NCBI RefSeq assembly: GCF_900236475.1
Contig: NZ_LT963352.1
Location: 1,736,001 to 1,800,000 of the forward strand
Length of the DNA: 64,000 nt
Source: Streptomyces chartreusis NRRL 3882
Lineage (GTDB): Bacteria; Actinomycetota; Actinomycetes; Streptomycetales; Streptomycetaceae
Reading direction: 5' to 3'
Shown: positions 1-64,000 of the stretch, piece after piece
How the letters are laid out: each line of letters opens with the position of its first letter
Numbering within the stretch: position 1 is the first letter of the stretch
Made by a program: the position numbers and the translations under genes
The notes under the pieces: generated by a model
Database searches by the model: none
The model's input: the letters and a program-made list of their open reading frames with translations, nothing else
What the model was told of the DNA's origin: nothing

Positions 1-127
1 CCGGCGGCAGGCGGGGGCTGGCCACCCGCCCGGCGAGGGAACTGGTCAGGGTCAGGCCGGGCGTGTCGTGGAGCAGTTCGGCGAGACGGCGGGCCTCGGT
101 GGTGCCGCCGAGAATCAGTACGCGCAT
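1..127 (-). CDS. cobK: Precorrin-6A reductase CobK, 3' part outside window
   Basis: Only the first 42 codons lie in the window; the gene runs off the left edge. The start reads MRVLILGGTTEARRLAELL, the characteristic N-terminus (glycine-rich nucleotide-binding loop after the first strand) of the CobK/CbiJ reductases that reduce precorrin-6A with NAD(P)H in corrin-ring synthesis. It is divergent from cbiD with only about 18 bases between the start codons, and lies beside cobM and cobL, which fits the assignment. The product is cytoplasmic. The downstream part cannot be judged. Confidence 0.85.
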   Translation of the reverse strand, partial: MRVLILGGTTEARRLAELLHDTPGLTLTSSLAGRVASPRLPP

Positions 128-145
128 GGAAGTCCAGGTCCGTTC

Positions 146-1264
146 ATGAGCAGCGAAGTGAAGGGCGGCCGCAGGGCCCAGCTGGAACACACCGGCCTGC
201 GGCCCGGCTGGACCACCGGCGCCTGTGCGACGGCGGCCACGACGGCGGCGTACACCGCCCTGCTGACCGGCGAGTTTCCCGACCCCGTGACGATCACGCT
301 GCCGAAGGGGCAGACGCCGTCGTTCGCCCTGGCCGTCGAGGAACGGGGCGACGGGCACGCGATGGCGGGGGTCGTGAAGGACGCCGGGGACGACCCGGAC
401 GTCACGCACGGCGCGCTGGTCCGGGTCACGGTACGGCCGCTGCCCGCCGGGTCCGGGGTGGTGTTCAGGGCAGGACCCGGGGTCGGCACGATCACCCGCC
501 CCGGCCTGCCCCTGCCCGTCGGCGAACCGGCCGTCAACCCGGTCCCGCGCCGGATGATGCGCGAGCACGTCGCCGAGGTCGCCGCCCGGCACGGCGGCCC
601 GGGCGACGTCGAGATCACCGTCTCCGTCGACGACGGCGAGGAGATCGCCCGCTCCACCTGGAACCCCCGGCTCGGCATCCTGGGCGGCCTGTCCGTCCTC
701 GGCACGACCGGCATCGTCGTCCCGTACTCCTGCTCGGCGTGGATCGACTCCATCCGGCGGGGCGTGGACGTGGCACGGGCGGCGGGGCGTACGCATGTCG
801 CCGGCTGCACCGGGTCGACGTCGGAGAAGACGGTCGTGGCCGAGTACGGGCTGCCCGAGGACGCCCTGCTCGACATGGGCGACTTCGCGGGCGCCGTGCT
901 GAAGTACATCCGCCGCCACCCCGTCGCCCGCCTGACGATCTGCGGTGGCTTCGCCAAGCTCTCCAAGCTCGCCGCCGGGCACCTCGACCTGCACTCGGCC
1001 CGTTCCCAGGTCGACAAGGGCTTCCTCGCCGAACTGGCCCGGCGCGGCGGCGCGGACGAGGCGCTGGCCGCGGAGGTGGCGGACGCCAACACCGGGCTCG
1101 CCGCGCTCCAGTCGTGCCAGGCCGCCGGGGTGCCGCTCGGCGACCTGGTCGCCACCACCGCCCGCGACGAGGCCCTGGCCGTGCTGCGCGGGGCGCCGGT
1201 CGTGGTCGACGTGATCTGCATCGACCGGGCGGGGACGGTGGTGGGGCGCAGCGCGCCGGCCTGA
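146..1264 (+). CDS. cbiD: Cobalt-precorrin-5B C1-methyltransferase CbiD
   Basis: A 372-residue protein of normal CbiD length. The N-terminal segment LRPGWTTGACATAATTAAY is the family signature; CbiD methylates C1 of the corrin ring using S-adenosylmethionine in the early-cobalt-insertion route. I chose the ATG at 146. The reading frame extends upstream to 68, but that would run antisense through the start of cobK and adds a non-family N-terminus. The gene is convergent with cobM, with only 22 bases between their stops. CbiD beside CobM/CobL-type genes is common in actinomycetes. Confidence 0.92.
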   Translation: MSSEVKGGRRAQLEHTGLRPGWTTGACATAATTAAYTALLTGEFPDPVTITLPKGQTPSFALAVEERGDGHAMAGVVKDAGDDPDVTHGALVRVTVRPLPAGSGVVFRAGPGVGTITRPGLPLPVGEPAVNPVPRRMMREHVAEVAARHGGPGDVEITVSVDDGEEIARSTWNPRLGILGGLSVLGTTGIVVPYSCSAWIDSIRRGVDVARAAGRTHVAGCTGSTSEKTVVAEYGLPEDALLDMGDFAGAVLKYIRRHPVARLTICGGFAKLSKLAAGHLDLHSARSQVDKGFLAELARRGGADEALAAEVADANTGLAALQSCQAAGVPLGDLVATTARDEALAVLRGAPVVVDVICIDRAGTVVGRSAPA

Positions 1265-1286
1265 CGGCGGGGACCGCTCACCGCTG

Positions 1287-2036
1287 TCAGCACACGTGGC
1301 GTTCCCGCTCCGGCGAGTACAGGTGACTGTCCCGGAACTGTTCCGCCCCCAGCGTCCGGCCCACCATGATGACGGCCGTGCGCAGCACACCGGCCTCCTT
1401 GGTCTTCCCCGCGATCTCGTCGAGGGTGCCGCGGATGATCAGCTCGTCCGGGCGGGAGGCGTAGGCGACGACCGCGGCCGGGCAGTCGGCGCCGTAGTGC
1501 GGCAGGAGTTCGCCGACCACGCGGTCCACGTACTTGGCGGCCAGGTGCAGCACGATCAGCGCGCCGCTGCGGCCGAGGGTGGCCAGGTCCTCTCCCTCGG
1601 GCATGGCGGTGGCCCGGTTGGCGACGCGGGTGAGGATCACGGTCTGGCCGACGGTCGGTACGGTCAGCTCCCGCTTCAGGGAAGCGGCCGCGGCGGCGAA
1701 GGCGGGGACGCCCGGGACAACCTCGTAGGGCACCTCGGCCGCGTCCAGCCGTCGCATCTGCTCGGCGACCGCGCTGAACACGGCGGGGTCCCCGGAGTGC
1801 AGCCGGGCCACGTCGTGCCCCTCCTCGTGGGCGCGCAGCAGTTCGGCGGTGATCTGGTCCAGGTCGAGCTGCGCGGTGTCCACCAGCCGGGCGTCGGGCG
1901 GGCATTCGGCGAGCAGTTCGCGCGGGACCAGGCTGCCCGCGTACAGACAGACCCGGCAGGCGGCGAGCGTGCGGGCGCCGCGCACCGTGATCAGGTCGGC
2001 GGCGCCGGGGCCGGCACCGATGAAGTACACGGTCAT
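1287..2036 (-). CDS. cobM: Precorrin-4 C11-methyltransferase CobM
   Basis: A 249-residue tetrapyrrole methylase. The N-terminal MTVYFIGAGPGAADLITVRG and the later LHSGDPAVFSAVAEQM segment are classic CobM/CbiF motifs, the glycine-rich and GDP loops of the SAM-dependent uroporphyrin/corrin methylase fold. It adds the C11 methyl group. Its ATG overlaps the TGA of cobL (ATGA), so the two are almost certainly translationally coupled. It is the last gene of a minus-strand operon and ends close to the convergent cbiD stop. Confidence 0.93.
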   Translation of the reverse strand: MTVYFIGAGPGAADLITVRGARTLAACRVCLYAGSLVPRELLAECPPDARLVDTAQLDLDQITAELLRAHEEGHDVARLHSGDPAVFSAVAEQMRRLDAAEVPYEVVPGVPAFAAAAASLKRELTVPTVGQTVILTRVANRATAMPEGEDLATLGRSGALIVLHLAAKYVDRVVGELLPHYGADCPAAVVAYASRPDELIIRGTLDEIAGKTKEAGVLRTAVIMVGRTLGAEQFRDSHLYSPERERHVC

Positions 2037-3295
2037 CTGTCTGCTCCTGAAGAGGTGTCGGGCGTTTTCCGTACGGCCCACTGGGTCACCGGCATCGCCT
2101 GCCGCCACCCGGTGAAGCCGCCCACCGGCACGGCGTGTGCCACCGCGAGCCGCACCAGTTCGCCGCCGCGGCGCCGGTGGGCGTCGGCGAGCAGCGCCTC
2201 GGACTCCAGCGTCACGGTGTTGGCGACCAGCCGCCCGCCGCCGGGCAGCGCCTCCCAGCAGGCGTCGAGGAGGCCGGGCACGGTGAGCCCGCCGCCGACG
2301 AACACGGCGTCCGGGGGCGGGAGTTCGGCGAGGACGGCGGGCGCTGCGCCGGTGACGACCCGCAGTCCGGGCACGCCGAGCCGGTCGGCGTTGCGGCTGA
2401 TCCGTTCGGCGCGTGCCGGGTCCCGCTCCACGGTGACCGCGCGGCACGAGGGGTGGGTGCGCATCCACTCGACGGCGATCGAGCCGGAGCCGCCGCCGAT
2501 GTCCCACAGCAGTTCGCCGGGTGCGGGGGCGAGCACGCCGAGTGTGGCGGCGCGGATGTGCCGCTTGGTGAGCTGCCCGTCGTGCTCGTACGCCTCGTCC
2601 GGCAGCCCGGGTACGGCGCCCAGCCGCAGGGCGTCGGGGGACCGGCGGCACTCCACGGCCACGATGTTGAGCGGATCGCCGGGCGGCTGCGACGCGGGCC
2701 AGTCGTCGGCGGTGACCTCGTCGGTCGTGCGCTCCCTGTCGCCGCCGAGCTGTTCGAGGACGCGCATGCGGCTGGGTCCGAAGCCCCGGTCCCGCAGCAG
2801 GGCGGCGACCTCGCCGGGGGTGGTGGCGTCCGCGCTGAGGACGAGGAGCCGCCGGCCGTCGTGCAGGGCGGCGGCCAGGCGGGCGGTGGGCCGGCCGACG
2901 AGCGTGACGACCTCCACGTCCTCCAGCGGCCAGCCGAGCCGGGCGGCGGCGTAGGAGACGGAGGAGGGGTGCGGCAGGACGCGCAGGGCGCCGGTCTCCT
3001 CGGCGAGGGCGCGGCCGATGCCGTAGAACATGGGGTCCCCGCTGGCCAGTACGGCGATCCGGCGGTCGGCGTGCGCGGCGAGCAGGCCGGGGACGGCGGG
3101 GCGCAGCGGCGACGGCCAGGCGACGCGCCGCCCGGTGCACTCCGGGGGCAGCAGGTCCAGCTGGCGGGGTCCGCCGATCAGGACCTCGGCCTCGCGCAGT
3201 GCGCTGCGGGAGGCGTCGGGCAGTCCCGCCCAGCCGTCGGCCCCGAGCCCGACGACGGTCACGGCGGCGGTCGGTGCGGGGGGTAGGGGGGTCAC
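2033..3295 (-). CDS. cobL: Precorrin-6Y C5,15-methyltransferase (decarboxylating) CobL, CbiE-CbiT fusion
   Basis: A 420-residue two-domain enzyme. The first ~200 residues are CbiE-like tetrapyrrole methylase (VTVVGLGADGWAGL near the start; LASGDPMFYGIGR). The rest is CbiT-like with the SAM-binding motif LLWDIGGGSGSIAVEWMR. It methylates C5 and C15 and decarboxylates the C12 acetate of precorrin-6Y. I use the GTG at 3295 because the family N-terminus (AVTVVGLG) begins about 11 residues later; the frame runs to 3358 without family similarity. It heads the cobL-cobM unit. I see no clear B12 riboswitch in the ~140 bases upstream. Confidence 0.93.
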   Translation of the reverse strand: MTPLPPAPTAAVTVVGLGADGWAGLPDASRSALREAEVLIGGPRQLDLLPPECTGRRVAWPSPLRPAVPGLLAAHADRRIAVLASGDPMFYGIGRALAEETGALRVLPHPSSVSYAAARLGWPLEDVEVVTLVGRPTARLAAALHDGRRLLVLSADATTPGEVAALLRDRGFGPSRMRVLEQLGGDRERTTDEVTADDWPASQPPGDPLNIVAVECRRSPDALRLGAVPGLPDEAYEHDGQLTKRHIRAATLGVLAPAPGELLWDIGGGSGSIAVEWMRTHPSCRAVTVERDPARAERISRNADRLGVPGLRVVTGAAPAVLAELPPPDAVFVGGGLTVPGLLDACWEALPGGGRLVANTVTLESEALLADAHRRRGGELVRLAVAHAVPVGGFTGWRQAMPVTQWAVRKTPDTSSGADR

Positions 3296-3433
3296 TGCGC
3301 GGTACCTCGGGGTTCGGGGGCAACAGAGGCGCACTCTACTGGGCGCTGACCAGCGCACCTGTGCTCGGGGGCACCGGCCCCCGCCCGGCGGGGTGACCGT
3401 CCTCGCCCCGTCCCGCTCGGGACGGCTCCCAGG

Positions 3434-3820
3434 TCATGTGGGGTCCGGGCGCCGTCGCGCGAGGGGACTGAAGACGTACAGGTCGAGGATCTCGGGCAGC
3501 GGGGCCACGCCCGGGCCGCCCTCCCGGACCCAGGTGACGACGTCCTCGGTCGCGGCCGGGTCGTTGACCAGCCCGAGCCACACCGGGCGGGCCCCGGCGG
3601 CCCGGCCTTCGGCGGACGGCTGGACGACGATGACGTTGGCCTGGTCGCAGACGTCGAGACAGGCGGAGATCCGCACCGGCCCGGCCGCGCGCAGCCGCTC
3701 GGTCTGGGCCGTGTGATCGACGCCGGTCACCTTGCCGGTGCCGCAACAGCAGTCCCGGCACACGACGATGCGGCAGGGTGCCGGACCGGTCGCCGCTGCG
3801 TCCAGGGGATCGTCGGTCAC
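3434..3820 (-). CDS. (2Fe-2S) thioredoxin-like ferredoxin domain protein
   Basis: A 128-residue protein with cysteines arranged as CRDCCCG near residue 21 and CLDVC near residue 54, the pattern of thioredoxin-fold (2Fe-2S) ferredoxins. Small proteins of this family are often encoded in actinomycete cobalamin loci, where a redox or metal-related role is assumed but, to my knowledge, not proven. The start is GTG at 3820. It lies upstream of cobL on the same strand with ~138 bases between, so it may be cotranscribed or separate. Function beyond electron transfer is inference. Confidence 0.75.
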   Translation of the reverse strand: MTDDPLDAAATGPAPCRIVVCRDCCCGTGKVTGVDHTAQTERLRAAGPVRISACLDVCDQANVIVVQPSAEGRAAGARPVWLGLVNDPAATEDVVTWVREGGPGVAPLPEILDLYVFSPLARRRPDPT

Positions 3821-3957
3821 ACCGGCTTCCTCGTCGTTCCGCTCTCGTCCTGCCGCTGATCATCATTCCATGGGCGTCCGCTCCTCCCGGAACGAGGGGC
3901 CGGCCGGGCAGGTTCGGATACGGTCGGGCCGAGTCCTGAGAGGGATGGGGAGGCACG

Positions 3958-4731
3958 ATGGGGTCGGGGAGACGGCAGGCGCCGGGGAGCGTGGCATGGC
4001 TGCTGATGGGTGTCGTGACGGTCGTCGTCGGAGTGTTCATGGCCCTGGAGGTCCGCGGGGCGCTGGACCGGGAGCGGGAGTTCCGTGCCGCGCCGGCCTG
4101 CGCCTCGGTCCCGGTGCGGGCGTCGGGGTGCCGGTGGGAGCAGGAGTTCACCGTCCGCACGGCCGACACGAACCGCGGGAAGCGCAACGCCTCCCCGGAG
4201 GCGGAGCTGCTGCTGCCCTCCGGCGAGTCCTGGGAGGTCACGTTCCGGCAGGCCGGCCCGGTGGTGTCGGAGCTGGCGCCGGGCGAGAAGGTCGTCGGCC
4301 TGATCTGGCACGGGCGGGTCGTCGAGGTACGGGACGCCGACGGGCGGCGGCAGCAGACGTCGGACGGGCCCGTGGGCTGGTCCGAGGACCGGCTCGGCGG
4401 CGCGCTCGCCTGTTTCTCGTTCGGCCTGCCCGCCTTCGTCGGCGGGGTGTGGCCCCTGTTCGCGCGGGGCGACCGGCGGCATGCGAAGGCGGCGGTCGTG
4501 GTGCGGTGGCACGGCGTCTGCCTGGCCGTCGCGGCGCTCTTCACGCTGTGGGCGCAGGCCGCCAACGAATGGCCGTTCTGGGCGATCTGGGCGATCTGGG
4601 GCCCGCTCGCACTGCTCGGTCTGGCCTCCATGACGGCCTTCGTCATCGCCGCGCTGCGCGGCGACATGGACGACGAGGGCCCGCCCGTCCCGCAGCCGGA
4701 CCCGACCGCACCCGCGTCAGGTCACTCCTGA
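3958..4731 (+). CDS. Membrane protein of unknown function, four predicted helices
   Basis: A 257-residue protein with a hydrophobic helix at about residues 12-33, a soluble loop rich in charged residues (about 35-145), then three more hydrophobic segments at about 148-168, 185-203 and 210-235. The layout suggests an integral membrane protein with one large loop outside the membrane; the loop has two nearby cysteines around residues 43-52 that could form a disulfide. A strong ribosome site (GGGGAGG) precedes the ATG. It is divergent from the ferredoxin gene, and its last 10 bases overlap the end of the convergent Rieske gene. I recognise no named family. Confidence 0.7.
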   Translation: MGSGRRQAPGSVAWLLMGVVTVVVGVFMALEVRGALDREREFRAAPACASVPVRASGCRWEQEFTVRTADTNRGKRNASPEAELLLPSGESWEVTFRQAGPVVSELAPGEKVVGLIWHGRVVEVRDADGRRQQTSDGPVGWSEDRLGGALACFSFGLPAFVGGVWPLFARGDRRHAKAAVVVRWHGVCLAVAALFTLWAQAANEWPFWAIWAIWGPLALLGLASMTAFVIAALRGDMDDEGPPVPQPDPTAPASGHS

Positions 4732-5888
4732 CCCCGGATGCCGTCGGTGAGCCGCGCTCCGTCGCACAGTGATGGGCTGCCGCAGGCGGCGGCCCGGGCC
4801 CGGAGGGGGACGCCGTTCGCGCGCAGCACCTCGCGGACGTCAAGGATCAGCGGGAAGACCTCGTGGTTGCGGTCCTCGCCCTGCTCGTCCCAGGCCCGCT
4901 GCTCGGCCTCCACGGCCATGCGGTCCTCGGCGAACACCCGCTCGGTGAAGCGCCTGATGAACGGCCAGGCCAGCTGCAGGAGGCCGGGGATCCCGGGCTT
5001 CTCGATCATGAGCAGGCCGAAGGCGTGACACGTGCGCTGCTCGGCGTCCGCGGGCACGTAGGCGGCCCAGAGGCGGAAGGCCGGGCGTTCGGCGTTCTCG
5101 GGGACGAGGTCGAGCGTCTGGTAGGGGTACTCGGTGCGGATGGTCATGACGTCGGCGGTGCCGCCCCCGAGTCCCTCGGCGGCCAGCAGTCCGGCGCTGC
5201 GGTTCCGCCTGCCCCCGGTGTGGGTGAACAGGTACCTGGCCTCGACGGACCGCTCGTCGGCCTCGTATCCCAGCAGTTCGGGGTGGAGCCTGCCGACGAC
5301 GCCCCGGTGGAGGAACTGGTGGTTCATGTCGAGGAGGTTCTCGTGCATGAACGAGTAGTGGCAGCGCACGGTCCGGGAGTACGTCATGGTCCGGTACCGC
5401 GGTGAACCGAAGGCGGGCAGGTGCGGCAGCGGCGTGGCCGCCGCTCGCTGCGGGTCGCCCGGGAAGACGAAGACCAGGCCGTACGCCTCGCGCACGGGGT
5501 AGCCGCGCACGCCGCGGGGCGGCCGGCGATCACCCTTGGCCAGGTACGGGATCTGCGAGATCCGGCCGTCGCCGCGATAGGCCCAGGCGTGGTAGCGGCA
5601 GCGGAGCGTCTCGCCCTCCACCACGCCCATGCTCAACGGCACCTGCCGGTGGGCGCACCGGTCCTCCAGCGCGTGCACGTCACCGCTCTTTCCCCGGAAC
5701 AGGGCGATGCGCTCACCCGCGAACGTGGTCGCCAGCACCCGCTCGGCGCGCACCCGCCGGGACAGGGCGACCGGATACCAGTGGTCGGGGTTGGCGCCCA
5801 CGCGGCGCAGATCGGCCTCGGCGGGATCCGGGTCGGTGTGCTCCGAGGGCTCGGCGGCGAGGGCGGTGGCCCTGTCGGTCTCGGTCAT
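4722..5888 (-). CDS. Rieske non-heme iron oxygenase (vanillate demethylase-like)
   Basis: A 388-residue oxygenase alpha subunit. The Rieske 2Fe-2S ligands are C78-x-H80 and C97-x2-H100 (CAHR...CRYH). The mononuclear iron site is in ENLLDMNHQFLH (Asn/Asp/His/His). Such enzymes hydroxylate or O/N-dealkylate small molecules and need a reductase, which is not encoded here. I chose the ATG at 5888 because it follows a good ribosome site (GGAGAGG); the frame continues upstream without similarity. It lies 101 bases downstream of an NIS siderophore synthetase on the same strand, which suggests tailoring of that siderophore, though this is inference. Confidence 0.85.
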   Translation of the reverse strand: MTETDRATALAAEPSEHTDPDPAEADLRRVGANPDHWYPVALSRRVRAERVLATTFAGERIALFRGKSGDVHALEDRCAHRQVPLSMGVVEGETLRCRYHAWAYRGDGRISQIPYLAKGDRRPPRGVRGYPVREAYGLVFVFPGDPQRAAATPLPHLPAFGSPRYRTMTYSRTVRCHYSFMHENLLDMNHQFLHRGVVGRLHPELLGYEADERSVEARYLFTHTGGRRNRSAGLLAAEGLGGGTADVMTIRTEYPYQTLDLVPENAERPAFRLWAAYVPADAEQRTCHAFGLLMIEKPGIPGLLQLAWPFIRRFTERVFAEDRMAVEAEQRAWDEQGEDRNHEVFPLILDVREVLRANGVPLRARAAACGSPSLCDGARLTDGIRGQE

Positions 5889-5989
5889 ACCTCTCCTCGC
5901 AGGGGGGACACGGCACGGACAGCCACCCTCACCCTGGCCGCGCCCCCGTGCCGGCGCCCTGCCGGAGGGTCCGGACGGGTGAAGGGCGC

Positions 5990-7543
5990 TCAGGCGCCGC
6001 GCAGTGGGTTGGGCAGCGGCAGGTAGCGCGCGTCCGCGCCGTCCGCGCCCGTCCAGCGGAGCAGCAGGTTCGTCTTGCCGGGGAGGGTGGGTGAGGCGAG
6101 CAGGGCGGGGATCTCGGGGACGTCGTGGCGGGCGAGTTCGCGGCGGGCGGTGGGCCAGGGGTCGAAACCGGGGCGGCGTTCCACGAGGGCACCGGCGATC
6201 TCGCTGAGGTGGTTGACGACCAGGCAGTACACGAGCCGCTCCCAGCCGGCTTCCCGCTCCACGTCCGGCAGCAGCTTCACGCCCTCGGCGTCCCGGTACA
6301 GCGCCTGCACGGGCATGCCGTCCGCGTCCACGGCGACCAGGGTGTTCTGGAGGTGCGCCTCGATGACGACCCCGTGCCGGGCGAAGGCCGTCAGGGCAGG
6401 GGGCACCACCCGGGCCAGGTACGCCGCCCACCAGGCCCCGGGGTCGGCGGCCCGGTCGAGTGGGCTGCCGTCGAAGCCCTCGACGAGACCGGCGGCGAGC
6501 AGCGGGGTGGCACCGGGCAGGAGACGGCCGCCGAAGCCGTCCCGCACGAGGACGGCCAGGGCCTCGAAGGCGAAGTCGGCGGTGCGGTACCCGCGGTCGC
6601 CGAGCCAGGCCGGGGGGCCTTCGAACGTGTCGAGGGCGGCGCACACGGCCGCGTCGGTCCGGCGCAGGGCGAGCAGGTCGTGCCGCCACAGCCGGCGGAC
6701 GTCGTTGGTGATGCGCACGTCCAGGCTGAACTTCAGGAAGAGGTCGTGCCCGGGTGCGTAGAGCGTGCGGATCGCGGCCGTCGGCCAGGTGTCGAAGGCG
6801 GTCGTGCCGAGCCGGACGAGTCTGCCGTCCGCGAAGGCGCCGGCGAGCTCGGGGCCGGCCAGGTCGAGCTGCCAGGGGTGGGCGGGCAGCAGCCGGTAGC
6901 CGGGCGGGGCCGTGCCGAGGGCGTCGAGGGCCGAGGTGTCGCCCTCCTCGACGACGGTGTCCTCGCGCAGCCCGAGCAGGGTCAGCGGGAAGCGGGCGTA
7001 CGCCTCGGGCGCGTACGGCAGCCATCCGGCGGCGGGGCCGCCGCCGCGCGCCTTGGGGGCCGGGTGGTGGGTGTGGCCGGTGAGGAGGCACTGCTCGGAG
7101 CGCAGGTAGAGGTCGTCGGGCGGGTTCGCCCGGGCGCGGGCGGCCAGCAGCGCGGCCACGGCGTCCCGGCTGTCGATCATCTCGGCGGGCAGTTCGGAGT
7201 TGGACAGGCCGGTGTGGCGGCGCAGTTCCTCGGCGGTGAGCTTGACCAGTTCGGCGTGGGTGAGGCGGTGCCAGGCGCCGTCCGCCCGTACCTCGGGCTC
7301 GGTGGGCCGGCGGCCGCCCCGCACGCGCAGCAGACGGCCGCTGGTCCGCAGCCGGTACACGCCCGGCTCGACGTGCTCCCCCACCTCCCGCAGCAGGCAG
7401 TTCAGCAGCGGCACGGCGGCGTACGCGTCGGCCCGTGCGGCGAGGGCGCCGGTGACCGGGTCGTCCTGAGCGGGGTCACCATGGGAGGCACCGGGGGCGG
7501 AGTCGTCGCCGTCCGGCGGGGGCATGAGGTCCACGCGTTCCAC
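5990..7543 (-). CDS. IucA/IucC-family (NRPS-independent) siderophore synthetase, copy 1
   Basis: A 517-residue NIS synthetase. Family motifs include LLPAHPWQLDLA (ATP/phosphate-binding His region), LFLKFSLDVRITNDVRR (the K-S-L-x-I-T strand that contacts ATP) and EAHLQNTLV, with a FhuF-like C-terminal part (RWTGADGADARYLPLPNPL). These enzymes adenylate a carboxylate, usually citrate or a derivative, and condense it with an amine or alcohol. The start is GTG at 7543, divergent from the second synthetase; the 109-base gap must carry both promoters. I do not see a convincing iron-box palindrome there. Confidence 0.9.
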   Translation of the reverse strand: MERVDLMPPPDGDDSAPGASHGDPAQDDPVTGALAARADAYAAVPLLNCLLREVGEHVEPGVYRLRTSGRLLRVRGGRRPTEPEVRADGAWHRLTHAELVKLTAEELRRHTGLSNSELPAEMIDSRDAVAALLAARARANPPDDLYLRSEQCLLTGHTHHPAPKARGGGPAAGWLPYAPEAYARFPLTLLGLREDTVVEEGDTSALDALGTAPPGYRLLPAHPWQLDLAGPELAGAFADGRLVRLGTTAFDTWPTAAIRTLYAPGHDLFLKFSLDVRITNDVRRLWRHDLLALRRTDAAVCAALDTFEGPPAWLGDRGYRTADFAFEALAVLVRDGFGGRLLPGATPLLAAGLVEGFDGSPLDRAADPGAWWAAYLARVVPPALTAFARHGVVIEAHLQNTLVAVDADGMPVQALYRDAEGVKLLPDVEREAGWERLVYCLVVNHLSEIAGALVERRPGFDPWPTARRELARHDVPEIPALLASPTLPGKTNLLLRWTGADGADARYLPLPNPLRGA

Positions 7544-7652
7544 TCGTTCCCTGCGGTCCTTCCGGATTCCCGGACTTCCGGGCGGAGATGATCAGTATGC
7601 GTGCCGTCGTCATCCCGCCGTGACGCCCTATTCGTACCCGAGGAGCCCGCCC

Positions 7653-9149
7653 GTGCACCGTTCCCCCACCGCCGAGGCCGAGGTCGCCGACGAACTGGCC
7701 GTGGTACGGCCCGGTCTGCTGCCGCGGTACGAGGCCGAACTGCCCGGCGCCCGGGCGGCCGTGCTGTCCCGTCTGTGGCGGGGTCTCGCCCATGATCCGC
7801 TGCCCTGGGTCACCCGCCGCGAGCAGGGCCGGGACGGGCTGACCCTGTACCTGTCCGACGGCCGCAGGCTGCACGGCCCGCGGCCGGATCCGTACGCGAC
7901 CGGCGCGTACGTCACCGTCGTACGGCTGGAGGAGGCGGAGTACGACGATCCGGCCCGGCTGGTCACGGACCTCGCCGTACCGCACTCCGCGTCCTTCGCC
8001 GTCGAACTCGGGCACAGCGTCGCCTCGATGGCGCTGTCGAGGGCGGGGCAGGAGGGGCGCGCCACGGACGGGTGGCCGGAGAGCGGCTGGGAGTGGGAGC
8101 AGCGGATCGTCGACGGGCATCCGTTCCATCCCACGTGCCGGTCCCGGCCCGGTTTCTCGGTGGCGGAGCAGCTCGCCTACGGGCCCGAGCACCGTCCGCT
8201 GGTGGAGCTGGGGCTGGTGCCGGTGCGGGCGCAGGAGTGCCTGGTGACGGGGGCGTGGCCGCGGGAGCTGCGGGACGGGGAGCGGGTGGTGCTGCCGGTG
8301 CACCCGTGGCAGGCGGCGCATGTGCTGAAGCGGGTGTGCGAGGAGCGGCGCGCCGGGCATCCCCTGATGGCGCTGCGGACGCTGGCGCTGCCCGGCGGGC
8401 CGCACGTCAAGACCTCGCTGAGTGCCCGGCTGACGTCCTCGGTGCGGGACATCTCGCTGCCCTCGGTCGCCGCGTCCGCGGTGCTGTCGGACTTCGCCGA
8501 GACGCCTGCGGCGCACGCCGGCGGCCTGCTGCACATGACCCGCACCCTGGGCGCCGCGGCGGCCGGCTCCCCCGACTTCGCGGCCGTCCTGCGGGAGCCG
8601 CCGGAGACCTACGCGGGGGGCGGCGAACGGGTCCTGCCGGTGGCGGCGCTCGCCACCACGGGCCTGCCCCGCTCCCCCGCCTGGCTGGCCGGTTTCGCGC
8701 GCCTCGCCCTCACCGCCGGTCTGCGGCTGCTGGAGCTGGGCGTGGCCCTGGAGGCGCACGGCCAGAACCTCCTGGTGATCCTCTCGCCTGCGGGCGATCC
8801 GCTGCGGCTGGTCTACCGGGACCTGGCCGACATCCGCGTCAGCCCGGCCCGTCTCGCCCGGCACGGCATCACGGTGCCCGACCTGCCCGCCCGTATGGTC
8901 ACGGACGACGAACGCGCCCTGCGGCGCAAGCTGTTCGGCTCGCTGGTGGCGGGCGCGCTGGCCGGCACGGCGGGGTCGGGGGCGGCGCTCACGGAGGCGC
9001 TGGAGACGGCCGTACGGGATCTGCCCCGCACCCCGGACCTCGCGGCGCTGCGCGCGGAGCCCCTGCCCACGAAGGCGCTGACGCTGATGCGGCTCTCGCC
9101 CCAGGCGCCCGGCGACCAATGGGCGGAGCTGCCCAACCCCCTTGCCTGA
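7653..9149 (+). CDS. IucA/IucC-family siderophore synthetase, copy 2
   Basis: A 498-residue NIS synthetase paralogous to its divergent neighbour. Visible motifs are VLPVHPWQAAHV, VKTSLSARLTSSVR and EAHGQNLLV, followed by a C-terminal region ending in WAELPNPLA. I prefer the GTG at 7653, which has AGGAG seven bases upstream; an in-frame GTG at 7620 is an alternative, and the frame is open from 7524, where it would overlap the divergent gene. Two different NIS enzymes usually mean two successive condensations on a polycarboxylate scaffold. No exporter, receptor or diamine-forming gene is visible nearby. Confidence 0.9.
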   Translation: MHRSPTAEAEVADELAVVRPGLLPRYEAELPGARAAVLSRLWRGLAHDPLPWVTRREQGRDGLTLYLSDGRRLHGPRPDPYATGAYVTVVRLEEAEYDDPARLVTDLAVPHSASFAVELGHSVASMALSRAGQEGRATDGWPESGWEWEQRIVDGHPFHPTCRSRPGFSVAEQLAYGPEHRPLVELGLVPVRAQECLVTGAWPRELRDGERVVLPVHPWQAAHVLKRVCEERRAGHPLMALRTLALPGGPHVKTSLSARLTSSVRDISLPSVAASAVLSDFAETPAAHAGGLLHMTRTLGAAAAGSPDFAAVLREPPETYAGGGERVLPVAALATTGLPRSPAWLAGFARLALTAGLRLLELGVALEAHGQNLLVILSPAGDPLRLVYRDLADIRVSPARLARHGITVPDLPARMVTDDERALRRKLFGSLVAGALAGTAGSGAALTEALETAVRDLPRTPDLAALRAEPLPTKALTLMRLSPQAPGDQWAELPNPLA

Positions 9150-9193
9150 ACCCCGTTTTGGAGCACGGCACCCCTGATCAATAAGATCCGCCG

Positions 9194-10468
9194 ATGATCA
9201 CAAGAAAACGGCTGGCGGCGGGCGTCTGTGCCCTGCTCGCCGCGTTGACGGCCGGGCTGGCCTTCCCGGCCGGAGCGGCCGCCGGCGAACCCACGGGCCA
9301 GGACGCCCCCAAGGTCGACCTCGTCCTCGATGTCAGCGGTTCGATGCGGGCACGGGACATCGACGGACAGTCGCGGATGGCCGCCGCGAAGCAGGCGTTC
9401 AACGAGGTGCTCGACGCGACGCCCGAGGAGGTCGAACTCGGCATCCGCACCCTCGGCGCGAACTACCCCGGCGACGACCGGAAGACGGGCTGCAAGGACA
9501 CCGCGCAGCTCTACCCGGTCGGTCCGCTGGACCGCACCGAGGCCAAGACGGCCGTCGCCACGCTCAGCCCGACCGGCTGGACACCGATCGGCCCGGCCCT
9601 GCTGAAGGCGGCCGGCGACCTGGACCGCGGCGACGGCTCCAAGCGCATCGTGCTGATCAGCGACGGCGAGGACACCTGCGCCCCGCTCGACCCGTGCGAG
9701 GTGGCCCGCGAGATCGCCGCCAAGGGCATCGGCCTGACCATCGACACGCTGGGCCTGGTGCCCACCGCCAAGTTGAGCAGGCAGCTGAGCTGCATCGCCG
9801 AGGCCACCGGCGGCACCTACACCTCGGTGGAGCACCAGGACGAACTCACCGACCGGGTGAACCAGTTGGTGGACCGGGCGGCCGATCCGGTGGTGACGCC
9901 GGTGCCGGTGGAGGGCGCCGCCGAGTGTGCGAAGGCACCGGCGCTGAAGTCCGGGCTGTACACGGACCGGGAGGAGTTCGGGCAGCAGCGCTGGTACCGG
10001 GTGGACGTGCTGCCGGGCCAGGAGCTGCGGGCCTCGGTGAGCGTGGCGGCCGACCGGGCGGTGAACCCCGGCTACGGGGTGCTGCTGCGGGCGGTCACGG
10101 CGCACGGCCGGGAGATCGTGCGCGGCGAGGCGGCGGGCACCGGCCGTACGGATGTGATCTCGACGGGGCTCCGGTACCCCGAGCCCGAGCGTGAGGACTC
10201 CGACAGTGACAAGCCGGCCGCGGAGACCGTGTGCCTGGCGGTCACCCACTCCTTCTCTGCGGCCTCCGGGGTGAAGACCACGCCCGGGCTGCCGCTGGAG
10301 CTGACGGTCGACGTCGTGGACGGTCCGAGCCAGGCGGGCGACGTGGCCTCCTTCGGCCTCGGCCGCGGCTGGTGGCTGCTGGGCGCGCTGATTCTCACCG
10401 GCTTCCTCGCCGGTCTGATCTGGGGCTGGCTGTCGCGCTGGCGGGTCGCGGTCTGGAGGACCAACTGA
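9194..10468 (+). CDS. Secreted/membrane-anchored von Willebrand factor A domain protein
   Basis: A 424-residue protein with an N-terminal signal sequence (about residues 1-31), a von Willebrand A domain whose MIDAS motif D46-x-S-x-S is intact (LVLDVSGSM), a ~170-residue beta-rich region, and a C-terminal transmembrane helix at about 397-419. The vWA domain is expected to bind a divalent metal and mediate protein interaction at the cell surface. Four cysteines in the vWA part (around 95, 157, 163 and 197) could form disulfides outside the cell. The stop overlaps the next start (TGATG), so the two proteins are probably made together and may work as a pair. Confidence 0.8.
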   Translation: MITRKRLAAGVCALLAALTAGLAFPAGAAAGEPTGQDAPKVDLVLDVSGSMRARDIDGQSRMAAAKQAFNEVLDATPEEVELGIRTLGANYPGDDRKTGCKDTAQLYPVGPLDRTEAKTAVATLSPTGWTPIGPALLKAAGDLDRGDGSKRIVLISDGEDTCAPLDPCEVAREIAAKGIGLTIDTLGLVPTAKLSRQLSCIAEATGGTYTSVEHQDELTDRVNQLVDRAADPVVTPVPVEGAAECAKAPALKSGLYTDREEFGQQRWYRVDVLPGQELRASVSVAADRAVNPGYGVLLRAVTAHGREIVRGEAAGTGRTDVISTGLRYPEPEREDSDSDKPAAETVCLAVTHSFSAASGVKTTPGLPLELTVDVVDGPSQAGDVASFGLGRGWWLLGALILTGFLAGLIWGWLSRWRVAVWRTN

Positions 10469-11259
10469 TGCGAACGGTAAGAGCGTTGAGCGCCGCGCTG
10501 CTGATCCTCTCACTGGCGGCCGCGCCGGCCGCTGCCGACGCCTCGCCCAGTCCGTCGCAGGACGCGTCGGCGGCACCCACCCGGGCGGGCACCTCCTTCC
10601 GTACGGCCACGGAGTTCGAGCAGGGGCAGCGGGCCACGGCGAGCGGCTCCACGGGCGACTACCTGTACTGGTCGTTCCCCGCCGACACCGGCCAGCGCCC
10701 CACGGTCAGGGCGACGGTGAAGCTGCCGGACACCCACGCCGCGCAGACCTGGCAGATCGACGTGTACGACGGCCTGCGCCGCCGTCAGGCCTGCCAGTAC
10801 GGCGCCCAGACCCGCACCGCGGCGGCGAACGCGCCCTCCGTGGAGCTGGCCTGTGTGCTGCGCACGGTCCGCGCCTGGTCGGAGCCGTGGGCGAACGACC
10901 CGCTGCCCGGCACCTACTACATCCGGCTGACGGCGACCGGCGTCGCCACCTCCGACCTGGGCCTCCCGGTCGACACCGAGGTCCGGGCCGACTCCAAGGA
11001 CATCGGCGGCGCGGCGGCGGTGGACGGCTCGCTGTCCGAGCCCCTGGTGCCGGGCATCGCGACGCGGCCGGAAGAGCGGCAGGAGAGCACGGCGGTCCTG
11101 GCCGACCTCGAACCGGAGGACGGCTGGGCGTTCGCCTGGTGGTCGGACCGGTGGGTGTGGACGGCGGTGGGCGGTGCCCTCGCCGCGCTGGCGGGTGTCG
11201 CCGGGTACGCACTGACACGCGGCCCGGGAAGGCCGTCACGGGTGCCACCCGCCGGCTGA
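10468..11259 (+). CDS. Membrane-anchored secreted partner protein
   Basis: A 263-residue protein with a signal peptide (about 1-26), an extracellular domain of roughly 200 residues resembling the C-terminal ectodomain of the preceding vWA protein (both have an FGQQRWYR/YLYWSFPAD-type strand near the start), and one transmembrane helix near residues 230-252. No enzymatic motif is visible. It overlaps the vWA gene by one base (TGATG). Its last ~17 codons and terminator appear to be the source of the tandem repeats that follow. Function unknown; a surface complex with the vWA protein is inference. Confidence 0.7.
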   Translation: MRTVRALSAALLILSLAAAPAAADASPSPSQDASAAPTRAGTSFRTATEFEQGQRATASGSTGDYLYWSFPADTGQRPTVRATVKLPDTHAAQTWQIDVYDGLRRRQACQYGAQTRTAAANAPSVELACVLRTVRAWSEPWANDPLPGTYYIRLTATGVATSDLGLPVDTEVRADSKDIGGAAAVDGSLSEPLVPGIATRPEERQESTAVLADLEPEDGWAFAWWSDRWVWTAVGGALAALAGVAGYALTRGPGRPSRVPPAG

Positions 11260-11760
11260 GACCGGCTCGGAAGGCCCGCACGGCGCGGGCCTTCCGCCCG
11301 ACCCCCCGGAGCGCCATTCCCGACGCGCTGACACGCGCCTCGGTGCGCCCCCCCCCACCGGCGGCCCCCACCGCCTGACACCACCCCGGAAAGCCCCACC
11401 GTGCGGGCCTTCCGCCCGACTCGCGGAGTGCCTTTCCCTACGCGCTGACACGCGCCTCGGTGCGACCCGCCACGGCTGCCACGTGCCGCCTGACACCCCC
11501 TCCGAAGGCCCCGCACCCTGCGGGCCTTCCCCCGGACCTCCCGGAGTGCCTTTCCGCACGCGCTGACACGCGGCACAGTGCGCCCCCCCACGGGTGCCAC
11601 CGCCTGACACCACCCCGGAAAGCCCCCGCCCTGCGGGCCTTCCGCCCGACCCCCCGGAGCGCCATACCCGACGCGCTGACACACGGCACAGTGCACCCCC
11701 CACCGGCGGCCCCCACCGCCTGACACCACCCCGGAAGGCCCGCACGGTGCGGGCCTTCCC
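11212..11760. repeat. Five tandem copies of a gene 3' end plus terminator hairpin
   Basis: Five copies of a ~116-base unit. The first copy is the actual 3' end of the preceding membrane protein gene and its terminator. The core CTGACACGCG/CTGACACACG begins at 11212, 11328, 11445, 11563 and 11676 (spacings 116, 117, 118 and 113). Each copy ends in a GC-rich hairpin closing with CGGGCCTTCC at 11286, 11404, 11521, 11634 and 11750. Copies 2-5 still carry a short reading frame ending like the gene (DALTR...PPPAAPTA, stop). The last hairpin abuts the stop of the convergent HxlR gene, so the array acts as stacked terminators. It fills 11260-11760; no separate gene is seen there. Confidence 0.85.
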
Positions 11761-12387
11761 TCACACCTCGCGGAGCGCCTTGGCGAGCGGGCCCTCGCCG
11801 CTCACCTCGACCCGGCCCTCCCGCACGGCCCGGGCCAGAGTCAGCTCCCCCCGGCTGAGCGCCGTACACGTGCCGGTGTCCAGGACCAGCCGGGCGTCCG
11901 GCTCCCCGGGGGCGGGCCCGTCGCCGTACACAGGTCCCTCCTCGGCACCGGCGCGCAGGTGGAACCGTCCCTCGTCCAGGCGGACTTCGACGAGCCCCTC
12001 CCCGTCCAGCAGGCGCAGCAGCGGCAGGGCGAACCAGTGCGCCCGCACCGCGTCCGTCGGCCGCCGTTCCCCGAGTTCCCCCTGCCCCCACTCCCCCAGC
12101 GCCTGGAGCACGGGCAGCAACTCCCGGCCCCGGGCCGTGAGTTCGTACACGTAGGCCGCACCGGGCGGGGGCAGCCGGCGGCGGGTCGCGAGGCCGTCGC
12201 GCTCCATGTCCTTCAGCCGTGAGGCGAGTACGTCCGTGCTGACGCCGGGCAGGTCCGCGTGCAGGTCGGTGTAGCGGCGGGGGCCGGCGAGGAGCTCCCG
12301 GACGATCAGGAGGGTCCAGCGGTCGCCGACGACGTCGAGGGCGCGGGCGGCGGAACAGTACTGGTCGTAGCTTCGGCGAGGTGGCAT
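11761..12387 (-). CDS. HxlR-family winged-helix transcriptional regulator
   Basis: A 208-residue regulator. The first ~110 residues are an HxlR (MarR-like) winged helix: YCSAARALDVVGDRWTLLIVRELL, then RYTDLHADLPGVSTDVLASRLKDMERDGL and a basic wing, with a single conserved cysteine in the N-terminal arm. The C-terminal ~90 residues resemble an SCP2/sterol-carrier-like domain fused to HxlR in many actinomycetes. I chose the ATG at 12387. It is divergent from the aminotransferase gene; two palindromes in the 86-base gap are likely its binding sites, so it probably controls itself and the aminotransferase. Confidence 0.85.
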   Translation of the reverse strand: MPPRRSYDQYCSAARALDVVGDRWTLLIVRELLAGPRRYTDLHADLPGVSTDVLASRLKDMERDGLATRRRLPPPGAAYVYELTARGRELLPVLQALGEWGQGELGERRPTDAVRAHWFALPLLRLLDGEGLVEVRLDEGRFHLRAGAEEGPVYGDGPAPGEPDARLVLDTGTCTALSRGELTLARAVREGRVEVSGEGPLAKALREV

Positions 12388-12409
12388 GCGACGCAGTCTA
12401 GACAAGTTG

Positions 12410-12422
12410 TTGGACTTTCCAA
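12410..12422. promoter_or_regulatory. Palindromic operator candidate 1 (HxlR)
   Basis: TTGGACTTTCCAA: five-base arms around a three-base centre, in the divergent promoter between the HxlR gene and the aminotransferase. Its centre is 21 bases, about two helix turns, from the second palindrome, so two dimers could bind the same face of the DNA. Confidence 0.6.
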
Positions 12423-12429
12423 GCGGCTA

Positions 12430-12444
12430 CTTGGTAAAACCAAG
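12430..12444. promoter_or_regulatory. Palindromic operator candidate 2 (HxlR)
   Basis: CTTGGTAAAACCAAG: six-base arms around AAA, similar in half-site (TTGG) to the neighbouring palindrome. It lies about 30 bases before the aminotransferase start, where a bound repressor would block transcription. Confidence 0.65.
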
Positions 12445-12473
12445 CAACACCAGTTAGCGAGGGGATGCGGCGC

Positions 12474-13682
12474 ATGGAGTTCCGGCAGTCGAGCAAGCTG
12501 AGCGAGGTCTGTTACGAGATCCGCGGCCCGGTGATAGAGCACGCCAACGCGCTGGAGGAGGCCGGGCACAGCGTGCTGCGCCTGAACACCGGCAATCCCG
12601 CGCTCTTCGGGTTCGAGGCGCCGGAGGAGATCCTCCAAGACATGATCCGGATGCTGCCGCAGGCGCACGGCTACACGGACTCGCGCGGCATCCTCTCCGC
12701 CCGCCGCGCGGTCGCCCAGCGTTACCAGACGCTGGGCCTGGAGGTCGGCGTCGACGACGTCTTCCTCGGCAACGGCGTGTCCGAGCTCGTCTCGATGGCG
12801 GTCCAGGCGCTGCTGGAGGACGGTGACGAGATCCTCATCCCCGCCCCCGACTTCCCCCTCTGGACGGCCGTGACGACCCTCGCGGGCGGCAAGGCGGTCC
12901 ACTACCTCTGCGACGAGCAGGCCGACTGGTATCCGGACCTGGACGACATGGCGTCGAAGATCACGGACCGCACGAAGGCCGTGGTCATCATCAACCCCAA
13001 CAACCCCACCGGCGCGGTCTACCCGAAGGAGATCGTCGAGGGCATCCTCGACCTCGCCCGGCGGCACGGCCTGATGGTGTTCGCCGACGAGATCTACGAC
13101 CAGATCCTCTACGACGACGCCGTGCACCACTCGGCCGCCGCGCTCGCTCCCGACCTGGTGGTGCTCACCTTCTGCGGCCTGTCCAAGACGTACCGCGTGG
13201 CGGGCTTCCGCTCCGGCTGGCTGGTGGTGACGGGCCCTAGGCAGCACGCCAAGGACTACCTGGAGGGCCTCACGATGCTGGCCTCCATGCGGCTGTGCGC
13301 CAACGCGCCCGCCCAGTACGCCATCCAGGCCGCCCTCGGCGGCCGGCAGTCCATCCGCGACCTCACCCTGCCGGGCGGCCGCCTGCACGAACAGCGCGAC
13401 ATGGCCTGGCAGAAGCTGAACGAGATCCCCGGCGTGACGTGCGTGAAGCCGAAGGGGGCGCTGTACGCGTTCCCTCGTCTCGACCCAAAGGTGCACAAGA
13501 TCCACGACGACGAGAAGTTCGTCCTGGACCTGCTGCTGCGGGAGAAGATCCAGGTGGTCCAGGGCACCGGCTTCAACTGGCCCACCCCCGACCACTTCCG
13601 CATCCTGACTCTCCCGTACGCCGAGGACCTGGAGGCGGCGATCGGGCGGATCGGGCGGTTCCTCGGCGGGTACCGGCAGTAG
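12474..13682 (+). CDS. Pyridoxal-phosphate aminotransferase, AlaA-like
   Basis: A 402-residue fold-type I class I/II aminotransferase. The start reads MEFRQSSKLSEVCYEIRGP, the N-terminus typical of AlaA-type glutamate-pyruvate aminotransferases. Key parts are NPNNPTGAVY, FADEIYDQILYD and the PLP lysine in GLSKTYRVAGFRSGW. It likely interconverts alanine and pyruvate with glutamate/2-oxoglutarate, or acts on a related short amino acid. I use the second ATG (12474) because AGGGG lies nine bases upstream; the first ATG at 12465 touches that ribosome site. The upstream operators suggest control by the divergent HxlR regulator. Confidence 0.88.
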   Translation: MEFRQSSKLSEVCYEIRGPVIEHANALEEAGHSVLRLNTGNPALFGFEAPEEILQDMIRMLPQAHGYTDSRGILSARRAVAQRYQTLGLEVGVDDVFLGNGVSELVSMAVQALLEDGDEILIPAPDFPLWTAVTTLAGGKAVHYLCDEQADWYPDLDDMASKITDRTKAVVIINPNNPTGAVYPKEIVEGILDLARRHGLMVFADEIYDQILYDDAVHHSAAALAPDLVVLTFCGLSKTYRVAGFRSGWLVVTGPRQHAKDYLEGLTMLASMRLCANAPAQYAIQAALGGRQSIRDLTLPGGRLHEQRDMAWQKLNEIPGVTCVKPKGALYAFPRLDPKVHKIHDDEKFVLDLLLREKIQVVQGTGFNWPTPDHFRILTLPYAEDLEAAIGRIGRFLGGYRQ

Positions 13683-13776
13683 GCGCGATTGTCAGTGGCG
13701 GGTCGTAGCCTTCCAGCAGGTGGGGCGAGTGCCCCAGGGGGGGTCCGCAACGTCCCGTGCCGGAGAGGAGCGCGCC

Positions 13777-14406
13777 GTGACCCGACCGCCGACCGCCGCG
13801 CAGCGGCGGGTCATCGACGCCGCCGACCCGGTGACCGGCCGGCTGCGGGGTACGGAGGCACAGCTCGCCGCGCTGGTGAAGCGGGGGCTCGCCTTCCGGC
13901 ACCCGCGGCCGCCGCACGACTACTTCCTGACGCCGGAGGGCCACCGGGTACGGCAGGGCGTCGCACAGGTCCCCGCGCCCGCCGCCGAGGCCCCCGCCAC
14001 CGCCGGTGTGTTCGCCGCGCGCGTCGGCGGCGAGGAGGCGGCGCCGCGGGCCGGGCCCGCCCGGCGCCGTGAGGTGCACAGCGCCTGGCAGGGGCTGCTG
14101 GAGCTGCGCCGGATGACCAACCCGGACGGTGCGGTGGAGCGGCCGTGCGGCTGGGAGCGCACGCATCTCGTGCAGGCCGCCGCACTGGCGCTGGAGGCGG
14201 CCGGACACCACCCGGCCGGTCGGGACGGCGGGGGCTACCGGGTGCGGGAGACGCCGCAGCCGGAGGCCGTCGCCGTGTACGAGCCGGACGGCGAGGCGCT
14301 GCGGACCTGCGCGGCCACCCTGGAGGGAGCAGGCTGGCAGGTGAGCGAGCACCGCGAGCCGCGCACGGGGACCCGCTATCTCCTGGCCTCCCCCCGCCGG
14401 GCGTGA
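13777..14406 (+). CDS. Conserved hypothetical protein, winged-helix-like N-terminus
   Basis: A 209-residue soluble protein starting at GTG 13777 with a strong ribosome site (GGAGAGGAG). The first ~65 residues (AAQRRVIDAADPVTGRL...LVKRGLAFRHPRPPHDYFLTPEGHRVRQ) look like a small winged helix, as in PadR/MarR-type modules. A proline/alanine linker follows (about 70-100), then a C-terminal domain repeating 'LALEAAGH' and 'LEGAGWQV'-like segments. I recognise no named family. It may be a DNA-binding or structural protein. It stands alone between the aminotransferase and the thioesterase. Confidence 0.65.
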   Translation: MTRPPTAAQRRVIDAADPVTGRLRGTEAQLAALVKRGLAFRHPRPPHDYFLTPEGHRVRQGVAQVPAPAAEAPATAGVFAARVGGEEAAPRAGPARRREVHSAWQGLLELRRMTNPDGAVERPCGWERTHLVQAAALALEAAGHHPAGRDGGGYRVRETPQPEAVAVYEPDGEALRTCAATLEGAGWQVSEHREPRTGTRYLLASPRRA

Positions 14407-14471
14407 TGAGCATGCCAAGATCAGTGGATCGTTGCGTACGCCACGAGTCTCCGGTGTGAGAAGGGAAGCCC

Positions 14472-14894
14472 ATGAGCGAGCCGTTTTCCGTCCCCGTGAC
14501 CGTCCGCGGTTACGAGACCGACGTGCAGGGTCACCTCGACCAGAGCGTGTACCTGAACTACGCGGAACACGCCCGCTGGTCGTTCCTGCAAGCCGCCGGG
14601 ATCAGCCAGTCCGCCCTCATCGGCAGCGGCGTGGGCCCGGTCGCCCTGGAGACGACCATCCGGTACAAGCGGGAGCTGCTCGCGGGCGACGAGGTCGCGG
14701 TGACCTGCGCCTTCGCCTGGGGCGAGGGCAAGACCTTCCGCATCGAGCAGACGGTCCGCAAGGCGGACGGCACGGTGGCGGCCGAGATCACGGCGGTCGG
14801 CGGCCTGCTGGACCTGAAGGCCCGCAAGCTGGTCCCGGATCCCCGGGAGCACTGCAGGAAGCTGGCGTCGGACCCGGGCCTGTTCGGACTCTAG
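14472..14894 (+). CDS. Acyl-CoA thioesterase, hot-dog fold (4HBT type)
   Basis: A 140-residue single hot-dog domain protein. The N-terminal YETDVQGHLDQSVYLNYAEHARW matches the active-site helix of 4-hydroxybenzoyl-CoA/YbgC-type thioesterases, with the conserved Asp in the DVQGH segment. It is expected to hydrolyse acyl-CoA or another thioester in the cytoplasm; the substrate cannot be read. The ribosome site GAAGGGAAG precedes the ATG. Its last four bases overlap the stop of the convergent kinase gene. Confidence 0.82.
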   Translation: MSEPFSVPVTVRGYETDVQGHLDQSVYLNYAEHARWSFLQAAGISQSALIGSGVGPVALETTIRYKRELLAGDEVAVTCAFAWGEGKTFRIEQTVRKADGTVAAEITAVGGLLDLKARKLVPDPREHCRKLASDPGLFGL

Positions 14895-16570
14895 GCGGCC
14901 TTCTTCCAGACGGTCATGTCCACCATGAGGGAGGCGAGCTCCGGCAGCGCGGTCGACTTCGTCTGGACCACGAGCAAGGCGATGTCCCCGGAGGAGTGCT
15001 TGACGCAGATCTGACTGCCGGCCGCCACCGAGGCCAGCGTCCAGCGGTGGCGGTCGGCACCGCCGAGTATGAGCCGGCACTCGTCGAGGGAAACCGCCTC
15101 GTCGGTGAACATCTGGACGAAGACGCTGGTGTCGCTCTCCAGCTCGCAGCTCGGGTTCTCACAGTTGAAGCGGACGTCTCCCTTGCGGTCGTCGCGCCAG
15201 AGCGGCTTCTCGAAGCTGAGCGAGGTCTTCGCGTTCAGCAGCAGTGGTGCCTGCGTGATGACCTGCGGTGACTTGGACGCGGCCGGGGACGGACGGGACG
15301 CTTCCGGAGTTCCGCCGCCCGCCTCCGCCTCCGCCTCCGCCCCCGACGCGGACCCGGAGCCCGAGCGCGCCCCCGTCGACGACTCCGGCGCGGACGACCG
15401 TCCGGACTTCTCCGGGCCGGGCGTCGACGGTGCGCCCGCCACCCAGTCCCGGAATCTGTTCCCCGCGTCGGCGACCGTCCAGGCCAGGCCGGTCAGCACC
15501 AGCGCCCCCGCCGTCACGGCCACGGTCGTGATCAGGGCGGTGCGCCGTCTGCGCGCCCGTCTCTCCGGCCCCGGTGGTTGCGTCTGCGGCTGCGTGACGA
15601 CCAGCGGCTGCATGTGCACCCTGGTCGGGACCAGGGGCGCCGGGGAGGCCCAGGTGGCGTCGAGGTCCGCCGGGGAGGGGACCGTCACCTCCGGCCCCAT
15701 GACGTCCCGCCAGACGGCCGGGCCCGCGCCCGCCTCGGCGTCCGCGCCCAGCCCCCGCCGGCACCACTCGACGATCTCCGCCAGGCCCGCCCGGTCCTCC
15801 GGGGCGGCGGCCAGGCACCGGGCGATCAGCGGACGGAGCTGCTCGGGCAGCACCGACAGGTCGGGTTCGTCGTGCACGATCCGGTACAGGACACCGACCG
15901 CCGAGCCGTCCCCGTAGAGCGGACGGCCCAGCGCCGCGAAGGCCGCCGTCTGGCCCAGCGCGAAGATGTCGGTCGCCGCCGTCACCTCGCCCCCGGACGC
16001 CTGCTCGGGAGCCATGAAGTGGGGAGTCCCGACGGTGGCGCCCGTGGCGGTGTGGGAGGTGAGGTCGGAGGCCAGCGAGATGCCGAAGTCGATCACCCGC
16101 GGCCCGTCGGCGGCCAGCAGCACGTTCGACGGCTTGAGGTCCCGGTGCACGATGCCCGCGCCGTGGATGGCCTGCAGCGCCTCGGCCACCCCGGCCATCA
16201 GCCACAGCACCGCGGGCACCGGCAGCGGACCGCGCCGGGCGACGGCATCCGTCAGGGACGGGCCGGGCACGTACAGCGTGGCCGACCAGGGTGGTGTGCC
16301 GTCCGCGTCCGCGTCGATCAGCTCCGCCGTGTACGCACCCCGGACCCGCCGGGCCGCCTCCACCTCCCGGCGGAACCGCCGCCGGAAGGCCGGGTCGTCG
16401 GCCAGCTCCGGCCGCACCACCTTGATCGCCACCGGCCGGCCGCCCTGCGTGTGCGACAGATAGACCCGGCCCATGCCGCCCGCGCCGAGCCGGGCTGCCA
16501 GGCGGTATCCGGCCACCACGGGCGGATCGTCCGCCTGCAGCGGCCGGAACACCTCGGTCGTGTGGTTCAT
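14891..16570 (-). CDS. Hanks-type Ser/Thr protein kinase with a transmembrane helix and extracellular domain
   Basis: A 559-residue receptor-like kinase. Residues ~20-285 form the kinase: glycine loop LGAGGMGRVY, catalytic Lys50 (VAIKVV), the catalytic loop IVHRDLKPSNVLL, DFGIS and GTPHFMAPEQ. A proline-rich juxtamembrane stretch leads to one transmembrane helix (about 342-366), then a Gly/Ser/Glu-rich linker and a ~130-residue extracellular domain with four cysteines that looks like a ligand- or stress-sensing module. No PASTA repeats are present, so it is not a PknB-type cell-wall sensor. The substrate is unknown. Confidence 0.9.
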   Translation of the reverse strand: MNHTTEVFRPLQADDPPVVAGYRLAARLGAGGMGRVYLSHTQGGRPVAIKVVRPELADDPAFRRRFRREVEAARRVRGAYTAELIDADADGTPPWSATLYVPGPSLTDAVARRGPLPVPAVLWLMAGVAEALQAIHGAGIVHRDLKPSNVLLAADGPRVIDFGISLASDLTSHTATGATVGTPHFMAPEQASGGEVTAATDIFALGQTAAFAALGRPLYGDGSAVGVLYRIVHDEPDLSVLPEQLRPLIARCLAAAPEDRAGLAEIVEWCRRGLGADAEAGAGPAVWRDVMGPEVTVPSPADLDATWASPAPLVPTRVHMQPLVVTQPQTQPPGPERRARRRRTALITTVAVTAGALVLTGLAWTVADAGNRFRDWVAGAPSTPGPEKSGRSSAPESSTGARSGSGSASGAEAEAEAGGGTPEASRPSPAASKSPQVITQAPLLLNAKTSLSFEKPLWRDDRKGDVRFNCENPSCELESDTSVFVQMFTDEAVSLDECRLILGGADRHRWTLASVAAGSQICVKHSSGDIALLVVQTKSTALPELASLMVDMTVWKKAA

Positions 16571-16600
16571 CGGTCCGCCTCCCCCTCGTCCCCTGCCCCC

Positions 16601-16621
16601 CGGTCAACGGTGAGTTGACCG
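16601..16621. terminator. Perfect 8-base inverted repeat between permease and kinase
   Basis: CGGTCAAC-GGTGA-GTTGACCG. It lies 43 bases downstream of the permease stop and 31 bases before the kinase start, both on the minus strand, so it may be a short terminator for the permease or an operator for the kinase. No run of T follows. Confidence 0.4.
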
Positions 16622-16663
16622 AGGCAGAAGCCTAAGCGGAGTCCGGGGCTGTTTTCGCCGGTC

Positions 16664-18052
16664 TCACGGCGCGGCCGGGGCCCGGGTGACGCCCGTGATC
16701 TCCTCGCCCGCCTCCATCGGGTGGGTCACGTCGTGGGCGTCCCGGTCGCGTCGGCCCAGGTGGTTGAAGACCAGGTTCAGCAGGACCGCCGCCACGCAGC
16801 CCGTGGAGATACCCGAGTCCAGGACGATCCGCGCCGTCTCCGGGAAGGCGTGGTAGAACTCCGGCGCCGTGATCGGGATGATGCCGACGGCCAGGGAGAC
16901 GGCCACGATCAGGACGTTGTTGTCCTTCTCCAGTCCGGCCCGGACCAGGGTCTGGATGCCGCTGGCCGCGACCGAGCCGAACAGGACCACGCCCGCCCCG
17001 CCGAGCACCGGGCGCGGTACGACGGCGATCAGCGAGGCGGCCATCGGGCACAGGCCCATCAGCACCAGGAAGCCGCCGCCGGCCGCGACGACGTACCGGC
17101 TGCGGATCTTCGTCATCGCGACCAGGCCGATGTTCTGCGCGAAGGCGCTGCACATGAAGCCGTTGAAGAGCGGGCTGATCGCCGAGCCGAGAGTGTCGGC
17201 GCGCAGGCCGGCCGCGATGGTCCTCTCGTCGGCCGGGCGGTCGACGATCTCGCCCAGCGCCAGCATGTCGGCGGTGGACTCGGTCATCGACACCACCATC
17301 ACCACGCACAGGGAGATGATCGCGGCGAGCTGGAACTGCGGGGCGCCGAAGTGGAAGGGCGTGGGGAAGCCGATGACCGCCGCGTCCGCGACCGGCCCGA
17401 AGTCCGTGGCGCCGAAGGGAATCGCGATCAGGGTGCCGGCGACCAGACCGAGCAGCACCGCGATCTGCTTGACGAAGCCCCGGGTGAAGCGCCGCAGCAG
17501 CAGGACGACGACGAGGGTGCCGGCGGCCAGCCCCAGGTTGGTCGCGGAGCCGTAGTCGTGCGCCGCCGGGTCGGGGCCCTGCGCCCAGCCGAAGGCGACC
17601 GGGAGCAGCGAGATGCCGATCAGGGTGATGACCGTGCCCGTCACCACCGGCGGGAAGAAGCGGACCGCCTTGCAGAAGACGGGGGCGGCCATGAAGCCGA
17701 GGAGTCCGGCGACGATCACCGCGCCGAAGATGATGGGCAGGGCGTCCGACTTGTCCTCGGTGGAGGCGACGATCGCGGTCATCGGCGCGACACCGGCGAA
17801 GGTGACGCCGTTGACGAACGGCAGCCGGGCGCCGATCTTCCAGATCCCGAGGGTCTGGAGGAACGTGGCGAGGCCCGCGGTGAACAGGCACGCGCCGGTG
17901 AGGAAGGTCAGGTCGGTGGCGGTCAGGCCGATGGCCGCGCCGACGATCAGGGGTGGGGCGACGACTCCCGCGTACATGGCGGCCACATGCTGGAGGCCGG
18001 TCGTCGCCATCTTGAGCGCGGGGAGTTTTTCGTCAACGGGGTGGTCGGCCAC
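16664..18052 (-). CDS. Xanthine/uric acid permease (NCS2 family)
   Basis: A 462-residue transporter of the NCS2 nucleobase:cation symporter family with about 12-14 hydrophobic segments. It has the family signature around QNIGLVAMTKIRSRYVV and the TM8 motif MTESTADMLALGEI, whose acidic residue (Glu in TES) contacts purine substrates. The start is GTG at 18052 with GGAGGGAAG upstream. Neighbouring purine-degradation genes point to xanthine or urate as substrate. The 221-base upstream gap presumably contains its promoter; I see no recognisable site in it. Confidence 0.9.
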   Translation of the reverse strand: MADHPVDEKLPALKMATTGLQHVAAMYAGVVAPPLIVGAAIGLTATDLTFLTGACLFTAGLATFLQTLGIWKIGARLPFVNGVTFAGVAPMTAIVASTEDKSDALPIIFGAVIVAGLLGFMAAPVFCKAVRFFPPVVTGTVITLIGISLLPVAFGWAQGPDPAAHDYGSATNLGLAAGTLVVVLLLRRFTRGFVKQIAVLLGLVAGTLIAIPFGATDFGPVADAAVIGFPTPFHFGAPQFQLAAIISLCVVMVVSMTESTADMLALGEIVDRPADERTIAAGLRADTLGSAISPLFNGFMCSAFAQNIGLVAMTKIRSRYVVAAGGGFLVLMGLCPMAASLIAVVPRPVLGGAGVVLFGSVAASGIQTLVRAGLEKDNNVLIVAVSLAVGIIPITAPEFYHAFPETARIVLDSGISTGCVAAVLLNLVFNHLGRRDRDAHDVTHPMEAGEEITGVTRAPAAP

Positions 18053-18273
18053 GGCGGCTTCCCTCCGGTCGGTTACACGGCTGCGTCGCGTGACGGCCGT
18101 GGGTGTCAAGGAGGTGGTGCGGGTGGTCGTGCGGGACCGGGCGTACGTGGACGGGGTGGCCGTTCCGGGGCGCGCGCGTTTACGCACGCCCCGGAGACGA
18201 CCGCCGTGGACCCCGCTCGGGTCCGCGGCCACCGGCCGGGAGCCGTCCCTCCCGGCCGGAGTCATCCGGGTGG

Positions 18274-19653
18274 TCAGCCCTGCGCGGCGATCCTCGCCAG
18301 CCGCTGGGCCTCGTCCCGCGTGGAGCGGGCGATGGCGTCCTCGTCGGCCGTGAGCAGCCGCCCGTCCTCGACGATCTGCCGGCCGTCCACGAAGGAGGCG
18401 GTGACCGGGGCCGCCGCGCCGAAGACCAGGGCGGTCACCGGGTCGGCGATGGAGGCGTGGGCGAGCGTGTCCAGCTTCCACAGGACCAGGTCGGCGAGCT
18501 TGCCCGCCTCCAGTGAGCCGGTCTCCGCGGCCCGGCCCAGCACCTGGGCGCCGCCGTAGGTGCCGAGGCGCAGCGCCTGGCGGGCGTTCAGGGCGGCCTC
18601 CTTGTGCGCGCCGAGGCGGTTGATGAGGAGGGCGTTGCGCAGCTCGGTGTGGAGTTCGCCGGACTCGTTGGACGCGGTGCCGTCGACGCCGAGGCCGACC
18701 GGGACGCCGGCCGCCAGCATGTCGGGGACGCGGGCGATACCTGCCGCGAGGCGGGCGTTGGACGAGGGGCAGTGCGCGACGCCGGTCCTGGTACGGGCGA
18801 AGGCTGCGATGTCGGAGTCGTTCATGTGGACGCAGTGCGCCATCCACACGTCCTCGCCGAGCCAGCCGGTGGACTCGAAGTAGTCGGTCGGGCCCATGCC
18901 GAACAGTTCGTGGCAGAACTTCTCCTCCTCCACGGTCTCCGAGCCGTGGGTGTGGAGCCGCACGCCGAGGCGGCGGGCGAGCTGGGCGCCGTCCCGCAGC
19001 AGTTCCGTGGAGACGGAGAAGGGCGAGCAGGGCGCGACGGCGACCTGGGTCATGGCGTCGAAGGAGGAGTCGTGGTGCTGCTCCACGGTCTCCTCCGTCG
19101 CCGCGAGCGCACCCTCCAGGGTCTCGACGGCGAAGTCCGGGGGCAGGCCGCCGTCCTTCTCGCTGCGGTCCATGGAGCCGCGGGCGAGGGTGAAGCGGAC
19201 CCCCATGTCACGGGCGGCGCCGATGATCGCGCCGGAGAGGTCGCCGGAGCCCCGCGGGAAGACGTAGTGGTGGTCCATGGCGGTGGTGACGCCGCCGCGG
19301 GCCATCATCGCGAGCGACCCCCGGGCCGCCGCGCGCACCATCGGCTCGTCGATGCGCGCCCACACCGGGTACAGCGCGACCAGCCAGTCGAAGAGGTTGT
19401 GGTCCGTGGCCAGACCCCGGGTGATCCACTGGTAGAAGTGGTGGTGGGTGTTGACCAGTCCGGGGGTGACGAGGTGACCGGAGGCGTCGATCCGGCGTAC
19501 GACGTTCTCCAGGCCCTCGGGGGCCTTGCCCGCGCCGAGCGACTCGATGCGGTTGCCGGCCAGGACGACATGCCCGGAGGCGTACTCGGTGTCGTCGGCG
19601 TCGACGGTCGCGATCGCACCGTTCTCGATGACGATGCGCTGGGCTGCTGCCAT
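18274..19653 (-). CDS. 8-oxoguanine deaminase-type amidohydrolase
   Basis: A 459-residue metal-dependent amidohydrolase of the AtzB/TrzN/8-oxoguanine deaminase branch. The metal ligands are in TPGLVNTHHHFYQW (HxH), LHTHGSETVEEEKFC, MAHCVHMND and GLGVDGTASNES. The enzyme converts 8-oxoguanine (or a related aminopurine) to a hydroxylated purine, here urate, and so feeds the next gene. The ATG at 19653 fits the family start (AAQRIVIENGAIATVD). It lies between permease and urate oxidase on the same strand, 120 bases after the oxidase. Confidence 0.88.
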   Translation of the reverse strand: MAAAQRIVIENGAIATVDADDTEYASGHVVLAGNRIESLGAGKAPEGLENVVRRIDASGHLVTPGLVNTHHHFYQWITRGLATDHNLFDWLVALYPVWARIDEPMVRAAARGSLAMMARGGVTTAMDHHYVFPRGSGDLSGAIIGAARDMGVRFTLARGSMDRSEKDGGLPPDFAVETLEGALAATEETVEQHHDSSFDAMTQVAVAPCSPFSVSTELLRDGAQLARRLGVRLHTHGSETVEEEKFCHELFGMGPTDYFESTGWLGEDVWMAHCVHMNDSDIAAFARTRTGVAHCPSSNARLAAGIARVPDMLAAGVPVGLGVDGTASNESGELHTELRNALLINRLGAHKEAALNARQALRLGTYGGAQVLGRAAETGSLEAGKLADLVLWKLDTLAHASIADPVTALVFGAAAPVTASFVDGRQIVEDGRLLTADEDAIARSTRDEAQRLARIAAQG

Positions 19654-19773
19654 GGTTCGTCCTTTGCGCTGAGAGGGAGGGGGCACGGCAGGACCCGGGG
19701 AGTTTGAGTGCCGTGGCCGAGGAGAAGGGTTCCCCGGCCACGGGTGCCGAAAGAGGGAACGTCGGAAGGGACG

Positions 19774-20697
19774 TCAGAGGTTGGTGAGCTCCACCGGGAT
19801 CTTCGCCTCGCAGCCGTCCCGCAGGATCGTCGCCTCGATCAGGCCGTAGGGCCGGTCGGCGGCGAAGTACACCTCGTTGTCGTTCTTCAGCCCGAACGGC
19901 TCCAGGTCCACCAGGAAGTGGTGCTTGTTCGGGAGGGAGAAGCGGACCTCGTCGATCTCGCTGCGGTTGTTGATGATCCGCGCGCCCATCTGGTAGAGCG
20001 TCTGCTGGAGCGAGAGGGAGTACGTCTCGGCGAAGGCCTGGAGCATGTGCTTCTTCGTCTGCTCGTAGGACTTCTCCCAGTTGGGCATGCGCTGGTCGTC
20101 GTCGGTCCAGTTGAACCGCCAGCGGCCGGAGACCTGGGTGGCCAGGATGCGGTCGTAGGCCTCCTTCAGCGTCGTGTACTTGTCCTTGACGTAGCCCCAG
20201 AACTCGGAGTTGGTCGAGTTCATCACGACGAGGTCCTTCAGGCCCGAGATCACCTCCCACGACGTGCCGTCGTAGGTGATCTGGGTCAGCCGGACCTCCT
20301 GGCCCTTGCGGACGAAGGAGTGCTTGACCTCGTCGGCGCCGATGAACTGCGAGTTGGCGTCGGAGGCCTCGATCCGCTCCCAGGCGTACTCCTCGATGCG
20401 GATCCGCGCCCGGTGGATCGGCTCCTGGCTGGTGACGAAGTGGCGGGCGAGGTGGATGCCGAACTGCTCGGCGGACTCGATGCCGTGTTCCTTGGCGAAC
20501 GCGTACACCGTGTTCTTGGTGGTGTCCGTGGGGAGCACGTTGGCGTTCGAGCCGGAGTAGTGGACCTCTTCCATGTCGCCGCTCAGCGACACCGAGACGT
20601 TCAGGTCCTTGATGTGGTGGGTGGCGCCGTCCCGCGTGATCTTGACGACTCGGTTCTCGGCCTTGCCGTACTGGTTCTGTCCCAGAATGGTGGGCAT
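19774..20697 (-). CDS. uox: Urate oxidase (uricase)
   Basis: A 307-residue cofactor-free uricase. The N-terminal GQNQYGKAENRVVKI, the catalytic YTTLKEAYDRILATQVSGRWRF segment and the NKHHFLVDLEPF motif are diagnostic. It oxidises urate to 5-hydroxyisourate and releases hydrogen peroxide. It is the third gene of the uraD-uraH-uox operon, seven bases after uraH, followed by the deaminase. The neighbouring catalase locus shares an operator-like sequence with this operon, consistent with removal of the peroxide made here. Confidence 0.96.
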   Translation of the reverse strand: MPTILGQNQYGKAENRVVKITRDGATHHIKDLNVSVSLSGDMEEVHYSGSNANVLPTDTTKNTVYAFAKEHGIESAEQFGIHLARHFVTSQEPIHRARIRIEEYAWERIEASDANSQFIGADEVKHSFVRKGQEVRLTQITYDGTSWEVISGLKDLVVMNSTNSEFWGYVKDKYTTLKEAYDRILATQVSGRWRFNWTDDDQRMPNWEKSYEQTKKHMLQAFAETYSLSLQQTLYQMGARIINNRSEIDEVRFSLPNKHHFLVDLEPFGLKNDNEVYFAADRPYGLIEATILRDGCEAKIPVELTNL

Positions 20698-20703
20698 GAG
20701 TAG

Positions 20704-21120
20704 CTAGCTCCCTCGGTATACGGAGTAGCCGAACGGGTTGAGCAGCAGCGGTACGTGGTAGTGCTCGCCCGGCACGACGGTGAACGTGATCGCCACCTCC
20801 GGGAAGAACACACCGGCGCCGCTGTCCCGATTCGCGGGGGCGTCCTGCTGCGCATCGGCTTCGCTTTTCGCGTCGTTCGCGAACTTCTTCTCGAAGTACG
20901 GCTCGACGGCGAAGTCGAGCCGTACGTGGGTGGTCCCCTCCGGCAGGGCCGGAAGGTCCTTGCACCGGCCGTCCGCGTCGGTCGCGGAGCCGCCGAGCGC
21001 CTGCCAGTGGGCCGCACGCCCGCTGCGGGCGGAGAGCTGGACCGCGACGCCCTCGGCGGGGCGGCCGGCGCTGGTGTCCAGGATGTGTGTGGACACGGAC
21101 GCGGTGGCGGAGGTGCTCAT
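20704..21120 (-). CDS. uraH: 5-hydroxyisourate hydrolase
   Basis: A 138-residue transthyretin-like hydrolase. It ends with the diagnostic YRGS tetrapeptide and has the N-terminal STHILDTSAGRPAEGV (catalytic His) and the EHYHVPLLLNPFGYS segment. It hydrolyses 5-hydroxyisourate to OHCU. Slightly long for the family because of an Ala/Asp-rich loop around residues 78-98. It is the middle gene of a tight three-gene operon, seven bases after uraD. Confidence 0.95.
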   Translation of the reverse strand: MSTSATASVSTHILDTSAGRPAEGVAVQLSARSGRAAHWQALGGSATDADGRCKDLPALPEGTTHVRLDFAVEPYFEKKFANDAKSEADAQQDAPANRDSGAGVFFPEVAITFTVVPGEHYHVPLLLNPFGYSVYRGS

Positions 21121-21127
21121 GCTGCTG

Positions 21128-21637
21128 TCAGTCCTCTTCGACGAGTCGGGCCAGGCGGATGCGGTTGATCTTCCCCAGTTCGGTGCGGACGATCTCCCGC
21201 TCCCGCTCCGGCGTGTTGCCGATCCGCTCCCTGACCGCGTCGCGCATCTGCTCGCCGGTCCGGCCGGTGGCGCAGATCAGGAAGACATGGCCGAACCTCT
21301 CCTGGTAGGCGAGGTTCAGCTCCAGCATCTCCGCCTTGAGCTCGTCGGAGGCGCCGGCCATGCCGCGCTGCTCCCGGGCCGAGGCGGGGTCGCCGGGTTT
21401 CGGGCGGCCGATGGGCGGGTGGCCGGCGATCGCCTCCGCGAGGTCCTCTGCCGTCAGCTCCGCCATGGCGGCGTCGCTCGCGGCGTAGAGCGCCTCGGGG
21501 GTGGCGTACGGGCGGGCGGCGAGCAGCCGCTTCGCCCACGCCGTGGAGGCGCACGCCTCGTGGAGCGCGGTGAAGGCCGCGTGCTCCTCGAGAGCGTTGA
21601 ACCGGGCCAGGCCCGGCGGCGTGGAAGTGGAAGTCAC
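21128..21637 (-). CDS. uraD: OHCU decarboxylase
   Basis: A 169-residue 2-oxo-4-hydroxy-4-carboxy-5-ureidoimidazoline decarboxylase. The catalytic His lies in AGHPPIGRPK, and the substrate-binding segment EMLELNLAYQERFGHVFLICATGRT is well conserved. It makes (S)-allantoin. I chose the GTG at 21637; the frame is open to 21712 but without similarity. It is the first gene of the urate operon; the 143-base upstream gap contains a palindrome identical to one before the catalase. Confidence 0.94.
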   Translation of the reverse strand: MTSTSTPPGLARFNALEEHAAFTALHEACASTAWAKRLLAARPYATPEALYAASDAAMAELTAEDLAEAIAGHPPIGRPKPGDPASAREQRGMAGASDELKAEMLELNLAYQERFGHVFLICATGRTGEQMRDAVRERIGNTPEREREIVRTELGKINRIRLARLVEED

Positions 21638-21711
21638 GGGAGCCTCCGTGGCCGGGTACGGCCTTCGTGCTGAACGGGCGTGCCGATAGCTAACGCCCTC
21701 CCGCGACAGCA

Positions 21712-21729
21712 CGTCAACAGTTTGTTGAA
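21712..21729. promoter_or_regulatory. Operator candidate, urate operon (exact match to a site before the catalase)
   Basis: CGTCAACAGTTTGTTGAA, containing the palindrome TCAACA-GTT-TGTTGA (21714-21728). It lies 75-92 bases upstream of uraD. The same 18 bases occur once more in the window, on the opposite strand at 49647-49664, before the catalase. Likely the binding site of a purine-pathway regulator, perhaps the DauR-type regulator encoded next door. Confidence 0.65.
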
Positions 21730-21780
21730 AATTCCGTGTGACGAAACCCGGCGAGGCGGCGAAACCGGGCGCGGTACCGG

Positions 21781-22149
21781 TCAGGCCCCCTTCTCGCGGT
21801 TGAGGTAGTTGTAGACGGTGAAGCGGCTGACGCCCAGGGCGCTCGCCACGGTCTCCACCCCGTGCCGTACGGAGAAGGCGCCGCGCGCCTCGAGTATCCG
21901 TACGACCTCCTGCTTGGCCTTGCGGTCCAGGTCGGCCAGGGGCATGCCCTTGCGGCGCTCCATGGCGGCCAGGATGTGATCGAGGGAGTCGGCGAGCTGC
22001 GGCAGCCTTACGGCGACGGCGTCGCGGCCCTCCCAGGACAGGACGACGTCGTCGGGGCCGGCCTCGTCGGGCGGGATCATCTCGCCGCCCATGGCGTCGA
22101 CCAGGGGCTTCACGGCCGCGATGAACGGCTCGTCCCCGGCGCCGCTCAT
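21781..22149 (-). CDS. DauR/YheO-type helix-turn-helix regulator
   Basis: A 122-residue protein. The C-terminal ~45 residues (KQEVVRILEARGAFSVRHGVETVASALGVSRFTVYNYLNR) match the DauR-like HTH domain (HTH_22). The N-terminal ~70 residues may form a small dimerisation or ligand domain; the PAS-like YheO domain of full DauR is missing. The start overlaps the stop of the gene upstream (4 bases). Its place directly before the urate operon makes it the obvious local regulator, probably sensing a purine-pathway intermediate; that role is inferred. Confidence 0.75.
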   Translation of the reverse strand: MSGAGDEPFIAAVKPLVDAMGGEMIPPDEAGPDDVVLSWEGRDAVAVRLPQLADSLDHILAAMERRKGMPLADLDRKAKQEVVRILEARGAFSVRHGVETVASALGVSRFTVYNYLNREKGA

Positions 22150-22397
22150 GCCTCGTCCTCCTCGATCACGTTGACCTGGAGGGAGACCCGGGTGGCGCCC
22201 GCCTCCAGGGTCTTGCGGAGCAGTGCGTCCACGGCGGTGAGCACCGCGTCGGCACCGCCCTCGGCGGTGTTGCCGAACGGGCCGACGTCCACGGCGTCCA
22301 GTTCGGCGGCCTCCACGACCTCACGGGCGACCAGCGCGTGCGCGGGTGCCTCGTCGAGGTCGAAGGGCTCGGTCGTGAACTCCACTCTCAGTCGCAT
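22146..22397 (-). CDS. Thiamine-binding-like (MTH1187/YkoF) small protein
   Basis: An 83-residue single-domain protein. The pattern of a first beta strand (RLRVEFTTEPF), an acidic helix, VDVGPFGNTAEGGADAVLTAVDALLRKTLEAGATRVSLQVNV resembles the MTH1187/YqgV family of ferredoxin-like proteins that bind thiamine or related ligands in some members. It overlaps the HTH gene by four bases and is first in that pair. Its role in purine breakdown is unknown; a ligand-sensing helper for the HTH protein is one possibility. Confidence 0.65.
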   Translation of the reverse strand: MRLRVEFTTEPFDLDEAPAHALVAREVVEAAELDAVDVGPFGNTAEGGADAVLTAVDALLRKTLEAGATRVSLQVNVIEEDEA

Positions 22398-22624
22398 GCT
22401 GCCCCCAGAACCGTCGTGACCTGTGCGACCCTAGCCGACACCGGGGCGGACCGGACCGCCCGCGCGAGCACTCCGCGTTCCGCTCCGGCACGTCTCCCCC
22501 GGCATATGGGCACGTTTCCCGCACATTCGCATTCACGTCCCTTGTTCTCCATCCTCCGCCACCTCTGGGAAGGCTGAAAAAAGCCGCTGCATTACCCGTC
22601 GGGGAACGCTCAGAATTGGTCGGC

Positions 22625-23092
22625 ATGACAGAGCGACGCATAAATGTGGGAAACGAACTCCCCGAGGCCTTCGGGCAACTCCGGGACATCCGGGTCCTCG
22701 TCGAAAAGGCAGCCGTCGAGGCCGGGCTCGACATGCGGCTCATCGAACTGATCAAGATCAGGGCGTCGCAGATCAACGGCTGCGCGTACTGCCTCGATCT
22801 GCACACGCGCGACGCCCGCCGGCTGGGCGAGGACGACCGCAGGCTGCACCTGGTGGCCGCATGGTGGGAGACGGATCTGTACAGCCCCCAGGAGCGGGCC
22901 GCGCTCGCGCTCACCGAGACCATCAGCAAGCTGTCGCAGAGCCAGGACGTGCCCGACGACCTCTACGCGGAGGCCACCTCCGTGTTCACCAAGGAGCAGT
23001 ACGCGGCGGTCGTCTGGTCGATCAGCGTGATCAACACCTTCAACCGGCTCGCCGTCACCAGCCGCAAGCCCCTGCCCGCCCGCGTCGCCTGA
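22625..23092 (+). CDS. AhpD-like carboxymuconolactone decarboxylase-family protein
   Basis: A 155-residue all-helical protein with the redox motif C-x-x-C in INGCAYCLDLHTRDA, typical of AhpD/CMD alkylhydroperoxidase-type proteins that reduce peroxides with thiol cofactors. The ATG at 22625 fits the family start; an in-frame TTG lies three codons upstream. It is the first gene on the left edge of the biosynthetic island and is followed after 33 bases by a flavin 2-hydroxy acid oxidase that should make peroxide, so a detoxifying partnership is plausible. Confidence 0.82.
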   Translation: MTERRINVGNELPEAFGQLRDIRVLVEKAAVEAGLDMRLIELIKIRASQINGCAYCLDLHTRDARRLGEDDRRLHLVAAWWETDLYSPQERAALALTETISKLSQSQDVPDDLYAEATSVFTKEQYAAVVWSISVINTFNRLAVTSRKPLPARVA

Positions 23093-23125
23093 GGACAGAG
23101 AGTCGCCTGAGGAGAAAGGTACTCC

Positions 23126-24337
23126 GTGACGAAACGACGCCTGCCGCGGCCCCGCGAGGTGGCCCAGCTCCTGCGTCCGAGGCCGTTCGTGCTGGACCCG
23201 ACCGACCGTCGGCTGTCGACGGCGTACTCCATCGCCGATCTGCGCCGCCTCGCCCGCCGGCGAGCGCCCCGCGCGGTGTTCGACTACACCGACGGGGCCG
23301 CGGAGGGCGAGATCAGCCTGCGGCGCGCCCGGCGGACGTTCCGGGACCTGGAGTTCCATCCGCATGTGCTGCGCGGGGTGGCCGAGCTGGACACCGGCAC
23401 GCAGATCCTGGGGAAGCGGTCGGCGCTGCCGTTCGCCTTCGCCCCGACCGGGTTCACCCGCATGATGCACCACGAGGGCGAACGGGCCGTCGTCGCCGTC
23501 GCCGAGCAGGCCGGCATCCCGTACGCCCTGTCCACGATGGGGACGACGTCGATCGAGGACGTCGCCCGGGCCGCGCCGGACGCACGCAGGTGGTTCCAGC
23601 TGTACGTGTGGCACGACCGCGGGGCGGGCGCGGAGCTGATGCGGCGGGCCGAGGAGGCCGGGTACGACACGCTCCTGCTGACCGTCGACACCCCCGTGGG
23701 CGGTTCCCGGCTGCGGGACCTGCGCAACGGCCTGACCATCCCGCCCCGGCTCTCGCTCAGCACCCTCCTGGACGGGGCGACCCATCCGTCCTGGTGGCTG
23801 AACCTGCTCACCACCGAGCCGCTCACCTTCGCCTCGCTCAGCTCCTGGGACGGCACGGTGGCCGAGTTGATCAACGCGATGTTCGACCCGGGGCTCGACT
23901 ACGAGGACCTCGACTGGGTGCGGCAGAGCTGGCCCGGGAAGCTCGTGGTGAAGGGGATCCAGAGCACGCAGGACGCCCGGGACGTCGTCAAGCACGGCGC
24001 GGACGCGGTGCTGCTGTCCAACCACGGTGGCCGCCAGCTGGACCGGGCGCCGACCCCGCTGGAGCTGCTGCCGAGGGTCCGCGACGAGATCCAGGAGGAG
24101 GCCGAGATCTGGCTGGACGGCGGGATCCTGTCCGGCGCGGACATCGTCGCCGCGATCGCCCGCGGCGCCGACGCCTGCCTGATCGGCCGGGCCTATCTGT
24201 ACGGCCTGATGGCGGGCGGCGAACGCGGTGTCCGCCGGGCGGTGGACATCCTGCGCACCGAGATCGTACGCACGATGCAGCTGCTCGGCGTGCGCTCCAC
24301 GGCCGAGCTCCGCCCCGAGCACGTCACGCTGCGCTGA
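23126..24337 (+). CDS. FMN-dependent alpha-hydroxy acid oxidase/dehydrogenase
   Basis: A 403-residue TIM-barrel flavoenzyme of the lactate oxidase/glycolate oxidase/mandelate dehydrogenase family. FMN- and substrate-binding parts are FAPTGFTRMMHHEGE, the lysine in LVVKGIQS and the catalytic SNHGGRQLD. It oxidises an L-2-hydroxy acid to a 2-oxo acid, giving H2O2 if oxygen is the acceptor. The start is GTG at 23126 with GAGGAGAAAGG upstream. It ends against a bidirectional terminator shared with the convergent TSUP gene. Whether it belongs to the island's pathway or is a neighbour is unclear. Confidence 0.87.
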   Translation: MTKRRLPRPREVAQLLRPRPFVLDPTDRRLSTAYSIADLRRLARRRAPRAVFDYTDGAAEGEISLRRARRTFRDLEFHPHVLRGVAELDTGTQILGKRSALPFAFAPTGFTRMMHHEGERAVVAVAEQAGIPYALSTMGTTSIEDVARAAPDARRWFQLYVWHDRGAGAELMRRAEEAGYDTLLLTVDTPVGGSRLRDLRNGLTIPPRLSLSTLLDGATHPSWWLNLLTTEPLTFASLSSWDGTVAELINAMFDPGLDYEDLDWVRQSWPGKLVVKGIQSTQDARDVVKHGADAVLLSNHGGRQLDRAPTPLELLPRVRDEIQEEAEIWLDGGILSGADIVAAIARGADACLIGRAYLYGLMAGGERGVRRAVDILRTEIVRTMQLLGVRSTAELRPEHVTLR

Positions 24338-24343
24338 CGCCGG

Positions 24344-24383
24344 CGGCCGGGCGCCGGGCCGGAGGCGTTCCCGGGCCCGGCCG
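24344..24383. terminator. Bidirectional terminator between convergent genes
   Basis: Perfect 9-base arms CGGCCGGGC (24344-24352) and GCCCGGCCG (24375-24383) in the 59 bases between the stops of the hydroxy acid oxidase and the TSUP gene. Confidence 0.6.
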
Positions 24384-24396
24384 TCGGGGCGGACGG

Positions 24397-25164
24397 TCAG
24401 GTGGTGAAGAGGATCACCGACACCGTGACGCCGATGGTCACCACCGTCCAGCGCAGCAGTTCCTCGTTCATCCAGCGGGACACCTTCGCACCCAGGTAGC
24501 CGCCGACCAGGGCGGTCGGGGCGGCGACGAGTGCCATGGCCCAGTCGACGGGGCCGAAGAGGGCGAAGATCAGCAGGGTGACGGTCGAGTTGACGAGGGA
24601 GAGTGCCGCCTTGAGCGCGTTGAGGCGGTGCAGGCTCTCGGACGTGGTCATGGCCAGCGACACCAGCATGATCACGCCGAGCGCGCCGGCGAAGTAGCCG
24701 CCGTACACGCCGGCCGCGGTCATGACCACCGCCAGGGGGACGACCCGCTCGCGGCGCTCATCGCCGGTGGCCGAGCCCGCCGCCCGCACCAGCCTCTTCA
24801 CCTGCTTCTGGCCGGCCAGCAGCAGGCTCGCGAAGAGCACCAGGGCCGGTACGAACGTGTCGAAGCTCTTGCTGCTGGTGACCAGCAGCAGCACCGAGCC
24901 GGCCACCGTACCGACGGCGGTGAGCACCGACAGAAGCACCATCCGGGCTCTCGGCTCGGACTTCAGCTCGGGTGCGAATCCGTAGACCTGCCCCGCGAAT
25001 CCCGGCCAGTTGGCCACGGAATTCGTGACATTTGCGGCCTGGGTCGGAAGGCCGACTCCGACCAGTGCCGGAAAGAGCAGCAAGGAGCCGCCACCGGCTA
25101 TGGAGTTCACGGCACCGGACAGCAATCCGGCCACTGCGACGACCGCCAGAACGCCCCACTCCAT
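24397..25164 (-). CDS. TSUP (TauE/SafE) family membrane transporter
   Basis: A 255-residue membrane protein with about eight hydrophobic segments. The duplicated family signatures are SGAVNSIAGGGSLLLFPALVGVGLP near the start and YGGYFAGALGVIMLVSL in the second half. TSUP proteins move sulfite, sulfoacetate or other small organic anions, usually outward. It is the last minus-strand gene of the island, 163 bases after the FAD oxidoreductase gene. It could export a small acid or sulfur compound related to the pathway; the substrate is unknown. Confidence 0.85.
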   Translation of the reverse strand: MEWGVLAVVAVAGLLSGAVNSIAGGGSLLLFPALVGVGLPTQAANVTNSVANWPGFAGQVYGFAPELKSEPRARMVLLSVLTAVGTVAGSVLLLVTSSKSFDTFVPALVLFASLLLAGQKQVKRLVRAAGSATGDERRERVVPLAVVMTAAGVYGGYFAGALGVIMLVSLAMTTSESLHRLNALKAALSLVNSTVTLLIFALFGPVDWAMALVAAPTALVGGYLGAKVSRWMNEELLRWTVVTIGVTVSVILFTT

Positions 25165-25327
25165 CAGCAGAAAACCTCAATCCGAATGGCGGGCTGAAAA
25201 AAGTCCGGTCGATCTTGCTACAGCGCCGATACCGCCGCAAGAAGCAGAGAGCCGCGGTGGGGTGCCGGCGATGGTCTTCGGCCACCGCGATCCTCGGCCA
25301 CCGCGGCACCGGGCCCCGCCCTCCGCT

Positions 25328-26377
25328 TCAGCCGACCACCCCCAGGACCAGATCGGCCGCCTCCCGGGCGATGGCCGGGGCGAGCCGGTACCCGCAGCCG
25401 TTCGCGGCACCGGCGAACACCACGCGCCCCCCGTCGTCCACCACGTCGACGACCGGTTCCCGGCCCGGGCTGTAGGCGTCGCAGAAGACGCGGCCCGAGC
25501 CCGCGTGCTCGACGAGTGCGGGCGCCCACCTGCGCAGCGTGCCGCGCGCCTCCTCCACGTCCTCGGCGCTCAGGCCCCGGGCCACCGTGCCGGGGTCGAC
25601 GTCCCACTCCGTGCGGGTGAAGCTGTACAGCCAGTGCCCCCGCTCGGGCAGCGGCAGCAGGAAGGCGTCGTCGTCCTGGAAGACGATCGCGCCGTCCGTC
25701 GGGGCCGGGCTCCGCTCGATGTGCAGGGCGACCACCTTCTTCACCCGGGCCCCCGACGGCGCGACGAACGGCGCCAGCGCCGGGTCGGCGGTCCACGGCC
25801 CGGGCGCCAGCACCACCCGGTCGGCGGTGAGCGTGTCGCCCGTGCTCAGCCGCAGCAGCACACCACCGCTCCCCGGCCGCACGGCCGTGACGGCGACGCC
25901 CTCGCGGAAGTCGACGCGGGACCGCAGCTCCCGGGCGAGCGCGCACGTCAGGTCCTGGACGACGGTGTGGTGTCCGCCGCTCACCCGCCAGACGGACGCG
26001 TCCGCCGGGATGCCGACGGCCGGGAGGTCCGGGTGCTGCGCGCGGACGGGCTCGGCACCGGCCAGGTACGTCTCGCGGACCGCCCGGTCGTCTGCCGTGG
26101 CGGACACCACGGACACGGCCGTCGCGTGGATCGGCAGCGTGGGCCGCTCGCGCCGGAGCCGGTCGTAGTAGTCCTGGCTGTACCGGGTCATCGCCCGCAG
26201 CCGCTCGGTCGCGCCCCGCGGCAGGTGCAGGCCGGCCGAGCGGCGGCTGGCGCCGCTGCCGATCGCGTCCCGGTCCAGGACGGCGATCGTGGCGTGCGGT
26301 TCGCGCGCGGCCAGCTCCCGCGCCACGAGGCAGCCGATGATCCCGGCGCCCACCACGGCGATCCGGATTCCTGCCAT
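25328..26377 (-). CDS. FAD-dependent amino acid oxidase (DAO/glycine oxidase family)
   Basis: A 349-residue flavoprotein. The ADP-binding motif is at the start (IRIAVVGAGIIGCLVARELA), GASRRSAGLHLPRGA follows, and the C-terminus has FCDAYSPGREPVVD...VVFAGAANGCGYRLAPAIA, the DAO-family FAD closure. It should oxidise an amine next to a carboxylate with O2. In the known cupin/MetRS hydrazine pathways an oxidase of this family cleaves the lysine-derived adduct to release a hydrazino acid; this gene follows the N-monooxygenase by six bases and is the best candidate for that step. Confidence 0.85.
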   Translation of the reverse strand: MAGIRIAVVGAGIIGCLVARELAAREPHATIAVLDRDAIGSGASRRSAGLHLPRGATERLRAMTRYSQDYYDRLRRERPTLPIHATAVSVVSATADDRAVRETYLAGAEPVRAQHPDLPAVGIPADASVWRVSGGHHTVVQDLTCALARELRSRVDFREGVAVTAVRPGSGGVLLRLSTGDTLTADRVVLAPGPWTADPALAPFVAPSGARVKKVVALHIERSPAPTDGAIVFQDDDAFLLPLPERGHWLYSFTRTEWDVDPGTVARGLSAEDVEEARGTLRRWAPALVEHAGSGRVFCDAYSPGREPVVDVVDDGGRVVFAGAANGCGYRLAPAIAREAADLVLGVVG

Positions 26378-26383
26378 CGGCGA

Positions 26384-27775
26384 TCACGCTCCCTGCGGGA
26401 ACTTGTCGACGGCCGGCTGCGAGGACCACCTCAGGAAGGAGTCGCACTGCTCCTCGGTCTTGACGCCCAGCATCCGGTCGAGGATCCGGCGGCTGCGCCA
26501 GGCGATCAGGCTGAGGTTGGGATCGGCCAGGCCACGCTGCCGGCGGACGCCGTTCTGGACGAAGATGCCGTGGTCGGGCGGTCCGTCCCAGCACGCGGCG
26601 AAGTCCCGGTCGACGCGGATCTCCTCGTCCTCCCACTCCAGCCGGCCGGCGAGCGGCGCCAGCATGTCCGGGCGGGCCGGCCGGAATCCGGTCGCCCAGA
26701 CGACGACGTCCGCGGTGAGCCGTTCGACGGCACGCGGCCGGTCCCCCGGCTCCAGGGTGAGCTCCCAGGCGCCGTCGCCGCCGCTCACCTCGGTGACGGT
26801 GCGGTCGGGGTACAGCGCGATGAGCTTCTGGTCGCCCTCCACGAAGTGGCGGGTGTAGCAGCGCTGGTAGATCTCCTTGAGGGTGGCGGGGGAGACACCG
26901 TCGCTGGCCAGGAGCTGCCGGTCGTTGAACGCCTCGCGCTGGGCGCGGTCGAGCCCGAAGAAGTGGTCGGAGAAGGAGGGCGTGAAGTAGTCGTTGGTGA
27001 ACGGCGAGTCGTCGATGGGGAAGAAGTTGTCGCGCCGGGATATCCACGCCACATGAGCCGGGCGCTCCCCCTCCGGCCGGGAGATCAGGTCCAGGAAGGC
27101 CTCCGCGCCGGACTGCCCTCCGCCCACCACACCGACCCGCCGTCCGCCCAGCCCGCCGGACCGCCGCACGAAGTCGCTGACGTGGAACTGCGACTCCCCC
27201 AGCAGACCGCGGGCGTGCTCGGGCACCCAGGGCCGGTTGCCGATGCCGAGGGACACGTGGTCCGCGGTCAGGGTGCGTTTGCTGGTCCGGATCACGAAGA
27301 CCCGGTCGAAGTCGACGGACAGGACCTCCTCACCGAAGGTGACGTTCTCGTTCTTGCGGCTCGCCCACTCCAGATAGTTGCGGAACTCCCGGCGCGGCAT
27401 GGCATCGAACTGGGCGTTGACGAAGTGGTAGATCATCCCCTGGTCGTGGAGGTAGGACAGGAACGAGAACTTGTTCGTCGGATCGGCCAGCGTGACCAGG
27501 TCCTTGAAGAGCGACACCTGGAGCGTGGCCCCGGCGATCTGCTGGTCGTCGTGCCATCCGAAGGTCTCCCGGCGCTCGACGAACAGGCTGGTCATCTCGG
27601 GGTGGCCGTGCAGCAGGGAGGCGAGGCTCAGGTTGGCCGGGCCGACACCGATGCCCACACAGCCGAAGTGCGGGCCGTCCGGTCCGCGTCGAAGGGTATC
27701 CACCGTGCCGATCTCCCGTGTCTCGGAGGCCTGACGGACTGTGCGCGCGGTCCGGGCCGCGCTCGGGCCGGTCAC
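26384..27775 (-). CDS. L-lysine/L-ornithine N-monooxygenase (N-hydroxylating, FAD)
   Basis: A 463-residue N-hydroxylating monooxygenase. The FAD motif GIGVGPANLS is at residues 41-50, the substrate region LFKDLVTLADPTNKFSFLSYLH at about 89-110, the NADPH loop GVVGGGQSGAE at about 215-225, and ATGFRP near 375. Such enzymes (IucD, SidA, PvdA) hydroxylate the side-chain amine of lysine or ornithine. No siderophore genes lie in the island; its neighbours are the hydrazine-forming pair, so N6-hydroxylysine as nitrogen donor is the likely role. The GTG start overlaps the stop of the oxygenase gene (GTGA). Confidence 0.92.
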   Translation of the reverse strand: MTGPSAARTARTVRQASETREIGTVDTLRRGPDGPHFGCVGIGVGPANLSLASLLHGHPEMTSLFVERRETFGWHDDQQIAGATLQVSLFKDLVTLADPTNKFSFLSYLHDQGMIYHFVNAQFDAMPRREFRNYLEWASRKNENVTFGEEVLSVDFDRVFVIRTSKRTLTADHVSLGIGNRPWVPEHARGLLGESQFHVSDFVRRSGGLGGRRVGVVGGGQSGAEAFLDLISRPEGERPAHVAWISRRDNFFPIDDSPFTNDYFTPSFSDHFFGLDRAQREAFNDRQLLASDGVSPATLKEIYQRCYTRHFVEGDQKLIALYPDRTVTEVSGGDGAWELTLEPGDRPRAVERLTADVVVWATGFRPARPDMLAPLAGRLEWEDEEIRVDRDFAACWDGPPDHGIFVQNGVRRQRGLADPNLSLIAWRSRRILDRMLGVKTEEQCDSFLRWSSQPAVDKFPQGA

Positions 27776-28755
27776 CGGACCAGTACGTTGCCGTCGTTGG
27801 GGCGGTGCTGGCGGGAGCGCCGCAGGTCGGTCAGGACGAAGGTGCGCTGCAACCAGCGGTCACGCCCGTCGTAGCGCGGCCGGTAGGCGGTACGCCCGTG
27901 CAGCGTGACCCGGTTGTCCACGATGGCCAGGTCCCCGGGCCGCAGCCGGAACTCCATGGCCTGCGCGTGGCAGGCCGACTCCAGCTCGGCCAGGGCGAGT
28001 TCGGCCTGTCCGCTGCGGGGGGTGGTGGCGGCGAAGTCGACCCTCAGGTCCGGGTCGAAGAGGTCGCCGACGAGTACGGCGTGCTCGGTGACGTGGTTGT
28101 TCCGCCCGCCGAAGGAGGGCGGCGGCGCGGTGACGTAGTCGGCGCGGTAGAGCGCCTCCCGGTCCACCCAGCTCAGCATCGGCAGGATCTGCCGGATGCA
28201 GGAGGTGCGCAGTCCCGCGACTCCTTCGTGGTCGGACCGCAGGCACATGAGCAGGACGAAGTCGGGGCGGTGGGCGTGGAAGGCGTTCTCGGTGTGGAAG
28301 GTCAGTTCCACGGAGCCCGGATTGCCCTGCACCTCCTCCTCGCCCGGCACCGGCACCACGTTCTGCACGAGGGCGCCGTTCTTCTCCGGCCGGAAGGCGG
28401 CCGGGTCCCCGAGGCCGCGGGCGATCATCATCAGGACGGCGGCCGAGACGGACGGCTCCGACTGGACGGAGTCGAGGGTGGCGGGCGTGTCGGGCAGGGT
28501 GTCCTCGCCCACGGGCAGTCCGCGCAGCAGCAGGACGCCCTGATCGCCGGAGTGGCGGCGGAACCTGCTGACGGCCTGCCGGAGTTCCGCCGGCAGATGG
28601 TGCCAGGCGTCGCCGGCCGCCGCGGTCCAGGCCGCGCCGTCCACCGGCCCCTCGACGGCCGTGAGTTGGTCCGACGTCTCCCGTACGGCTTTCGTCACGG
28701 TGTCGTCGAAGGCGAGCACGTGGTCGCCGACCCTGCTGAGTGTTGCGGTGGACAT
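27772..28755 (-). CDS. Fe(II)/2-oxoglutarate amino acid hydroxylase (clavaminate synthase/VioC-like)
   Basis: A 327-residue double-stranded beta-helix oxygenase. The iron ligands are H154-x-E156 (LTFHTENAFH) and H286 (VTLHGRTAY), with a 2-oxoglutarate-binding Arg about 14 residues later (GRDRWLQR). The HxE variant, rather than HxD, is typical of the AsnO/VioC/KDO group that hydroxylates free amino acids such as Asn, Arg or Lys. It could hydroxylate lysine or the hydrazine adduct. It starts three bases after the stop of the small upstream gene and overlaps the monooxygenase gene by four bases. Confidence 0.87.
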   Translation of the reverse strand: MSTATLSRVGDHVLAFDDTVTKAVRETSDQLTAVEGPVDGAAWTAAAGDAWHHLPAELRQAVSRFRRHSGDQGVLLLRGLPVGEDTLPDTPATLDSVQSEPSVSAAVLMMIARGLGDPAAFRPEKNGALVQNVVPVPGEEEVQGNPGSVELTFHTENAFHAHRPDFVLLMCLRSDHEGVAGLRTSCIRQILPMLSWVDREALYRADYVTAPPPSFGGRNNHVTEHAVLVGDLFDPDLRVDFAATTPRSGQAELALAELESACHAQAMEFRLRPGDLAIVDNRVTLHGRTAYRPRYDGRDRWLQRTFVLTDLRRSRQHRPNDGNVLVR

Positions 28756-28756
28756 C

Positions 28757-29137
28757 TCATCCCCCCTCGGGTGCGGATTCTGTCGGCTTGGTGGCGGCGG
28801 CGCGGGACGGGATCTCCTCGATGGCGGAGGTGCCCTTCGCGGGAGTCGGCTGGTAGCGCTCCCACTCCTCGTGCAGCACGATGCGGCCGTCGTCGAGCCG
28901 TTCGGGCGTGCTGACACACCGTCCGACGGCGATCTCGCCGCTGTTCAGGACCAGGGTGTAGCCCATGGTGATGACGCCGTCGGCGTCGCACGTCCCGGCC
29001 AGGGCGCAGCGGCGGACATCGCCCCCGTCGGCCTCCGCCCATACGAGGTCGCCGTCCTGGTGGTACGTGGCCACGGGTGCGGTGCCGTCAGGCCCCGCCT
29101 CGGTGTTGCGGAACGTTCTGCCGTTGTAGTCGATCAC
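28757..29137 (-). CDS. Small conserved protein (annotated elsewhere as N-acetylglutamate synthase-like)
   Basis: A 126-residue beta-rich protein: MIDYNGRTFRNTE, then repeated strands (GDLVWAEADGG, GVITMGYTLVLNSGEIAVGRC, RIVLHEEWERY). This is a widespread lipocalin-like family often mislabelled N-acetylglutamate synthase; it lacks any GNAT or amino acid kinase motif. Its true function is, as far as I know, unproven. The C-terminal ~25 residues are disordered and Pro/Glu/Ala-rich. It overlaps the end of the upstream flavoprotein gene by 50 bases and precedes the oxygenase, so it is probably part of the operon. Confidence 0.65.
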   Translation of the reverse strand: MIDYNGRTFRNTEAGPDGTAPVATYHQDGDLVWAEADGGDVRRCALAGTCDADGVITMGYTLVLNSGEIAVGRCVSTPERLDDGRIVLHEEWERYQPTPAKGTSAIEEIPSRAAATKPTESAPEGG

Positions 29138-30341
29138 GCGTCGTCTCCTGTGTGGTGGGGGTCGTGGCCGGGTCGCCCGGACCGGCGGCGACGGGGTGGT
29201 CCAGTGGGCGCAGACCGGTCGGGGCGGGCGGCACGCCGCCGAACCGGCTCGCCAGTGTGCGGGCGGTGAGCGGGGCGAACTTGAACGCGCCGCCGCCGCA
29301 GGCGCAGTGGGCGAGGACGGCTCCCCCGCCCAGGTCGGCGAGCAGGGCGCCGCCGGATGTGCCGTCGGTGACGTAGTGGCAGTCGCGGGTGCCGACGACC
29401 CACTCCGGCCGCAGACCCGGGACCAGTTCGGTGAACCGGCTCGCCAGGTCCCCGGCGGGCGTCTGGTCGGGCTCGGGAGCGCCGGGCTCGGCCACGACCC
29501 TGCGGAACGCGTCGGTCGACAGCTTCAGCGGGGTGCCGGCGACCGGCGGGACCAGCCAGGCTCCCCACGGGATGCCGGAGGCGGGCACGGCGGGCGTGCC
29601 ACGCCATCGCTCCCGCTCCCGGGGCGGCGGATCGCAGTACACCATGGTCTGCCGGTGCACGGTCAGCCGCCCGGCCAGGGCCGGCGGCAGCAGGGCCCGC
29701 GACCAGGCCCCCGTCGCCAGCAGCACCCGGTCGCCGCGCAGTGTCCGGCCGTCCTCGACCGTCACCGCCCGGGCAGCCGCGTCGACCGCCGTGACCGTGG
29801 TGTGCGGCAGCAGCCGGGCCCTGGGCTGGGCGCCGAGCCAGCGGACCGCCGCCCCGAGCACCCGGTCGGCGAGGAGCACTCCGGTGTCCTCCTCCAGGAC
29901 GGCGCCGAAACCGGCCGGGAAGGCCAAGTGTCCGTAGGTCTCGGCCAGTTGCCGTGGTGCGAGCACCTGGGCCGGGAGGCCGGCCCGCGTCAGCCCGGCC
30001 GCTGCGGAGGCGGTCTCGCCGGCCGGCAGCGCGGTCAGCACGCCCGTGCGGTACAGGAAGCGGGCGTCCAGCAGCGACTCAAGCTCCCGCCACAGCCCGT
30101 GCGCGGTGACGGCCGCGCGGGTGGCGCCGGCATCGTGCGGGTGCAGGGCCCGCATCACCCGGTGCCGGTCGTGGGAGGAGGAGCCGGGGTGGGGCAGGGG
30201 GCCCCGTTCGAGGACGGTGACGTGCTGCCCCGCCCGGACGCATTCCACCGCGGTGAGCAGTCCGACCGATCCGCCGCCCACCACCAGGGTGTGCGGATCC
30301 CCTCGGGCCGGGCCCCCGTTCGTCCCCCGCACGGTGCTCAC
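29088..30341 (-). CDS. FAD-dependent N-alkyl amino acid oxidase (monomeric sarcosine oxidase-like)
   Basis: A 417-residue flavoprotein. TLVVGGGSVGLLTAVECVRAGQHVTVLERG (residues ~18-47) binds ADP. Cys321 in GTRDCHYV aligns with the cysteine that carries covalent FAD in monomeric sarcosine oxidase, and CACGGGAFKFAP matches its C-terminal GxGFKFAP closure. This family oxidises secondary amines next to a carboxylate, which is what an N-N adduct of lysine and another amino acid contains. The C-terminal ~45 residues look disordered. The GTG start overlaps the MetRS-like stop (GTGA). Confidence 0.85.
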   Translation of the reverse strand: MSTVRGTNGGPARGDPHTLVVGGGSVGLLTAVECVRAGQHVTVLERGPLPHPGSSSHDRHRVMRALHPHDAGATRAAVTAHGLWRELESLLDARFLYRTGVLTALPAGETASAAAGLTRAGLPAQVLAPRQLAETYGHLAFPAGFGAVLEEDTGVLLADRVLGAAVRWLGAQPRARLLPHTTVTAVDAAARAVTVEDGRTLRGDRVLLATGAWSRALLPPALAGRLTVHRQTMVYCDPPPRERERWRGTPAVPASGIPWGAWLVPPVAGTPLKLSTDAFRRVVAEPGAPEPDQTPAGDLASRFTELVPGLRPEWVVGTRDCHYVTDGTSGGALLADLGGGAVLAHCACGGGAFKFAPLTARTLASRFGGVPPAPTGLRPLDHPVAAGPGDPATTPTTQETTRDRLQRQNVPQHRGGA

Positions 30342-31960
30342 TCCCCCGGCCGCTCACCGGCGTGGCCGAGGAACGGCACCGGGAAGGCGGTGACCTCCCC
30401 GGCGTCCGCCAGGGCCTCGTCCAGCGTGCCGTCCCAGCCGCCGGTCCGGCGGGCCTCCTCGGCGAGGTCGATGAGGATCGGCGAGGCGCCCGCGATCAGG
30501 ACGCGCAAGTCCAGGAAGAGGTCGCCGAGGGCCTCGGCCCGTGCCGGGGCGGGCAGTTCCGCGAGCCGGGCCGTCGCCCTGCCCAGCCGGTCCAGCTGTG
30601 CCACCAGGAGGTCGGCGGCGGTGGACGGGCTGTAGCCCTGGATCTCGTAGGCGTCGACGAACCGGTCCAGCACGGCACGGGCCCGCCGCCGGGCCGCGCC
30701 GGACACGGGCAGCGTTCCCGGGGTGGTGCCGGCGGCCGGGGCGAGGGCGCCGGCGATCCGGTTCCAGGGCCCGACGAGCCGGTCCCGCGTGACCTTCACC
30801 AGCCCGTCCCGGCTGAAGTTCGTCCGCTGGTGCTCCGGTCCGGTGAGCGCCAGATGGAACCGGAACGCGTCGCGGCTGACGAGGCCGAGCACCTCGTCGA
30901 TGTAGACGACGTGGCCCCGCGTGGTGGAGAACTTGTCGTCCTCCAGTTCGTAGAACTCGTTGGAGACGATGTGGTCGGGCAGGGCGTACCGGCCGTCGTG
31001 GGCCATCAGCAGGGCCAGGTGGGTGAGGCCCCAGAAGTAGACGATGTCGGAGCCGATGAAGTAGATGATCTCCGGGTCGTGTTCGGGGTGCCAGAGCTCC
31101 TTGCCCGCGACGCGCGGGTCGGCCACCCGGCGGGCCGCGTAGTCGGTGCAGAACATCGCCGCCGGGATGCCCTCCACCCATGCGTTGAGCCGCTGCCCCT
31201 CGGTGCCGGGGAAGGGCGAGGGCAGCCCGTGGGCGACGGGGTAGGTGACCGGGAAGTCGGGCAGCGGCCGGGCCAGTGCCTCGCGGAGGAACTTCAGGGT
31301 GCGGGGCCGCAGCCCCGACTCGCGGGTCTGGTAGAAGGACGTGAGCCGTTTGCGGTACTGCTCCATGGGCAGCACCAGCACCTGATGCTCGCGTGTGGTG
31401 ACGGGTGCGGCCGGGTCCAGGGTGGACCACGGGTCGATGAGTTCGTCGAAGTTGTTGGGGTGGCCGCACATCTCGCAGACGCCGCCGCGGCTCTCGGTGA
31501 CGCAGACCGGGCAGTAGCCGCCGACCAGTCCCTCGACGAGGACCTCACCCGTGCGCGCGTCGCAGGGGAAGGAGACGGTACGCAGCTCCAGCTTGCCCGC
31601 GTCGTACAGGTCGGTGACGAAGCGCAGGGCGTTCGCCCGGTAGGCGTCGTCGTAGGGGGCGTAGCCGTCCACGGAGATGCCGGCGGCCTGGAGGGTCCGC
31701 CCGATCGCCGCGTGGTGGACGGCGGCCAGTTCCTCGGGGGTGGTGCCGCTGCGGCGCGCGCCGGCCATGACGTAGGTCTGGCTGTCGTCGGTCCCCGTGG
31801 AGAAGACGACGGGTCGGCCGCGGGCGCGCAGGTACCGGGCGTGGATGTCGGCCGACAGGAACGGACCGGCCAGGTGCCCGATGTGGAGGTCGCCGTTGGG
31901 GGTGGGTGAGGTGTCGATGATGACGGCGGGCCGGGAACCCCCCGGTGAGGTCCCTGCCAT
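30338..31960 (-). CDS. Methionyl-tRNA synthetase-like enzyme, hydrazine synthetase component (inferred)
   Basis: A 540-residue class I aminoacyl-tRNA synthetase-like protein. It has the ATP motif HIGH (residues 26-29), a zinc knuckle C150-x2-C153...C162-x2-C165, and KFSTTRG (343-349) replacing KMSKS. A helical C-terminal part follows, without an EMAP-type tRNA-binding domain. It is not a housekeeping enzyme by context. In s56-p1, pyrazomycin and triacsin pathways a MetRS-like domain activates an amino acid and esterifies it to N6-hydroxylysine; a cupin domain then makes the N-N bond. There the two are fused; here the cupin is the preceding gene. I use the ATG at 31960; GTG 31963 is possible. 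Confidence 0.85.
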   Translation of the reverse strand: MAGTSPGGSRPAVIIDTSPTPNGDLHIGHLAGPFLSADIHARYLRARGRPVVFSTGTDDSQTYVMAGARRSGTTPEELAAVHHAAIGRTLQAAGISVDGYAPYDDAYRANALRFVTDLYDAGKLELRTVSFPCDARTGEVLVEGLVGGYCPVCVTESRGGVCEMCGHPNNFDELIDPWSTLDPAAPVTTREHQVLVLPMEQYRKRLTSFYQTRESGLRPRTLKFLREALARPLPDFPVTYPVAHGLPSPFPGTEGQRLNAWVEGIPAAMFCTDYAARRVADPRVAGKELWHPEHDPEIIYFIGSDIVYFWGLTHLALLMAHDGRYALPDHIVSNEFYELEDDKFSTTRGHVVYIDEVLGLVSRDAFRFHLALTGPEHQRTNFSRDGLVKVTRDRLVGPWNRIAGALAPAAGTTPGTLPVSGAARRRARAVLDRFVDAYEIQGYSPSTAADLLVAQLDRLGRATARLAELPAPARAEALGDLFLDLRVLIAGASPILIDLAEEARRTGGWDGTLDEALADAGEVTAFPVPFLGHAGERPGE

Positions 31961-31963
31961 CAC

Positions 31964-32326
31964 TCAGGCCTCCCCGCGGTGCCGGGCGAGGAAGCCCTCC
32001 GCGGTCTCGGGGGTCCACCAGGCCGTGTACATCTGGAAGTCCTCCGTCCCCTCGTTGTGCACCTGGTGGTCCGTGTCCGGCGGGAAGTGGACGATGTCCC
32101 CCTCGCGGAAGGGCACGCGCTCGCCCCGGGATTCGAGGACCGCCTCGCCGGACAGGGCGATGAAGATCTCGTAGTCGGGGTGGGCGTGCCGGGTGGTCGA
32201 GGATCCCGGGTGGACCACGCACCAGGCGCCTTTGAAGGGGGCGTTGAGGGCGGACCAGGGGAGCAGGGGCTGCGAGAAGCCGTTCTCCGGCCCCAGCGTG
32301 CCGCGGTCGAGGCTGCGCATTTCCAT
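31964..32326 (-). CDS. Small cupin, probable N-N bond-forming partner of the MetRS-like protein
   Basis: A 120-residue single cupin. The metal ligands are H47-x-H49-x3-E53 and H87 (RHAHPDYEIFIALSG...FPPDTDHQVHN), all present. Known hydrazine synthetases carry a zinc-binding cupin domain that rearranges the aminoacyl ester of N6-hydroxylysine to the hydrazine. This cupin stops one codon before the MetRS-like start, so the two are translationally coupled, which supports one working unit. The start is set at ATG 32326; GTG 32335 and ATG 32320 are alternatives. The frame is open upstream but without cupin similarity. Confidence 0.82.
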   Translation of the reverse strand: MEMRSLDRGTLGPENGFSQPLLPWSALNAPFKGAWCVVHPGSSTTRHAHPDYEIFIALSGEAVLESRGERVPFREGDIVHFPPDTDHQVHNEGTEDFQMYTAWWTPETAEGFLARHRGEA

Positions 32327-32540
32327 GGTGGTCACCAATCTCGGTGTCGGTGTGGGCGTCGCGGTGGGTCGGGTGTGGGCGTGCCGCGGCCGTACGGGCC
32401 CGGAGGGCCGGGGCAGGCGGGGGGCCGGCTGCCGGAGTACGTCGGAGTCGTGGAGCGGCAGCCGGGTGGGCACGGGCTGTGGGCGGGGGCGTACGGCGGT
32501 GTCCGGCCTGCCGCGGGAGGTGTGCCGCGGCCGGGGCGCC

Positions 32541-33539
32541 TCAGAGGCGGGCGGCGATCTCCCGCATCCGGCGGTGGGCTCCGCCGTACCCGGGTCTGTC
32601 CGGGAGCAGGGCCTTGGGCACCTTCGTGGCGACGGTGTAGTCCGTGTCGACGACGTTCGCCAGCGGTGTGCGGGAGATCTGGGAGAGCAACTGGTAGGCG
32701 TCGAGCCGGTCGAGGCCGTGGAGTTCGCTCAGCCAGTTCACCATCTGCACCTGCGAGACGCGCCAGGCGTCCTCCAGGGGCCGGGCACACCCGAGGGTGA
32801 TCAGGTACGCGTCGTTCTCGATGCGCGGCCAGGCGGGCGCGCCGCCCTTGATCAGGTCCACGACGAGGGTCACGTTCATGGCGCCCTCGACGGCGGTGCC
32901 GCACGACTCGCCCTCGCCCTGCCGGTAGTGGCCGTCGCCGACGGAGAACAGCGCGCCGTCGACGTTGACCCCGAGGTAACACGTGACACCGGCCCGCATC
33001 TCGGGGGTGTCGAGGTTGCCGCCGTGGGCGCCCGCCGCCAGCGAGGAGCGCACCTCCCCGCCCTGCGGGGCCACGCCCACCGTGCCGAGCATGGGGGCCA
33101 GGGGCAGGTCGACCGTGAACTCACCGGCCGCCGCCTCGAAGCGAATCGTTTCGGCATCCGGGTCGACCTGGTAGATCCAGGTCCGTTCCGGGAGCGGGTC
33201 CTGCAAGGTGGCGGTGCGATCGGTGGAGGTGAGCCCGCCGAATCCGGCGACGAGGGTGGAGACGCCCCAGTCACGGGCCGGGGTCAGCTCGGCGATGTGC
33301 AGGACCAGGGTGTCGCCGGGTTCCGCCCCTGCTACGTGGAAAGGGCCGGTCTGCGGATTGAATCTGCCGTTCCGGATTCTCTCGCCGGGCAGGTGGGAAT
33401 TCTTGTGGAGCAGACCGCTGAAGGCGTCCTCGGTCCACAGTCTCAGGGCCGTTCCGGGGCGTAATCGGGAAATCGCTTGCGCCCCGCCGAACGTCCAGCT
33501 GAGCTGAGCGGGCGACGGCACGAATTCGAAGGTGTCCAT
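32541..33539 (-). CDS. Acetamidase/formamidase family amidohydrolase
   Basis: A 332-residue FmdA/AmdA-type amidase. Recognisable parts are GPFHVAGAEPGDTLVLHI, the metal-binding GAHGGNLDTPEM, LFSVGDGHYRQGEGESCGTAVE and the C-terminal PLANVVDTDYTVATKVPK. These enzymes cleave formamide, acetamide or small N-formyl compounds and could remove a formyl group or release ammonia in the pathway. Residue 26 is a TTA codon (33462-33464), a mark of bldA-dependent translation in Streptomyces. The ATG has GGAGAG upstream. It lies 214 bases before the cupin gene; that gap shows no gene. Confidence 0.88.
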   Translation of the reverse strand: MDTFEFVPSPAQLSWTFGGAQAISRLRPGTALRLWTEDAFSGLLHKNSHLPGERIRNGRFNPQTGPFHVAGAEPGDTLVLHIAELTPARDWGVSTLVAGFGGLTSTDRTATLQDPLPERTWIYQVDPDAETIRFEAAAGEFTVDLPLAPMLGTVGVAPQGGEVRSSLAAGAHGGNLDTPEMRAGVTCYLGVNVDGALFSVGDGHYRQGEGESCGTAVEGAMNVTLVVDLIKGGAPAWPRIENDAYLITLGCARPLEDAWRVSQVQMVNWLSELHGLDRLDAYQLLSQISRTPLANVVDTDYTVATKVPKALLPDRPGYGGAHRRMREIAARL

Positions 33540-33703
33540 GTACGTCTCTCCTCGGGAGGCGGTCCGTACATCTCCAGGCGCAGCAAGGCTACCTTCGTCG
33601 AATTCGCAGTCAAGAGTGTTTCCCGTGAACACTGCTGACAGGTCCGGTGCGCAGAAGAAACAGGCCATTGCGCGACGGGCCGTGGGCAATGTGTTCCAGC
33701 CGG

Positions 33704-34396
33704 TCAGAAAACACTCTCCCAGCGCCCCGGCTGCGGAACGGGGGCGGGACGGGGCCCGGGGTGCGGCCGGAAATGGAGGCCGTGCACAAAGCCGGTCGTC
33801 TCGGACGTGACGGTGAGGGACAGCTCGTCGGCGCGCTCGATCCTGGTGCACGCGCCGAACGACATCGCGAACAGCTGCGACAGGCCGCACTGCCAGCTGC
33901 GGACGGCCTCGGTGTGCTCGGGGGAGCCGTGGCCGAAGTACGACGCCAGCCGCTCGCAGTGCCGGGACGCCGCTCCGATCGTGTCGGCCGCTTCCCTGGT
34001 CACGGTCAGGTCGTGGACGGGCGGCCGGTGGTCCCTGCGGGGGCGGGGCGCGACGGTCACCTCGGGATCGGGGTAGCGGGCGGGCATCACGCGGTGCAGC
34101 TCCAGCGCGGCGTGCACCCCGGCCCCGAACGCCTCGGCCCGGGCGAGGCAGATCTCGGCGATCGCGAGCCACTGCGTCTCCGGTATGGCGAACCGCGAGC
34201 GCTGCGGGGGCGGATCCGTGCGGCCGGGGTCCGCCTCGGGGGTGGACGCCGCCCAGGGGGCGAGCGCGGTGTACAGGGCCCGCGCGGTGGCCGGCACCAG
34301 GTCCTTGACACTGCCCACCGCGTCGACGGCGGCGGTGATCGCCGCCATCTCCACGTCCGTCAGGGCCCGGTGCACACGCTCCGCCGTACCGGTCAT
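33704..34396 (-). CDS. Hypothetical protein of unknown function
   Basis: A 230-residue soluble protein with an excellent ribosome site (AAGGAGGT). It is mostly helical: a first helical block (about 1-55), a proline/arginine-rich linker (about 55-70), a second helical region (FAIPETQWLAIAEICLARAEAFGAGVHAALELHR) and a C-terminal part with SRHCERLASYFGHGSPEHTEAVRSWQCGLSQLFAMSFGACTRIE, with three cysteines, ending in a short beta segment. I recognise no family. It lies 164 bases upstream of the formamidase gene on the same strand and so probably belongs to the island. Confidence 0.6.
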   Translation of the reverse strand: MTGTAERVHRALTDVEMAAITAAVDAVGSVKDLVPATARALYTALAPWAASTPEADPGRTDPPPQRSRFAIPETQWLAIAEICLARAEAFGAGVHAALELHRVMPARYPDPEVTVAPRPRRDHRPPVHDLTVTREAADTIGAASRHCERLASYFGHGSPEHTEAVRSWQCGLSQLFAMSFGACTRIERADELSLTVTSETTGFVHGLHFRPHPGPRPAPVPQPGRWESVF

Positions 34397-34721
34397 CCGG
34401 GGCGACCTCCTTCGTCCGGTCTGCTCGGGCACAACAGACACCCCCGGGCCCGCACCGGGCTTGCCGTCCGGGCGGCCGACGGTGGGCGGTGTTCAGCGGT
34501 GAGGCCGCGCGGTGGCGGCAGACGGGGCTTGCGGCGGAACCAGGTCCGGGCAGGCCGGGGCGGGGGAGTCGACGGACCGGGCCAGGGCGGACGGTCGCTG
34601 CTCCCGGCCGGTCGCGGTGGCGGCATCGAGCGGTCCGGCCCGGATGGGAACGGGCCGCGCCGGACCGCCGTACCGCCACGCGTCCGCCGACGCCGGATGA
34701 CGGTACGGCCTCGTCGCTCCG
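34397..34721. other. Intergenic stretch between the hypothetical gene and the LysE gene
   Basis: 325 bases without a supported gene. An imperfect GC-rich hairpin (GGTCCGG at 34632-34638, CCGGACC at 34660-34666, with further inner pairing) lies about 55 bases after the LysE stop and may be its terminator. The part near 34400-34500 should hold the promoter of the downstream hypothetical gene; no clear motif was found. Confidence 0.4.
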
Positions 34722-35351
34722 TCAGCCGATGGCCTGGTACGCGAGCACGCCGCCGAAGAAGATGACGCCCACGCCCGCCAGGAGGTCCACGCCCTGGAGC
34801 ATCCGGGAGGTGAACCAGCGGCGGAACAGCATGGCCCCGGCGCTGAGGGTGGTGAACCACAGCAGCGTGCCGGAGCCGACGCCGACGAGCATGGCGAGCG
34901 AGTCCGCGAGCGTGTCGGTGACGTTCGCCGCCGTGGCGGCGGCGAAGGCCGCCGCCCAGTAGCCGATCGTCGCCGGGTTGGCCGCCGTCGCCGTGAGAGC
35001 CGTACGGAAGGCCTCCCACGGCTGCACCGTCTCGCCCTCGGTGTCGACGACCGCGCTCCTGGCCCGGAAGGCCGAACGCACGGAGCGGAAGCCCAGATAC
35101 GCCATGACCACGGCACCGGCGAGCCCGAGCGCGGTCCGCAGCACCGAGATGTCCAGCAACTTGCCGACACCCGCGAGGCCCAGGCCGGCGTACAGCACGT
35201 CGATGGCCGCCGCGCCGAGGCCGATGGCGAATCCGCACAGAAAGCCGTTGCGCAGCACACTGCGCACGCACAGCAGCCCGATGGGACCGAGTGGCAGTGC
35301 GACGAGGAAGCCGAGTCCCAGACCCGCGCTCCAGGCCGGAATCACGCTCAC
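34722..35351 (-). CDS. LysE/RhtB-type amino acid exporter
   Basis: A 209-residue membrane protein with six hydrophobic segments. The start (SAGLGLGFLVALPLGPIGLLCVRSVLRNG) is the LysE-family signature; ALTATAANPATIGYWAAAF carries the conserved NP motif. LysE proteins export lysine, arginine or related basic and small amino acids. In this context export of the amino-acid-like product or relief from lysine analogues is likely. The start is GTG at 35351 (GGGGGAGC upstream). It follows the HemN-like gene by 98 bases and may be the last gene of that operon. Confidence 0.87.
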   Translation of the reverse strand: MSVIPAWSAGLGLGFLVALPLGPIGLLCVRSVLRNGFLCGFAIGLGAAAIDVLYAGLGLAGVGKLLDISVLRTALGLAGAVVMAYLGFRSVRSAFRARSAVVDTEGETVQPWEAFRTALTATAANPATIGYWAAAFAAATAANVTDTLADSLAMLVGVGSGTLLWFTTLSAGAMLFRRWFTSRMLQGVDLLAGVGVIFFGGVLAYQAIG

Positions 35352-35449
35352 CGTCTGCTCCCCCGCCGCACCACGCCGTTCACCCCGGCCCCCGATAAAC
35401 GGGTTTGCGCCAATTCCCCCGCCTCCTTGCGGCACACCCGTCGGTCAGG

Positions 35450-36748
35450 TCATTCGACGAGTTCGGATATGCCGAAGCGTACCTCACCGGGGGCCGCGGG
35501 ACTCAGGTCCTCCGGCGCGTAGAACATCTCGTAGACATTCGTGGACAGCAGTTGGCCGGCCCGGGTCAACGAATACACGTCGTCGCCCTGCTTTTCCAGC
35601 CAGCCCTTGTCGAGAAGCTGTTCCAGTTCGCTGCCGAAGACGTCCTCCATCGTGACCCCGAACCGGTTCTCGAAGTCGTGACGGTAGATCTCGCACATTT
35701 TCAGGCCACGGATCATGACCCGGCGCATCTCCTGCTCCTTGGTGAGATACGTGGCGAAATCGAGCGGGACCTTCCCCTCCTCCACCAGCTCGTAGTACTG
35801 CTTGAGCGGCTTGACGTTCACGAACAGCCGGTCGTGGATCACGCTCTTCGACGACACGCCGAAGCCGATCATCGGCCAGGTGCGCCAGTAGTACTCCAGG
35901 AACCGCGAGTAGTCCTCGCAGCGGTCGGGGTGGTAATAGCCCGTCGAGCTGCGGCGCTTGAACCCGGCCGCCTCCAGGGCCTCGATGGCGTACACGTACA
36001 TGCGCTCTTCGTCCTCGGGCGTCGGCAGCGCCATCTTCTCGGACTTGATCAGCGAGTGGAACGCGGTCTTGGGCCAGATCTCCAGGCCGTAGGCGGTGAT
36101 GCAGGCGGGTTCCAGCTCGATCGCCCGGTCCACGCTGTGCTTCCAGTCGTCCAGGGACTGGTCGGGCAGCGGGAAGATCAGGTCGATGTTGGTGTGGGTG
36201 AAACCGCCGTCGACGATGGTCCGGTAGGCCCGCTCGGCGGTGGCCAGGTCGTGCGAACGGTTGCAGATCTGCAGCAGGCGGTCGTCGAAGGCCTGGACCC
36301 CCAGGTTGAGCCGGTTGAAGCCGGACTCGCGCATCCGCGCGATCTTGGCCTCGTCCACCGTCGACGGGTCGAACTCCAGGGCGATCTCCGCCCCTTCGTT
36401 GAACTCGAAGGACTCGCGGCACACGTCGAGCAGCCGGGCCGTCTGGTCGCCGGTGAGGATGCCGGGCGTACCGCCGCCGAAGTAGACGGCGTCCACACGG
36501 AAGGCGGGGAACACCCGGTTCGCGGCGAAGGCGCGGATCTCCTTCTCCAGGGCGTCGACGTACTGCGCGAAGTGCTGCTCGTTCTTGTTGATGTAGACGG
36601 TGTAGTCGCAGAACCCGCACTTGGTGATGCAGAACGGCACGTGCAGGTAGAGCACGGCGTTCTCGGGGCGGAAGTACTCCTCGTACTCGTGCTTGCGGTA
36701 CTTGAAGGGGTAGGTGTGGATGTTGCGGCGAACGATCTTCTCGGCCAT
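35450..36748 (-). CDS. HemN/HemW-like radical SAM enzyme
   Basis: A 432-residue radical SAM protein of the coproporphyrinogen dehydrogenase-like family. The 4Fe-4S ligands are C40-x3-C44-x2-C47 (CITKCGFC, followed by DY as in HemN). The SAM site is GGGTPG near residue 108, and the C-terminal HemN_C-like domain is present (VMIRGLKMCEIYR). HemN-like enzymes in natural product clusters do cyclopropanation, methylation or other radical chemistry, often using two SAM molecules. It is not the housekeeping heme enzyme by context, because it sits third in the ferredoxin/radical SAM operon. Confidence 0.85.
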   Translation of the reverse strand: MAEKIVRRNIHTYPFKYRKHEYEEYFRPENAVLYLHVPFCITKCGFCDYTVYINKNEQHFAQYVDALEKEIRAFAANRVFPAFRVDAVYFGGGTPGILTGDQTARLLDVCRESFEFNEGAEIALEFDPSTVDEAKIARMRESGFNRLNLGVQAFDDRLLQICNRSHDLATAERAYRTIVDGGFTHTNIDLIFPLPDQSLDDWKHSVDRAIELEPACITAYGLEIWPKTAFHSLIKSEKMALPTPEDEERMYVYAIEALEAAGFKRRSSTGYYHPDRCEDYSRFLEYYWRTWPMIGFGVSSKSVIHDRLFVNVKPLKQYYELVEEGKVPLDFATYLTKEQEMRRVMIRGLKMCEIYRHDFENRFGVTMEDVFGSELEQLLDKGWLEKQGDDVYSLTRAGQLLSTNVYEMFYAPEDLSPAAPGEVRFGISELVE

Positions 36749-36815
36749 CTGGCTGCTGCTCCTTGTCAGGCTCGCCGTGCGGCGGCGGAGGGGTGACCGG
36801 GCGGGAGGGGGGCCG

Positions 36816-38321
36816 TCAGCACAGCACCCGGAAGGGCTCGTAGCCGGTGGGCTGGTCCAGGGCGGGCCGGTCGTTGGGGACCACGGGGCGGCCGCAGGAG
36901 ACGAACAGGTCGTCGTACCGGTCCCGGGAGCGCGCCCGGTAGTCGGCCGTGGACCTGGCCAGCATCTTGATGACCTCCTCGGCCAGCATCAGCTGGTACT
37001 GGCACGACTCGTCGTTGAGGACGTTGACGTCGCCCGAGGCCACGTGGTTCTCCTGCCGGCAGCCGCCGCCGCACAGGTAGCGGGCCCAGCACGCGCCGCA
37101 CACGGGGTGCTCGTCGACCGAGCGCCGCCACTCGGGGTGCTCCCGGGTGATCCCCTCGGAGCCGGTGCCGACGTCGAAGCTCTCGTCGCCGACGAGGCGG
37201 TGGCAGGGGCTGATGCTGCCGTCGGGTGAGTGCGTGTAGTACGTCCGGCCGCCGGAGCAGAAGGCGAGGGCGGTGGCCCCCTCGGTGACCATCTGCACGG
37301 TCCGCTCGTACTCCAGCACGCCCTTGAAGCGGTTGTCGGGCGCGAAGAGGGACGGGTAGTGCAGCAGGAAGTCCTTGAACTGCTCGACGATGCCGGGCTG
37401 GAGGAAGTGGTTGATGTACTGGATGCCCTGCGGCTCGGAGAGCTTGCGGTCGCCGAGGGTGAGGGCGATGGGGACCTTCGTGTCCTTCTCCACCGGGTAC
37501 ACGCCCGGATAGATCTGGAAGTAGTCGAACAGGTCCAGCTGCCACAGGTCGTGCACGCTGTCCTTGAGGCTGGGCTCGCCGGTGGCGATCGTCATCCGCG
37601 CCACCAGCGTGATGTCGTCGCCGCACGCCTCCCGCAGCCGCCACAGGTTGCGCATGATCCGGTCGTAGGACCCCATGCCGTTCTTGGAGGGCCGGTTGGC
37701 GTCCTGGACCTCGCGACCGCCGTCGATGGAGACCGAGACGATGAAGCGGTACGCGCGGAACAGCTCCTCGATGCCCTGCGGCATCAGCGTGAGGTTGGTG
37801 GAGATGCGGTGCACGAACTCGGTGCCGTCCCGCTGCGAGACGGTCCGGGCGCGCTCGCAGATCTTCTGGATCACGGCAAAGTTCGCCAGCGGTTCGCCGC
37901 CGAAGAACTCGAAGCGGACACGCTGTCCGGGCACGGCGTTGCGCTCGATGAAGTCGAAGATCCAGGCGATCGAGTGCTCGCCCATGGCCTCGGTGATCCG
38001 GCCGTAGTCCCCGCCCTCGGCGAAGCAGTAGGTGCAGGCGAGGTTGCAGACGTTGGTGAGGTTGACGTTGACCGCGAAATCGGCCCCGTCGGACAGCGAA
38101 CTCTCCCGCAGCCGGGAGCGGTTGACGCCCTCGTCCGCGCCCACGGCTTGCCGCATGCGCTCCCACGCCTGCCGCTCCGGGGGCAACAGGCTGTCGACGC
38201 CTGACTCCAGGCGCTCGGCGGTGCCGGCCGGGGCCAGCAGCAGCCGGTGGTTGTCGGTGAGGAACACCGCGGAGGTGTCGTCGCTGAAGGGCAGCACGCG
38301 GTAGTCGGTTCCGTGCTTCAT
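36816..38321 (-). CDS. Radical SAM/SPASM-domain enzyme
   Basis: A 501-residue radical SAM enzyme. The cluster motif is C92-x3-C96-x2-C99 (CNLACTYCF), followed by FFGGEPLAN. Near the C-terminus is a SPASM domain with CGACWARYLCGGGC and later Cys residues that bind auxiliary Fe-S clusters. The ~90-residue N-terminal extension resembles the peptide-binding part of RiPP-modifying maturases. No precursor peptide gene was found near it, so a small-molecule substrate or a carrier is possible. It is separated by 41 and 67 bases from the other two radical SAM genes. Confidence 0.86.
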   Translation of the reverse strand: MKHGTDYRVLPFSDDTSAVFLTDNHRLLLAPAGTAERLESGVDSLLPPERQAWERMRQAVGADEGVNRSRLRESSLSDGADFAVNVNLTNVCNLACTYCFAEGGDYGRITEAMGEHSIAWIFDFIERNAVPGQRVRFEFFGGEPLANFAVIQKICERARTVSQRDGTEFVHRISTNLTLMPQGIEELFRAYRFIVSVSIDGGREVQDANRPSKNGMGSYDRIMRNLWRLREACGDDITLVARMTIATGEPSLKDSVHDLWQLDLFDYFQIYPGVYPVEKDTKVPIALTLGDRKLSEPQGIQYINHFLQPGIVEQFKDFLLHYPSLFAPDNRFKGVLEYERTVQMVTEGATALAFCSGGRTYYTHSPDGSISPCHRLVGDESFDVGTGSEGITREHPEWRRSVDEHPVCGACWARYLCGGGCRQENHVASGDVNVLNDESCQYQLMLAEEVIKMLARSTADYRARSRDRYDDLFVSCGRPVVPNDRPALDQPTGYEPFRVLC

Positions 38322-38362
38322 GTGTGTCTCCCCCTTGTCTCCCTGGTTGCCGGGACCGGGGC

Positions 38363-39799
38363 TCAGCGGCGGGTGCCGGGCTGGAAGAGGGGCAGCGGCG
38401 ACACGTCCTCGTTCAGGGTGCCGGCGGCCACCTCCACGGTCGGGAAGTGGGCCCGGTCGAAGACCTGGTGGAGGCTGGAGGTGCACCGGTCCGGGATGGC
38501 CACCTGGACGCCGAGCTCGTCGGGCGTGCTCTTGGCCGCGATGTAGCGGAAGCTCTCCCGCGGCTTGAGCTCGACGATCTCCCAGCTGCCGTCCGCGGCC
38601 GGATCGCCGTAGCGGCGGGTGTACGCGGTGGCGGGCGCGTCGGACTCGTTGCGCATCTGTACGTGGAGGGCGCGGACGTCGCCGTGCCAGTCGAAGGACG
38701 CCACGTCGAGGTCGACACCGGCGGGCAGGTCCTGGACCTTGTTGCGGCGCCGGGCGTCCGGCAGCAGCTTGAGGGGCGCGCGGGTGCCGCAGGATGCGCA
38801 GTTGCCGTCGGCGTCCACCCCGACCAGGTCGGCGTTCAGGCCGTACCGGGTGACCTGGAGCAGGCCGCACTGACTGCACCAGGTGTTGGTGGACTCGGTG
38901 TCGTAGACGTTGCCGAGGTAGACGTGGTTCAGGCCCATGTCGAGGGCGACCTTGCGGGCGCGTTCCAGGCGGTCCACGGGCGTGCGGATGGTGTCCGTCA
39001 TCTTGTAGTCGGGGTGGAACCGCACGAAGTGGGTGGGGATCGACGGGTCCAGCCGCTCACCGACGAACGTGGCCATCTCGCGGGCGGTCTTCTCGTCGTC
39101 GCTGAGGTCGGTGACCATCAGCGTGGAGACCTCGACGTGCTTTCCGGCCCGGTAGACCTGCTCGGTGCCTTCCAGCACCGGCTCCAGCCAGCCCTTGGTG
39201 ATCTTGCGGTAGTACTTCGGGTCGAGGGACTTGATCGACACCGAGAAGATGTCGATGACGGGGATGAGCTCCTCGATCGCCTCGCCGCTGATGAAGAACG
39301 CGGACTTGTAGAGGTTGACGATGCCGGCGGCCTTGGCGAGGGCGGCGGTCTCGACGACGAACTCGTGCCACACTACCGGGTCGTTGTAGGTCCAGGAGAT
39401 GACCTTGATCCCGTGCCGGACGGCGATGTCGACGACTTCCTCGGGCGTGTAGTGGTAGACGTCCTTGTCCTCGACGTAACGCGCCTGGGACGTCTTCCAG
39501 TTGTGGCAGTAGTCGCAGTTGAGCATGCAGCCGACGTTGCCCATGGAGAGGATGCGGGCGCCGGGCGCGTAGTGGAAGACCGCCTCGGTCTCGATCGTCT
39601 CCTCGGTGGCGTGCACCGAACGCCCGTAGTTGAGGGTGACCAGGCGTCCGTCGCGGTTGGCGCGCACCATGCAGAAGCCGTGCTGGCCGGGGCGGATGCG
39701 GCAGTTGCGTGGGCTGAGGTGACATCGCACGACGTCGTCGTCGAGCCGTTCCTCCAGCCGGGCTGGATGGGGTTCCTGGTTCCAGGTGGTCTGCGTCAC
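38363..39799 (-). CDS. AmmeMemoRadiSam-type radical SAM enzyme
   Basis: A 478-residue radical SAM protein similar to the PflA-like enzyme of the AmmeMemoRadiSam system. The motif is C91-x3-C95-x2-C98 (CMLNCDYC) after GNVG, with the family N-terminus VVRCHLSPRNCRIRPGQHGFC and a four-Cys zinc- or cluster-binding knuckle (CSQCG...CASCG) near 308-333. The C-terminal ~130 residues form an extra beta-rich domain. The usual partners (AMMECR1, MEMO) are absent. The start is GTG at 39799. It follows the ferredoxin gene by 76 bases. Confidence 0.83.
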   Translation of the reverse strand: MTQTTWNQEPHPARLEERLDDDVVRCHLSPRNCRIRPGQHGFCMVRANRDGRLVTLNYGRSVHATEETIETEAVFHYAPGARILSMGNVGCMLNCDYCHNWKTSQARYVEDKDVYHYTPEEVVDIAVRHGIKVISWTYNDPVVWHEFVVETAALAKAAGIVNLYKSAFFISGEAIEELIPVIDIFSVSIKSLDPKYYRKITKGWLEPVLEGTEQVYRAGKHVEVSTLMVTDLSDDEKTAREMATFVGERLDPSIPTHFVRFHPDYKMTDTIRTPVDRLERARKVALDMGLNHVYLGNVYDTESTNTWCSQCGLLQVTRYGLNADLVGVDADGNCASCGTRAPLKLLPDARRRNKVQDLPAGVDLDVASFDWHGDVRALHVQMRNESDAPATAYTRRYGDPAADGSWEIVELKPRESFRYIAAKSTPDELGVQVAIPDRCTSSLHQVFDRAHFPTVEVAAGTLNEDVSPLPLFQPGTRR

Positions 39800-39875
39800 G
39801 GACTGTCCTTCCGTCAGGGAGAGGTGGGCAGTTGTGCCGTGCGGTGGTGCGGAGCGGAACCGTTTCGTCGGCGCG

Positions 39876-40235
39876 TCAGGCGTGGGCTGCCGACCGGGGC
39901 AGCTCGGTGATGTGCTCGTGGTCGGCCGCGACGGGGCCGACCTCCGTGGCGCCGCCCGGTGAGCCGAGGTCGGTCGTGGCGGTGAAGAACTCGGCGTTCA
40001 CTCGCTCGTACACCTGCCACTCCTCGGGGAGTTCGGTGTCCCGGTGGATCGCCTCCACCGGGCAGACCGGTTCGCAGGCCGAGCAGTCGATGCATTCGTC
40101 GGGGTGGATGTACAGGGTGCGCGAGCCCTCGTAGATGCAGTCGACGGGACAGACGTCCAGACACGCCTTGTCCTTGACGTCGACGCAGGGCTGGGCGATT
40201 ACGAAGGTCAACAGTTCCCCCATTGCCATGCTCAC
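39876..40235 (-). CDS. 7Fe (3Fe-4S/4Fe-4S) ferredoxin, FdxA-like
   Basis: A 119-residue ferredoxin. It has the actinobacterial FdxA pattern FVIAQPCVDVKDKACLDVCPVDCIYEG and CIDCSACEPVCPVEAI, giving one 3Fe-4S and one 4Fe-4S cluster, plus a C-terminal tail of ~40 residues. As first gene of an operon with three radical SAM enzymes it very likely feeds them electrons. I use the GTG at 40235; in-frame ATGs at 40229 and 40223 are alternatives. An iron-box-like operator lies about 160 bases upstream. Confidence 0.9.
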   Translation of the reverse strand: MSMAMGELLTFVIAQPCVDVKDKACLDVCPVDCIYEGSRTLYIHPDECIDCSACEPVCPVEAIHRDTELPEEWQVYERVNAEFFTATTDLGSPGGATEVGPVAADHEHITELPRSAAHA

Positions 40236-40391
40236 GGTGAAGTACCCGAAAGGTGGTGCCGCGCTGACGTGCGGAAGAGCTTCGGTTTCGCAGGAGCAGC
40301 GCGGCTGATCGGGGCGCGGCTCGGCAAAGAGTGGCGGGGGAATTGCGGACGCGTCAAGGAGATCGCATTGAGACTGCTGACTGGATTTCTC

Positions 40392-40410
40392 GAAGGTAAG
40401 GCAAGCCTTA
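40392..40410. promoter_or_regulatory. Iron box (IdeR/DmdR-type operator) candidate
   Basis: GAAGGTAAGGCAAGCCTTA matches 16 of 19 positions of the actinomycete iron-box consensus TwAGGTwAGSCTwACCTwA. It lies in the 303-base gap (40236-40538) between the LmbU-type gene and the ferredoxin gene, where the promoter of the ferredoxin/radical SAM operon must be. The rest of that gap contains no supported gene. It suggests repression under iron sufficiency. Confidence 0.6.
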
Positions 40411-40538
40411 TTGAATTCGCCGTCCTCGCCGACCAGGGCACCTTGCCTCCGGGAGGGGGCCGGACGGTGCCGGCCGCCGCCCGAGGATGACCGAAAGCAG
40501 CCGTGGCCGGCGCGGGCGGTGGGGCCGGGGACGGATCT

Positions 40539-41144
40539 TCAGGGCTCGGCCCCGTCGTCGAGTCCGGCCGCCCGGTCGAGACTGGCGGTGATCCATTCGG
40601 CCAGTTCGAGACCGTCGCGCTCGGCGGCCCTGGTCCAGGCGGTCTCCTGCTCCGCGGTGGTGCGCAACTGCAGCCGCACGTGGCGCGGTTCGCGGACGTC
40701 GGACGGATCGGCCAGTTCCTTGCGCAGTTCGTGCCGGAGCCGGTTGCGGGACCAGCCCTCCCGGGCGGCTCGGTTCAGCCAGCTGCGGCGCTCCTCGGGG
40801 GCCAGGGAGGCCACTTCGGCGTGGTGCTGGAAACTGAGTCTGGGATGCCGTTCGGAGGCCGGAAAACGCCTGGCGATCCACGCGTAGTTGCGCAGGGTCT
40901 TGTAGTCGAGACCCGTTTCCTCCATCGCCTGGCGGTACTTTCCGGGGTATCTTTCCTGGCCGTACACGAGCCAGTCACCGTGCCACCAGCAGGAGGAATC
41001 CGCTATCAGGAAGAGGTGTTTTCCGACGCGTTTCCACTCCGCCAGGGAAAAGCCGGGTGGCAGGACCAGACTGGTGCGCCGGGTGACAGCGGCTCCGATG
41101 ACGGGGTGTTCGGACACACTGTGCAGCGCGGTCGAGTTGCCCAA
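40539..41144 (-). CDS. LmbU-family cluster-situated transcriptional regulator
   Basis: A 201-residue protein of the LmbU/NovE family found in lincomycin, aminocoumarin and other antibiotic clusters. The diagnostic core is TRRTSLVLPPGF, WKRVGKHLFLIADSSCWWHGDWLVYGQERYPGKY, then LDYKTLRNYAWIARRFP and LSFQHHAEVASL. LmbU activates biosynthetic promoters directly. I propose the TTG at 41144, preceded by AAGGGGG; a GTG at 41117 is an alternative. The frame is open to 41297. Rare start codons are known in this family. It is likely the pathway activator of the island. Confidence 0.85.
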   Translation of the reverse strand: MGNSTALHSVSEHPVIGAAVTRRTSLVLPPGFSLAEWKRVGKHLFLIADSSCWWHGDWLVYGQERYPGKYRQAMEETGLDYKTLRNYAWIARRFPASERHPRLSFQHHAEVASLAPEERRSWLNRAAREGWSRNRLRHELRKELADPSDVREPRHVRLQLRTTAEQETAWTRAAERDGLELAEWITASLDRAAGLDDGAEP

Positions 41145-41581
41145 GCCGGTTCCCCCTTCTCTCCGGGGAAGGACAGGTTGCTCTGATCGCGACGGAGTCT
41201 GACACCGGGTTCCGGCCGCGGTCCAGGCCGTCGAGCCGTCAGCCGCGAGTCTGGCCCGAAGGCGACGGTCGGCCAGCACGGCCGAATCGCTCCGCACCCG
41301 CCACGCCGAAGGCCTTCCAGCCCATTACTGGACGCGCCGCAGATCCTGCTGCCCTGTTCAGGACAGGCCTGAAAATGCTGCTGCAACACGCCGACGCCGG
41401 TCACATCCCACCGGTTCGCTTCGGTGGGTGACCGCGGTGTGCCGCTGCTCGTCGGTCAGCCCCTGCCCGGTCGGCCGGGTCGGCAGGCATGGCATGGCAT
41501 GGCATGGCATGGCATGGCCGGAACCCGCCGGTCCGGTCTGTTCCCGGGCTCTCGATGCGCCGGCCCGGAACCCCCGCTGCG
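41145..41581. other. Intergenic stretch with hairpin, upstream of the LmbU-type gene
   Basis: 437 bases without a supported gene. It holds the promoter region of the LmbU-type gene, a perfect 7-base hairpin (CCCACCG at 41407-41413, CGGTGGG at 41422-41428) that may end the EamA operon transcript, and a pentanucleotide repeat described separately. Confidence 0.5.
41486..41518. repeat. Pentanucleotide microsatellite (GGCAT)6
   Basis: Six perfect copies of GGCAT plus a partial seventh. It lies 64 bases downstream of the EamA stop and ~340 bases upstream of the LmbU-type start, outside coding sequence. Such repeats can change copy number by slippage. Confidence 0.9.
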
Positions 41582-42604
41582 CTACCGCCCCTTGCCCCCG
41601 CCCGGGCCGGCCGGGGTCTCGCTCGGAGGGCGCTCCGGGGCCGGCCGGGGGAGTCTGGCGCGGTCGAAGACGTGGAAGCTGAAGAAGACACCGCCGATGA
41701 CCAGCAGGCCGCCCCAGAGCTCCTGGGCGGTGGGGAGGCGCTGTTCCCAGATCAGGTAGAAGAAGGCTCCGAACACCGCCTCCATCCCGATGATCGGGCC
41801 CATGACCGTCGCCGGGAGGCGCTTCGACGCGATGTTCCAGAACCACGTGGCGCACCACGAGCCCAGCACGGCAAGCGCCGCGCACCAGGCGAGGAACGAC
41901 CCCAGCGTGCCGGCGTCGGCGAACGGGGACGTGCCCTCGGCGGACTCGGCCAGCGGCAGCAGGACGAGGGAGCCGAGGAAGGCGCCGATACCGATGCAGG
42001 CCGTCCACGTGGCGTTGTCCGGGACGCGGGTCGCGCGCCGCAGGATGATCCGGTTGGCGATGACGAAGTACGACCAGGCCACACACGCCGCGAACCCGAG
42101 CGCCGCGCCCGCGAGCCGGTCCTGCCCGTCGCCCGCCGTCCCCAGGGAGGCGGTACCGCCGTTCACCAGGAACAGCCCGGCGGCGATGACGGCGATGGGC
42201 AGCAGCCCGCTGCGCCAGGCGAAGACCTTCTCGACGGCGTTGGAGATCAGCGAGACCATGACGGGGATCAGACCGGTCATGGCCGAGGCGAGGACGCCGC
42301 CGCCGACGGACGCGGACATCGACAGCAGCAGGTAGAAGCCGATGTATCCCACGACTCCCAGGTGCATCGCCTTGAGGACGTCTCGCTTCCCCAGGGCGCG
42401 GAGCCTGCCGGGCCGCGCCAGCAGTACGGCGGCCGACATCAGGCCGAAGACGGCGTACCGGCCGAGGACGAGGTAGTAGATGTTGACGGGGTCGACGGCG
42501 GCGGGGCCCAGGAAGGTGAAGCCCCACAGGGCCGTGGCGAGGAGCGCGGCCGACAGCCCGACGAGGGCGGGCACGGACCGGCGCCGCCGCCGCGTCGGGT
42601 CCAT
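41582..42604 (-). CDS. EamA/DMT-family transporter
   Basis: A 340-residue membrane protein with ten predicted helices in two EamA repeats (first from ~12, second from ~165: GAALGFAACVAWSYFVIANRIIL). The final ~30 residues are a proline-rich cytoplasmic tail. DMT proteins export amino acids and metabolites. The ATG has GGAGAGG upstream. It is the last gene of a five-gene minus-strand operon (GATase, GNAT, FAD oxidase, decarboxylase, EamA), so it likely exports the product or an intermediate and complements the LysE exporter. Confidence 0.85.
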   Translation of the reverse strand: MDPTRRRRRSVPALVGLSAALLATALWGFTFLGPAAVDPVNIYYLVLGRYAVFGLMSAAVLLARPGRLRALGKRDVLKAMHLGVVGYIGFYLLLSMSASVGGGVLASAMTGLIPVMVSLISNAVEKVFAWRSGLLPIAVIAAGLFLVNGGTASLGTAGDGQDRLAGAALGFAACVAWSYFVIANRIILRRATRVPDNATWTACIGIGAFLGSLVLLPLAESAEGTSPFADAGTLGSFLAWCAALAVLGSWCATWFWNIASKRLPATVMGPIIGMEAVFGAFFYLIWEQRLPTAQELWGGLLVIGGVFFSFHVFDRARLPRPAPERPPSETPAGPGGGKGR

Positions 42605-42651
42605 GTCCGTCACCTCTCCTCGGTCCGCGGGCGTCGTACGGGGTGTCACCG

Positions 42652-44115
42652 TCACGCGGCGACCAGCTCGTCGCCGATCGCCACGACCTGTTCGACGAGG
42701 AAGTCGAAGTCGGAGCGCTCCGACCGGTGGTTGTTGTTGGCGACGCGGATGACGAACTTCCCGTCGATCACTGTATGGGACGGCATCGCCAGTCCCTCGA
42801 CCTGCAACCGGGTCAGCACGGCCCGGTTGACACGGTTCAGCTCGTCCGCTGTGGCGCCCGGCCACACATACCGGAAGCACACGATGTTGAGGTCGCTGCG
42901 GGAGACGACCTCCAGCCGGTCGGAGCTGTCGGCCAGTTTCGTCAGGTGGGCGATCTGGCCGATGTTGCCCGCGATCGACGCGGCGAAGGACTCGATGCCG
43001 TGCGTCTTGAGGGCGAACCACACCTTCAGCGCCCGGAACCGGCGGGACTGCTCGATGCCCCGGTCGGAGAAGGCGAGGGAGTAGGCGGCGGGCCCCTGGT
43101 CCGTGCTGCTGATGTAGTCGGCGCTGGAGCTGAAGGTGCTCTCCAGCGCGTCGGCCCGGCGGACCAGGACGCAGCTGACGTCGAAGGGCATGTAGAGCCA
43201 CTTGTGCAGGTCGAAGACGAGCGAGTCGGCCTCGCTCATCCCGGCCAGCAGGGTCCGGTGGGTGGGCAGCAGTTGCGCGAAGGCGCCGAACGCGCCGTCG
43301 ACGTGGAACCAGAGGTCCTCCTCCCGGGCGATGGCGAGCAGTTCGTCGAGGGGGTCGACGGCTCCGGTGTTGACCGTGCCGGCGTTGCCGACCAGGCACA
43401 GGGGGTGGAGCCCGGCGTCGCGGTCCGCGCGGACGGCCCGGCGCAGGGCGCCGGTGTCGATCCGGAAGTCGGCGTCGACCGGTATCTGCCGGAAGTACTG
43501 CCCGCCGATGCCGAGGAGTTCGACGGCCTTCTCCACCGAGTGGTGGGTCTGCGCGGAGCCGTAGACGGTGAACTGCCGGCCGTCGGCGAGGGCGCCCAGG
43601 CCGCGGATGTCGGCCGTGCCGCTCTTCGCCCGGCGGGCGGCGGCGAGCGCGATGATCTGGCCCATCGACGCGCCGCTGGTGAGGATGCCGGAGCCGTCGG
43701 CGGGCCAGTGCATGGCCTCCTTCAGCCACTCCAGCACCTGGTGCTCGACCATCATCGCCGCGTTCTCGCCCGAGCCGAGCGTGCAGTTGACGACGGAAGC
43801 GAGCAGGTCGGCGTAGGCGGCGACGGGCACGCCGGAGCCGTTGGCCCAGCCCCAGAAGCGCGGGTGGATGTTGCCGCGCGGGTAGGGCATGACCGTCGTA
43901 CGGAACTCCTCGTAGACGTCCTGCATGGGGGTGGCGGTCCGGGGCAGCGCGGTGCCGAGCCGGGCCTGGACGTCCGGGGGTACGGGCTGCCAGACGGGCC
44001 GGTCGCGGATGCCGGCGAGGTAGTCGGCCATGTCGTCGACGATGCGCCGGCCCAGGGCCTTGAACTCCTCCCAGTCCGGCGGGTCGAGGGGGGTGGTCTC
44101 TTCGTGCGGGGACAC
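42652..44115 (-). CDS. PLP-dependent group II amino acid decarboxylase
   Basis: A 487-residue fold-type I decarboxylase of the aromatic-L-amino-acid/glutamate decarboxylase superfamily. The PLP lysine is K305 in DLHKWLYMPF; HVDGAFG (Asp273) and QTHHSVEKA carry the cofactor Asp and stacking His. The N-terminal FRTTVMPYPRGNIHPRFWGWANG is typical. It may decarboxylate an aromatic or other amino acid, or carry out the oxidative deamination known in some members. The catalytic Tyr loop cannot be assigned with confidence. The start is GTG at 44115 with AGGAGG upstream, 34 bases after the FAD oxidase stop. Confidence 0.87.
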   Translation of the reverse strand: MSPHEETTPLDPPDWEEFKALGRRIVDDMADYLAGIRDRPVWQPVPPDVQARLGTALPRTATPMQDVYEEFRTTVMPYPRGNIHPRFWGWANGSGVPVAAYADLLASVVNCTLGSGENAAMMVEHQVLEWLKEAMHWPADGSGILTSGASMGQIIALAAARRAKSGTADIRGLGALADGRQFTVYGSAQTHHSVEKAVELLGIGGQYFRQIPVDADFRIDTGALRRAVRADRDAGLHPLCLVGNAGTVNTGAVDPLDELLAIAREEDLWFHVDGAFGAFAQLLPTHRTLLAGMSEADSLVFDLHKWLYMPFDVSCVLVRRADALESTFSSSADYISSTDQGPAAYSLAFSDRGIEQSRRFRALKVWFALKTHGIESFAASIAGNIGQIAHLTKLADSSDRLEVVSRSDLNIVCFRYVWPGATADELNRVNRAVLTRLQVEGLAMPSHTVIDGKFVIRVANNNHRSERSDFDFLVEQVVAIGDELVAA

Positions 44116-44149
44116 CGTGCCTTGCCTCCTGGCGGTCTTGCGGCGGTGG

Positions 44150-45949
44150 TCAGATGCGGGACGCTGCGGGTGCCCTGGGGGCGGTGGTGGCGGATGCCGC
44201 GTCCGTCATGAAGGCGGTGAAGCGTTCCGGGTGGTAGAGGGCGTGCATCGGGTGCGGCTGGTCGCCGAGGGAGGCGAGGACGGCCCGGGCGACGGCGGGT
44301 GCCTGTGCGAAACCGCCGGTGTTGTGGCCGCCGTTGATGACGAAGAGGCCGCCGTGCGCGGTGGTCTCCGCGTGGTAGATGCCGAGTGACGTGGCGGTCC
44401 AGGGCCGGACGCAGTACTTGAAGTCGTAGTTGTCGGCCGGCCGTGAGGACGCCGAGCGGTGGGCCTGGTCGGGGAAGAGCCGTTCGATGGTGTCGATGAT
44501 GCCGAGCCGGATGGCGTCCAGCTGGGCCTCGTCGGCGTCGGTGCCGACGCCGGTGTAGCCGTACCCGGATCCGACGATCAGGGTCGGCCGGCCGTCGCCG
44601 TCGCGGGCGACCGTCACGTTGGCGTCCTCGGTGACATGGCCCTTGCGGCCGACCTTCAGCGAGTGCGGCAGCCGTGCGTGCTCGTTGCTGATCCGCATCC
44701 AGCCGCCCAGGACGCCCTGGATCCGGCCCTCGCAGGGCGAGCCCATGAGCAGGGCCTGGCCGTCGACTCCGGGCGAGGCGACGACGTGCGCGTCCGCGGG
44801 TACGGGCACCGGGCAGTCGAACCCGGTCACGGTGCCTGTGCCGTCGCGCCTGACCCATCGCACCGGGGTGTCCCAGTGGAACACCACGCCGCGTTCCTGG
44901 AGGAACGTGACGAGCCGCTGTGTGAACCGGTGCACTCCGACGGTGAAGCCGGGCACGAGGAACCCCCCGGCCAGGGCGCCGGTCTCGAAGGCGCCGGCCA
45001 GTCCCGGGAACTCCTCGCTCAGTTGCCCGGGCGTGAGCTCGCGGGCGAGGGCGCCGAGGGCGCAGTGCCGGGCGAGGGCGGCCCGGTGGTGGTCCGGATC
45101 GGCGTACAGCCGCAGGACACCGTCGGTGAGGACGACGTCCTCGAAGAGGTTGGGGTGCTCCTGGCGCAGGGCGGTCCACTCGTGGAACGCCTCGGCGGTG
45201 AAGGCGAAGATGTCCTGGTTGTAGGCGCGGGCCAGCCAGGACGGCACGCGTTCGAACTCGTCGATCCAGGCGCGCTCCGAGGGGGACAGCGGCCGGTCGC
45301 CGGCCGCGAGCCAGCCTCCCTGGTCGACGGGCAGCCGGAAGTGCGCCGGCGGACGGCCGTGGAAGTCCTGATTGTTGTAGCCGTCCATCTCGGTGAACGT
45401 GAACATGCGGGCGTCGTCGCCGGCGTGGGTGCAGCCGTACCGGCGCCAGTGCTCGCCGCCGGGGGCCGGGGACCGGTCGAGGACGGTGACCCGGTAGCCG
45501 TCCCGCCACAGGTACAGGGCCGTCACCAGGTTCACGACGCCGGCGCCGATCAGCACGGTCTCCCGGCTGCCCGAGGCGGGTAATGCGGGGTGTGCGGGGG
45601 CGTGCTGGAGGGTGAAGCGCCGTTCGAAACCGCTCAGGGCCGTCGCGATCGAGGCGAGGCCGCCGTCGGGGTGGTTGAACTCGACGAGGTCCCGGGGGGC
45701 GGAGCGGCTGGGAGTGCCGGTGACGTACGAGAGGTAGGTGGTCCCGGGCACGCTCTGGCACCAGTGCCGCAGAAAGGCTTCCGGTGGCCGCCTGGACATG
45801 ATCAGACCGCGTGCGCCGTGGGCGGTCACCTCGCGCAGCAGCTCGTCGGCGGGCGCGGTGTCCAGATCGGGGAGGTGGACGATGTCTCCGCCGCGCAGGA
45901 AGTCGGAGTACGCCAGCTCGGAACTCGGGGTGGTGATGATCGTCTTCAA
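44150..45949 (-). CDS. FAD-dependent oxidoreductase (DAO-like) with an N-terminal extension
   Basis: A 599-residue flavoprotein. The first ~125 residues form an extra domain of unknown type. The FAD motif TVLIGAGVVNLVTALYLWRDGYRVTVLDRS follows at about 130-160, and the C-terminus closes with LFVINGGHNTGGFAQAPAVARAVL, as in DAO-type enzymes. It should oxidise an amine or amino acid. I propose a TTG start at 45949, where the sequence LKTIITTPSSELAYSDF begins just after a purine-rich stretch; an internal ATG (residue 51) would cut the extension. Residue 123 is a TTA codon (45581-45583), the second in the island. Confidence 0.75.
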   Translation of the reverse strand: MKTIITTPSSELAYSDFLRGGDIVHLPDLDTAPADELLREVTAHGARGLIMSRRPPEAFLRHWCQSVPGTTYLSYVTGTPSRSAPRDLVEFNHPDGGLASIATALSGFERRFTLQHAPAHPALPASGSRETVLIGAGVVNLVTALYLWRDGYRVTVLDRSPAPGGEHWRRYGCTHAGDDARMFTFTEMDGYNNQDFHGRPPAHFRLPVDQGGWLAAGDRPLSPSERAWIDEFERVPSWLARAYNQDIFAFTAEAFHEWTALRQEHPNLFEDVVLTDGVLRLYADPDHHRAALARHCALGALARELTPGQLSEEFPGLAGAFETGALAGGFLVPGFTVGVHRFTQRLVTFLQERGVVFHWDTPVRWVRRDGTGTVTGFDCPVPVPADAHVVASPGVDGQALLMGSPCEGRIQGVLGGWMRISNEHARLPHSLKVGRKGHVTEDANVTVARDGDGRPTLIVGSGYGYTGVGTDADEAQLDAIRLGIIDTIERLFPDQAHRSASSRPADNYDFKYCVRPWTATSLGIYHAETTAHGGLFVINGGHNTGGFAQAPAVARAVLASLGDQPHPMHALYHPERFTAFMTDAASATTAPRAPAASRI

Positions 45950-45993
45950 CGTTCCGCTTTCCGTAAGAGGTGCGTGAATTCCACCGTTGTTGT

Positions 45994-46680
45994 TCAGGAC
46001 TGCTCGTCGGTGAAGGGCAGCGAATGTCGTTGCAGGGAAAGGCTCGGGTTCGACCGGTCGTCGGCGCCGAGACGGACGCCGACCCAGCCTTCGAGGAAGG
46101 CTTTTTCCAGTTCTCCGGTGGCGGAGAGGCCGATGGACCGCTCCTCTTGCCCGTTCCGCGCCGGAGGCCAGGGGGCCGGGGTGGGGCGATAGAAGAGGAA
46201 GCGGAGTTTTCCGCCGAATTTGGTCACGAGCCGGACCGGGCGGAAGCCCGCGCGCATCAGCGATCCGACGCCGTGCGGATTCATCGGCGAGCTGGTCGAG
46301 TAGAGATGTCGGATGTCGAGGGCGGCGACGTCGGCGAGGGCCCTGGTATTCATCAGCCGGGCAAGTCCGTGGCCCCGCCATTCGGGCAGCACCGCGATGG
46401 TGTCCCAGTGTGCGACCCGGGCGTACTCGGAGGGCGGCAGCGGGGTGTCCTTGGCCAGGTTGAAATCCCGGTCGCGCGGAAAGTAGACCATCCGGTAGGC
46501 GACCGTGTCGGAGCCGTGCGACACGCCGTAGCAGAGCCCGCCGTCGGCGAGGCAGTAGGAGATGAACTCGGGCGTGCTGGTCTGGAAGACGTCCGGTTCG
46601 GGGAGCGAGGACTTGATGCGCTCCTGGAGGTCCAGGAGCGCATCGAGGTCCGCGGGGTCGAGGCGTCGGACCTCGAACAT
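45994..46680 (-). CDS. GNAT-family N-acetyltransferase
   Basis: A 228-residue GNAT protein. The acetyl-CoA loop is in DTIAVLPEWRGHGLARLMNTRAL (RGHGLA), preceded by the usual beta strand and followed by YSTSSPMNPHGVGSLMRAGFRPV. The C-terminal ~60 residues extend beyond a minimal GNAT. It may acetylate the product for self-protection or transfer another acyl group. Its ATG overlaps the TGA of the gamma-glutamyl hydrolase gene by one base (TGATG), so the two are coupled. It belongs to the five-gene operon that ends with EamA. Confidence 0.83.
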   Translation of the reverse strand: MFEVRRLDPADLDALLDLQERIKSSLPEPDVFQTSTPEFISYCLADGGLCYGVSHGSDTVAYRMVYFPRDRDFNLAKDTPLPPSEYARVAHWDTIAVLPEWRGHGLARLMNTRALADVAALDIRHLYSTSSPMNPHGVGSLMRAGFRPVRLVTKFGGKLRFLFYRPTPAPWPPARNGQEERSIGLSATGELEKAFLEGWVGVRLGADDRSNPSLSLQRHSLPFTDEQS

Positions 46681-47396
46681 CAGCGCTCGCCTCCCGCCGC
46701 CGCCACGAATGCCGAGATCAGCGGGTCGGCGAGGTCGCCGGTGTCCTCCACGGGCAGCTCCGGGTGCCACATGACGCCCACCGCCCAGGCGTCGCCGGGG
46801 TGCTCGATCGCCTCGGTCAGCCGGTCGTCGGAGCGGGCCGTGACGCGCCAGGGGTGGCCGTCCGGCGCCAGGGGGCCCAGGCCTTGGTGGTGGTAGGAGG
46901 TGACGGTCACGGCGGGCTTGCCGTACGCCGCCGCGACGGCGCTGCCCTCGGTGAGGGTCACGCGGTGCCGCGAGGTCTCCGTCAGCGAAATCCGGTGGGC
47001 GACGCTGCCGCCGTTGACATCCGGAATGTGGGAAATGAGCGGATGGCCCGTGGCGGTGTAGAGGACTTGGCAGCCGCGGCAGATACCGAGCACCGGCAGC
47101 CCGGCTTCGAGTGCCGCTTCGGCGAGCCGGATTTCGAAGACGTCGCGGCCGGGTTGGTACTGATAGTCCGGCTGCCTCTCGGTGCCCGAGCAATGTGCGG
47201 GGTCGATGTCCTCACCGCCGGTGAGCATGAGGCCGTCGAGGTGCGGGAGATATGAATCGGCGAGCTTGTCGTCGACACAGGGAATGACGAGTGGAATACC
47301 TCCCGCCCGGACGACGTGATTGACATATCCGGCATGCAGACAATGGCTGTCTATTGCCGAGCGAAAGCGCGCGGTGATACCGATCCGCGGTTTCAT
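46680..47396 (-). CDS. Class I glutamine amidotransferase, gamma-glutamyl hydrolase type (PuuD-like)
   Basis: A 238-residue peptidase C26/GATase1-family hydrolase. The nucleophile elbow is GICRGCQ, and the His-Glu pair is in GVMWHPEL. The N-terminus RIGITARFRSAIDSHCLHAGYVNHVVRAGGIPLVIP is typical of PuuD-type gamma-glutamyl-GABA hydrolases, which remove a gamma-glutamyl group from an amine. It suggests a gamma-glutamylated intermediate, but no matching glutamyl ligase (PuuA/GMAS type) is in the island. It is the first gene of the right-hand operon, so its promoter lies in the 394-base gap before hyi. Confidence 0.88.
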   Translation of the reverse strand: MKPRIGITARFRSAIDSHCLHAGYVNHVVRAGGIPLVIPCVDDKLADSYLPHLDGLMLTGGEDIDPAHCSGTERQPDYQYQPGRDVFEIRLAEAALEAGLPVLGICRGCQVLYTATGHPLISHIPDVNGGSVAHRISLTETSRHRVTLTEGSAVAAAYGKPAVTVTSYHHQGLGPLAPDGHPWRVTARSDDRLTEAIEHPGDAWAVGVMWHPELPVEDTGDLADPLISAFVAAAGGER

Positions 47397-47624
47397 GACC
47401 TACCCCCGTTGATGACGCGGATTGCAAAGCGCAGACACGCTAACTGATGCCGTTCCGGCCTGCAAGATCGAAGATCCGCGACCCGGGCCTTCCGCCATGT
47501 GTGAAGAAGGGCGTTTTTCGGTCAGCGGGATAGGCCTGACTCCCGGAAACCGCACCCCCGTACTGGCTCGAATTCGACGGTGACAACCGGACACGGCTTT
47601 TCCGTCCGACCCTTCCGACGAGCC

Positions 47625-47676
47625 GCGGGTGGGTGGGGTGTGTCCCGCCGCGGCGGGACACACCCCACCCACCCGC
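47625..47676. repeat. Perfect 52-base palindrome between the island and hyi
   Basis: Two exact 25-base arms (47625-47649 and 47652-47676) around GC. The left arm reads GCGGGTGGGTGGGGTGTG then TCCCGCC. It lies in the 394-base gap (47397-47790) between the divergent starts of the gamma-glutamyl hydrolase and hyi, so it follows neither gene's stop. Apart from this palindrome and the operator-like site at 47740 the gap contains nothing I can name. Confidence 0.95.
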
Positions 47677-47739
47677 CTCGCGAGACCCGCTCCCCGCGCC
47701 CTTGACAAGCCACGACGCCCAGCGGCAGTCTTCCGGTAA

Positions 47740-47757
47740 GCAGAAAGCAACTTCCAC
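47740..47757. promoter_or_regulatory. Operator candidate before hyi (glyoxylate-branch motif)
   Basis: GCAGAAAGCAACTTCCAC, an imperfect palindrome of the form GCRGAAA-N4-YTTCYRC, 34 bases before the hyi start. Related 18-mers lie before the catalase (49696) and gcl (54453). IclR-type AllR repressors are known to control this branch; assignment here is inference. Confidence 0.6.
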
Positions 47758-47790
47758 AATGCGAAACACAGCGGAAGGGAGCGCGGCCCG

Positions 47791-48612
47791 ATGGGATTCG
47801 CAGACCAGCGCTTCAACGTCAACCTGTCGATCCTCTTCACGGAACTCCCGCTCCTGGAGCGTCCCGCGGCCGCCGCCGCGGCCGGCTTCACAGCGGTCGA
47901 GCTGTGGTGGCCCTGGGTCGACTCACCCACCCCTGATCAGTCGGAGCTCGACGCGCTGAGGAAGGCCGTCGAGGACGCGGGCGTCCAGCTCACGGGCCTC
48001 AACTTCTACGCCGGCCGGCTGCCCGGCCCCGACCGTGGCGCCCTGTCGATCCCCGGCGAGGAGTCGGAGAGGTTCCGCGCCAACATCGACGTGGCGGCCG
48101 GCTTCGCCGCCTCCCTCGGCTGCACGGCGCTCAACGCGCTGTACGGCAACCGCGTCCAGGGCGTGGACCCGGCCGAGCAGGACGCGCTCGCGCTGGAGAA
48201 CCTGGTGCTCGCGGCCCGGGCCGCCGACCGCATCGGCGCGATCCTGCTGATCGAGGCGCTCAACCAGCCCGAGTCGCCGGCATATCCGCTGGTGTCGGCA
48301 CCGGCCGCCGTCGGCGTCGTCGACAAGGTCAACGACACGACGGGGCTGGGCAACGCCCGCTTCCTCATGGACCTCTACCACCTGTCCATGAACGGCGAGG
48401 ACCTGCCGCAGGCGATCGAGCGGTACGCCGCGCGGACCGGCCACGTCCAGATCGCCGACAACCCCGGCCGCGGCGCCCCCGGGACGGGCTCGCTGCCCCT
48501 CGAAGACCTCCTCGACCAGCTGAACAAGGCGGGTTACGACGGCTGGGTCGGCCTCGAGTACAAGCCGGGCGACCGCCCGAGCGCCGAGGCCTTCGACTGG
48601 CTGCCCCGCTGA
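47791..48612 (+). CDS. hyi: Hydroxypyruvate isomerase
   Basis: A 273-residue TIM-barrel isomerase of the Hyi/xylose isomerase-like family. It has RFNVNLSILFTELPLLERPAAAAAAGF at the start, LIEALNQPESPAYPLVS, FLMDLYHLSMNGED and VQIADNPGRGAPGTGSL, with the metal-binding Glu/Asp/His residues. It interconverts hydroxypyruvate and tartronate semialdehyde. The ATG follows GGAAGGGAG. It is 25 bases before glxR, so both form the glyoxylate-utilisation operon downstream of allantoin breakdown. Confidence 0.93.
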   Translation: MGFADQRFNVNLSILFTELPLLERPAAAAAAGFTAVELWWPWVDSPTPDQSELDALRKAVEDAGVQLTGLNFYAGRLPGPDRGALSIPGEESERFRANIDVAAGFAASLGCTALNALYGNRVQGVDPAEQDALALENLVLAARAADRIGAILLIEALNQPESPAYPLVSAPAAVGVVDKVNDTTGLGNARFLMDLYHLSMNGEDLPQAIERYAARTGHVQIADNPGRGAPGTGSLPLEDLLDQLNKAGYDGWVGLEYKPGDRPSAEAFDWLPR

Positions 48613-48637
48613 CCCCCGCACCGAAAGGCACCCCATC

Positions 48638-49531
48638 ATGAGCAACGCACTTCCCAAGGTCGCCTGGATCGGTCTCGGCATCATGGGCTCCCCCATGTCC
48701 GAGAACCTGATCAAGGCGGGCTACCAGGTCACCGGCTACACCCTCGAGCAGGACAAGCTCGACCGGCTCGCCGCGGTCGGCGGCACGGCCGCGGCCTCCA
48801 TCGCCGAGGCCGTACGGGACGCCGACGTCGTCATCACGATGGTGCCGGCCTCCCCGCAGGTCGAGGCCATCGCCTACGGTCCGGACGGCATCCTGGAGAA
48901 CGCGAGGTCCGGCGCCCTGCTGATCGACATGTCCTCGATCACCCCGCAGACCTCGGTCGACCTGGCGAAGGCGGCGAAGGACAAGGGGATCCGCGTCCTG
49001 GACGCCCCCGTGTCCGGCGGTGAGGCCGGTGCGATCGAGGCCGTGCTGTCCATCATGGTCGGCGGCGAGCAGGCCGACTTCGACCAGGCCAAGCCGGTCT
49101 TCGAGGCGCTCGGCAAGACCATCGTGCTGTGCGGCCCGCACGGCTCGGGCCAGACCGTGAAGGCCGCGAACCAGCTGATCGTCGCCGTGAACATCCAGGC
49201 GTGCGCCGAGGCCGTGGTCTTCCTGGAGAAGTCGGGCGTGGACCTGAAGGCGGCCCTGGACGTCCTGGGCGGCGGCCTGGCCGGCTCGACCGTGCTGGCC
49301 CGCAAGAAGGACAACTTCCTGGGCCGGGACTTCAAGCCGGGCTTCCGGATCGACCTGCACCACAAGGACATGGGCATCGTCACCGACGCCGCCCGCAACG
49401 TCGGCGCGGCCCTGCCCGTCGGCGCCGTGGTCGCCCAGCTGGTCGCGTCCCTGCGCGCGCAGGGCGACGGCGGCCTGGACCACTCGGCGCTGCTGCGGGC
49501 CGTGGAGCGGCTCTCCGGCACCCGGATCTGA
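48638..49531 (+). CDS. glxR: 2-hydroxy-3-oxopropionate (tartronate semialdehyde) reductase
   Basis: A 297-residue beta-hydroxyacid dehydrogenase. The NAD(P) motif is VAWIGLGIMGSPMSENLIKAGY; DAPVSGGEAGAIEAVLSIMVGG is the substrate loop, and the catalytic Lys lies in SGQTVKAANQLIV. It reduces tartronate semialdehyde to glycerate. It follows hyi by 25 bases. The 206 bases after its stop hold two operator-like elements in front of the catalase. Confidence 0.94.
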   Translation: MSNALPKVAWIGLGIMGSPMSENLIKAGYQVTGYTLEQDKLDRLAAVGGTAAASIAEAVRDADVVITMVPASPQVEAIAYGPDGILENARSGALLIDMSSITPQTSVDLAKAAKDKGIRVLDAPVSGGEAGAIEAVLSIMVGGEQADFDQAKPVFEALGKTIVLCGPHGSGQTVKAANQLIVAVNIQACAEAVVFLEKSGVDLKAALDVLGGGLAGSTVLARKKDNFLGRDFKPGFRIDLHHKDMGIVTDAARNVGAALPVGAVVAQLVASLRAQGDGGLDHSALLRAVERLSGTRI

Positions 49532-49646
49532 CCCTTTCGGCCCTCGCGCCCCGGGGGGTCCCTCAGTCCCCGGGCGGCGTCGCCCCTGACACCTGTCCTG
49601 TCGCGCCCAAAGGGGCGGCGCCGCCCGGACCAGCCATGCCCATCGC

Positions 49647-49664
49647 TTCAACAAACTGTTGACG
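49647..49664. promoter_or_regulatory. Operator candidate before the catalase (exact copy of the urate-operon site)
   Basis: TTCAACAAACTGTTGACG, the exact reverse complement of the 18-mer at 21712-21729 upstream of uraD. Its 15-base palindromic core is 49648-49662. It lies 74-91 bases before the catalase start, almost the same distance as at uraD (75-92). Confidence 0.65.
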
Positions 49665-49695
49665 CTCCGATCGCCCCGACCCTAGGCTCCACAAA

Positions 49696-49713
49696 GCGGA
49701 AACATTTTTCCGC
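49696..49713. promoter_or_regulatory. Operator candidate before the catalase (glyoxylate-branch motif)
   Basis: GCGGAAACATTTTTCCGC: a perfect palindrome with seven-base arms and a four-base centre, 24 bases before the catalase start. It is the most symmetrical of the three related sites before hyi, the catalase and gcl. Confidence 0.7.
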
Positions 49714-49737
49714 TGCCCTCTCGTACGGAAGGTCACG

Positions 49738-51195
49738 ATGTCGCAGCGCGTGCTCACCACCGAGTCCGGCGCCCCCGTCGCCGACAACCAGAACTCCGCC
49801 ACCGCCGGCGTCGGCGGCCCGCTTCTGCTCCAGGACCAGCATCTGCTGGAGAAGCTGGCGCGCTTCAACCACGAGCGCATCCCGGAGCGCGTGGTGCACG
49901 CCCGGGGCTCCGGCGCCTACGGCCACTTCGAGGTGACCGACGACGTCACCGGCTTCACCCACGCCGACTTCCTGAGCGAGACCGGGAAGCGGACCGAGGT
50001 GTTCCTGCGCTTCTCGACGGTGGCCGACAGCCTCGGCGGCGCGGACGCGGTCCGTGACCCGCGCGGCTTCGCGGTCAAGTTCTACACGGCGGAGGGCAAT
50101 TACGACCTCGTCGGCAACAACACCCCGGTGTTCTTCATCAAGGACCCGATCAAGTTCCCGGACTTCATCCACTCGCAGAAGCGCGACCCCTTCACGGGAC
50201 GTCAGGAGCCGGACAACGTCTGGGACTTCTGGGCGCACTCCCCCGAGGCCACGCACCAGGTGACCTGGCTGATGGGCGACCGCGGCATCCCGGCCTCGTA
50301 CCGGCACATGAACGGCTACGGCTCGCACACCTACCAGTGGACGAACAGCCGGGGCGAGGCCTTCTTCGTCAAGTACCACTTCAAGACCAACCAGGGCATC
50401 CGCTGCCTGAGCAGCGAGCAGGCCGCCGAGCTCGCGGGCAAGGACCCGAACTCCCACCAGACGGACCTGCTCCAGGCCATCGAGCGTGGTGTGCACCCGT
50501 CCTGGACCCTCTACGTCCAGATCATGCCGGCGGCCGAGGCGGACGGTTACCGCTTCAACCCGTTCGACCTGACCAAGGTCTGGCCGCACCAGGACTACCC
50601 GCTCCGGCGTGTGGGCCGGCTGGTGCTGGACCGCAACCCGGACAACGTCTTCGCCGAGGTCGAGCAGGCCGCGTTCTCCCCGAACAACTTCGTGCCGGGC
50701 ATCGGGCCCTCGCCCGACAAGATGCTCCAGGGCCGCCTGTTCGCCTACGCTGACGCCCACCGCTACCGCCTGGGCGTCAACCACACGCAGCTGGCCGTCA
50801 ACGCGCCCCGGGCCACGACCGCCCAGAACTACGGCCGGGACGGCTTCATGGCCTCCAACGCCCAGGGCCGGTACGCGAAGAACTACGAGCCCAACTCCTA
50901 CGACGGCCCGGTGGAGACCGGCCGCCCGCTGTCGGCGCCGCTGGCGGTGACCGGCCACACGGGCACCCACGAGGCACCCCTCCACACCAAGGACGACGAC
51001 TTCTTCCAGGCGGGCGAGCTGTACCGGCTGATGTCCGCCGAGGAGAAGTCCCGCCTGGTCGCGAACATCGCCGGCGGCCTCTCGCAGGTCTCCCGCGACG
51101 ACGTGATCGAGAAGAACCTCGCGCACTTCCACGCCGCCGATCCCGAGTACGGGCGGCGCGTGGAGGAGGCGGTCCGCGCCCTGCGCGAGGACTGA
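49738..51195 (+). CDS. Catalase (small-subunit heme catalase)
   Basis: A 485-residue monofunctional heme catalase. The catalytic His is in [13 protein letters not shown], the distal Asn in [16 protein letters not shown], and the heme-ligand Tyr in [15 protein letters not shown]. It destroys H2O2. Its place and shared promoter elements suggest it serves peroxide from urate oxidase rather than general stress. It ends before a strong terminator hairpin. Confidence 0.96.
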
Positions 51196-51206
51196 GCTCC
51201 CTGACC

Positions 51207-51262
51207 GCGTCCGACCGCCCGGGGCGACCCGGATGAGGGGTGGTCGCCCCGGGAACGGACGC
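51207..51262. terminator. Catalase terminator hairpin
   Basis: Perfect 12-base arms CCCGGGGCGACC (51218-51229) and GGTCGCCCCGGG (51242-51253), extended by GCGTCCG (51207-51213) pairing with CGGACGC (51256-51262). It starts 12 bases after the catalase stop. The rest of the 311-base gap up to 51506 contains no supported gene. Confidence 0.75.
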
Positions 51263-51506
51263 GGGCAGGGCGCGGACCGCGGCGGCGTGCGAGCCAGTGC
51301 GGTGGTGAAGGACCCGGACGGGCTTGTCGACCTGAGGGAAGACCGTTCCGGACTCCGTCGCACCCGCCGCGGTCCTCATACCCGATCCCCTCCCCCACGA
51401 CCCCGTCCGGCGGCGCGAACGTCCTGTCGCGCCCAGCCTCGCGCCGTCGGACGGCCAGTCCCTCCCTCAGGGTGCGGAACCGGCCCGGCCGCAGCAGCCT
51501 GAAGGC

Positions 51507-51743
51507 ATGGCACATCCAACCGAGCACCCGCATGTCGTGGTCCACGCCCCCGCCCTGGACGGATCCCGCCGGGTCACCCTGGGCGAGGAGGCCCTGGGGA
51601 TCGCCACGCACGTCGATGACGTGGCGGAGATCCTGCGGCTGGCCGACCTCTACGTCACGGACGTCGAGGAGAGCGACCTCGTCGAGTGGCAGGGCGGCGG
51701 CCCGGACGACTGGCCGGGACTGTCGGAGCACCACGAGGCGTGA
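51507..51743 (+). CDS. Small acidic hypothetical protein
   Basis: A 78-residue acidic protein: a first half of beta character (HVVVHAPALDGSRRVTLGEEALGIATHVDDVAEIL) and an acidic second half (RLADLYVTDVEESDLVEWQGGGPDDW). It has no cysteines or membrane segment. The ATG has only a weak ribosome site (GAAGG). I recognise no family, but its length and codon use look like a real small Streptomyces gene. It stands alone after the catalase terminator. Confidence 0.55.
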   Translation: MAHPTEHPHVVVHAPALDGSRRVTLGEEALGIATHVDDVAEILRLADLYVTDVEESDLVEWQGGGPDDWPGLSEHHEA

Positions 51744-51922
51744 GGACACCCCGCGCCCACGTGGGCGCGCGTACGGCACCGGTCGTACACCCCGTACGGA
51801 ACCCTCAAATGAACCTCTGAACCCGGCCCCGGGGGCTTCAACCGCCCCCGGGGCCGGGCACATTCTCGTCACACGGGACCCGCCGGCACGGGGGCGGCGG
51901 GCCCCGGCACGGGGGTGAAGCC

Positions 51923-52531
51923 ATGAGCGACGGTACGGCGGTCCCGCTGGAGCCGCACGAGATCGCACTGCTGGGGGACGGCCCGCGGGCCGCCGTCACC
52001 GTCGCCGTGGTGGACCTGTATCTGCGGGGCCTGGTGGAGGCCGACCGGCCGGGGACGATGCGGAGGGGCATCGCGGACGCCGTGACCGGGGAACGGCCGC
52101 CGTCCCCTTTGGCGGAGGCGGTGCACGGGGCCCTGCGCCGGCCGGCCGGTCTGCGGACGTTGGTCAAGAATCCGGACATACGGCTCGCGGTGGCCCTGAT
52201 GCGCATCCCGCTCGCCGAGGCGGGCCTGCTGCGCTACCCGCTGCTCGGCCCCACGCGCGCCGCCCGCCGCCATGTTCGTGAGCTACGGCTCGATCACCCG
52301 CTGCCCGCGAGCAGACGCGGTCTGACGGACCACGACCGCCTGCTGGCCGTCGCCCTGCACGGCGAGGCGGCCCTCCGGCTCCTGGTGCCGCGCTTCGCCC
52401 TGCGGGCGGGGCTGATGCGACGGGCCGAGGTGGGCGGCAAGCCCCTCCTCAAGCACTCACCGCGCGGTACGGGCGGGGGCAGCGCGGGTTACTCCTACTG
52501 CGGCGGGGGCGGTGGCGGGGGCGGCGAGTGA
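51923..52531 (+). CDS. TIGR04222-family protein with Gly-rich Cys-containing tail
   Basis: A 202-residue protein resembling the TIGR04222 family of actinomycetes. The N-terminal ~165 residues are helical with HEIALLGDGPRAAVTVAVVDLYLRGLVEAD near the start and a conserved YPLLGPTRAARRH segment in the middle. It ends in a glycine-rich tail carrying a single cysteine (GYSYCGGGGGGGG), a feature of this family. No function is established. The ATG at 51923 follows GGGGGTGAAG. It converges on gcl, with a strong bidirectional terminator between. Confidence 0.7.
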   Translation: MSDGTAVPLEPHEIALLGDGPRAAVTVAVVDLYLRGLVEADRPGTMRRGIADAVTGERPPSPLAEAVHGALRRPAGLRTLVKNPDIRLAVALMRIPLAEAGLLRYPLLGPTRAARRHVRELRLDHPLPASRRGLTDHDRLLAVALHGEAALRLLVPRFALRAGLMRRAEVGGKPLLKHSPRGTGGGSAGYSYCGGGGGGGGE

Positions 52532-52549
52532 CCGCGGGTCCGGGCACGC

Positions 52550-52589
52550 GCGAGGGGCGGTCCGTCCTTCCGGACGGGCCGCCCCTCGC
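52550..52589. terminator. Bidirectional terminator between the TIGR04222 gene and gcl
   Basis: Eighteen-base arms (52550-52567 and 52572-52589) pair completely with one G-U wobble around a TTCC loop. It lies in the 69 bases between two convergent stops. Confidence 0.85.
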
Positions 52590-52600
52590 CTGCGCGGGCG

Positions 52601-54385
<1,785 letters not shown>

Positions 54386-54452
54386 CGAGTACTCCTGCTT
54401 CGACTGTCGGATTCGCACTCCCGTCGCGCCCCGCGGTGAGCTCTTCCGTAAT

Positions 54453-54470
54453 GCGGAAAGTAACTTCTAC
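54453..54470. promoter_or_regulatory. Operator candidate before gcl (glyoxylate-branch motif)
   Basis: GCGGAAAGTAACTTCTAC, matching GCRGAAA-N4-YTTCYRC. It lies upstream of gcl on the minus strand, and just before it is a second short palindrome TTCCG-TAATG-CGGAA (54444-54458) that overlaps it. Confidence 0.6.
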
Positions 54471-54595
54471 TATCTGGAATGAATGTATGCGGGGCGGGTG
54501 AAGGGCGTCAAGAGACGGGCAAGCGGCGGACAGCCGCGGGTTCGCTGAAGCACGATGGACGCGCCGACCCGATGTGACGCCGTACTGGAGTGGGC

Positions 54596-55471
54596 ATGGC
54601 CAAGAGCGTGCCGGTGCGCTGCCCGTCCTGCCGACGGGAGCACCGCTTCACAGCCCCGTCGTACCCGTGCGTGTGCGGGGCGCCCGTCGCCCCGCGGCTC
54701 GACCCGGACGGGACGGTGACGCCCGTCTCTCATCGCGTCTGGCAGGACGACTGGGTGACCGTACGGTGCGAGTCCTGCGGCCGACGCGGGGAGTGGCCAC
54801 GGCCGGAGGTGGGGTGCCCGTGCGGGACGGTACTGCGGGTGCCGGTGACGGAGGGGCGGGGTGTGGCCGGCCGGGGCGGCAGGACGGGCCAGGACACGGC
54901 AGCTGACGGCGGCTTCAGGTCTGACCGGGACACGGTCGACCCGGACGCCGACGACGGCCGGGACGGCGCGCCGGTCCCGGGCGGTGCGACCGGGCCGCAC
55001 GACGCCGCAGCCGCCGAGGGGGACCCTGCCCCTGCGGACGCCGGTGCCGACGTCGCCGACGGTGCCGCTGCCGCCCGGCCGCCCTTCCGCTCCGTCGCGA
55101 TCCGTACCCCGCTCGACGCCGTCACCGCCGCCGCGCTGTACTTGCGCCGGCTCGGCTACCGGCGTGTCCGGCGGGCCGACCAGCGGCCGCCGTCCGGCAT
55201 CGGCCTCGCCGCCCGCGGCGTCGTCGCGCTGGTCGACCCTGCCGTGCGCCCCGCGACCCTGCGGGACGTGGAATGCCTGTGGCTGACGGCCATGACGGAG
55301 TCGGCGGACTGCCTGTGCTTCACCCTCGCCGGGTACGCGGACGACGCCCGGGCCCGTGCCGACGCCCTCGGCGTCCCGCTGTTCGTCCTCGACCTCACCG
55401 GCACCCCACGGCCGGTGAACGCCCCGGCCGACGCACTGGACGCCACCGGCACCGGGGACCGGGCGCCCTGA
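54596..55471 (+). CDS. Zinc-ribbon protein with a C-terminal nuclease-like domain (uncertain)
   Basis: A 291-residue protein. Two four-cysteine zinc ribbons lie in the first ~80 residues (CPSC...CVC and CESC...CPC). A disordered Asp/Ala/Pro-rich linker (about 85-165) follows. The C-terminal ~110 residues (AALYLRRLGYRRVRRAD...GVVALVDP...LCFTLAGYADDARARADALGVPLFVLDLTG) have the order of elements seen in Mrr/restriction-endonuclease-like folds, but I cannot identify an intact catalytic D...ExK, so activity is doubtful. I use the ATG at 54596, five bases after GGAG. It stands alone; function unknown. Confidence 0.6.
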   Translation: MAKSVPVRCPSCRREHRFTAPSYPCVCGAPVAPRLDPDGTVTPVSHRVWQDDWVTVRCESCGRRGEWPRPEVGCPCGTVLRVPVTEGRGVAGRGGRTGQDTAADGGFRSDRDTVDPDADDGRDGAPVPGGATGPHDAAAAEGDPAPADAGADVADGAAAARPPFRSVAIRTPLDAVTAAALYLRRLGYRRVRRADQRPPSGIGLAARGVVALVDPAVRPATLRDVECLWLTAMTESADCLCFTLAGYADDARARADALGVPLFVLDLTGTPRPVNAPADALDATGTGDRAP

Positions 55472-55629
55472 CGCACCGCAGCAGTTCGCCGCCGCCCCTT
55501 CCCGCACGCGCTCCGACCGGGCGCGGCGGTGAGCGCGGTCCATCCGCTGCCGGCCAGTGCACGGCCTGGGCGCCACGTCGCCCGAGAAACCACAGGATCC
55601 CGGCGTGCACCGCGCCGCATACTCACCCC

Positions 55630-56136
55630 ATGCGTATCCGCTCCGCGACCGCCGCCGAACTCCCCGCCCTCCAGGACATCGAGCGTGCCGCCGGGCTCCC
55701 CTTCCGCGACCTCTGCATGCCGGAGATCGCCGACGACGAACCGCCCTCGCTCGACGTGCTGGAGCGCTTCCGCGGGGCGGGCCGATGCTGGGTCGCCGTG
55801 GACGAGCGGGATGCCCCGGTGGCGTACCTCGTCGCCGAACCCGTGGACGGCGCCCTGCACATCGAGCAGGTCTCGGTCCACCCGCGCGCCGCGCGCCGGG
55901 GCGTGGGCAGGGCCCTCCTGACGTACGCCGCCGAACGCGCCCGCGAGGAGGGCCTGGCAGCCCTGACGCTCACCACCTTCACGGAGGTTCCGTGGAACGC
56001 CCCCTATTACGCCCGTCTCGGCTTCCGCACCCTCACGGAGGCGGGGCTCACCCCCGGCCTGCGCGAGATCCGCGCGACGGAGGCCGAACACGGCCTCGAC
56101 CGCTGGCCCCGCGTGTGCATGCGCGCACCGCTGTGA
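55630..56136 (+). CDS. GNAT-family N-acetyltransferase
   Basis: A 168-residue GNAT enzyme beginning MRIRSATAAELPALQDIERAAG. The acetyl-CoA loop is in IEQVSVHPRAARRGVGRALLTYA (RRGVGRA), and the C-terminal FTEVPWNAPYYARLGFRTL is typical of small-molecule acetyltransferases. The substrate is unknown. The ATG at 55630 has no obvious ribosome site; the frame is open far upstream but overlaps the previous gene in another frame. It precedes a second, broken GNAT gene. Confidence 0.8.
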   Translation: MRIRSATAAELPALQDIERAAGLPFRDLCMPEIADDEPPSLDVLERFRGAGRCWVAVDERDAPVAYLVAEPVDGALHIEQVSVHPRAARRGVGRALLTYAAERAREEGLAALTLTTFTEVPWNAPYYARLGFRTLTEAGLTPGLREIRATEAEHGLDRWPRVCMRAPL

Positions 56137-56192
56137 CCGAGCCGCGGTAATCCGCGCGCGGCCCGGCCCGCACTGCTGCCACGATGCGCCCC

Positions 56193-56704
56193 ATGGGCGA
56201 CATCGAACCCGGCACGCTCGTCGTGCGTCACGCCGAGCCGCCGGACCACACGGCACTGACCGGGACCGACCCGATCGCGGCGGCGGGAGACCGGGCGCGC
56301 CGCGCGAGCATCCGGCGCTGGTGCGAGCAGGGCCGGGCCCTGCTGGCCGAAGACGCGCGGGGCCCGTGGGCTACGCCGTGCTGGAGTACACCTTCTTCGA
56401 GCAGGGCTTCCTCACCCTGCTGACGGTCGCGCCCGCCGCACGCCGGCAGGGAGTGGCCACACGGCTTCTCACGGCCGTCGAAGCGACGTGCATCACGCCC
56501 AAGCTGTTCACCTCGACCAACGTCTCCAACCAGCCCATGCAGCACCTGCTCCTGAGGGCCGGCTGGCAACCCACCGGTCTGGTCCACGGCCTCGACGACG
56601 GCGACCCCGAGCTCTTCTATCTCTGCCCGCCCGCGAACCTCTCCCGCAGTTCCACCTTGCGAACCTTCCCGGACACCGTCATCGGGAAGGAGTCGAGGAG
56701 CTGA
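56193..56704 (+). pseudogene. Frameshifted GNAT acetyltransferase
   Basis: Two reading frames together make one GNAT protein. The first (from ATG 56193, MGDIEPGTLVVRHAEPP...RRWCEQGRALLAEDARG) loses similarity at about 56360. The second continues with VGYAVLEYTFFEQGFLTLLTVAPAARRQGVATRLLTAVE (acetyl-CoA loop RRQGVA) and ends in ELFYLCPPA. One base is missing near 56360-56368 (GGCCCGTGGGC instead of an in-frame CCC GTG). The second frame runs on to 56704, overlapping the convergent synthetase stop by 88 bases, so the original stop may also be lost. It is either a pseudogene or a sequencing error. Confidence 0.7.
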
Positions 56705-58215
56705 AGCCCGGTCGGGATCTTGTAGTGGGCCAGGCGGCCCTGACAGAAGGTCCGCAGTTCGTCCAGGGTGAGCGGGTCGGCGGGGTCGTGGGGGATGACG
56801 CAGGCGAGGACCTCCTCGCCGTAGCGGTCGTGCGGGACGCCGACGACCTGGACGTCCTGGATCTTGGGGTGGGCGTAGAGGAACTCCTCGATCTCGCGGG
56901 GGTAGATGTTCTCCCCGCCCCGGATGATCATGTCCTTGATGCGGCCGACGATCTCGACGTAGCCGTCCTCGCGCATCACCGCGAGGTCGCCGGTGTGCAT
57001 CCAGCGGCCCGCGTCGACGGCCTCGGCGGTCTTCTCCGGCTCGTTCCAGTAGCCGAGCATCACGCTGTAGCCGCGGGTGCACAACTCGCCCGCCGTGCCG
57101 CGTGGCCGGGTCACGCCCGTCGCCGGGTCGACGATCTTCACCTCGATGTGCGGCAGCACGCGGCCGACCGTGCCGGTGCGGTGTTCCAGGTCGTCGTCCA
57201 TCCGGGTCTGGAGGGAGACCGGGGAGGTCTCGGTCATGCCGTAGCAGATGGAGACCTGCTGCATGTGCATCTCGGCGACCACCCGCTTCATCACCTCCAC
57301 CGGGCAGGGCGAGCCCGCCATGATGCCGGTGCGCAGGGAGGAGAGGTCGTACGAGGCGAAGCCGGGGAGGTTCAGCTCCGCGATGAACATGGTCGGGACG
57401 CCGTAGAGCGAGGTGCAGCGCTCCTGCTGGACCGCCTCCAGCGTGGCCTTCGGGTCGAAGGACGGGGCCGGGATCACCATGCAGGCGCCGTGCGAGGTGG
57501 CGGCGAGGTTGCCCATGACCATGCCGAAGCAGTGGTAGTACGGCACCGGGATGCAGATCCGGTCCTGCTCGGTGTAGGCGATCAACTCGCCCACGAAGTA
57601 GCCGTTGTTGAGGATGTTGTGGTGGGAGAGGGTGGCCCCCTTGGGGAAGCCCGTCGTGCCCGACGTGTACTGGATGTTGATCGGGTCGTCGCAGGACAGG
57701 CCGTCCTCCGTGATCCGGGCGCCGGGAGTCCCCCGCCCGAGCAGCGCGTCCCAGCTCGGATCGCCGATGTAGACGACCTCGCGCAAGTCGGCGCATCTGC
57801 CCCGCACTTCGTCGACCATCGCCCGGTAGTCGCTCGTCTTGTGGCTGAGGGAGGCGAACAGGAGGGAGATCCCGGCCTGCTTGAGGACGTACTCGACCTC
57901 GTGGGTGCGGTAGGCCGGGTTGATGTTCACCATGATCGCGCCGATGCGGGCGGTGGCGTACTGGACGAGGACCCACTCGGGACAGTTGACCGCCCAGATG
58001 CCCACCCGGTCGCCCTTGGCGACCCCGGAGGCGAGGAGGGCGGAGGCCAGCTCGTCGACGGCCGCGCCGAACTGCGCGTACGTCCAGCGCCGCCCGGAGG
58101 GCACGTCGACCAGCGCCTCACGGTCCGGCCAGGCGGCCACGGCCCGGTCCAGGTTGGCCCCGACCGTGTCGCCGAGCAGAGCGGTCTCGCTGGTTCCATG
58201 ACTGTACGAGGTCAC
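56617..58215 (-). CDS. Acyl-CoA synthetase (AMP-binding, FadD-like)
   Basis: A 532-residue ANL-superfamily ligase. The P-loop is INIQYTSGTTGFPKGATLSHHN, the adenine motif is SICYGMTETSP, WMHTGDLAVMREDGY follows, and the catalytic Lys is in TVSGKVRKVELRE. It activates a medium/long-chain fatty or other carboxylic acid to its CoA thioester. The GTG start overlaps the stop of the next synthetase gene (GTGA), so the pair is one operon. Confidence 0.92.
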   Translation of the reverse strand: MTSYSHGTSETALLGDTVGANLDRAVAAWPDREALVDVPSGRRWTYAQFGAAVDELASALLASGVAKGDRVGIWAVNCPEWVLVQYATARIGAIMVNINPAYRTHEVEYVLKQAGISLLFASLSHKTSDYRAMVDEVRGRCADLREVVYIGDPSWDALLGRGTPGARITEDGLSCDDPINIQYTSGTTGFPKGATLSHHNILNNGYFVGELIAYTEQDRICIPVPYYHCFGMVMGNLAATSHGACMVIPAPSFDPKATLEAVQQERCTSLYGVPTMFIAELNLPGFASYDLSSLRTGIMAGSPCPVEVMKRVVAEMHMQQVSICYGMTETSPVSLQTRMDDDLEHRTGTVGRVLPHIEVKIVDPATGVTRPRGTAGELCTRGYSVMLGYWNEPEKTAEAVDAGRWMHTGDLAVMREDGYVEIVGRIKDMIIRGGENIYPREIEEFLYAHPKIQDVQVVGVPHDRYGEEVLACVIPHDPADPLTLDELRTFCQGRLAHYKIPTGLQLLDSFPMTVSGKVRKVELRERFAGGQR

Positions 58216-59891
58216 CGGAAGTCCTCCTCGCGGTACTCGGCGTCCGAGCCGGCCGCCGTGGCCTCCCGCAGCTCGATGCGGCGGATCTTGCCCGAGACGG
58301 TCTTGGGCAGCTCCCCGAACTCCAGGCGGCGGATGCGCTTGTAGGGGGCCAGGGCCTCACGGGAGTGCTCGAACAGCACCTTCGCGGTGTCGGGGCCGGG
58401 CTCCCAGCCCGCGGCCAGGACGACGTACGCCTTCGGCACCGCGAGCCGCAGCTCGTCCGGCGCGGGCACGACGGCCGCCTCGGCCACCGCCTCGTGCTCC
58501 AGCAGCGCGCTCTCCAGCTCGAAGGGGCTGATCTTGTAGTCGGACGCCTTGAAGACGTCGTCCGCGCGGCCGACGTAGGTGATGTAGCCGTCGGCGTCCC
58601 GCGCGCCGATGTCGCCCGTGCGGTAGTAGCCGCCGGCCATCGCCTCCGCCGTGCGGTCCGCGTCGCCGTGGTAGCCGGTCATCAGGCCGACGGGGCGGTC
58701 CGACAGGTCGAGCGCGATCTCGCCCTCGCTCGCGCCCGGCGCGCCCGAGACGGGGTCCAGCAGTTCGACGCGGTAGCCGGGGCTCGGCCGGCCCATCGAG
58801 CCGGTCTTGAGCGGCTGGCCGGGGCTGTTGGCGACCTGCACGGCCGTCTCGGTCTGGCCGAAGCCGTCCCGGATGGTGACGCCCCAGGACCGGCGGACCT
58901 GTTCGATGACCTCCGGGTTGAGCGGCTCACCGGCGGCGACGACCTCGCGCGGCGGGGTGCGCAGCTGCGTCAGGTCGGCCTGGATGAGCATGCGCCAGAC
59001 GGTGGGCGGGGCGCAGAAGGTGGTGACCTGGGCCCGGTCCATCTCGGACATGAGCCGGGCCGCGTCGAAACGCGTGTAGTTGAGCAGGAAGACGGTCGCC
59101 TCGGCGTTCCAGGGGGCGAAGAGGTTGGACCAGGCGTGCTTGGCCCAGCCGGGTGAGGAGATGTTCAGATGCACGTCGCCGGGCTTGAGGCCGATCCAGT
59201 ACATGGTCGACAGGTGCCCGATCGGATACGAGGTGTGGGTGTGCTCGACGAGTTTGGGCCGGGCGGTGGTGCCCGAGGTGAAGTACAGCATCAGCGGGTC
59301 GTCGGCCCGGGTCGGGGCGTCGGGCGTGAAGTCGGCCGGGGCACCGTGGGCGTCCTCCAGCGGCAGCCAGCCCTCGGGCACGGCTCCCGGGGCTCCCGCC
59401 GCGATGCGGGTGTAGCCGCCGGGGACCTCGGCGAACTTGCCGGTGTCCTCGGAGCGCGCGATGACGTGCCGGACCCGGCCGCGGTCGACGCGGTCGCGCA
59501 GGTCGGCGGGGCCGAGCAGCGGAGTGGCCGGGATGACCACCGCGCGCAGTTTCATCGCCGCGAGCGCGGTGATCCACAGTTCGGCCTGGTTGCCCAGCAT
59601 CACGAGGATCCGGTCCTCGGCGCGCACGCCCCGGGCGCGCAGCCAGTTGGCGAACCGGTCGGAGCGTACGGACATCTCCTCGAAGGACAGCCGGGTCTCG
59701 TGGCCGTCCTCCTCGACGATGTGCAGCGCGGTGCGGGCGTTGCCGTGCGCGATCTCGTCGAACCAGTCGAGCGCCCAGTTGAAGCAGTCGGGACGGGGCC
59801 AGCGGAAGCCCTGGTAGGCCGTGCCGTAGTCCTCGCGGTGTTCCAGCAGGAAGTCCCGCGCGCTGCGGAACGCCTCCGTCGCCGATGTCAT
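58212..59891 (-). CDS. Acyl-CoA synthetase (medium-chain/acetoacetyl-type AMP-binding)
   Basis: A 559-residue ANL ligase more like the medium-chain acyl-CoA synthetases (ACSM type). It has LMLYFTSGTTARPKLVEHTHTSYPIGH, RDGFGQTETAVQVAN, YYRTGDIGARDADGYITYVGRADDVFKASDYKISPFE and the catalytic Lys in TVSGKIRRIELRE. The ATG at 59891 has AAGGAGG upstream; the frame extends to 59990 without similarity. It leads the two-gene operon divergent from a GAF-LuxR regulator, which probably controls it. Confidence 0.92.
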   Translation of the reverse strand: MTSATEAFRSARDFLLEHREDYGTAYQGFRWPRPDCFNWALDWFDEIAHGNARTALHIVEEDGHETRLSFEEMSVRSDRFANWLRARGVRAEDRILVMLGNQAELWITALAAMKLRAVVIPATPLLGPADLRDRVDRGRVRHVIARSEDTGKFAEVPGGYTRIAAGAPGAVPEGWLPLEDAHGAPADFTPDAPTRADDPLMLYFTSGTTARPKLVEHTHTSYPIGHLSTMYWIGLKPGDVHLNISSPGWAKHAWSNLFAPWNAEATVFLLNYTRFDAARLMSEMDRAQVTTFCAPPTVWRMLIQADLTQLRTPPREVVAAGEPLNPEVIEQVRRSWGVTIRDGFGQTETAVQVANSPGQPLKTGSMGRPSPGYRVELLDPVSGAPGASEGEIALDLSDRPVGLMTGYHGDADRTAEAMAGGYYRTGDIGARDADGYITYVGRADDVFKASDYKISPFELESALLEHEAVAEAAVVPAPDELRLAVPKAYVVLAAGWEPGPDTAKVLFEHSREALAPYKRIRRLEFGELPKTVSGKIRRIELREATAAGSDAEYREEDFR

Positions 59892-59964
59892 GCGTCCTCC
59901 TTGGTGCCGGACCATTGCCGGGCGGCTCCGAGCCATCGTGTAATCCGTGATGCAGGTCTCACTA

Positions 59965-59978
59965 CCCCCGAACGGGGG
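59965..59978. promoter_or_regulatory. Palindromic operator candidate between synthetase operon and regulator
   Basis: CCCCCG-AA-CGGGGG in the 125-base divergent promoter region between the acyl-CoA synthetase operon and the GAF-LuxR gene. A likely binding site for that regulator. Confidence 0.55.
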
Positions 59979-60016
59979 GTGCGCCCGCACAGGAGCCGTC
60001 GTGAAGGGGCGAGCAG

Positions 60017-60826
60017 GTGACAGCAGACGCGTCCGACGCGGTCGAGATACGGAACGCGCTGCTCCGTCTGCGGCGCGCCACCGGCCTTCCGGTCGCCTTC
60101 GGCGGCCTGATGGAGGCCGGGCGGCAGATGCGCATCAGCGAACTGAGCGGCACGGCGACGCACGCCCTGCGTTCGCTGGTGGTGACGTCCGGGAACGGGC
60201 TGGGCGGCAAGACGCTGGTGCTCGCCCGGCCGTGCGTGGTGACGGACTACTCGGTGTCGCGGCAGATCAGCCACGAGTACGACGCCCCGGTGGCGGTCGA
60301 GGGACTGCGCTCGGTGCTGGCCGTGCCGGTGGTGGTGCGGCACTCGGTGCGCGGGGTGCTGTACGGGGCGCTGCGGACGGCCCTGCCGCTGGGCGGGCGC
60401 ATGCTGGACGAGGCCGTCGAGGCGGCGCGGGACGTGGAGCGGGCGCTGGTCGTGCGGGAGGAGGCCCGCACGCTCGCCGCGGAGGGCCGGCCCGGCGCGG
60501 GACGGGAGCAGGTGCGGGAGGCGCACGCGGCCCTGCGGGCGCTGGCCCCGAAGATCGCGGATCCCGGGCTGCGGGCCGAGCTGCTCGACGCCTGTGCCCT
60601 GCTGACGGCCGATACCACCCCCTCGGACCGGGTCCGGCTCACGCCGCGCGAGGTGGACGTGCTGGCGTGCGTCGCCGCGGGGGCCACGAACGCGGTCGCG
60701 GCCGAGCGGCTGGGCGTGACGCCCGAGACCGTCAAGGGGTATCTGCGGTCGGCCATGCGGAAGCTGCGGGCCCGGACCCGGGGCGAGGCCGTGGTCGCGG
60801 CGCGCCGGGCGGGATGGTTGCCGTAG
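60017..60826 (+). CDS. GAF-domain LuxR-family transcriptional regulator
   Basis: A 269-residue regulator. Residues ~10-155 form a GAF-like ligand domain (LRLRRATGLPVAFGGLMEAGRQMRISEL...LRSVLAVPVVVRHSVRGVLYGAL). The C-terminal ~65 residues are a LuxR helix-turn-helix (RLTPREVDVLACVAAGATNAVAAERLGVTPETVKGYLRSAMRKL). It is divergent from two acyl-CoA synthetase genes and likely senses a carboxylic acid or acyl-CoA to control them. The start is GTG at 60017, with AAGGGG ten bases upstream. Confidence 0.87.
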   Translation: MTADASDAVEIRNALLRLRRATGLPVAFGGLMEAGRQMRISELSGTATHALRSLVVTSGNGLGGKTLVLARPCVVTDYSVSRQISHEYDAPVAVEGLRSVLAVPVVVRHSVRGVLYGALRTALPLGGRMLDEAVEAARDVERALVVREEARTLAAEGRPGAGREQVREAHAALRALAPKIADPGLRAELLDACALLTADTTPSDRVRLTPREVDVLACVAAGATNAVAAERLGVTPETVKGYLRSAMRKLRARTRGEAVVAARRAGWLP

Positions 60827-61030
60827 GTTTGTGATGTTTTCCGTTGCCCCTGCCCGTTCGATATGCCGACGGGTTCCCGACCGGGCGCCACCGTCGTGTT
60901 CCGCCGCATTAGGGAGCCCAATGAATTCGCGCGCGGACCTGCGTTGTTATTTCCCTCACCACGCCGTCCCTCCGAAATTCAAAGAGCTGTTGCCTAATAT
61001 TGGCCAGGACACGACACACGGAGGGGAGCG

Positions 61031-63883
61031 GTGACCGTGCCACGGGACTTCCAGGAGCCTCCCAGGAGCCGCCCCGACCTGGTCATCGGCCGGGAGGACC
61101 TGTTCACGTCGGCGCGTGAGCAGCTCGGCCGAGGCGGCAGTGTGCTGCTCCACGGCCCCGCGGGAATTGGAAAGTCGACGGTCCTGCGGGCGCTGGCCGC
61201 GGATTACGCCGGTGCGGCCCGGACCGTGTTGCGCTGCTCGGCCACCGAGTCCGAATCCCACCTGCCCTTCCTGGCGCTGGCCGACCTGTTCGGCCTGGTC
61301 CTGGACGAGGTCTCCGGCGCGCTGCCCGCCGCTCAGCGCACCGCCCTGGAGTCCGCGCTCACCGGGCGCGGCGAGTCCACCCTCCAGCGCGACGGGCTCG
61401 CGCTGCGCCTCGCCGTGCTGTCGGCGCTGCGCGCCCTCGCCGCCAAGGGCCCGGTGCTGGTCGTCGCGGACGATCTCCAGTGGCTGGACGCGGCCAGCGC
61501 CGAACTGCTCGGTTTCGCCGCCCGCCGGCTGGGCGACACGCCGGTGCAGATGCTGTGCGCGGTGCGGACCGAGGGCCAGGAGTACGACCGCCATCTACGC
61601 GCGTCTCCGCCCGACACGCTCGCCGTCCGGCTGGGCCCGCTGTCCCGTACCCAGGTCTCCGCCCTGCTCGACCACCGCGGCTACACCCCCCTGTCCCGCT
61701 CCACGATCCGCGACATCCACCGCACCAGCGGCGGCAACCCCCTCTTCGCGCTGGAGCTGGGCCGCGCCCTCGCCGAGAGCCCCACCCGGCCCCGGCCCGG
61801 CGAGCCGCTGCCCGTGCCCACCTCGCTGCGGGCGCTGGTGCTGAGCCGGCTGGAGATGCTGTCCGACGAGGCGCGCCGCACCCTGCTCGTGGCCAGTGCC
61901 GGTGCCCGTCCCACGCTGGCGCTGCTGCACGCCGCCGGCCGGGAGCACGCCGAGGCCGAGACCGCCCAGGCCGCGGCGCTGGGGCTGCTGGCGACCGAGG
62001 GCGAGGGTCCCGCCGTACGGTTCGCGCACCCGCTGATCTCGGCCGCGCTGTACGCGGAGGCCCCGGCCCGGGAGCGGCGGGCCGTGCACGCCGCCCTTTC
62101 CACGGCGGCCTCCGACCCGATCGAGCGGGCCCGGCACCTGGCCCTGGCGACCACGGGCACCGACCCGGAGGTGGCGGCCCGGCTCGCCGAGGCCGCCGCG
62201 CTGGCCCGGGACCGCGGGGCGCCGTCGGTGGCCGCCTCGCTCGGGCTGCTCGCGGCCCGGCACACCCCGGCGGACAGTACGCCCGGCCCGGACGAGCGGC
62301 GGCTCCAGGCCGCGGAGGACGCGATCACGGCCGGCGAGGCCGATCTCGCCCGGGACATCGCCCGGGACGTGCTGACCCGGGCCACCGTGCCGGCGGAGCG
62401 GGTGCGGGCGTGGATGGTGGTCATCGAGGCGGCCGGGCAGGCGCTCGGTGACGTCGACGCCGTCTTCCCGCAGGTCCTGGCCGACGCGGGCGACGACCCG
62501 CGGCTGCTCGCCCTGGTCCACTACCAGCTGGCCTGGCGCGGCCTGGTCGTGGAGGGCGACTTCGCCGAGGCCCGGCAGGAGGCCGCGCACGCGGCGGAGC
62601 TGGCCGCCCGCGGCAAGGACCGGCGCACCGAGCTGATGGCGCTGTCCTTCCAGGCCTCCACCGAGACCCTGATGGGCCACCCGGACGCCCCGGCGACCGT
62701 CAAACGGGCACTGAAGGAACCACAGGACCCGTATGTGGCCTGCCACCACAACGGCGCAGGCTCGGCCCGGTTCCGGTGGCTGATCATGAGCGACCAGCTG
62801 CCCGAGGCGCGGGCGACCATCACCGCCCTGCTGCGCGAGGTGCGCAGACGCGGCATGGTCGAGAGCGAGGTGCACTTCCTGCGCTTCCTCGCCGAGACGG
62901 AACTGCGCTCCGGGCACTGCGGCCGGGCCCTGGACCTGGCCCGCGAGAGCCTGCGGCTCGCCCGCGACTCGGGGATCGGCGAGGGCGCCTCCGCCATGCT
63001 GACCTCCCTCGCGGAGGCCTCGGCCGGGGATGTCGACCGGGCGCTGGCCCTCGCCCGTGAGGCGGCGGACCACGCCGAGGTCGACGGCGACCAGATGTAC
63101 CTGTCCCGCGCCCTGGCGGCACTGGGCTACGCCCAGTTGGTGGCCGGGGACCCGGCGGCCACGGTCCGTTCGCTGCGCCGGGTGCGGGAACTGGAGCAGG
63201 GCCTCGGCATCACGGACCCGGCGCGCGGCCGCTGGCACGGCGACCTCGCCGAGGCCCTGGTCCGCGTCGGCGAACCGGGTGAGGCCCAGGACGTCATCGA
63301 CACGGCGCGGGTGCACGCGCTGCGGCTGGGCCGGGAGAGCGTGCTGGCCGTCCTCGACCGGGCCGAGGCGCTGGTGCGGGCGGCACGCGGCGAACACGAG
63401 GCCGCCCTGGTCCGGCTGACGTCCGTTCAGGACCGGCTCGGCCGGCTGGGCTACGGCCTGGAGGAGGCCCGGGCCGCCTTCGCACTGGCCCGGCTGCGCA
63501 CCCGGACCGTGGGTCTCGTCCGCACCGGCGGGACTCCCCTGCCGGGACCGGCGTCGTACGACGAGGCCGCCCGGCTGTTCCGGCGCTGCCGGGCGCTGCC
63601 CTGGCTGCGGCAGGTCGACGCGGCCGCCGCTGCCGGTCCCGCGGCGGTGGAGCCGGTCTCCGTCGCCCCGCCCGTCGCGCTCGACGCGCTGGAGGGTCTC
63701 GCGTCGATGGAGCGTCAGGTCGCCTCACTGGTGATGGAGGGCGCGACCAACCGGGAGATCGCGGCCCGTCTGTTCATCAGCGTCAAGACCGTCGAGGCGA
63801 CCTTGACCCGGGTCTACCGGAAGCTGGGGATCCGTTCGCGGGTGGACATCGTCCGGCTGGCGGCGGGCCGCCGCACGACCTGA
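61031..63883 (+). CDS. LAL-type (large ATP-binding LuxR) regulator
   Basis: A 950-residue LAL regulator. The N-terminal NTPase has Walker A HGPAGIGKST (about 41-50) and Walker B PVLVVADDLQWLD (about 140-152). The middle ~500 residues are TPR-like helical repeats. The C-terminal LuxR helix-turn-helix (SMERQVASLVMEGATNREIAARLFISVKTVEATLTRVYRKLGI) is at about 885-930. Such proteins activate sugar or secondary-metabolism genes. The start is GTG at 61031 after GGAGGGGA. It is followed at the window edge by a promoter-like region for a gene outside. No TTA codon is seen. Confidence 0.92.
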   Translation: MTVPRDFQEPPRSRPDLVIGREDLFTSAREQLGRGGSVLLHGPAGIGKSTVLRALAADYAGAARTVLRCSATESESHLPFLALADLFGLVLDEVSGALPAAQRTALESALTGRGESTLQRDGLALRLAVLSALRALAAKGPVLVVADDLQWLDAASAELLGFAARRLGDTPVQMLCAVRTEGQEYDRHLRASPPDTLAVRLGPLSRTQVSALLDHRGYTPLSRSTIRDIHRTSGGNPLFALELGRALAESPTRPRPGEPLPVPTSLRALVLSRLEMLSDEARRTLLVASAGARPTLALLHAAGREHAEAETAQAAALGLLATEGEGPAVRFAHPLISAALYAEAPARERRAVHAALSTAASDPIERARHLALATTGTDPEVAARLAEAAALARDRGAPSVAASLGLLAARHTPADSTPGPDERRLQAAEDAITAGEADLARDIARDVLTRATVPAERVRAWMVVIEAAGQALGDVDAVFPQVLADAGDDPRLLALVHYQLAWRGLVVEGDFAEARQEAAHAAELAARGKDRRTELMALSFQASTETLMGHPDAPATVKRALKEPQDPYVACHHNGAGSARFRWLIMSDQLPEARATITALLREVRRRGMVESEVHFLRFLAETELRSGHCGRALDLARESLRLARDSGIGEGASAMLTSLAEASAGDVDRALALAREAADHAEVDGDQMYLSRALAALGYAQLVAGDPAATVRSLRRVRELEQGLGITDPARGRWHGDLAEALVRVGEPGEAQDVIDTARVHALRLGRESVLAVLDRAEALVRAARGEHEAALVRLTSVQDRLGRLGYGLEEARAAFALARLRTRTVGLVRTGGTPLPGPASYDEAARLFRRCRALPWLRQVDAAAAAGPAAVEPVSVAPPVALDALEGLASMERQVASLVMEGATNREIAARLFISVKTVEATLTRVYRKLGIRSRVDIVRLAAGRRTT

Positions 63884-63921
63884 CCCCACCCGCGCCCACC
63901 AGGGCCGACGAGGCCCGACCG

Positions 63922-63950
63922 AGGGTTTTCCCTGCCCAACTCCCTTAGGG
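63922..63950. promoter_or_regulatory. Clustered CCCT/AGGG inverted repeats at the right edge
   Basis: AGGG-TTTT-CCCT (63922-63933) and CCCT-T-AGGG (63942-63950), followed by further CCCT/GGGA elements and a TAGCTT -10-like hexamer near 63987. It looks like the operator and promoter of a gene starting beyond the window, possibly controlled by the LAL regulator just upstream. Confidence 0.35.
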
Positions 63951-64000
63951 GGTTCCCTCATTGGGAGCCCGCCCTGCCGGGCTCTAGCTTTGTCGCGTGC

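Follow-up and report, generated by a model that had tools for sequence, protein, structure and literature searches.

An eight-gene actinobacterial operon as a probable hybrid of two lineages of N-N bond-forming enzymes

Described hydrazine synthetases and the composition of the locus

Hydrazine synthetases may serve as tools for N-N chemistry; the determinants of both of their substrates are poorly known. According to the accessible part of Zhao 2021 (PMC8664883), these enzymes are sometimes two standalone proteins; split gene pairs were screened in that work, a split system was characterised, and each half-reaction was reconstituted separately. The characterised system, RHS1 (PDB 5UQP) and its partner from Rhodococcus jostii RHA1, couples Glu, lies in a cluster found through a saccharopine-dehydrogenase homologue and, as predicted for the locus described here, combines a separate cupin and MetRS-like protein with a lysine N6-hydroxylase. 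Albofungin Afn8/Afn9 is a further split case in the available text of a 2024 review (PMC11705231), by whose description Afn8, Afn9 and Afn18 resemble our locus in that the MetRS-like protein, cupin and lysine hydroxylase (here a predicted one) are separate genes. Fused synthetases are represented by PyrN of the pyrazomycin pathway (PDB 9l8v), which carries a fused cupin and uses Glu, and by the Spb38/Spb39/Spb40 cassette of the s56-p1 pathway (with Tri26-28, AzsL-N and NngK-M), in which the synthetase is a single glycine-coupling protein. The coupled amino acids listed in the same part of the review are Gly, Ala, Ser, Glu and Tyr, with no Asn-coupling synthetase among them, and Matsuda 2024 is cited there for eight pocket residues.

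The window analysed here, i.e., the whole 64,000-nucleotide stretch spanning positions 1,736,001-1,800,000 on one contig of 8.98 Mb, carries an operon whose genes all lie on the minus strand and are read from right to left; plus-strand frames at the same coordinates do not correspond to these proteins. The probable first gene (32541..33539) encodes a 332-residue FmdA/AmdA-type amidase (Pfam FmdA_AmdA, 7e-25; 210 bits to PDB 5ubu, a putative acetamidase/formamidase), which is present in the six loci of the window type and absent from all other compared loci. It is followed by a stand-alone cupin of 120 residues (31964..32326; Pfam Cupin_2, E 1.5e-17), a MetRS-like protein (30338..31960 from the ATG at 31960, or 541 residues from the GTG at 31963; Pfam tRNA-synt_1g, E 4e-63), a flavin oxidase of 417 residues (29088..30341; DAO domain, 4.5e-28) with PDB matches to sarcosine oxidase and NikD, hereafter SoxA-like, and an AsnO-like Fe(II)/2-oxoglutarate hydroxylase (27772..28755, the frame being open from a GTG at 28917) that matches asparagine oxygenase (PDB 2og5) with 362.6 bits. 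Next come a flavin N-monooxygenase (NMO; 26384..27775), predicted to be a lysine N6-hydroxylase, a DAO-type flavin oxidase (25328..26377), predicted from its identity to DAOs at fused-synthetase loci to be a Spb39-like hydrazine C-N-cleaving oxidase, and, as the last conserved gene, a TauE/SafE-type membrane transporter (24397..25164; Pfam TauE, 7.7e-37). The transporter gene is seen only in window-type loci among those compared, one of which (L003) lies on a contig that ends inside the NMO gene.

The NMO, MetRS-like protein and cupin were found where a preliminary description of this DNA had placed them, on a strand that it had left out, and the lysine/ornithine type that it assigned to the NMO is borne out by Pfam (Lys_Orn_oxgnase, E 1e-92). 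The cluster further contains the AsnO-like hydroxylase, the second flavin oxidase, the amidase and the transporter, which that description had not included. Its wording of a tightly overlapping operon applies in part: the cupin and MetRS-like genes abut, the MetRS-like/SoxA-like and AsnO-like/NMO pairs overlap by 4 bases and only 6 bases separate NMO from DAO, whereas gaps of 214, 332 and 163 bases separate amidase from cupin, SoxA-like from AsnO-like and DAO from TauE-type genes, respectively (the second being measured from the AsnO-like ATG, or 170 bases from its first GTG).

Four related loci, picked via the MetRS-like protein, were compared by tblastn with the window proteins. Streptomyces sp. 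HD, S. natalensis and Actinokineospora enzanensis, the last of these belonging to a family other than that of the window host, each carry all eight genes arranged as in the window, while S. afghaniensis has the first six genes in order on a contig that stops inside the NMO; a further genome, G233, also has all eight. With the full ordered set recurring in four genomes besides that of the window, and its first six genes in a fifth, the cluster is not a chance assembly. The recurring unit is the eight genes: A. enzanensis has nothing beyond them in common with the window in the stretch compared, S. natalensis also shares, past TauE, genes like those for FMN-dehydrogenase and carboxymuconolactone decarboxylase, and upstream genes are common to the window, S. 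afghaniensis and Streptomyces sp. HD. A radical-SAM block (35450-40235) was considered as part of the operon and rejected, only S. afghaniensis among the four compared loci sharing it. A MetRS-like match at E 1e-60 is present in 85 of 394 sampled Streptomycetaceae genomes, and the operon type itself was seen in four of the 394 (the window, G184, G369 and G233), loci having been fetched for 77 of the 94 MetRS-like matches outside the window. No description of the operon was found in the literature searched, a search that mostly excluded subscription papers and leaves such absence unproven. Several actinobacteria share this cluster, which likely makes a so far undescribed amino acid of the hydrazine type.

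The cupin and the MetRS-like protein

The cupin motif H47-A-H49-P-D-Y-E53 (32168..32188, minus strand) supplies three of the four ligands of the metal, the conserved Glu among them, and the fourth is H87 (32066..32068, minus strand). These residues correspond to H50, H52, E56 and H90 of PyrN, so that the full ligand set reported in the preliminary description is indeed kept; the ligand roles are those assigned in the accessible text of Zhao 2021 (PMC8664883). The best PDB match of the cupin is 4rd7 (124.8 bits), followed by 4mv2 (102.8), while RHS1 (5uqp) is distant at 37.7 bits and has Asp63 where the window cupin has His. Within its own split clade the cupin shows 45-60% identity, compared with 26-34% for cupins from other split groups and 29-33% for the nine of 11 fused cupins that gave a match. 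In the cupin tree the window protein lies within a 30-row split clade (a starred node, 99), its union with the sister group having a support of 73, and a union of window-type with fused cupins is weakly rejected (p-AU 0.043).

The MetRS-like protein has a class I catalytic domain with a HIGH motif (residues 27-30; 31874..31885), GSDIVYF (residues 304-310; 31034..31054) and a KFST-type motif, KFSTTRG (residues 344-350, of which KFSTT, 344-348, lies at 30920..30934), all on the minus strand. It is set apart from true MetRS, being 24% identical to the MetRS of its own genome and far from it in the tree. The grouping with true MetRS that the preliminary description had raised as the contrary case therefore did not occur, and a true MetRS identity is rejected by the tree together with the missing anticodon-domain match: the Anticodon_3 profile gives no match in this protein even at E 1, while the own-genome MetRS matches at E 5.6e-8. 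The related statement that a tRNA-binding tail is lacking agrees with the profile search but not with the predicted structure, which retains a C-terminal helical bundle and can be aligned with chains of true MetRS as far as residues 528-541. Structure comparison returned PyrN as the closest structure. The distance from true MetRS, the proximity to PyrN, the intact cupin ligands and the accompanying NMO all agree with the earlier prediction of a two-subunit hydrazine synthetase, and the pair is predicted to carry out tRNA-independent, ATP-dependent N-N coupling by the same two-step chemistry as that given for RHS1 in the accessible part of PMC8664883.

The active-site segments of the MetRS-like protein are unlike those of the Glu-type PyrN and unlike those of all eight fused, presumably Gly-type, proteins shown; W311 occupies the column in which PyrN has Arg, and the protein lacks the segment W-P-E-M-S-Y-G found in most fused ones. 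The six window-type proteins share one residue at each of six positions, chosen because none of the 20 closest relatives has it: F225, I300, S305, I307, T348 and S363. Among the 81 other aligned MetRS-like proteins, I307 occurs in none (54 have N) and position 348 is S in all 81, while S305, which none of the 20 closest has, is found in 18, and F225 and S363 are found in six each. Positions 305, 307 and 348 fall in active-site motifs.

The MetRS tree comprised 89 distinct loci and one true MetRS. Two loci, L123 and L124, group with true MetRS; the other 87 consist of 59 split cases, 17 in which no cupin was found and 11 fused cases, where 'split' means that the fetched region has a cupin somewhere apart from the MetRS ORF; this takes in L102, with a short cupin fragment, and L098, whose cupin lies 4.3 kb away on the other strand. 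Because loci entered the sample through similarity to the window MetRS-like protein, this count favours the split side. The 120 proteins listed among 809 relatives all measure 378-573 residues, which leaves no room for a fused cupin like those sampled, and separate cupin and MetRS-like genes were also seen beside a SidA-type NMO on plasmids of Deinococcus, Pantoea and Klebsiella. The rarity of the split form, conveyed by the preliminary description in the phrase 'less usual architecture', is corrected accordingly: that form is the commoner one in our sample and has already been published, and it cannot count as a novelty in view of the available portions of Zhao 2021 (PMC8664883) and the review (PMC11705231). 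Likewise, the separation of the half-reactions that it was hoped to allow has already been achieved, as recounted in the accessible part of the former.

With true MetRS as the root, the 11 fused proteins fall into a single clade (a starred node, 99) inside the split ones, and nine of the 11 form a clade in a second rooted tree (100/99, starred). PyrN falls in the same part of the tree as the fused forms, and one clade with them is not rejected (p-AU 0.241), so that a separate fusion event for PyrN is unsupported. This nesting is compatible with the split form being older than the fused one, as had been suggested of an ancestral state, although the root branches are long.

Relationships of the NMO and DAO

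The window NMO is 57-65% identical to the NMOs beside ten of the 11 fused synthetases (42% at the remaining locus, L044), as against only 27-37% to the NMOs at the other loci that gave a match. The same pattern is displayed by the adjacent DAO, with 53-60% identity to the DAOs at ten of the 11 fused loci (40% at L044); beyond the fused and window-type loci it gave no blastp match. The NMO and MetRS trees recover largely the same groups, with the exception of the six window-type loci, which join the fused group in the NMO tree (a starred node, 100). Approximately unbiased (AU) tests agree: a union of window-type with fused MetRS proteins is rejected (p 1.4e-57; 40 MetRS rows), as is a union of window-type with sister NMOs (p 8.8e-28; 39 NMO rows), and a clade of fused-locus NMOs alone is also rejected (p 2.2e-5; 39 NMO rows), which places the window-type NMOs among the fused-locus ones. 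In the DAO tree a starred set of 16 consists of the 11 fused-locus and five window-type DAOs, these five being all the window-type orthologues because the group of six includes an unrelated DAO from L047 and the DAO of L003 lies beyond the contig end; a union of window-type with fused-locus DAOs, the stray L047 row included, has a p-AU of 0.319.

The gene order NMO-DAO is the same as in the Spb38/Spb39/Spb40 cassette, and both proteins group with their fused-locus counterparts, which served as the stand-in for the Spb38 and Spb39 sequences; the synthetase, in contrast, is a split pair of another lineage, with its MetRS-like protein outside the fused clade. One of the fused loci, L045, is carried by a plasmid of Streptomyces lavendulae; set against the accessible part of the published azs table, its genes from saccharopine dehydrogenase to N-acetyltransferase are ordered as for azaserine, and this ties the NMO/DAO type to the hydrazinoacetate route. 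The window NMO is predicted to be a lysine N6-hydroxylase of Spb38 type. Its best PDB matches are an unnamed 'Monooxigenase' (188 bits) and putrescine hydroxylase (170), ahead of MbtG (165) and 3s5w (139), and since the first two rank above MbtG the assignment of lysine as substrate rests mainly on the grouping with fused-locus NMOs.

On the basis of these identities, trees and AU tests, the NMO-DAO pair appears to derive from one system and the cupin-MetRS pair, probably together with the SoxA-like and AsnO-like genes, from another. The latter two are placed with the split lineage less firmly; for the SoxA-like oxidase, a union with the sister-clade oxidases is not rejected (p-AU 0.586).

The hybrid-operon reading and its alternatives

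The reading that we favour, at a probability of roughly 0.72, is that of a hybrid operon, in which a MetRS-like protein and cupin of the split lineage act with an NMO and DAO of the fused, hydrazinoacetate kind and likely make a free hydrazino acid. From the encoded proteins we infer the substrates, reactions, step order and product as follows. The NMO would convert lysine to N6-hydroxylysine; the MetRS-like protein, with ATP and without tRNA, would adenylate a second amino acid and esterify the N-hydroxyl group with it; the separate cupin would convert the unstable ester by rearrangement to an N-N bond; and the Spb39-like DAO would cleave the lysine-side C-N bond to release the hydrazino acid. 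The AsnO-like enzyme would hydroxylate the beta-carbon of the second amino acid, before or after coupling, and the SoxA-like oxidase and FmdA-type amidase may alter the product, with export by the TauE-type protein.

The second amino acid is most plausibly asparagine or 3-hydroxyasparagine, given that an AsnO-like gene is present in the fetched region of all ten members of the window MetRS clade, that none was found in the 45-60 kb around each of the outgroup loci L053-L057, and that the window enzyme is 58% identical to AsnO (PDB 2og5; 182 of 313 aligned residues). The Fe ligand pattern (H208, E210 and H340; HxE...H) is the same, and the equivalent of AsnO D241, which we take to be the Asn/Asp switch residue, is conserved. 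AsnO itself serves a peptide antibiotic, whereas the window gene lies in an N-N cluster, and its product may instead have a different substrate or serve a separate unit. An asparagine or 3-hydroxyasparagine partner would extend the reviewed substrate list and indicate an undescribed product.

An ordinary hydrazinoacetate route of the s56-p1, azaserine or NNG type, with the split pair using glycine and AsnO making a separate building block, would entail identical lysine-side chemistry and would fit an NMO and DAO of the kind found beside fused synthetases, one of them at the locus with azaserine gene order. Yet the active-site segments differ from those of all eight fused proteins shown, the grouping of the MetRS-like protein with fused forms is rejected and the AsnO-like gene accompanies ten of ten members of the MetRS clade, and we regard this route as unlikely. 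An N-nitroglycine cluster as such was rejected, NngM being, in the part of its description available, a fusion that carries an additional carrier domain. Considerably less probable still is an ancestral two-gene synthetase that has undergone no mixing of lineages; the single clade of sampled fused forms among split ones, under a true MetRS root, speaks for it, but split pairs are common and already characterised, and the NMO and DAO histories contradict that of the MetRS-like protein, the AU tests refuting the no-mixing part. A tRNA-charging MetRS, kept as a spare or for stress and lying in the cluster by chance, would account for the shared MetRS fold, C-terminal bundle included; its likelihood is minimal in the face of the low identity to the own-genome enzyme, the absent anticodon-domain match, PyrN as the closest structure and retention beside a cupin and NMO at other loci. 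The interest of the locus lies in its conserved and probably hybrid make-up from two N-N lineages, with a probable change of substrates; the enzyme assignment holds as a prediction, the claimed novelty of the split form having fallen away.

The hybrid operon looks like an experiment of nature that replaced a single partner system. A specific form of this exchange, which we put forward tentatively, is that an ornithine-type, AsnO-linked split synthetase moved onto a lysine hydroxylase and a C-N-cleaving oxidase, its active site being retuned for the new N-hydroxy partner (S305, I307 and T348), to yield a (hydroxy)asparagine-based hydrazino acid made by neither parent pathway. The fixed active-site substitutions coincide with the predicted change of N-hydroxy partner, which makes the choice of hydroxylamine testable. 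In the sister cassette at L049, one of four, the NMO is nearest to L-ornithine 5-monooxygenase (3s5w, 277 bits), with the lysine hydroxylase MbtG at 241, and the neighbouring genes include those for an ATP-grasp ligase and a DDAH-like protein.

Genes flanking the operon

The uric acid catabolism block at 16664-21712, which encodes a permease, an amidohydrolase, a uricase, an HIUase and an OHCU decarboxylase, is an ordinary neighbour of the operon. Upstream of the operon, positions 34722-40235 carry genes for a LysE-type exporter, two radical-SAM proteins and a 4Fe-4S ferredoxin; among the four operon loci compared with the window, this block is shared by that of S. afghaniensis only, and it possibly represents a second small cluster. 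Genes for a PLP decarboxylase, a DAO-type oxidase and a peptidase C26/glutamine-amidotransferase-like protein lie at 42652-47396, and in S. sp. HD these genes are likewise found upstream of the operon, with two unknown genes intervening.

Relatives and distribution of the cupin

The window cupin (31964-32326) is much nearer to PDB 4rd7 and plu4264 (PDB 4mv2/4q29), two solved cupins without a functional name, than to RHS1, the stand-alone cupin of the characterised split system of Rhodococcus jostii RHA1, and both may be hitherto unrecognised N-N-forming cupins. Three split cassettes encoding a flavin N-monooxygenase (NMO), a cupin and a MetRS-like protein (sampled loci L040, L041 and L042) are plasmid-borne, their hosts being Deinococcus ficus, Pantoea ananatis (an onion isolate) and Klebsiella variicola.

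MetRS-like loci with no cupin in the fetched regions

At seventeen sampled loci (L062-L064, L066-L070, L074, L077 and L080-L086), a MetRS-like protein is encoded together with an NMO (at most ~7 kb away) and a SoxA-like oxidase, while a search for a cupin in the fetched regions found none. The endpoint at these loci may be an acylated hydroxylamine, or the N-N step may be performed by another enzyme. At L062, the only one of the seventeen that was scanned, the NMO is present in two copies, and genes for ATP-grasp ligases and for a protein resembling acyl-CoA dehydrogenase also occur.
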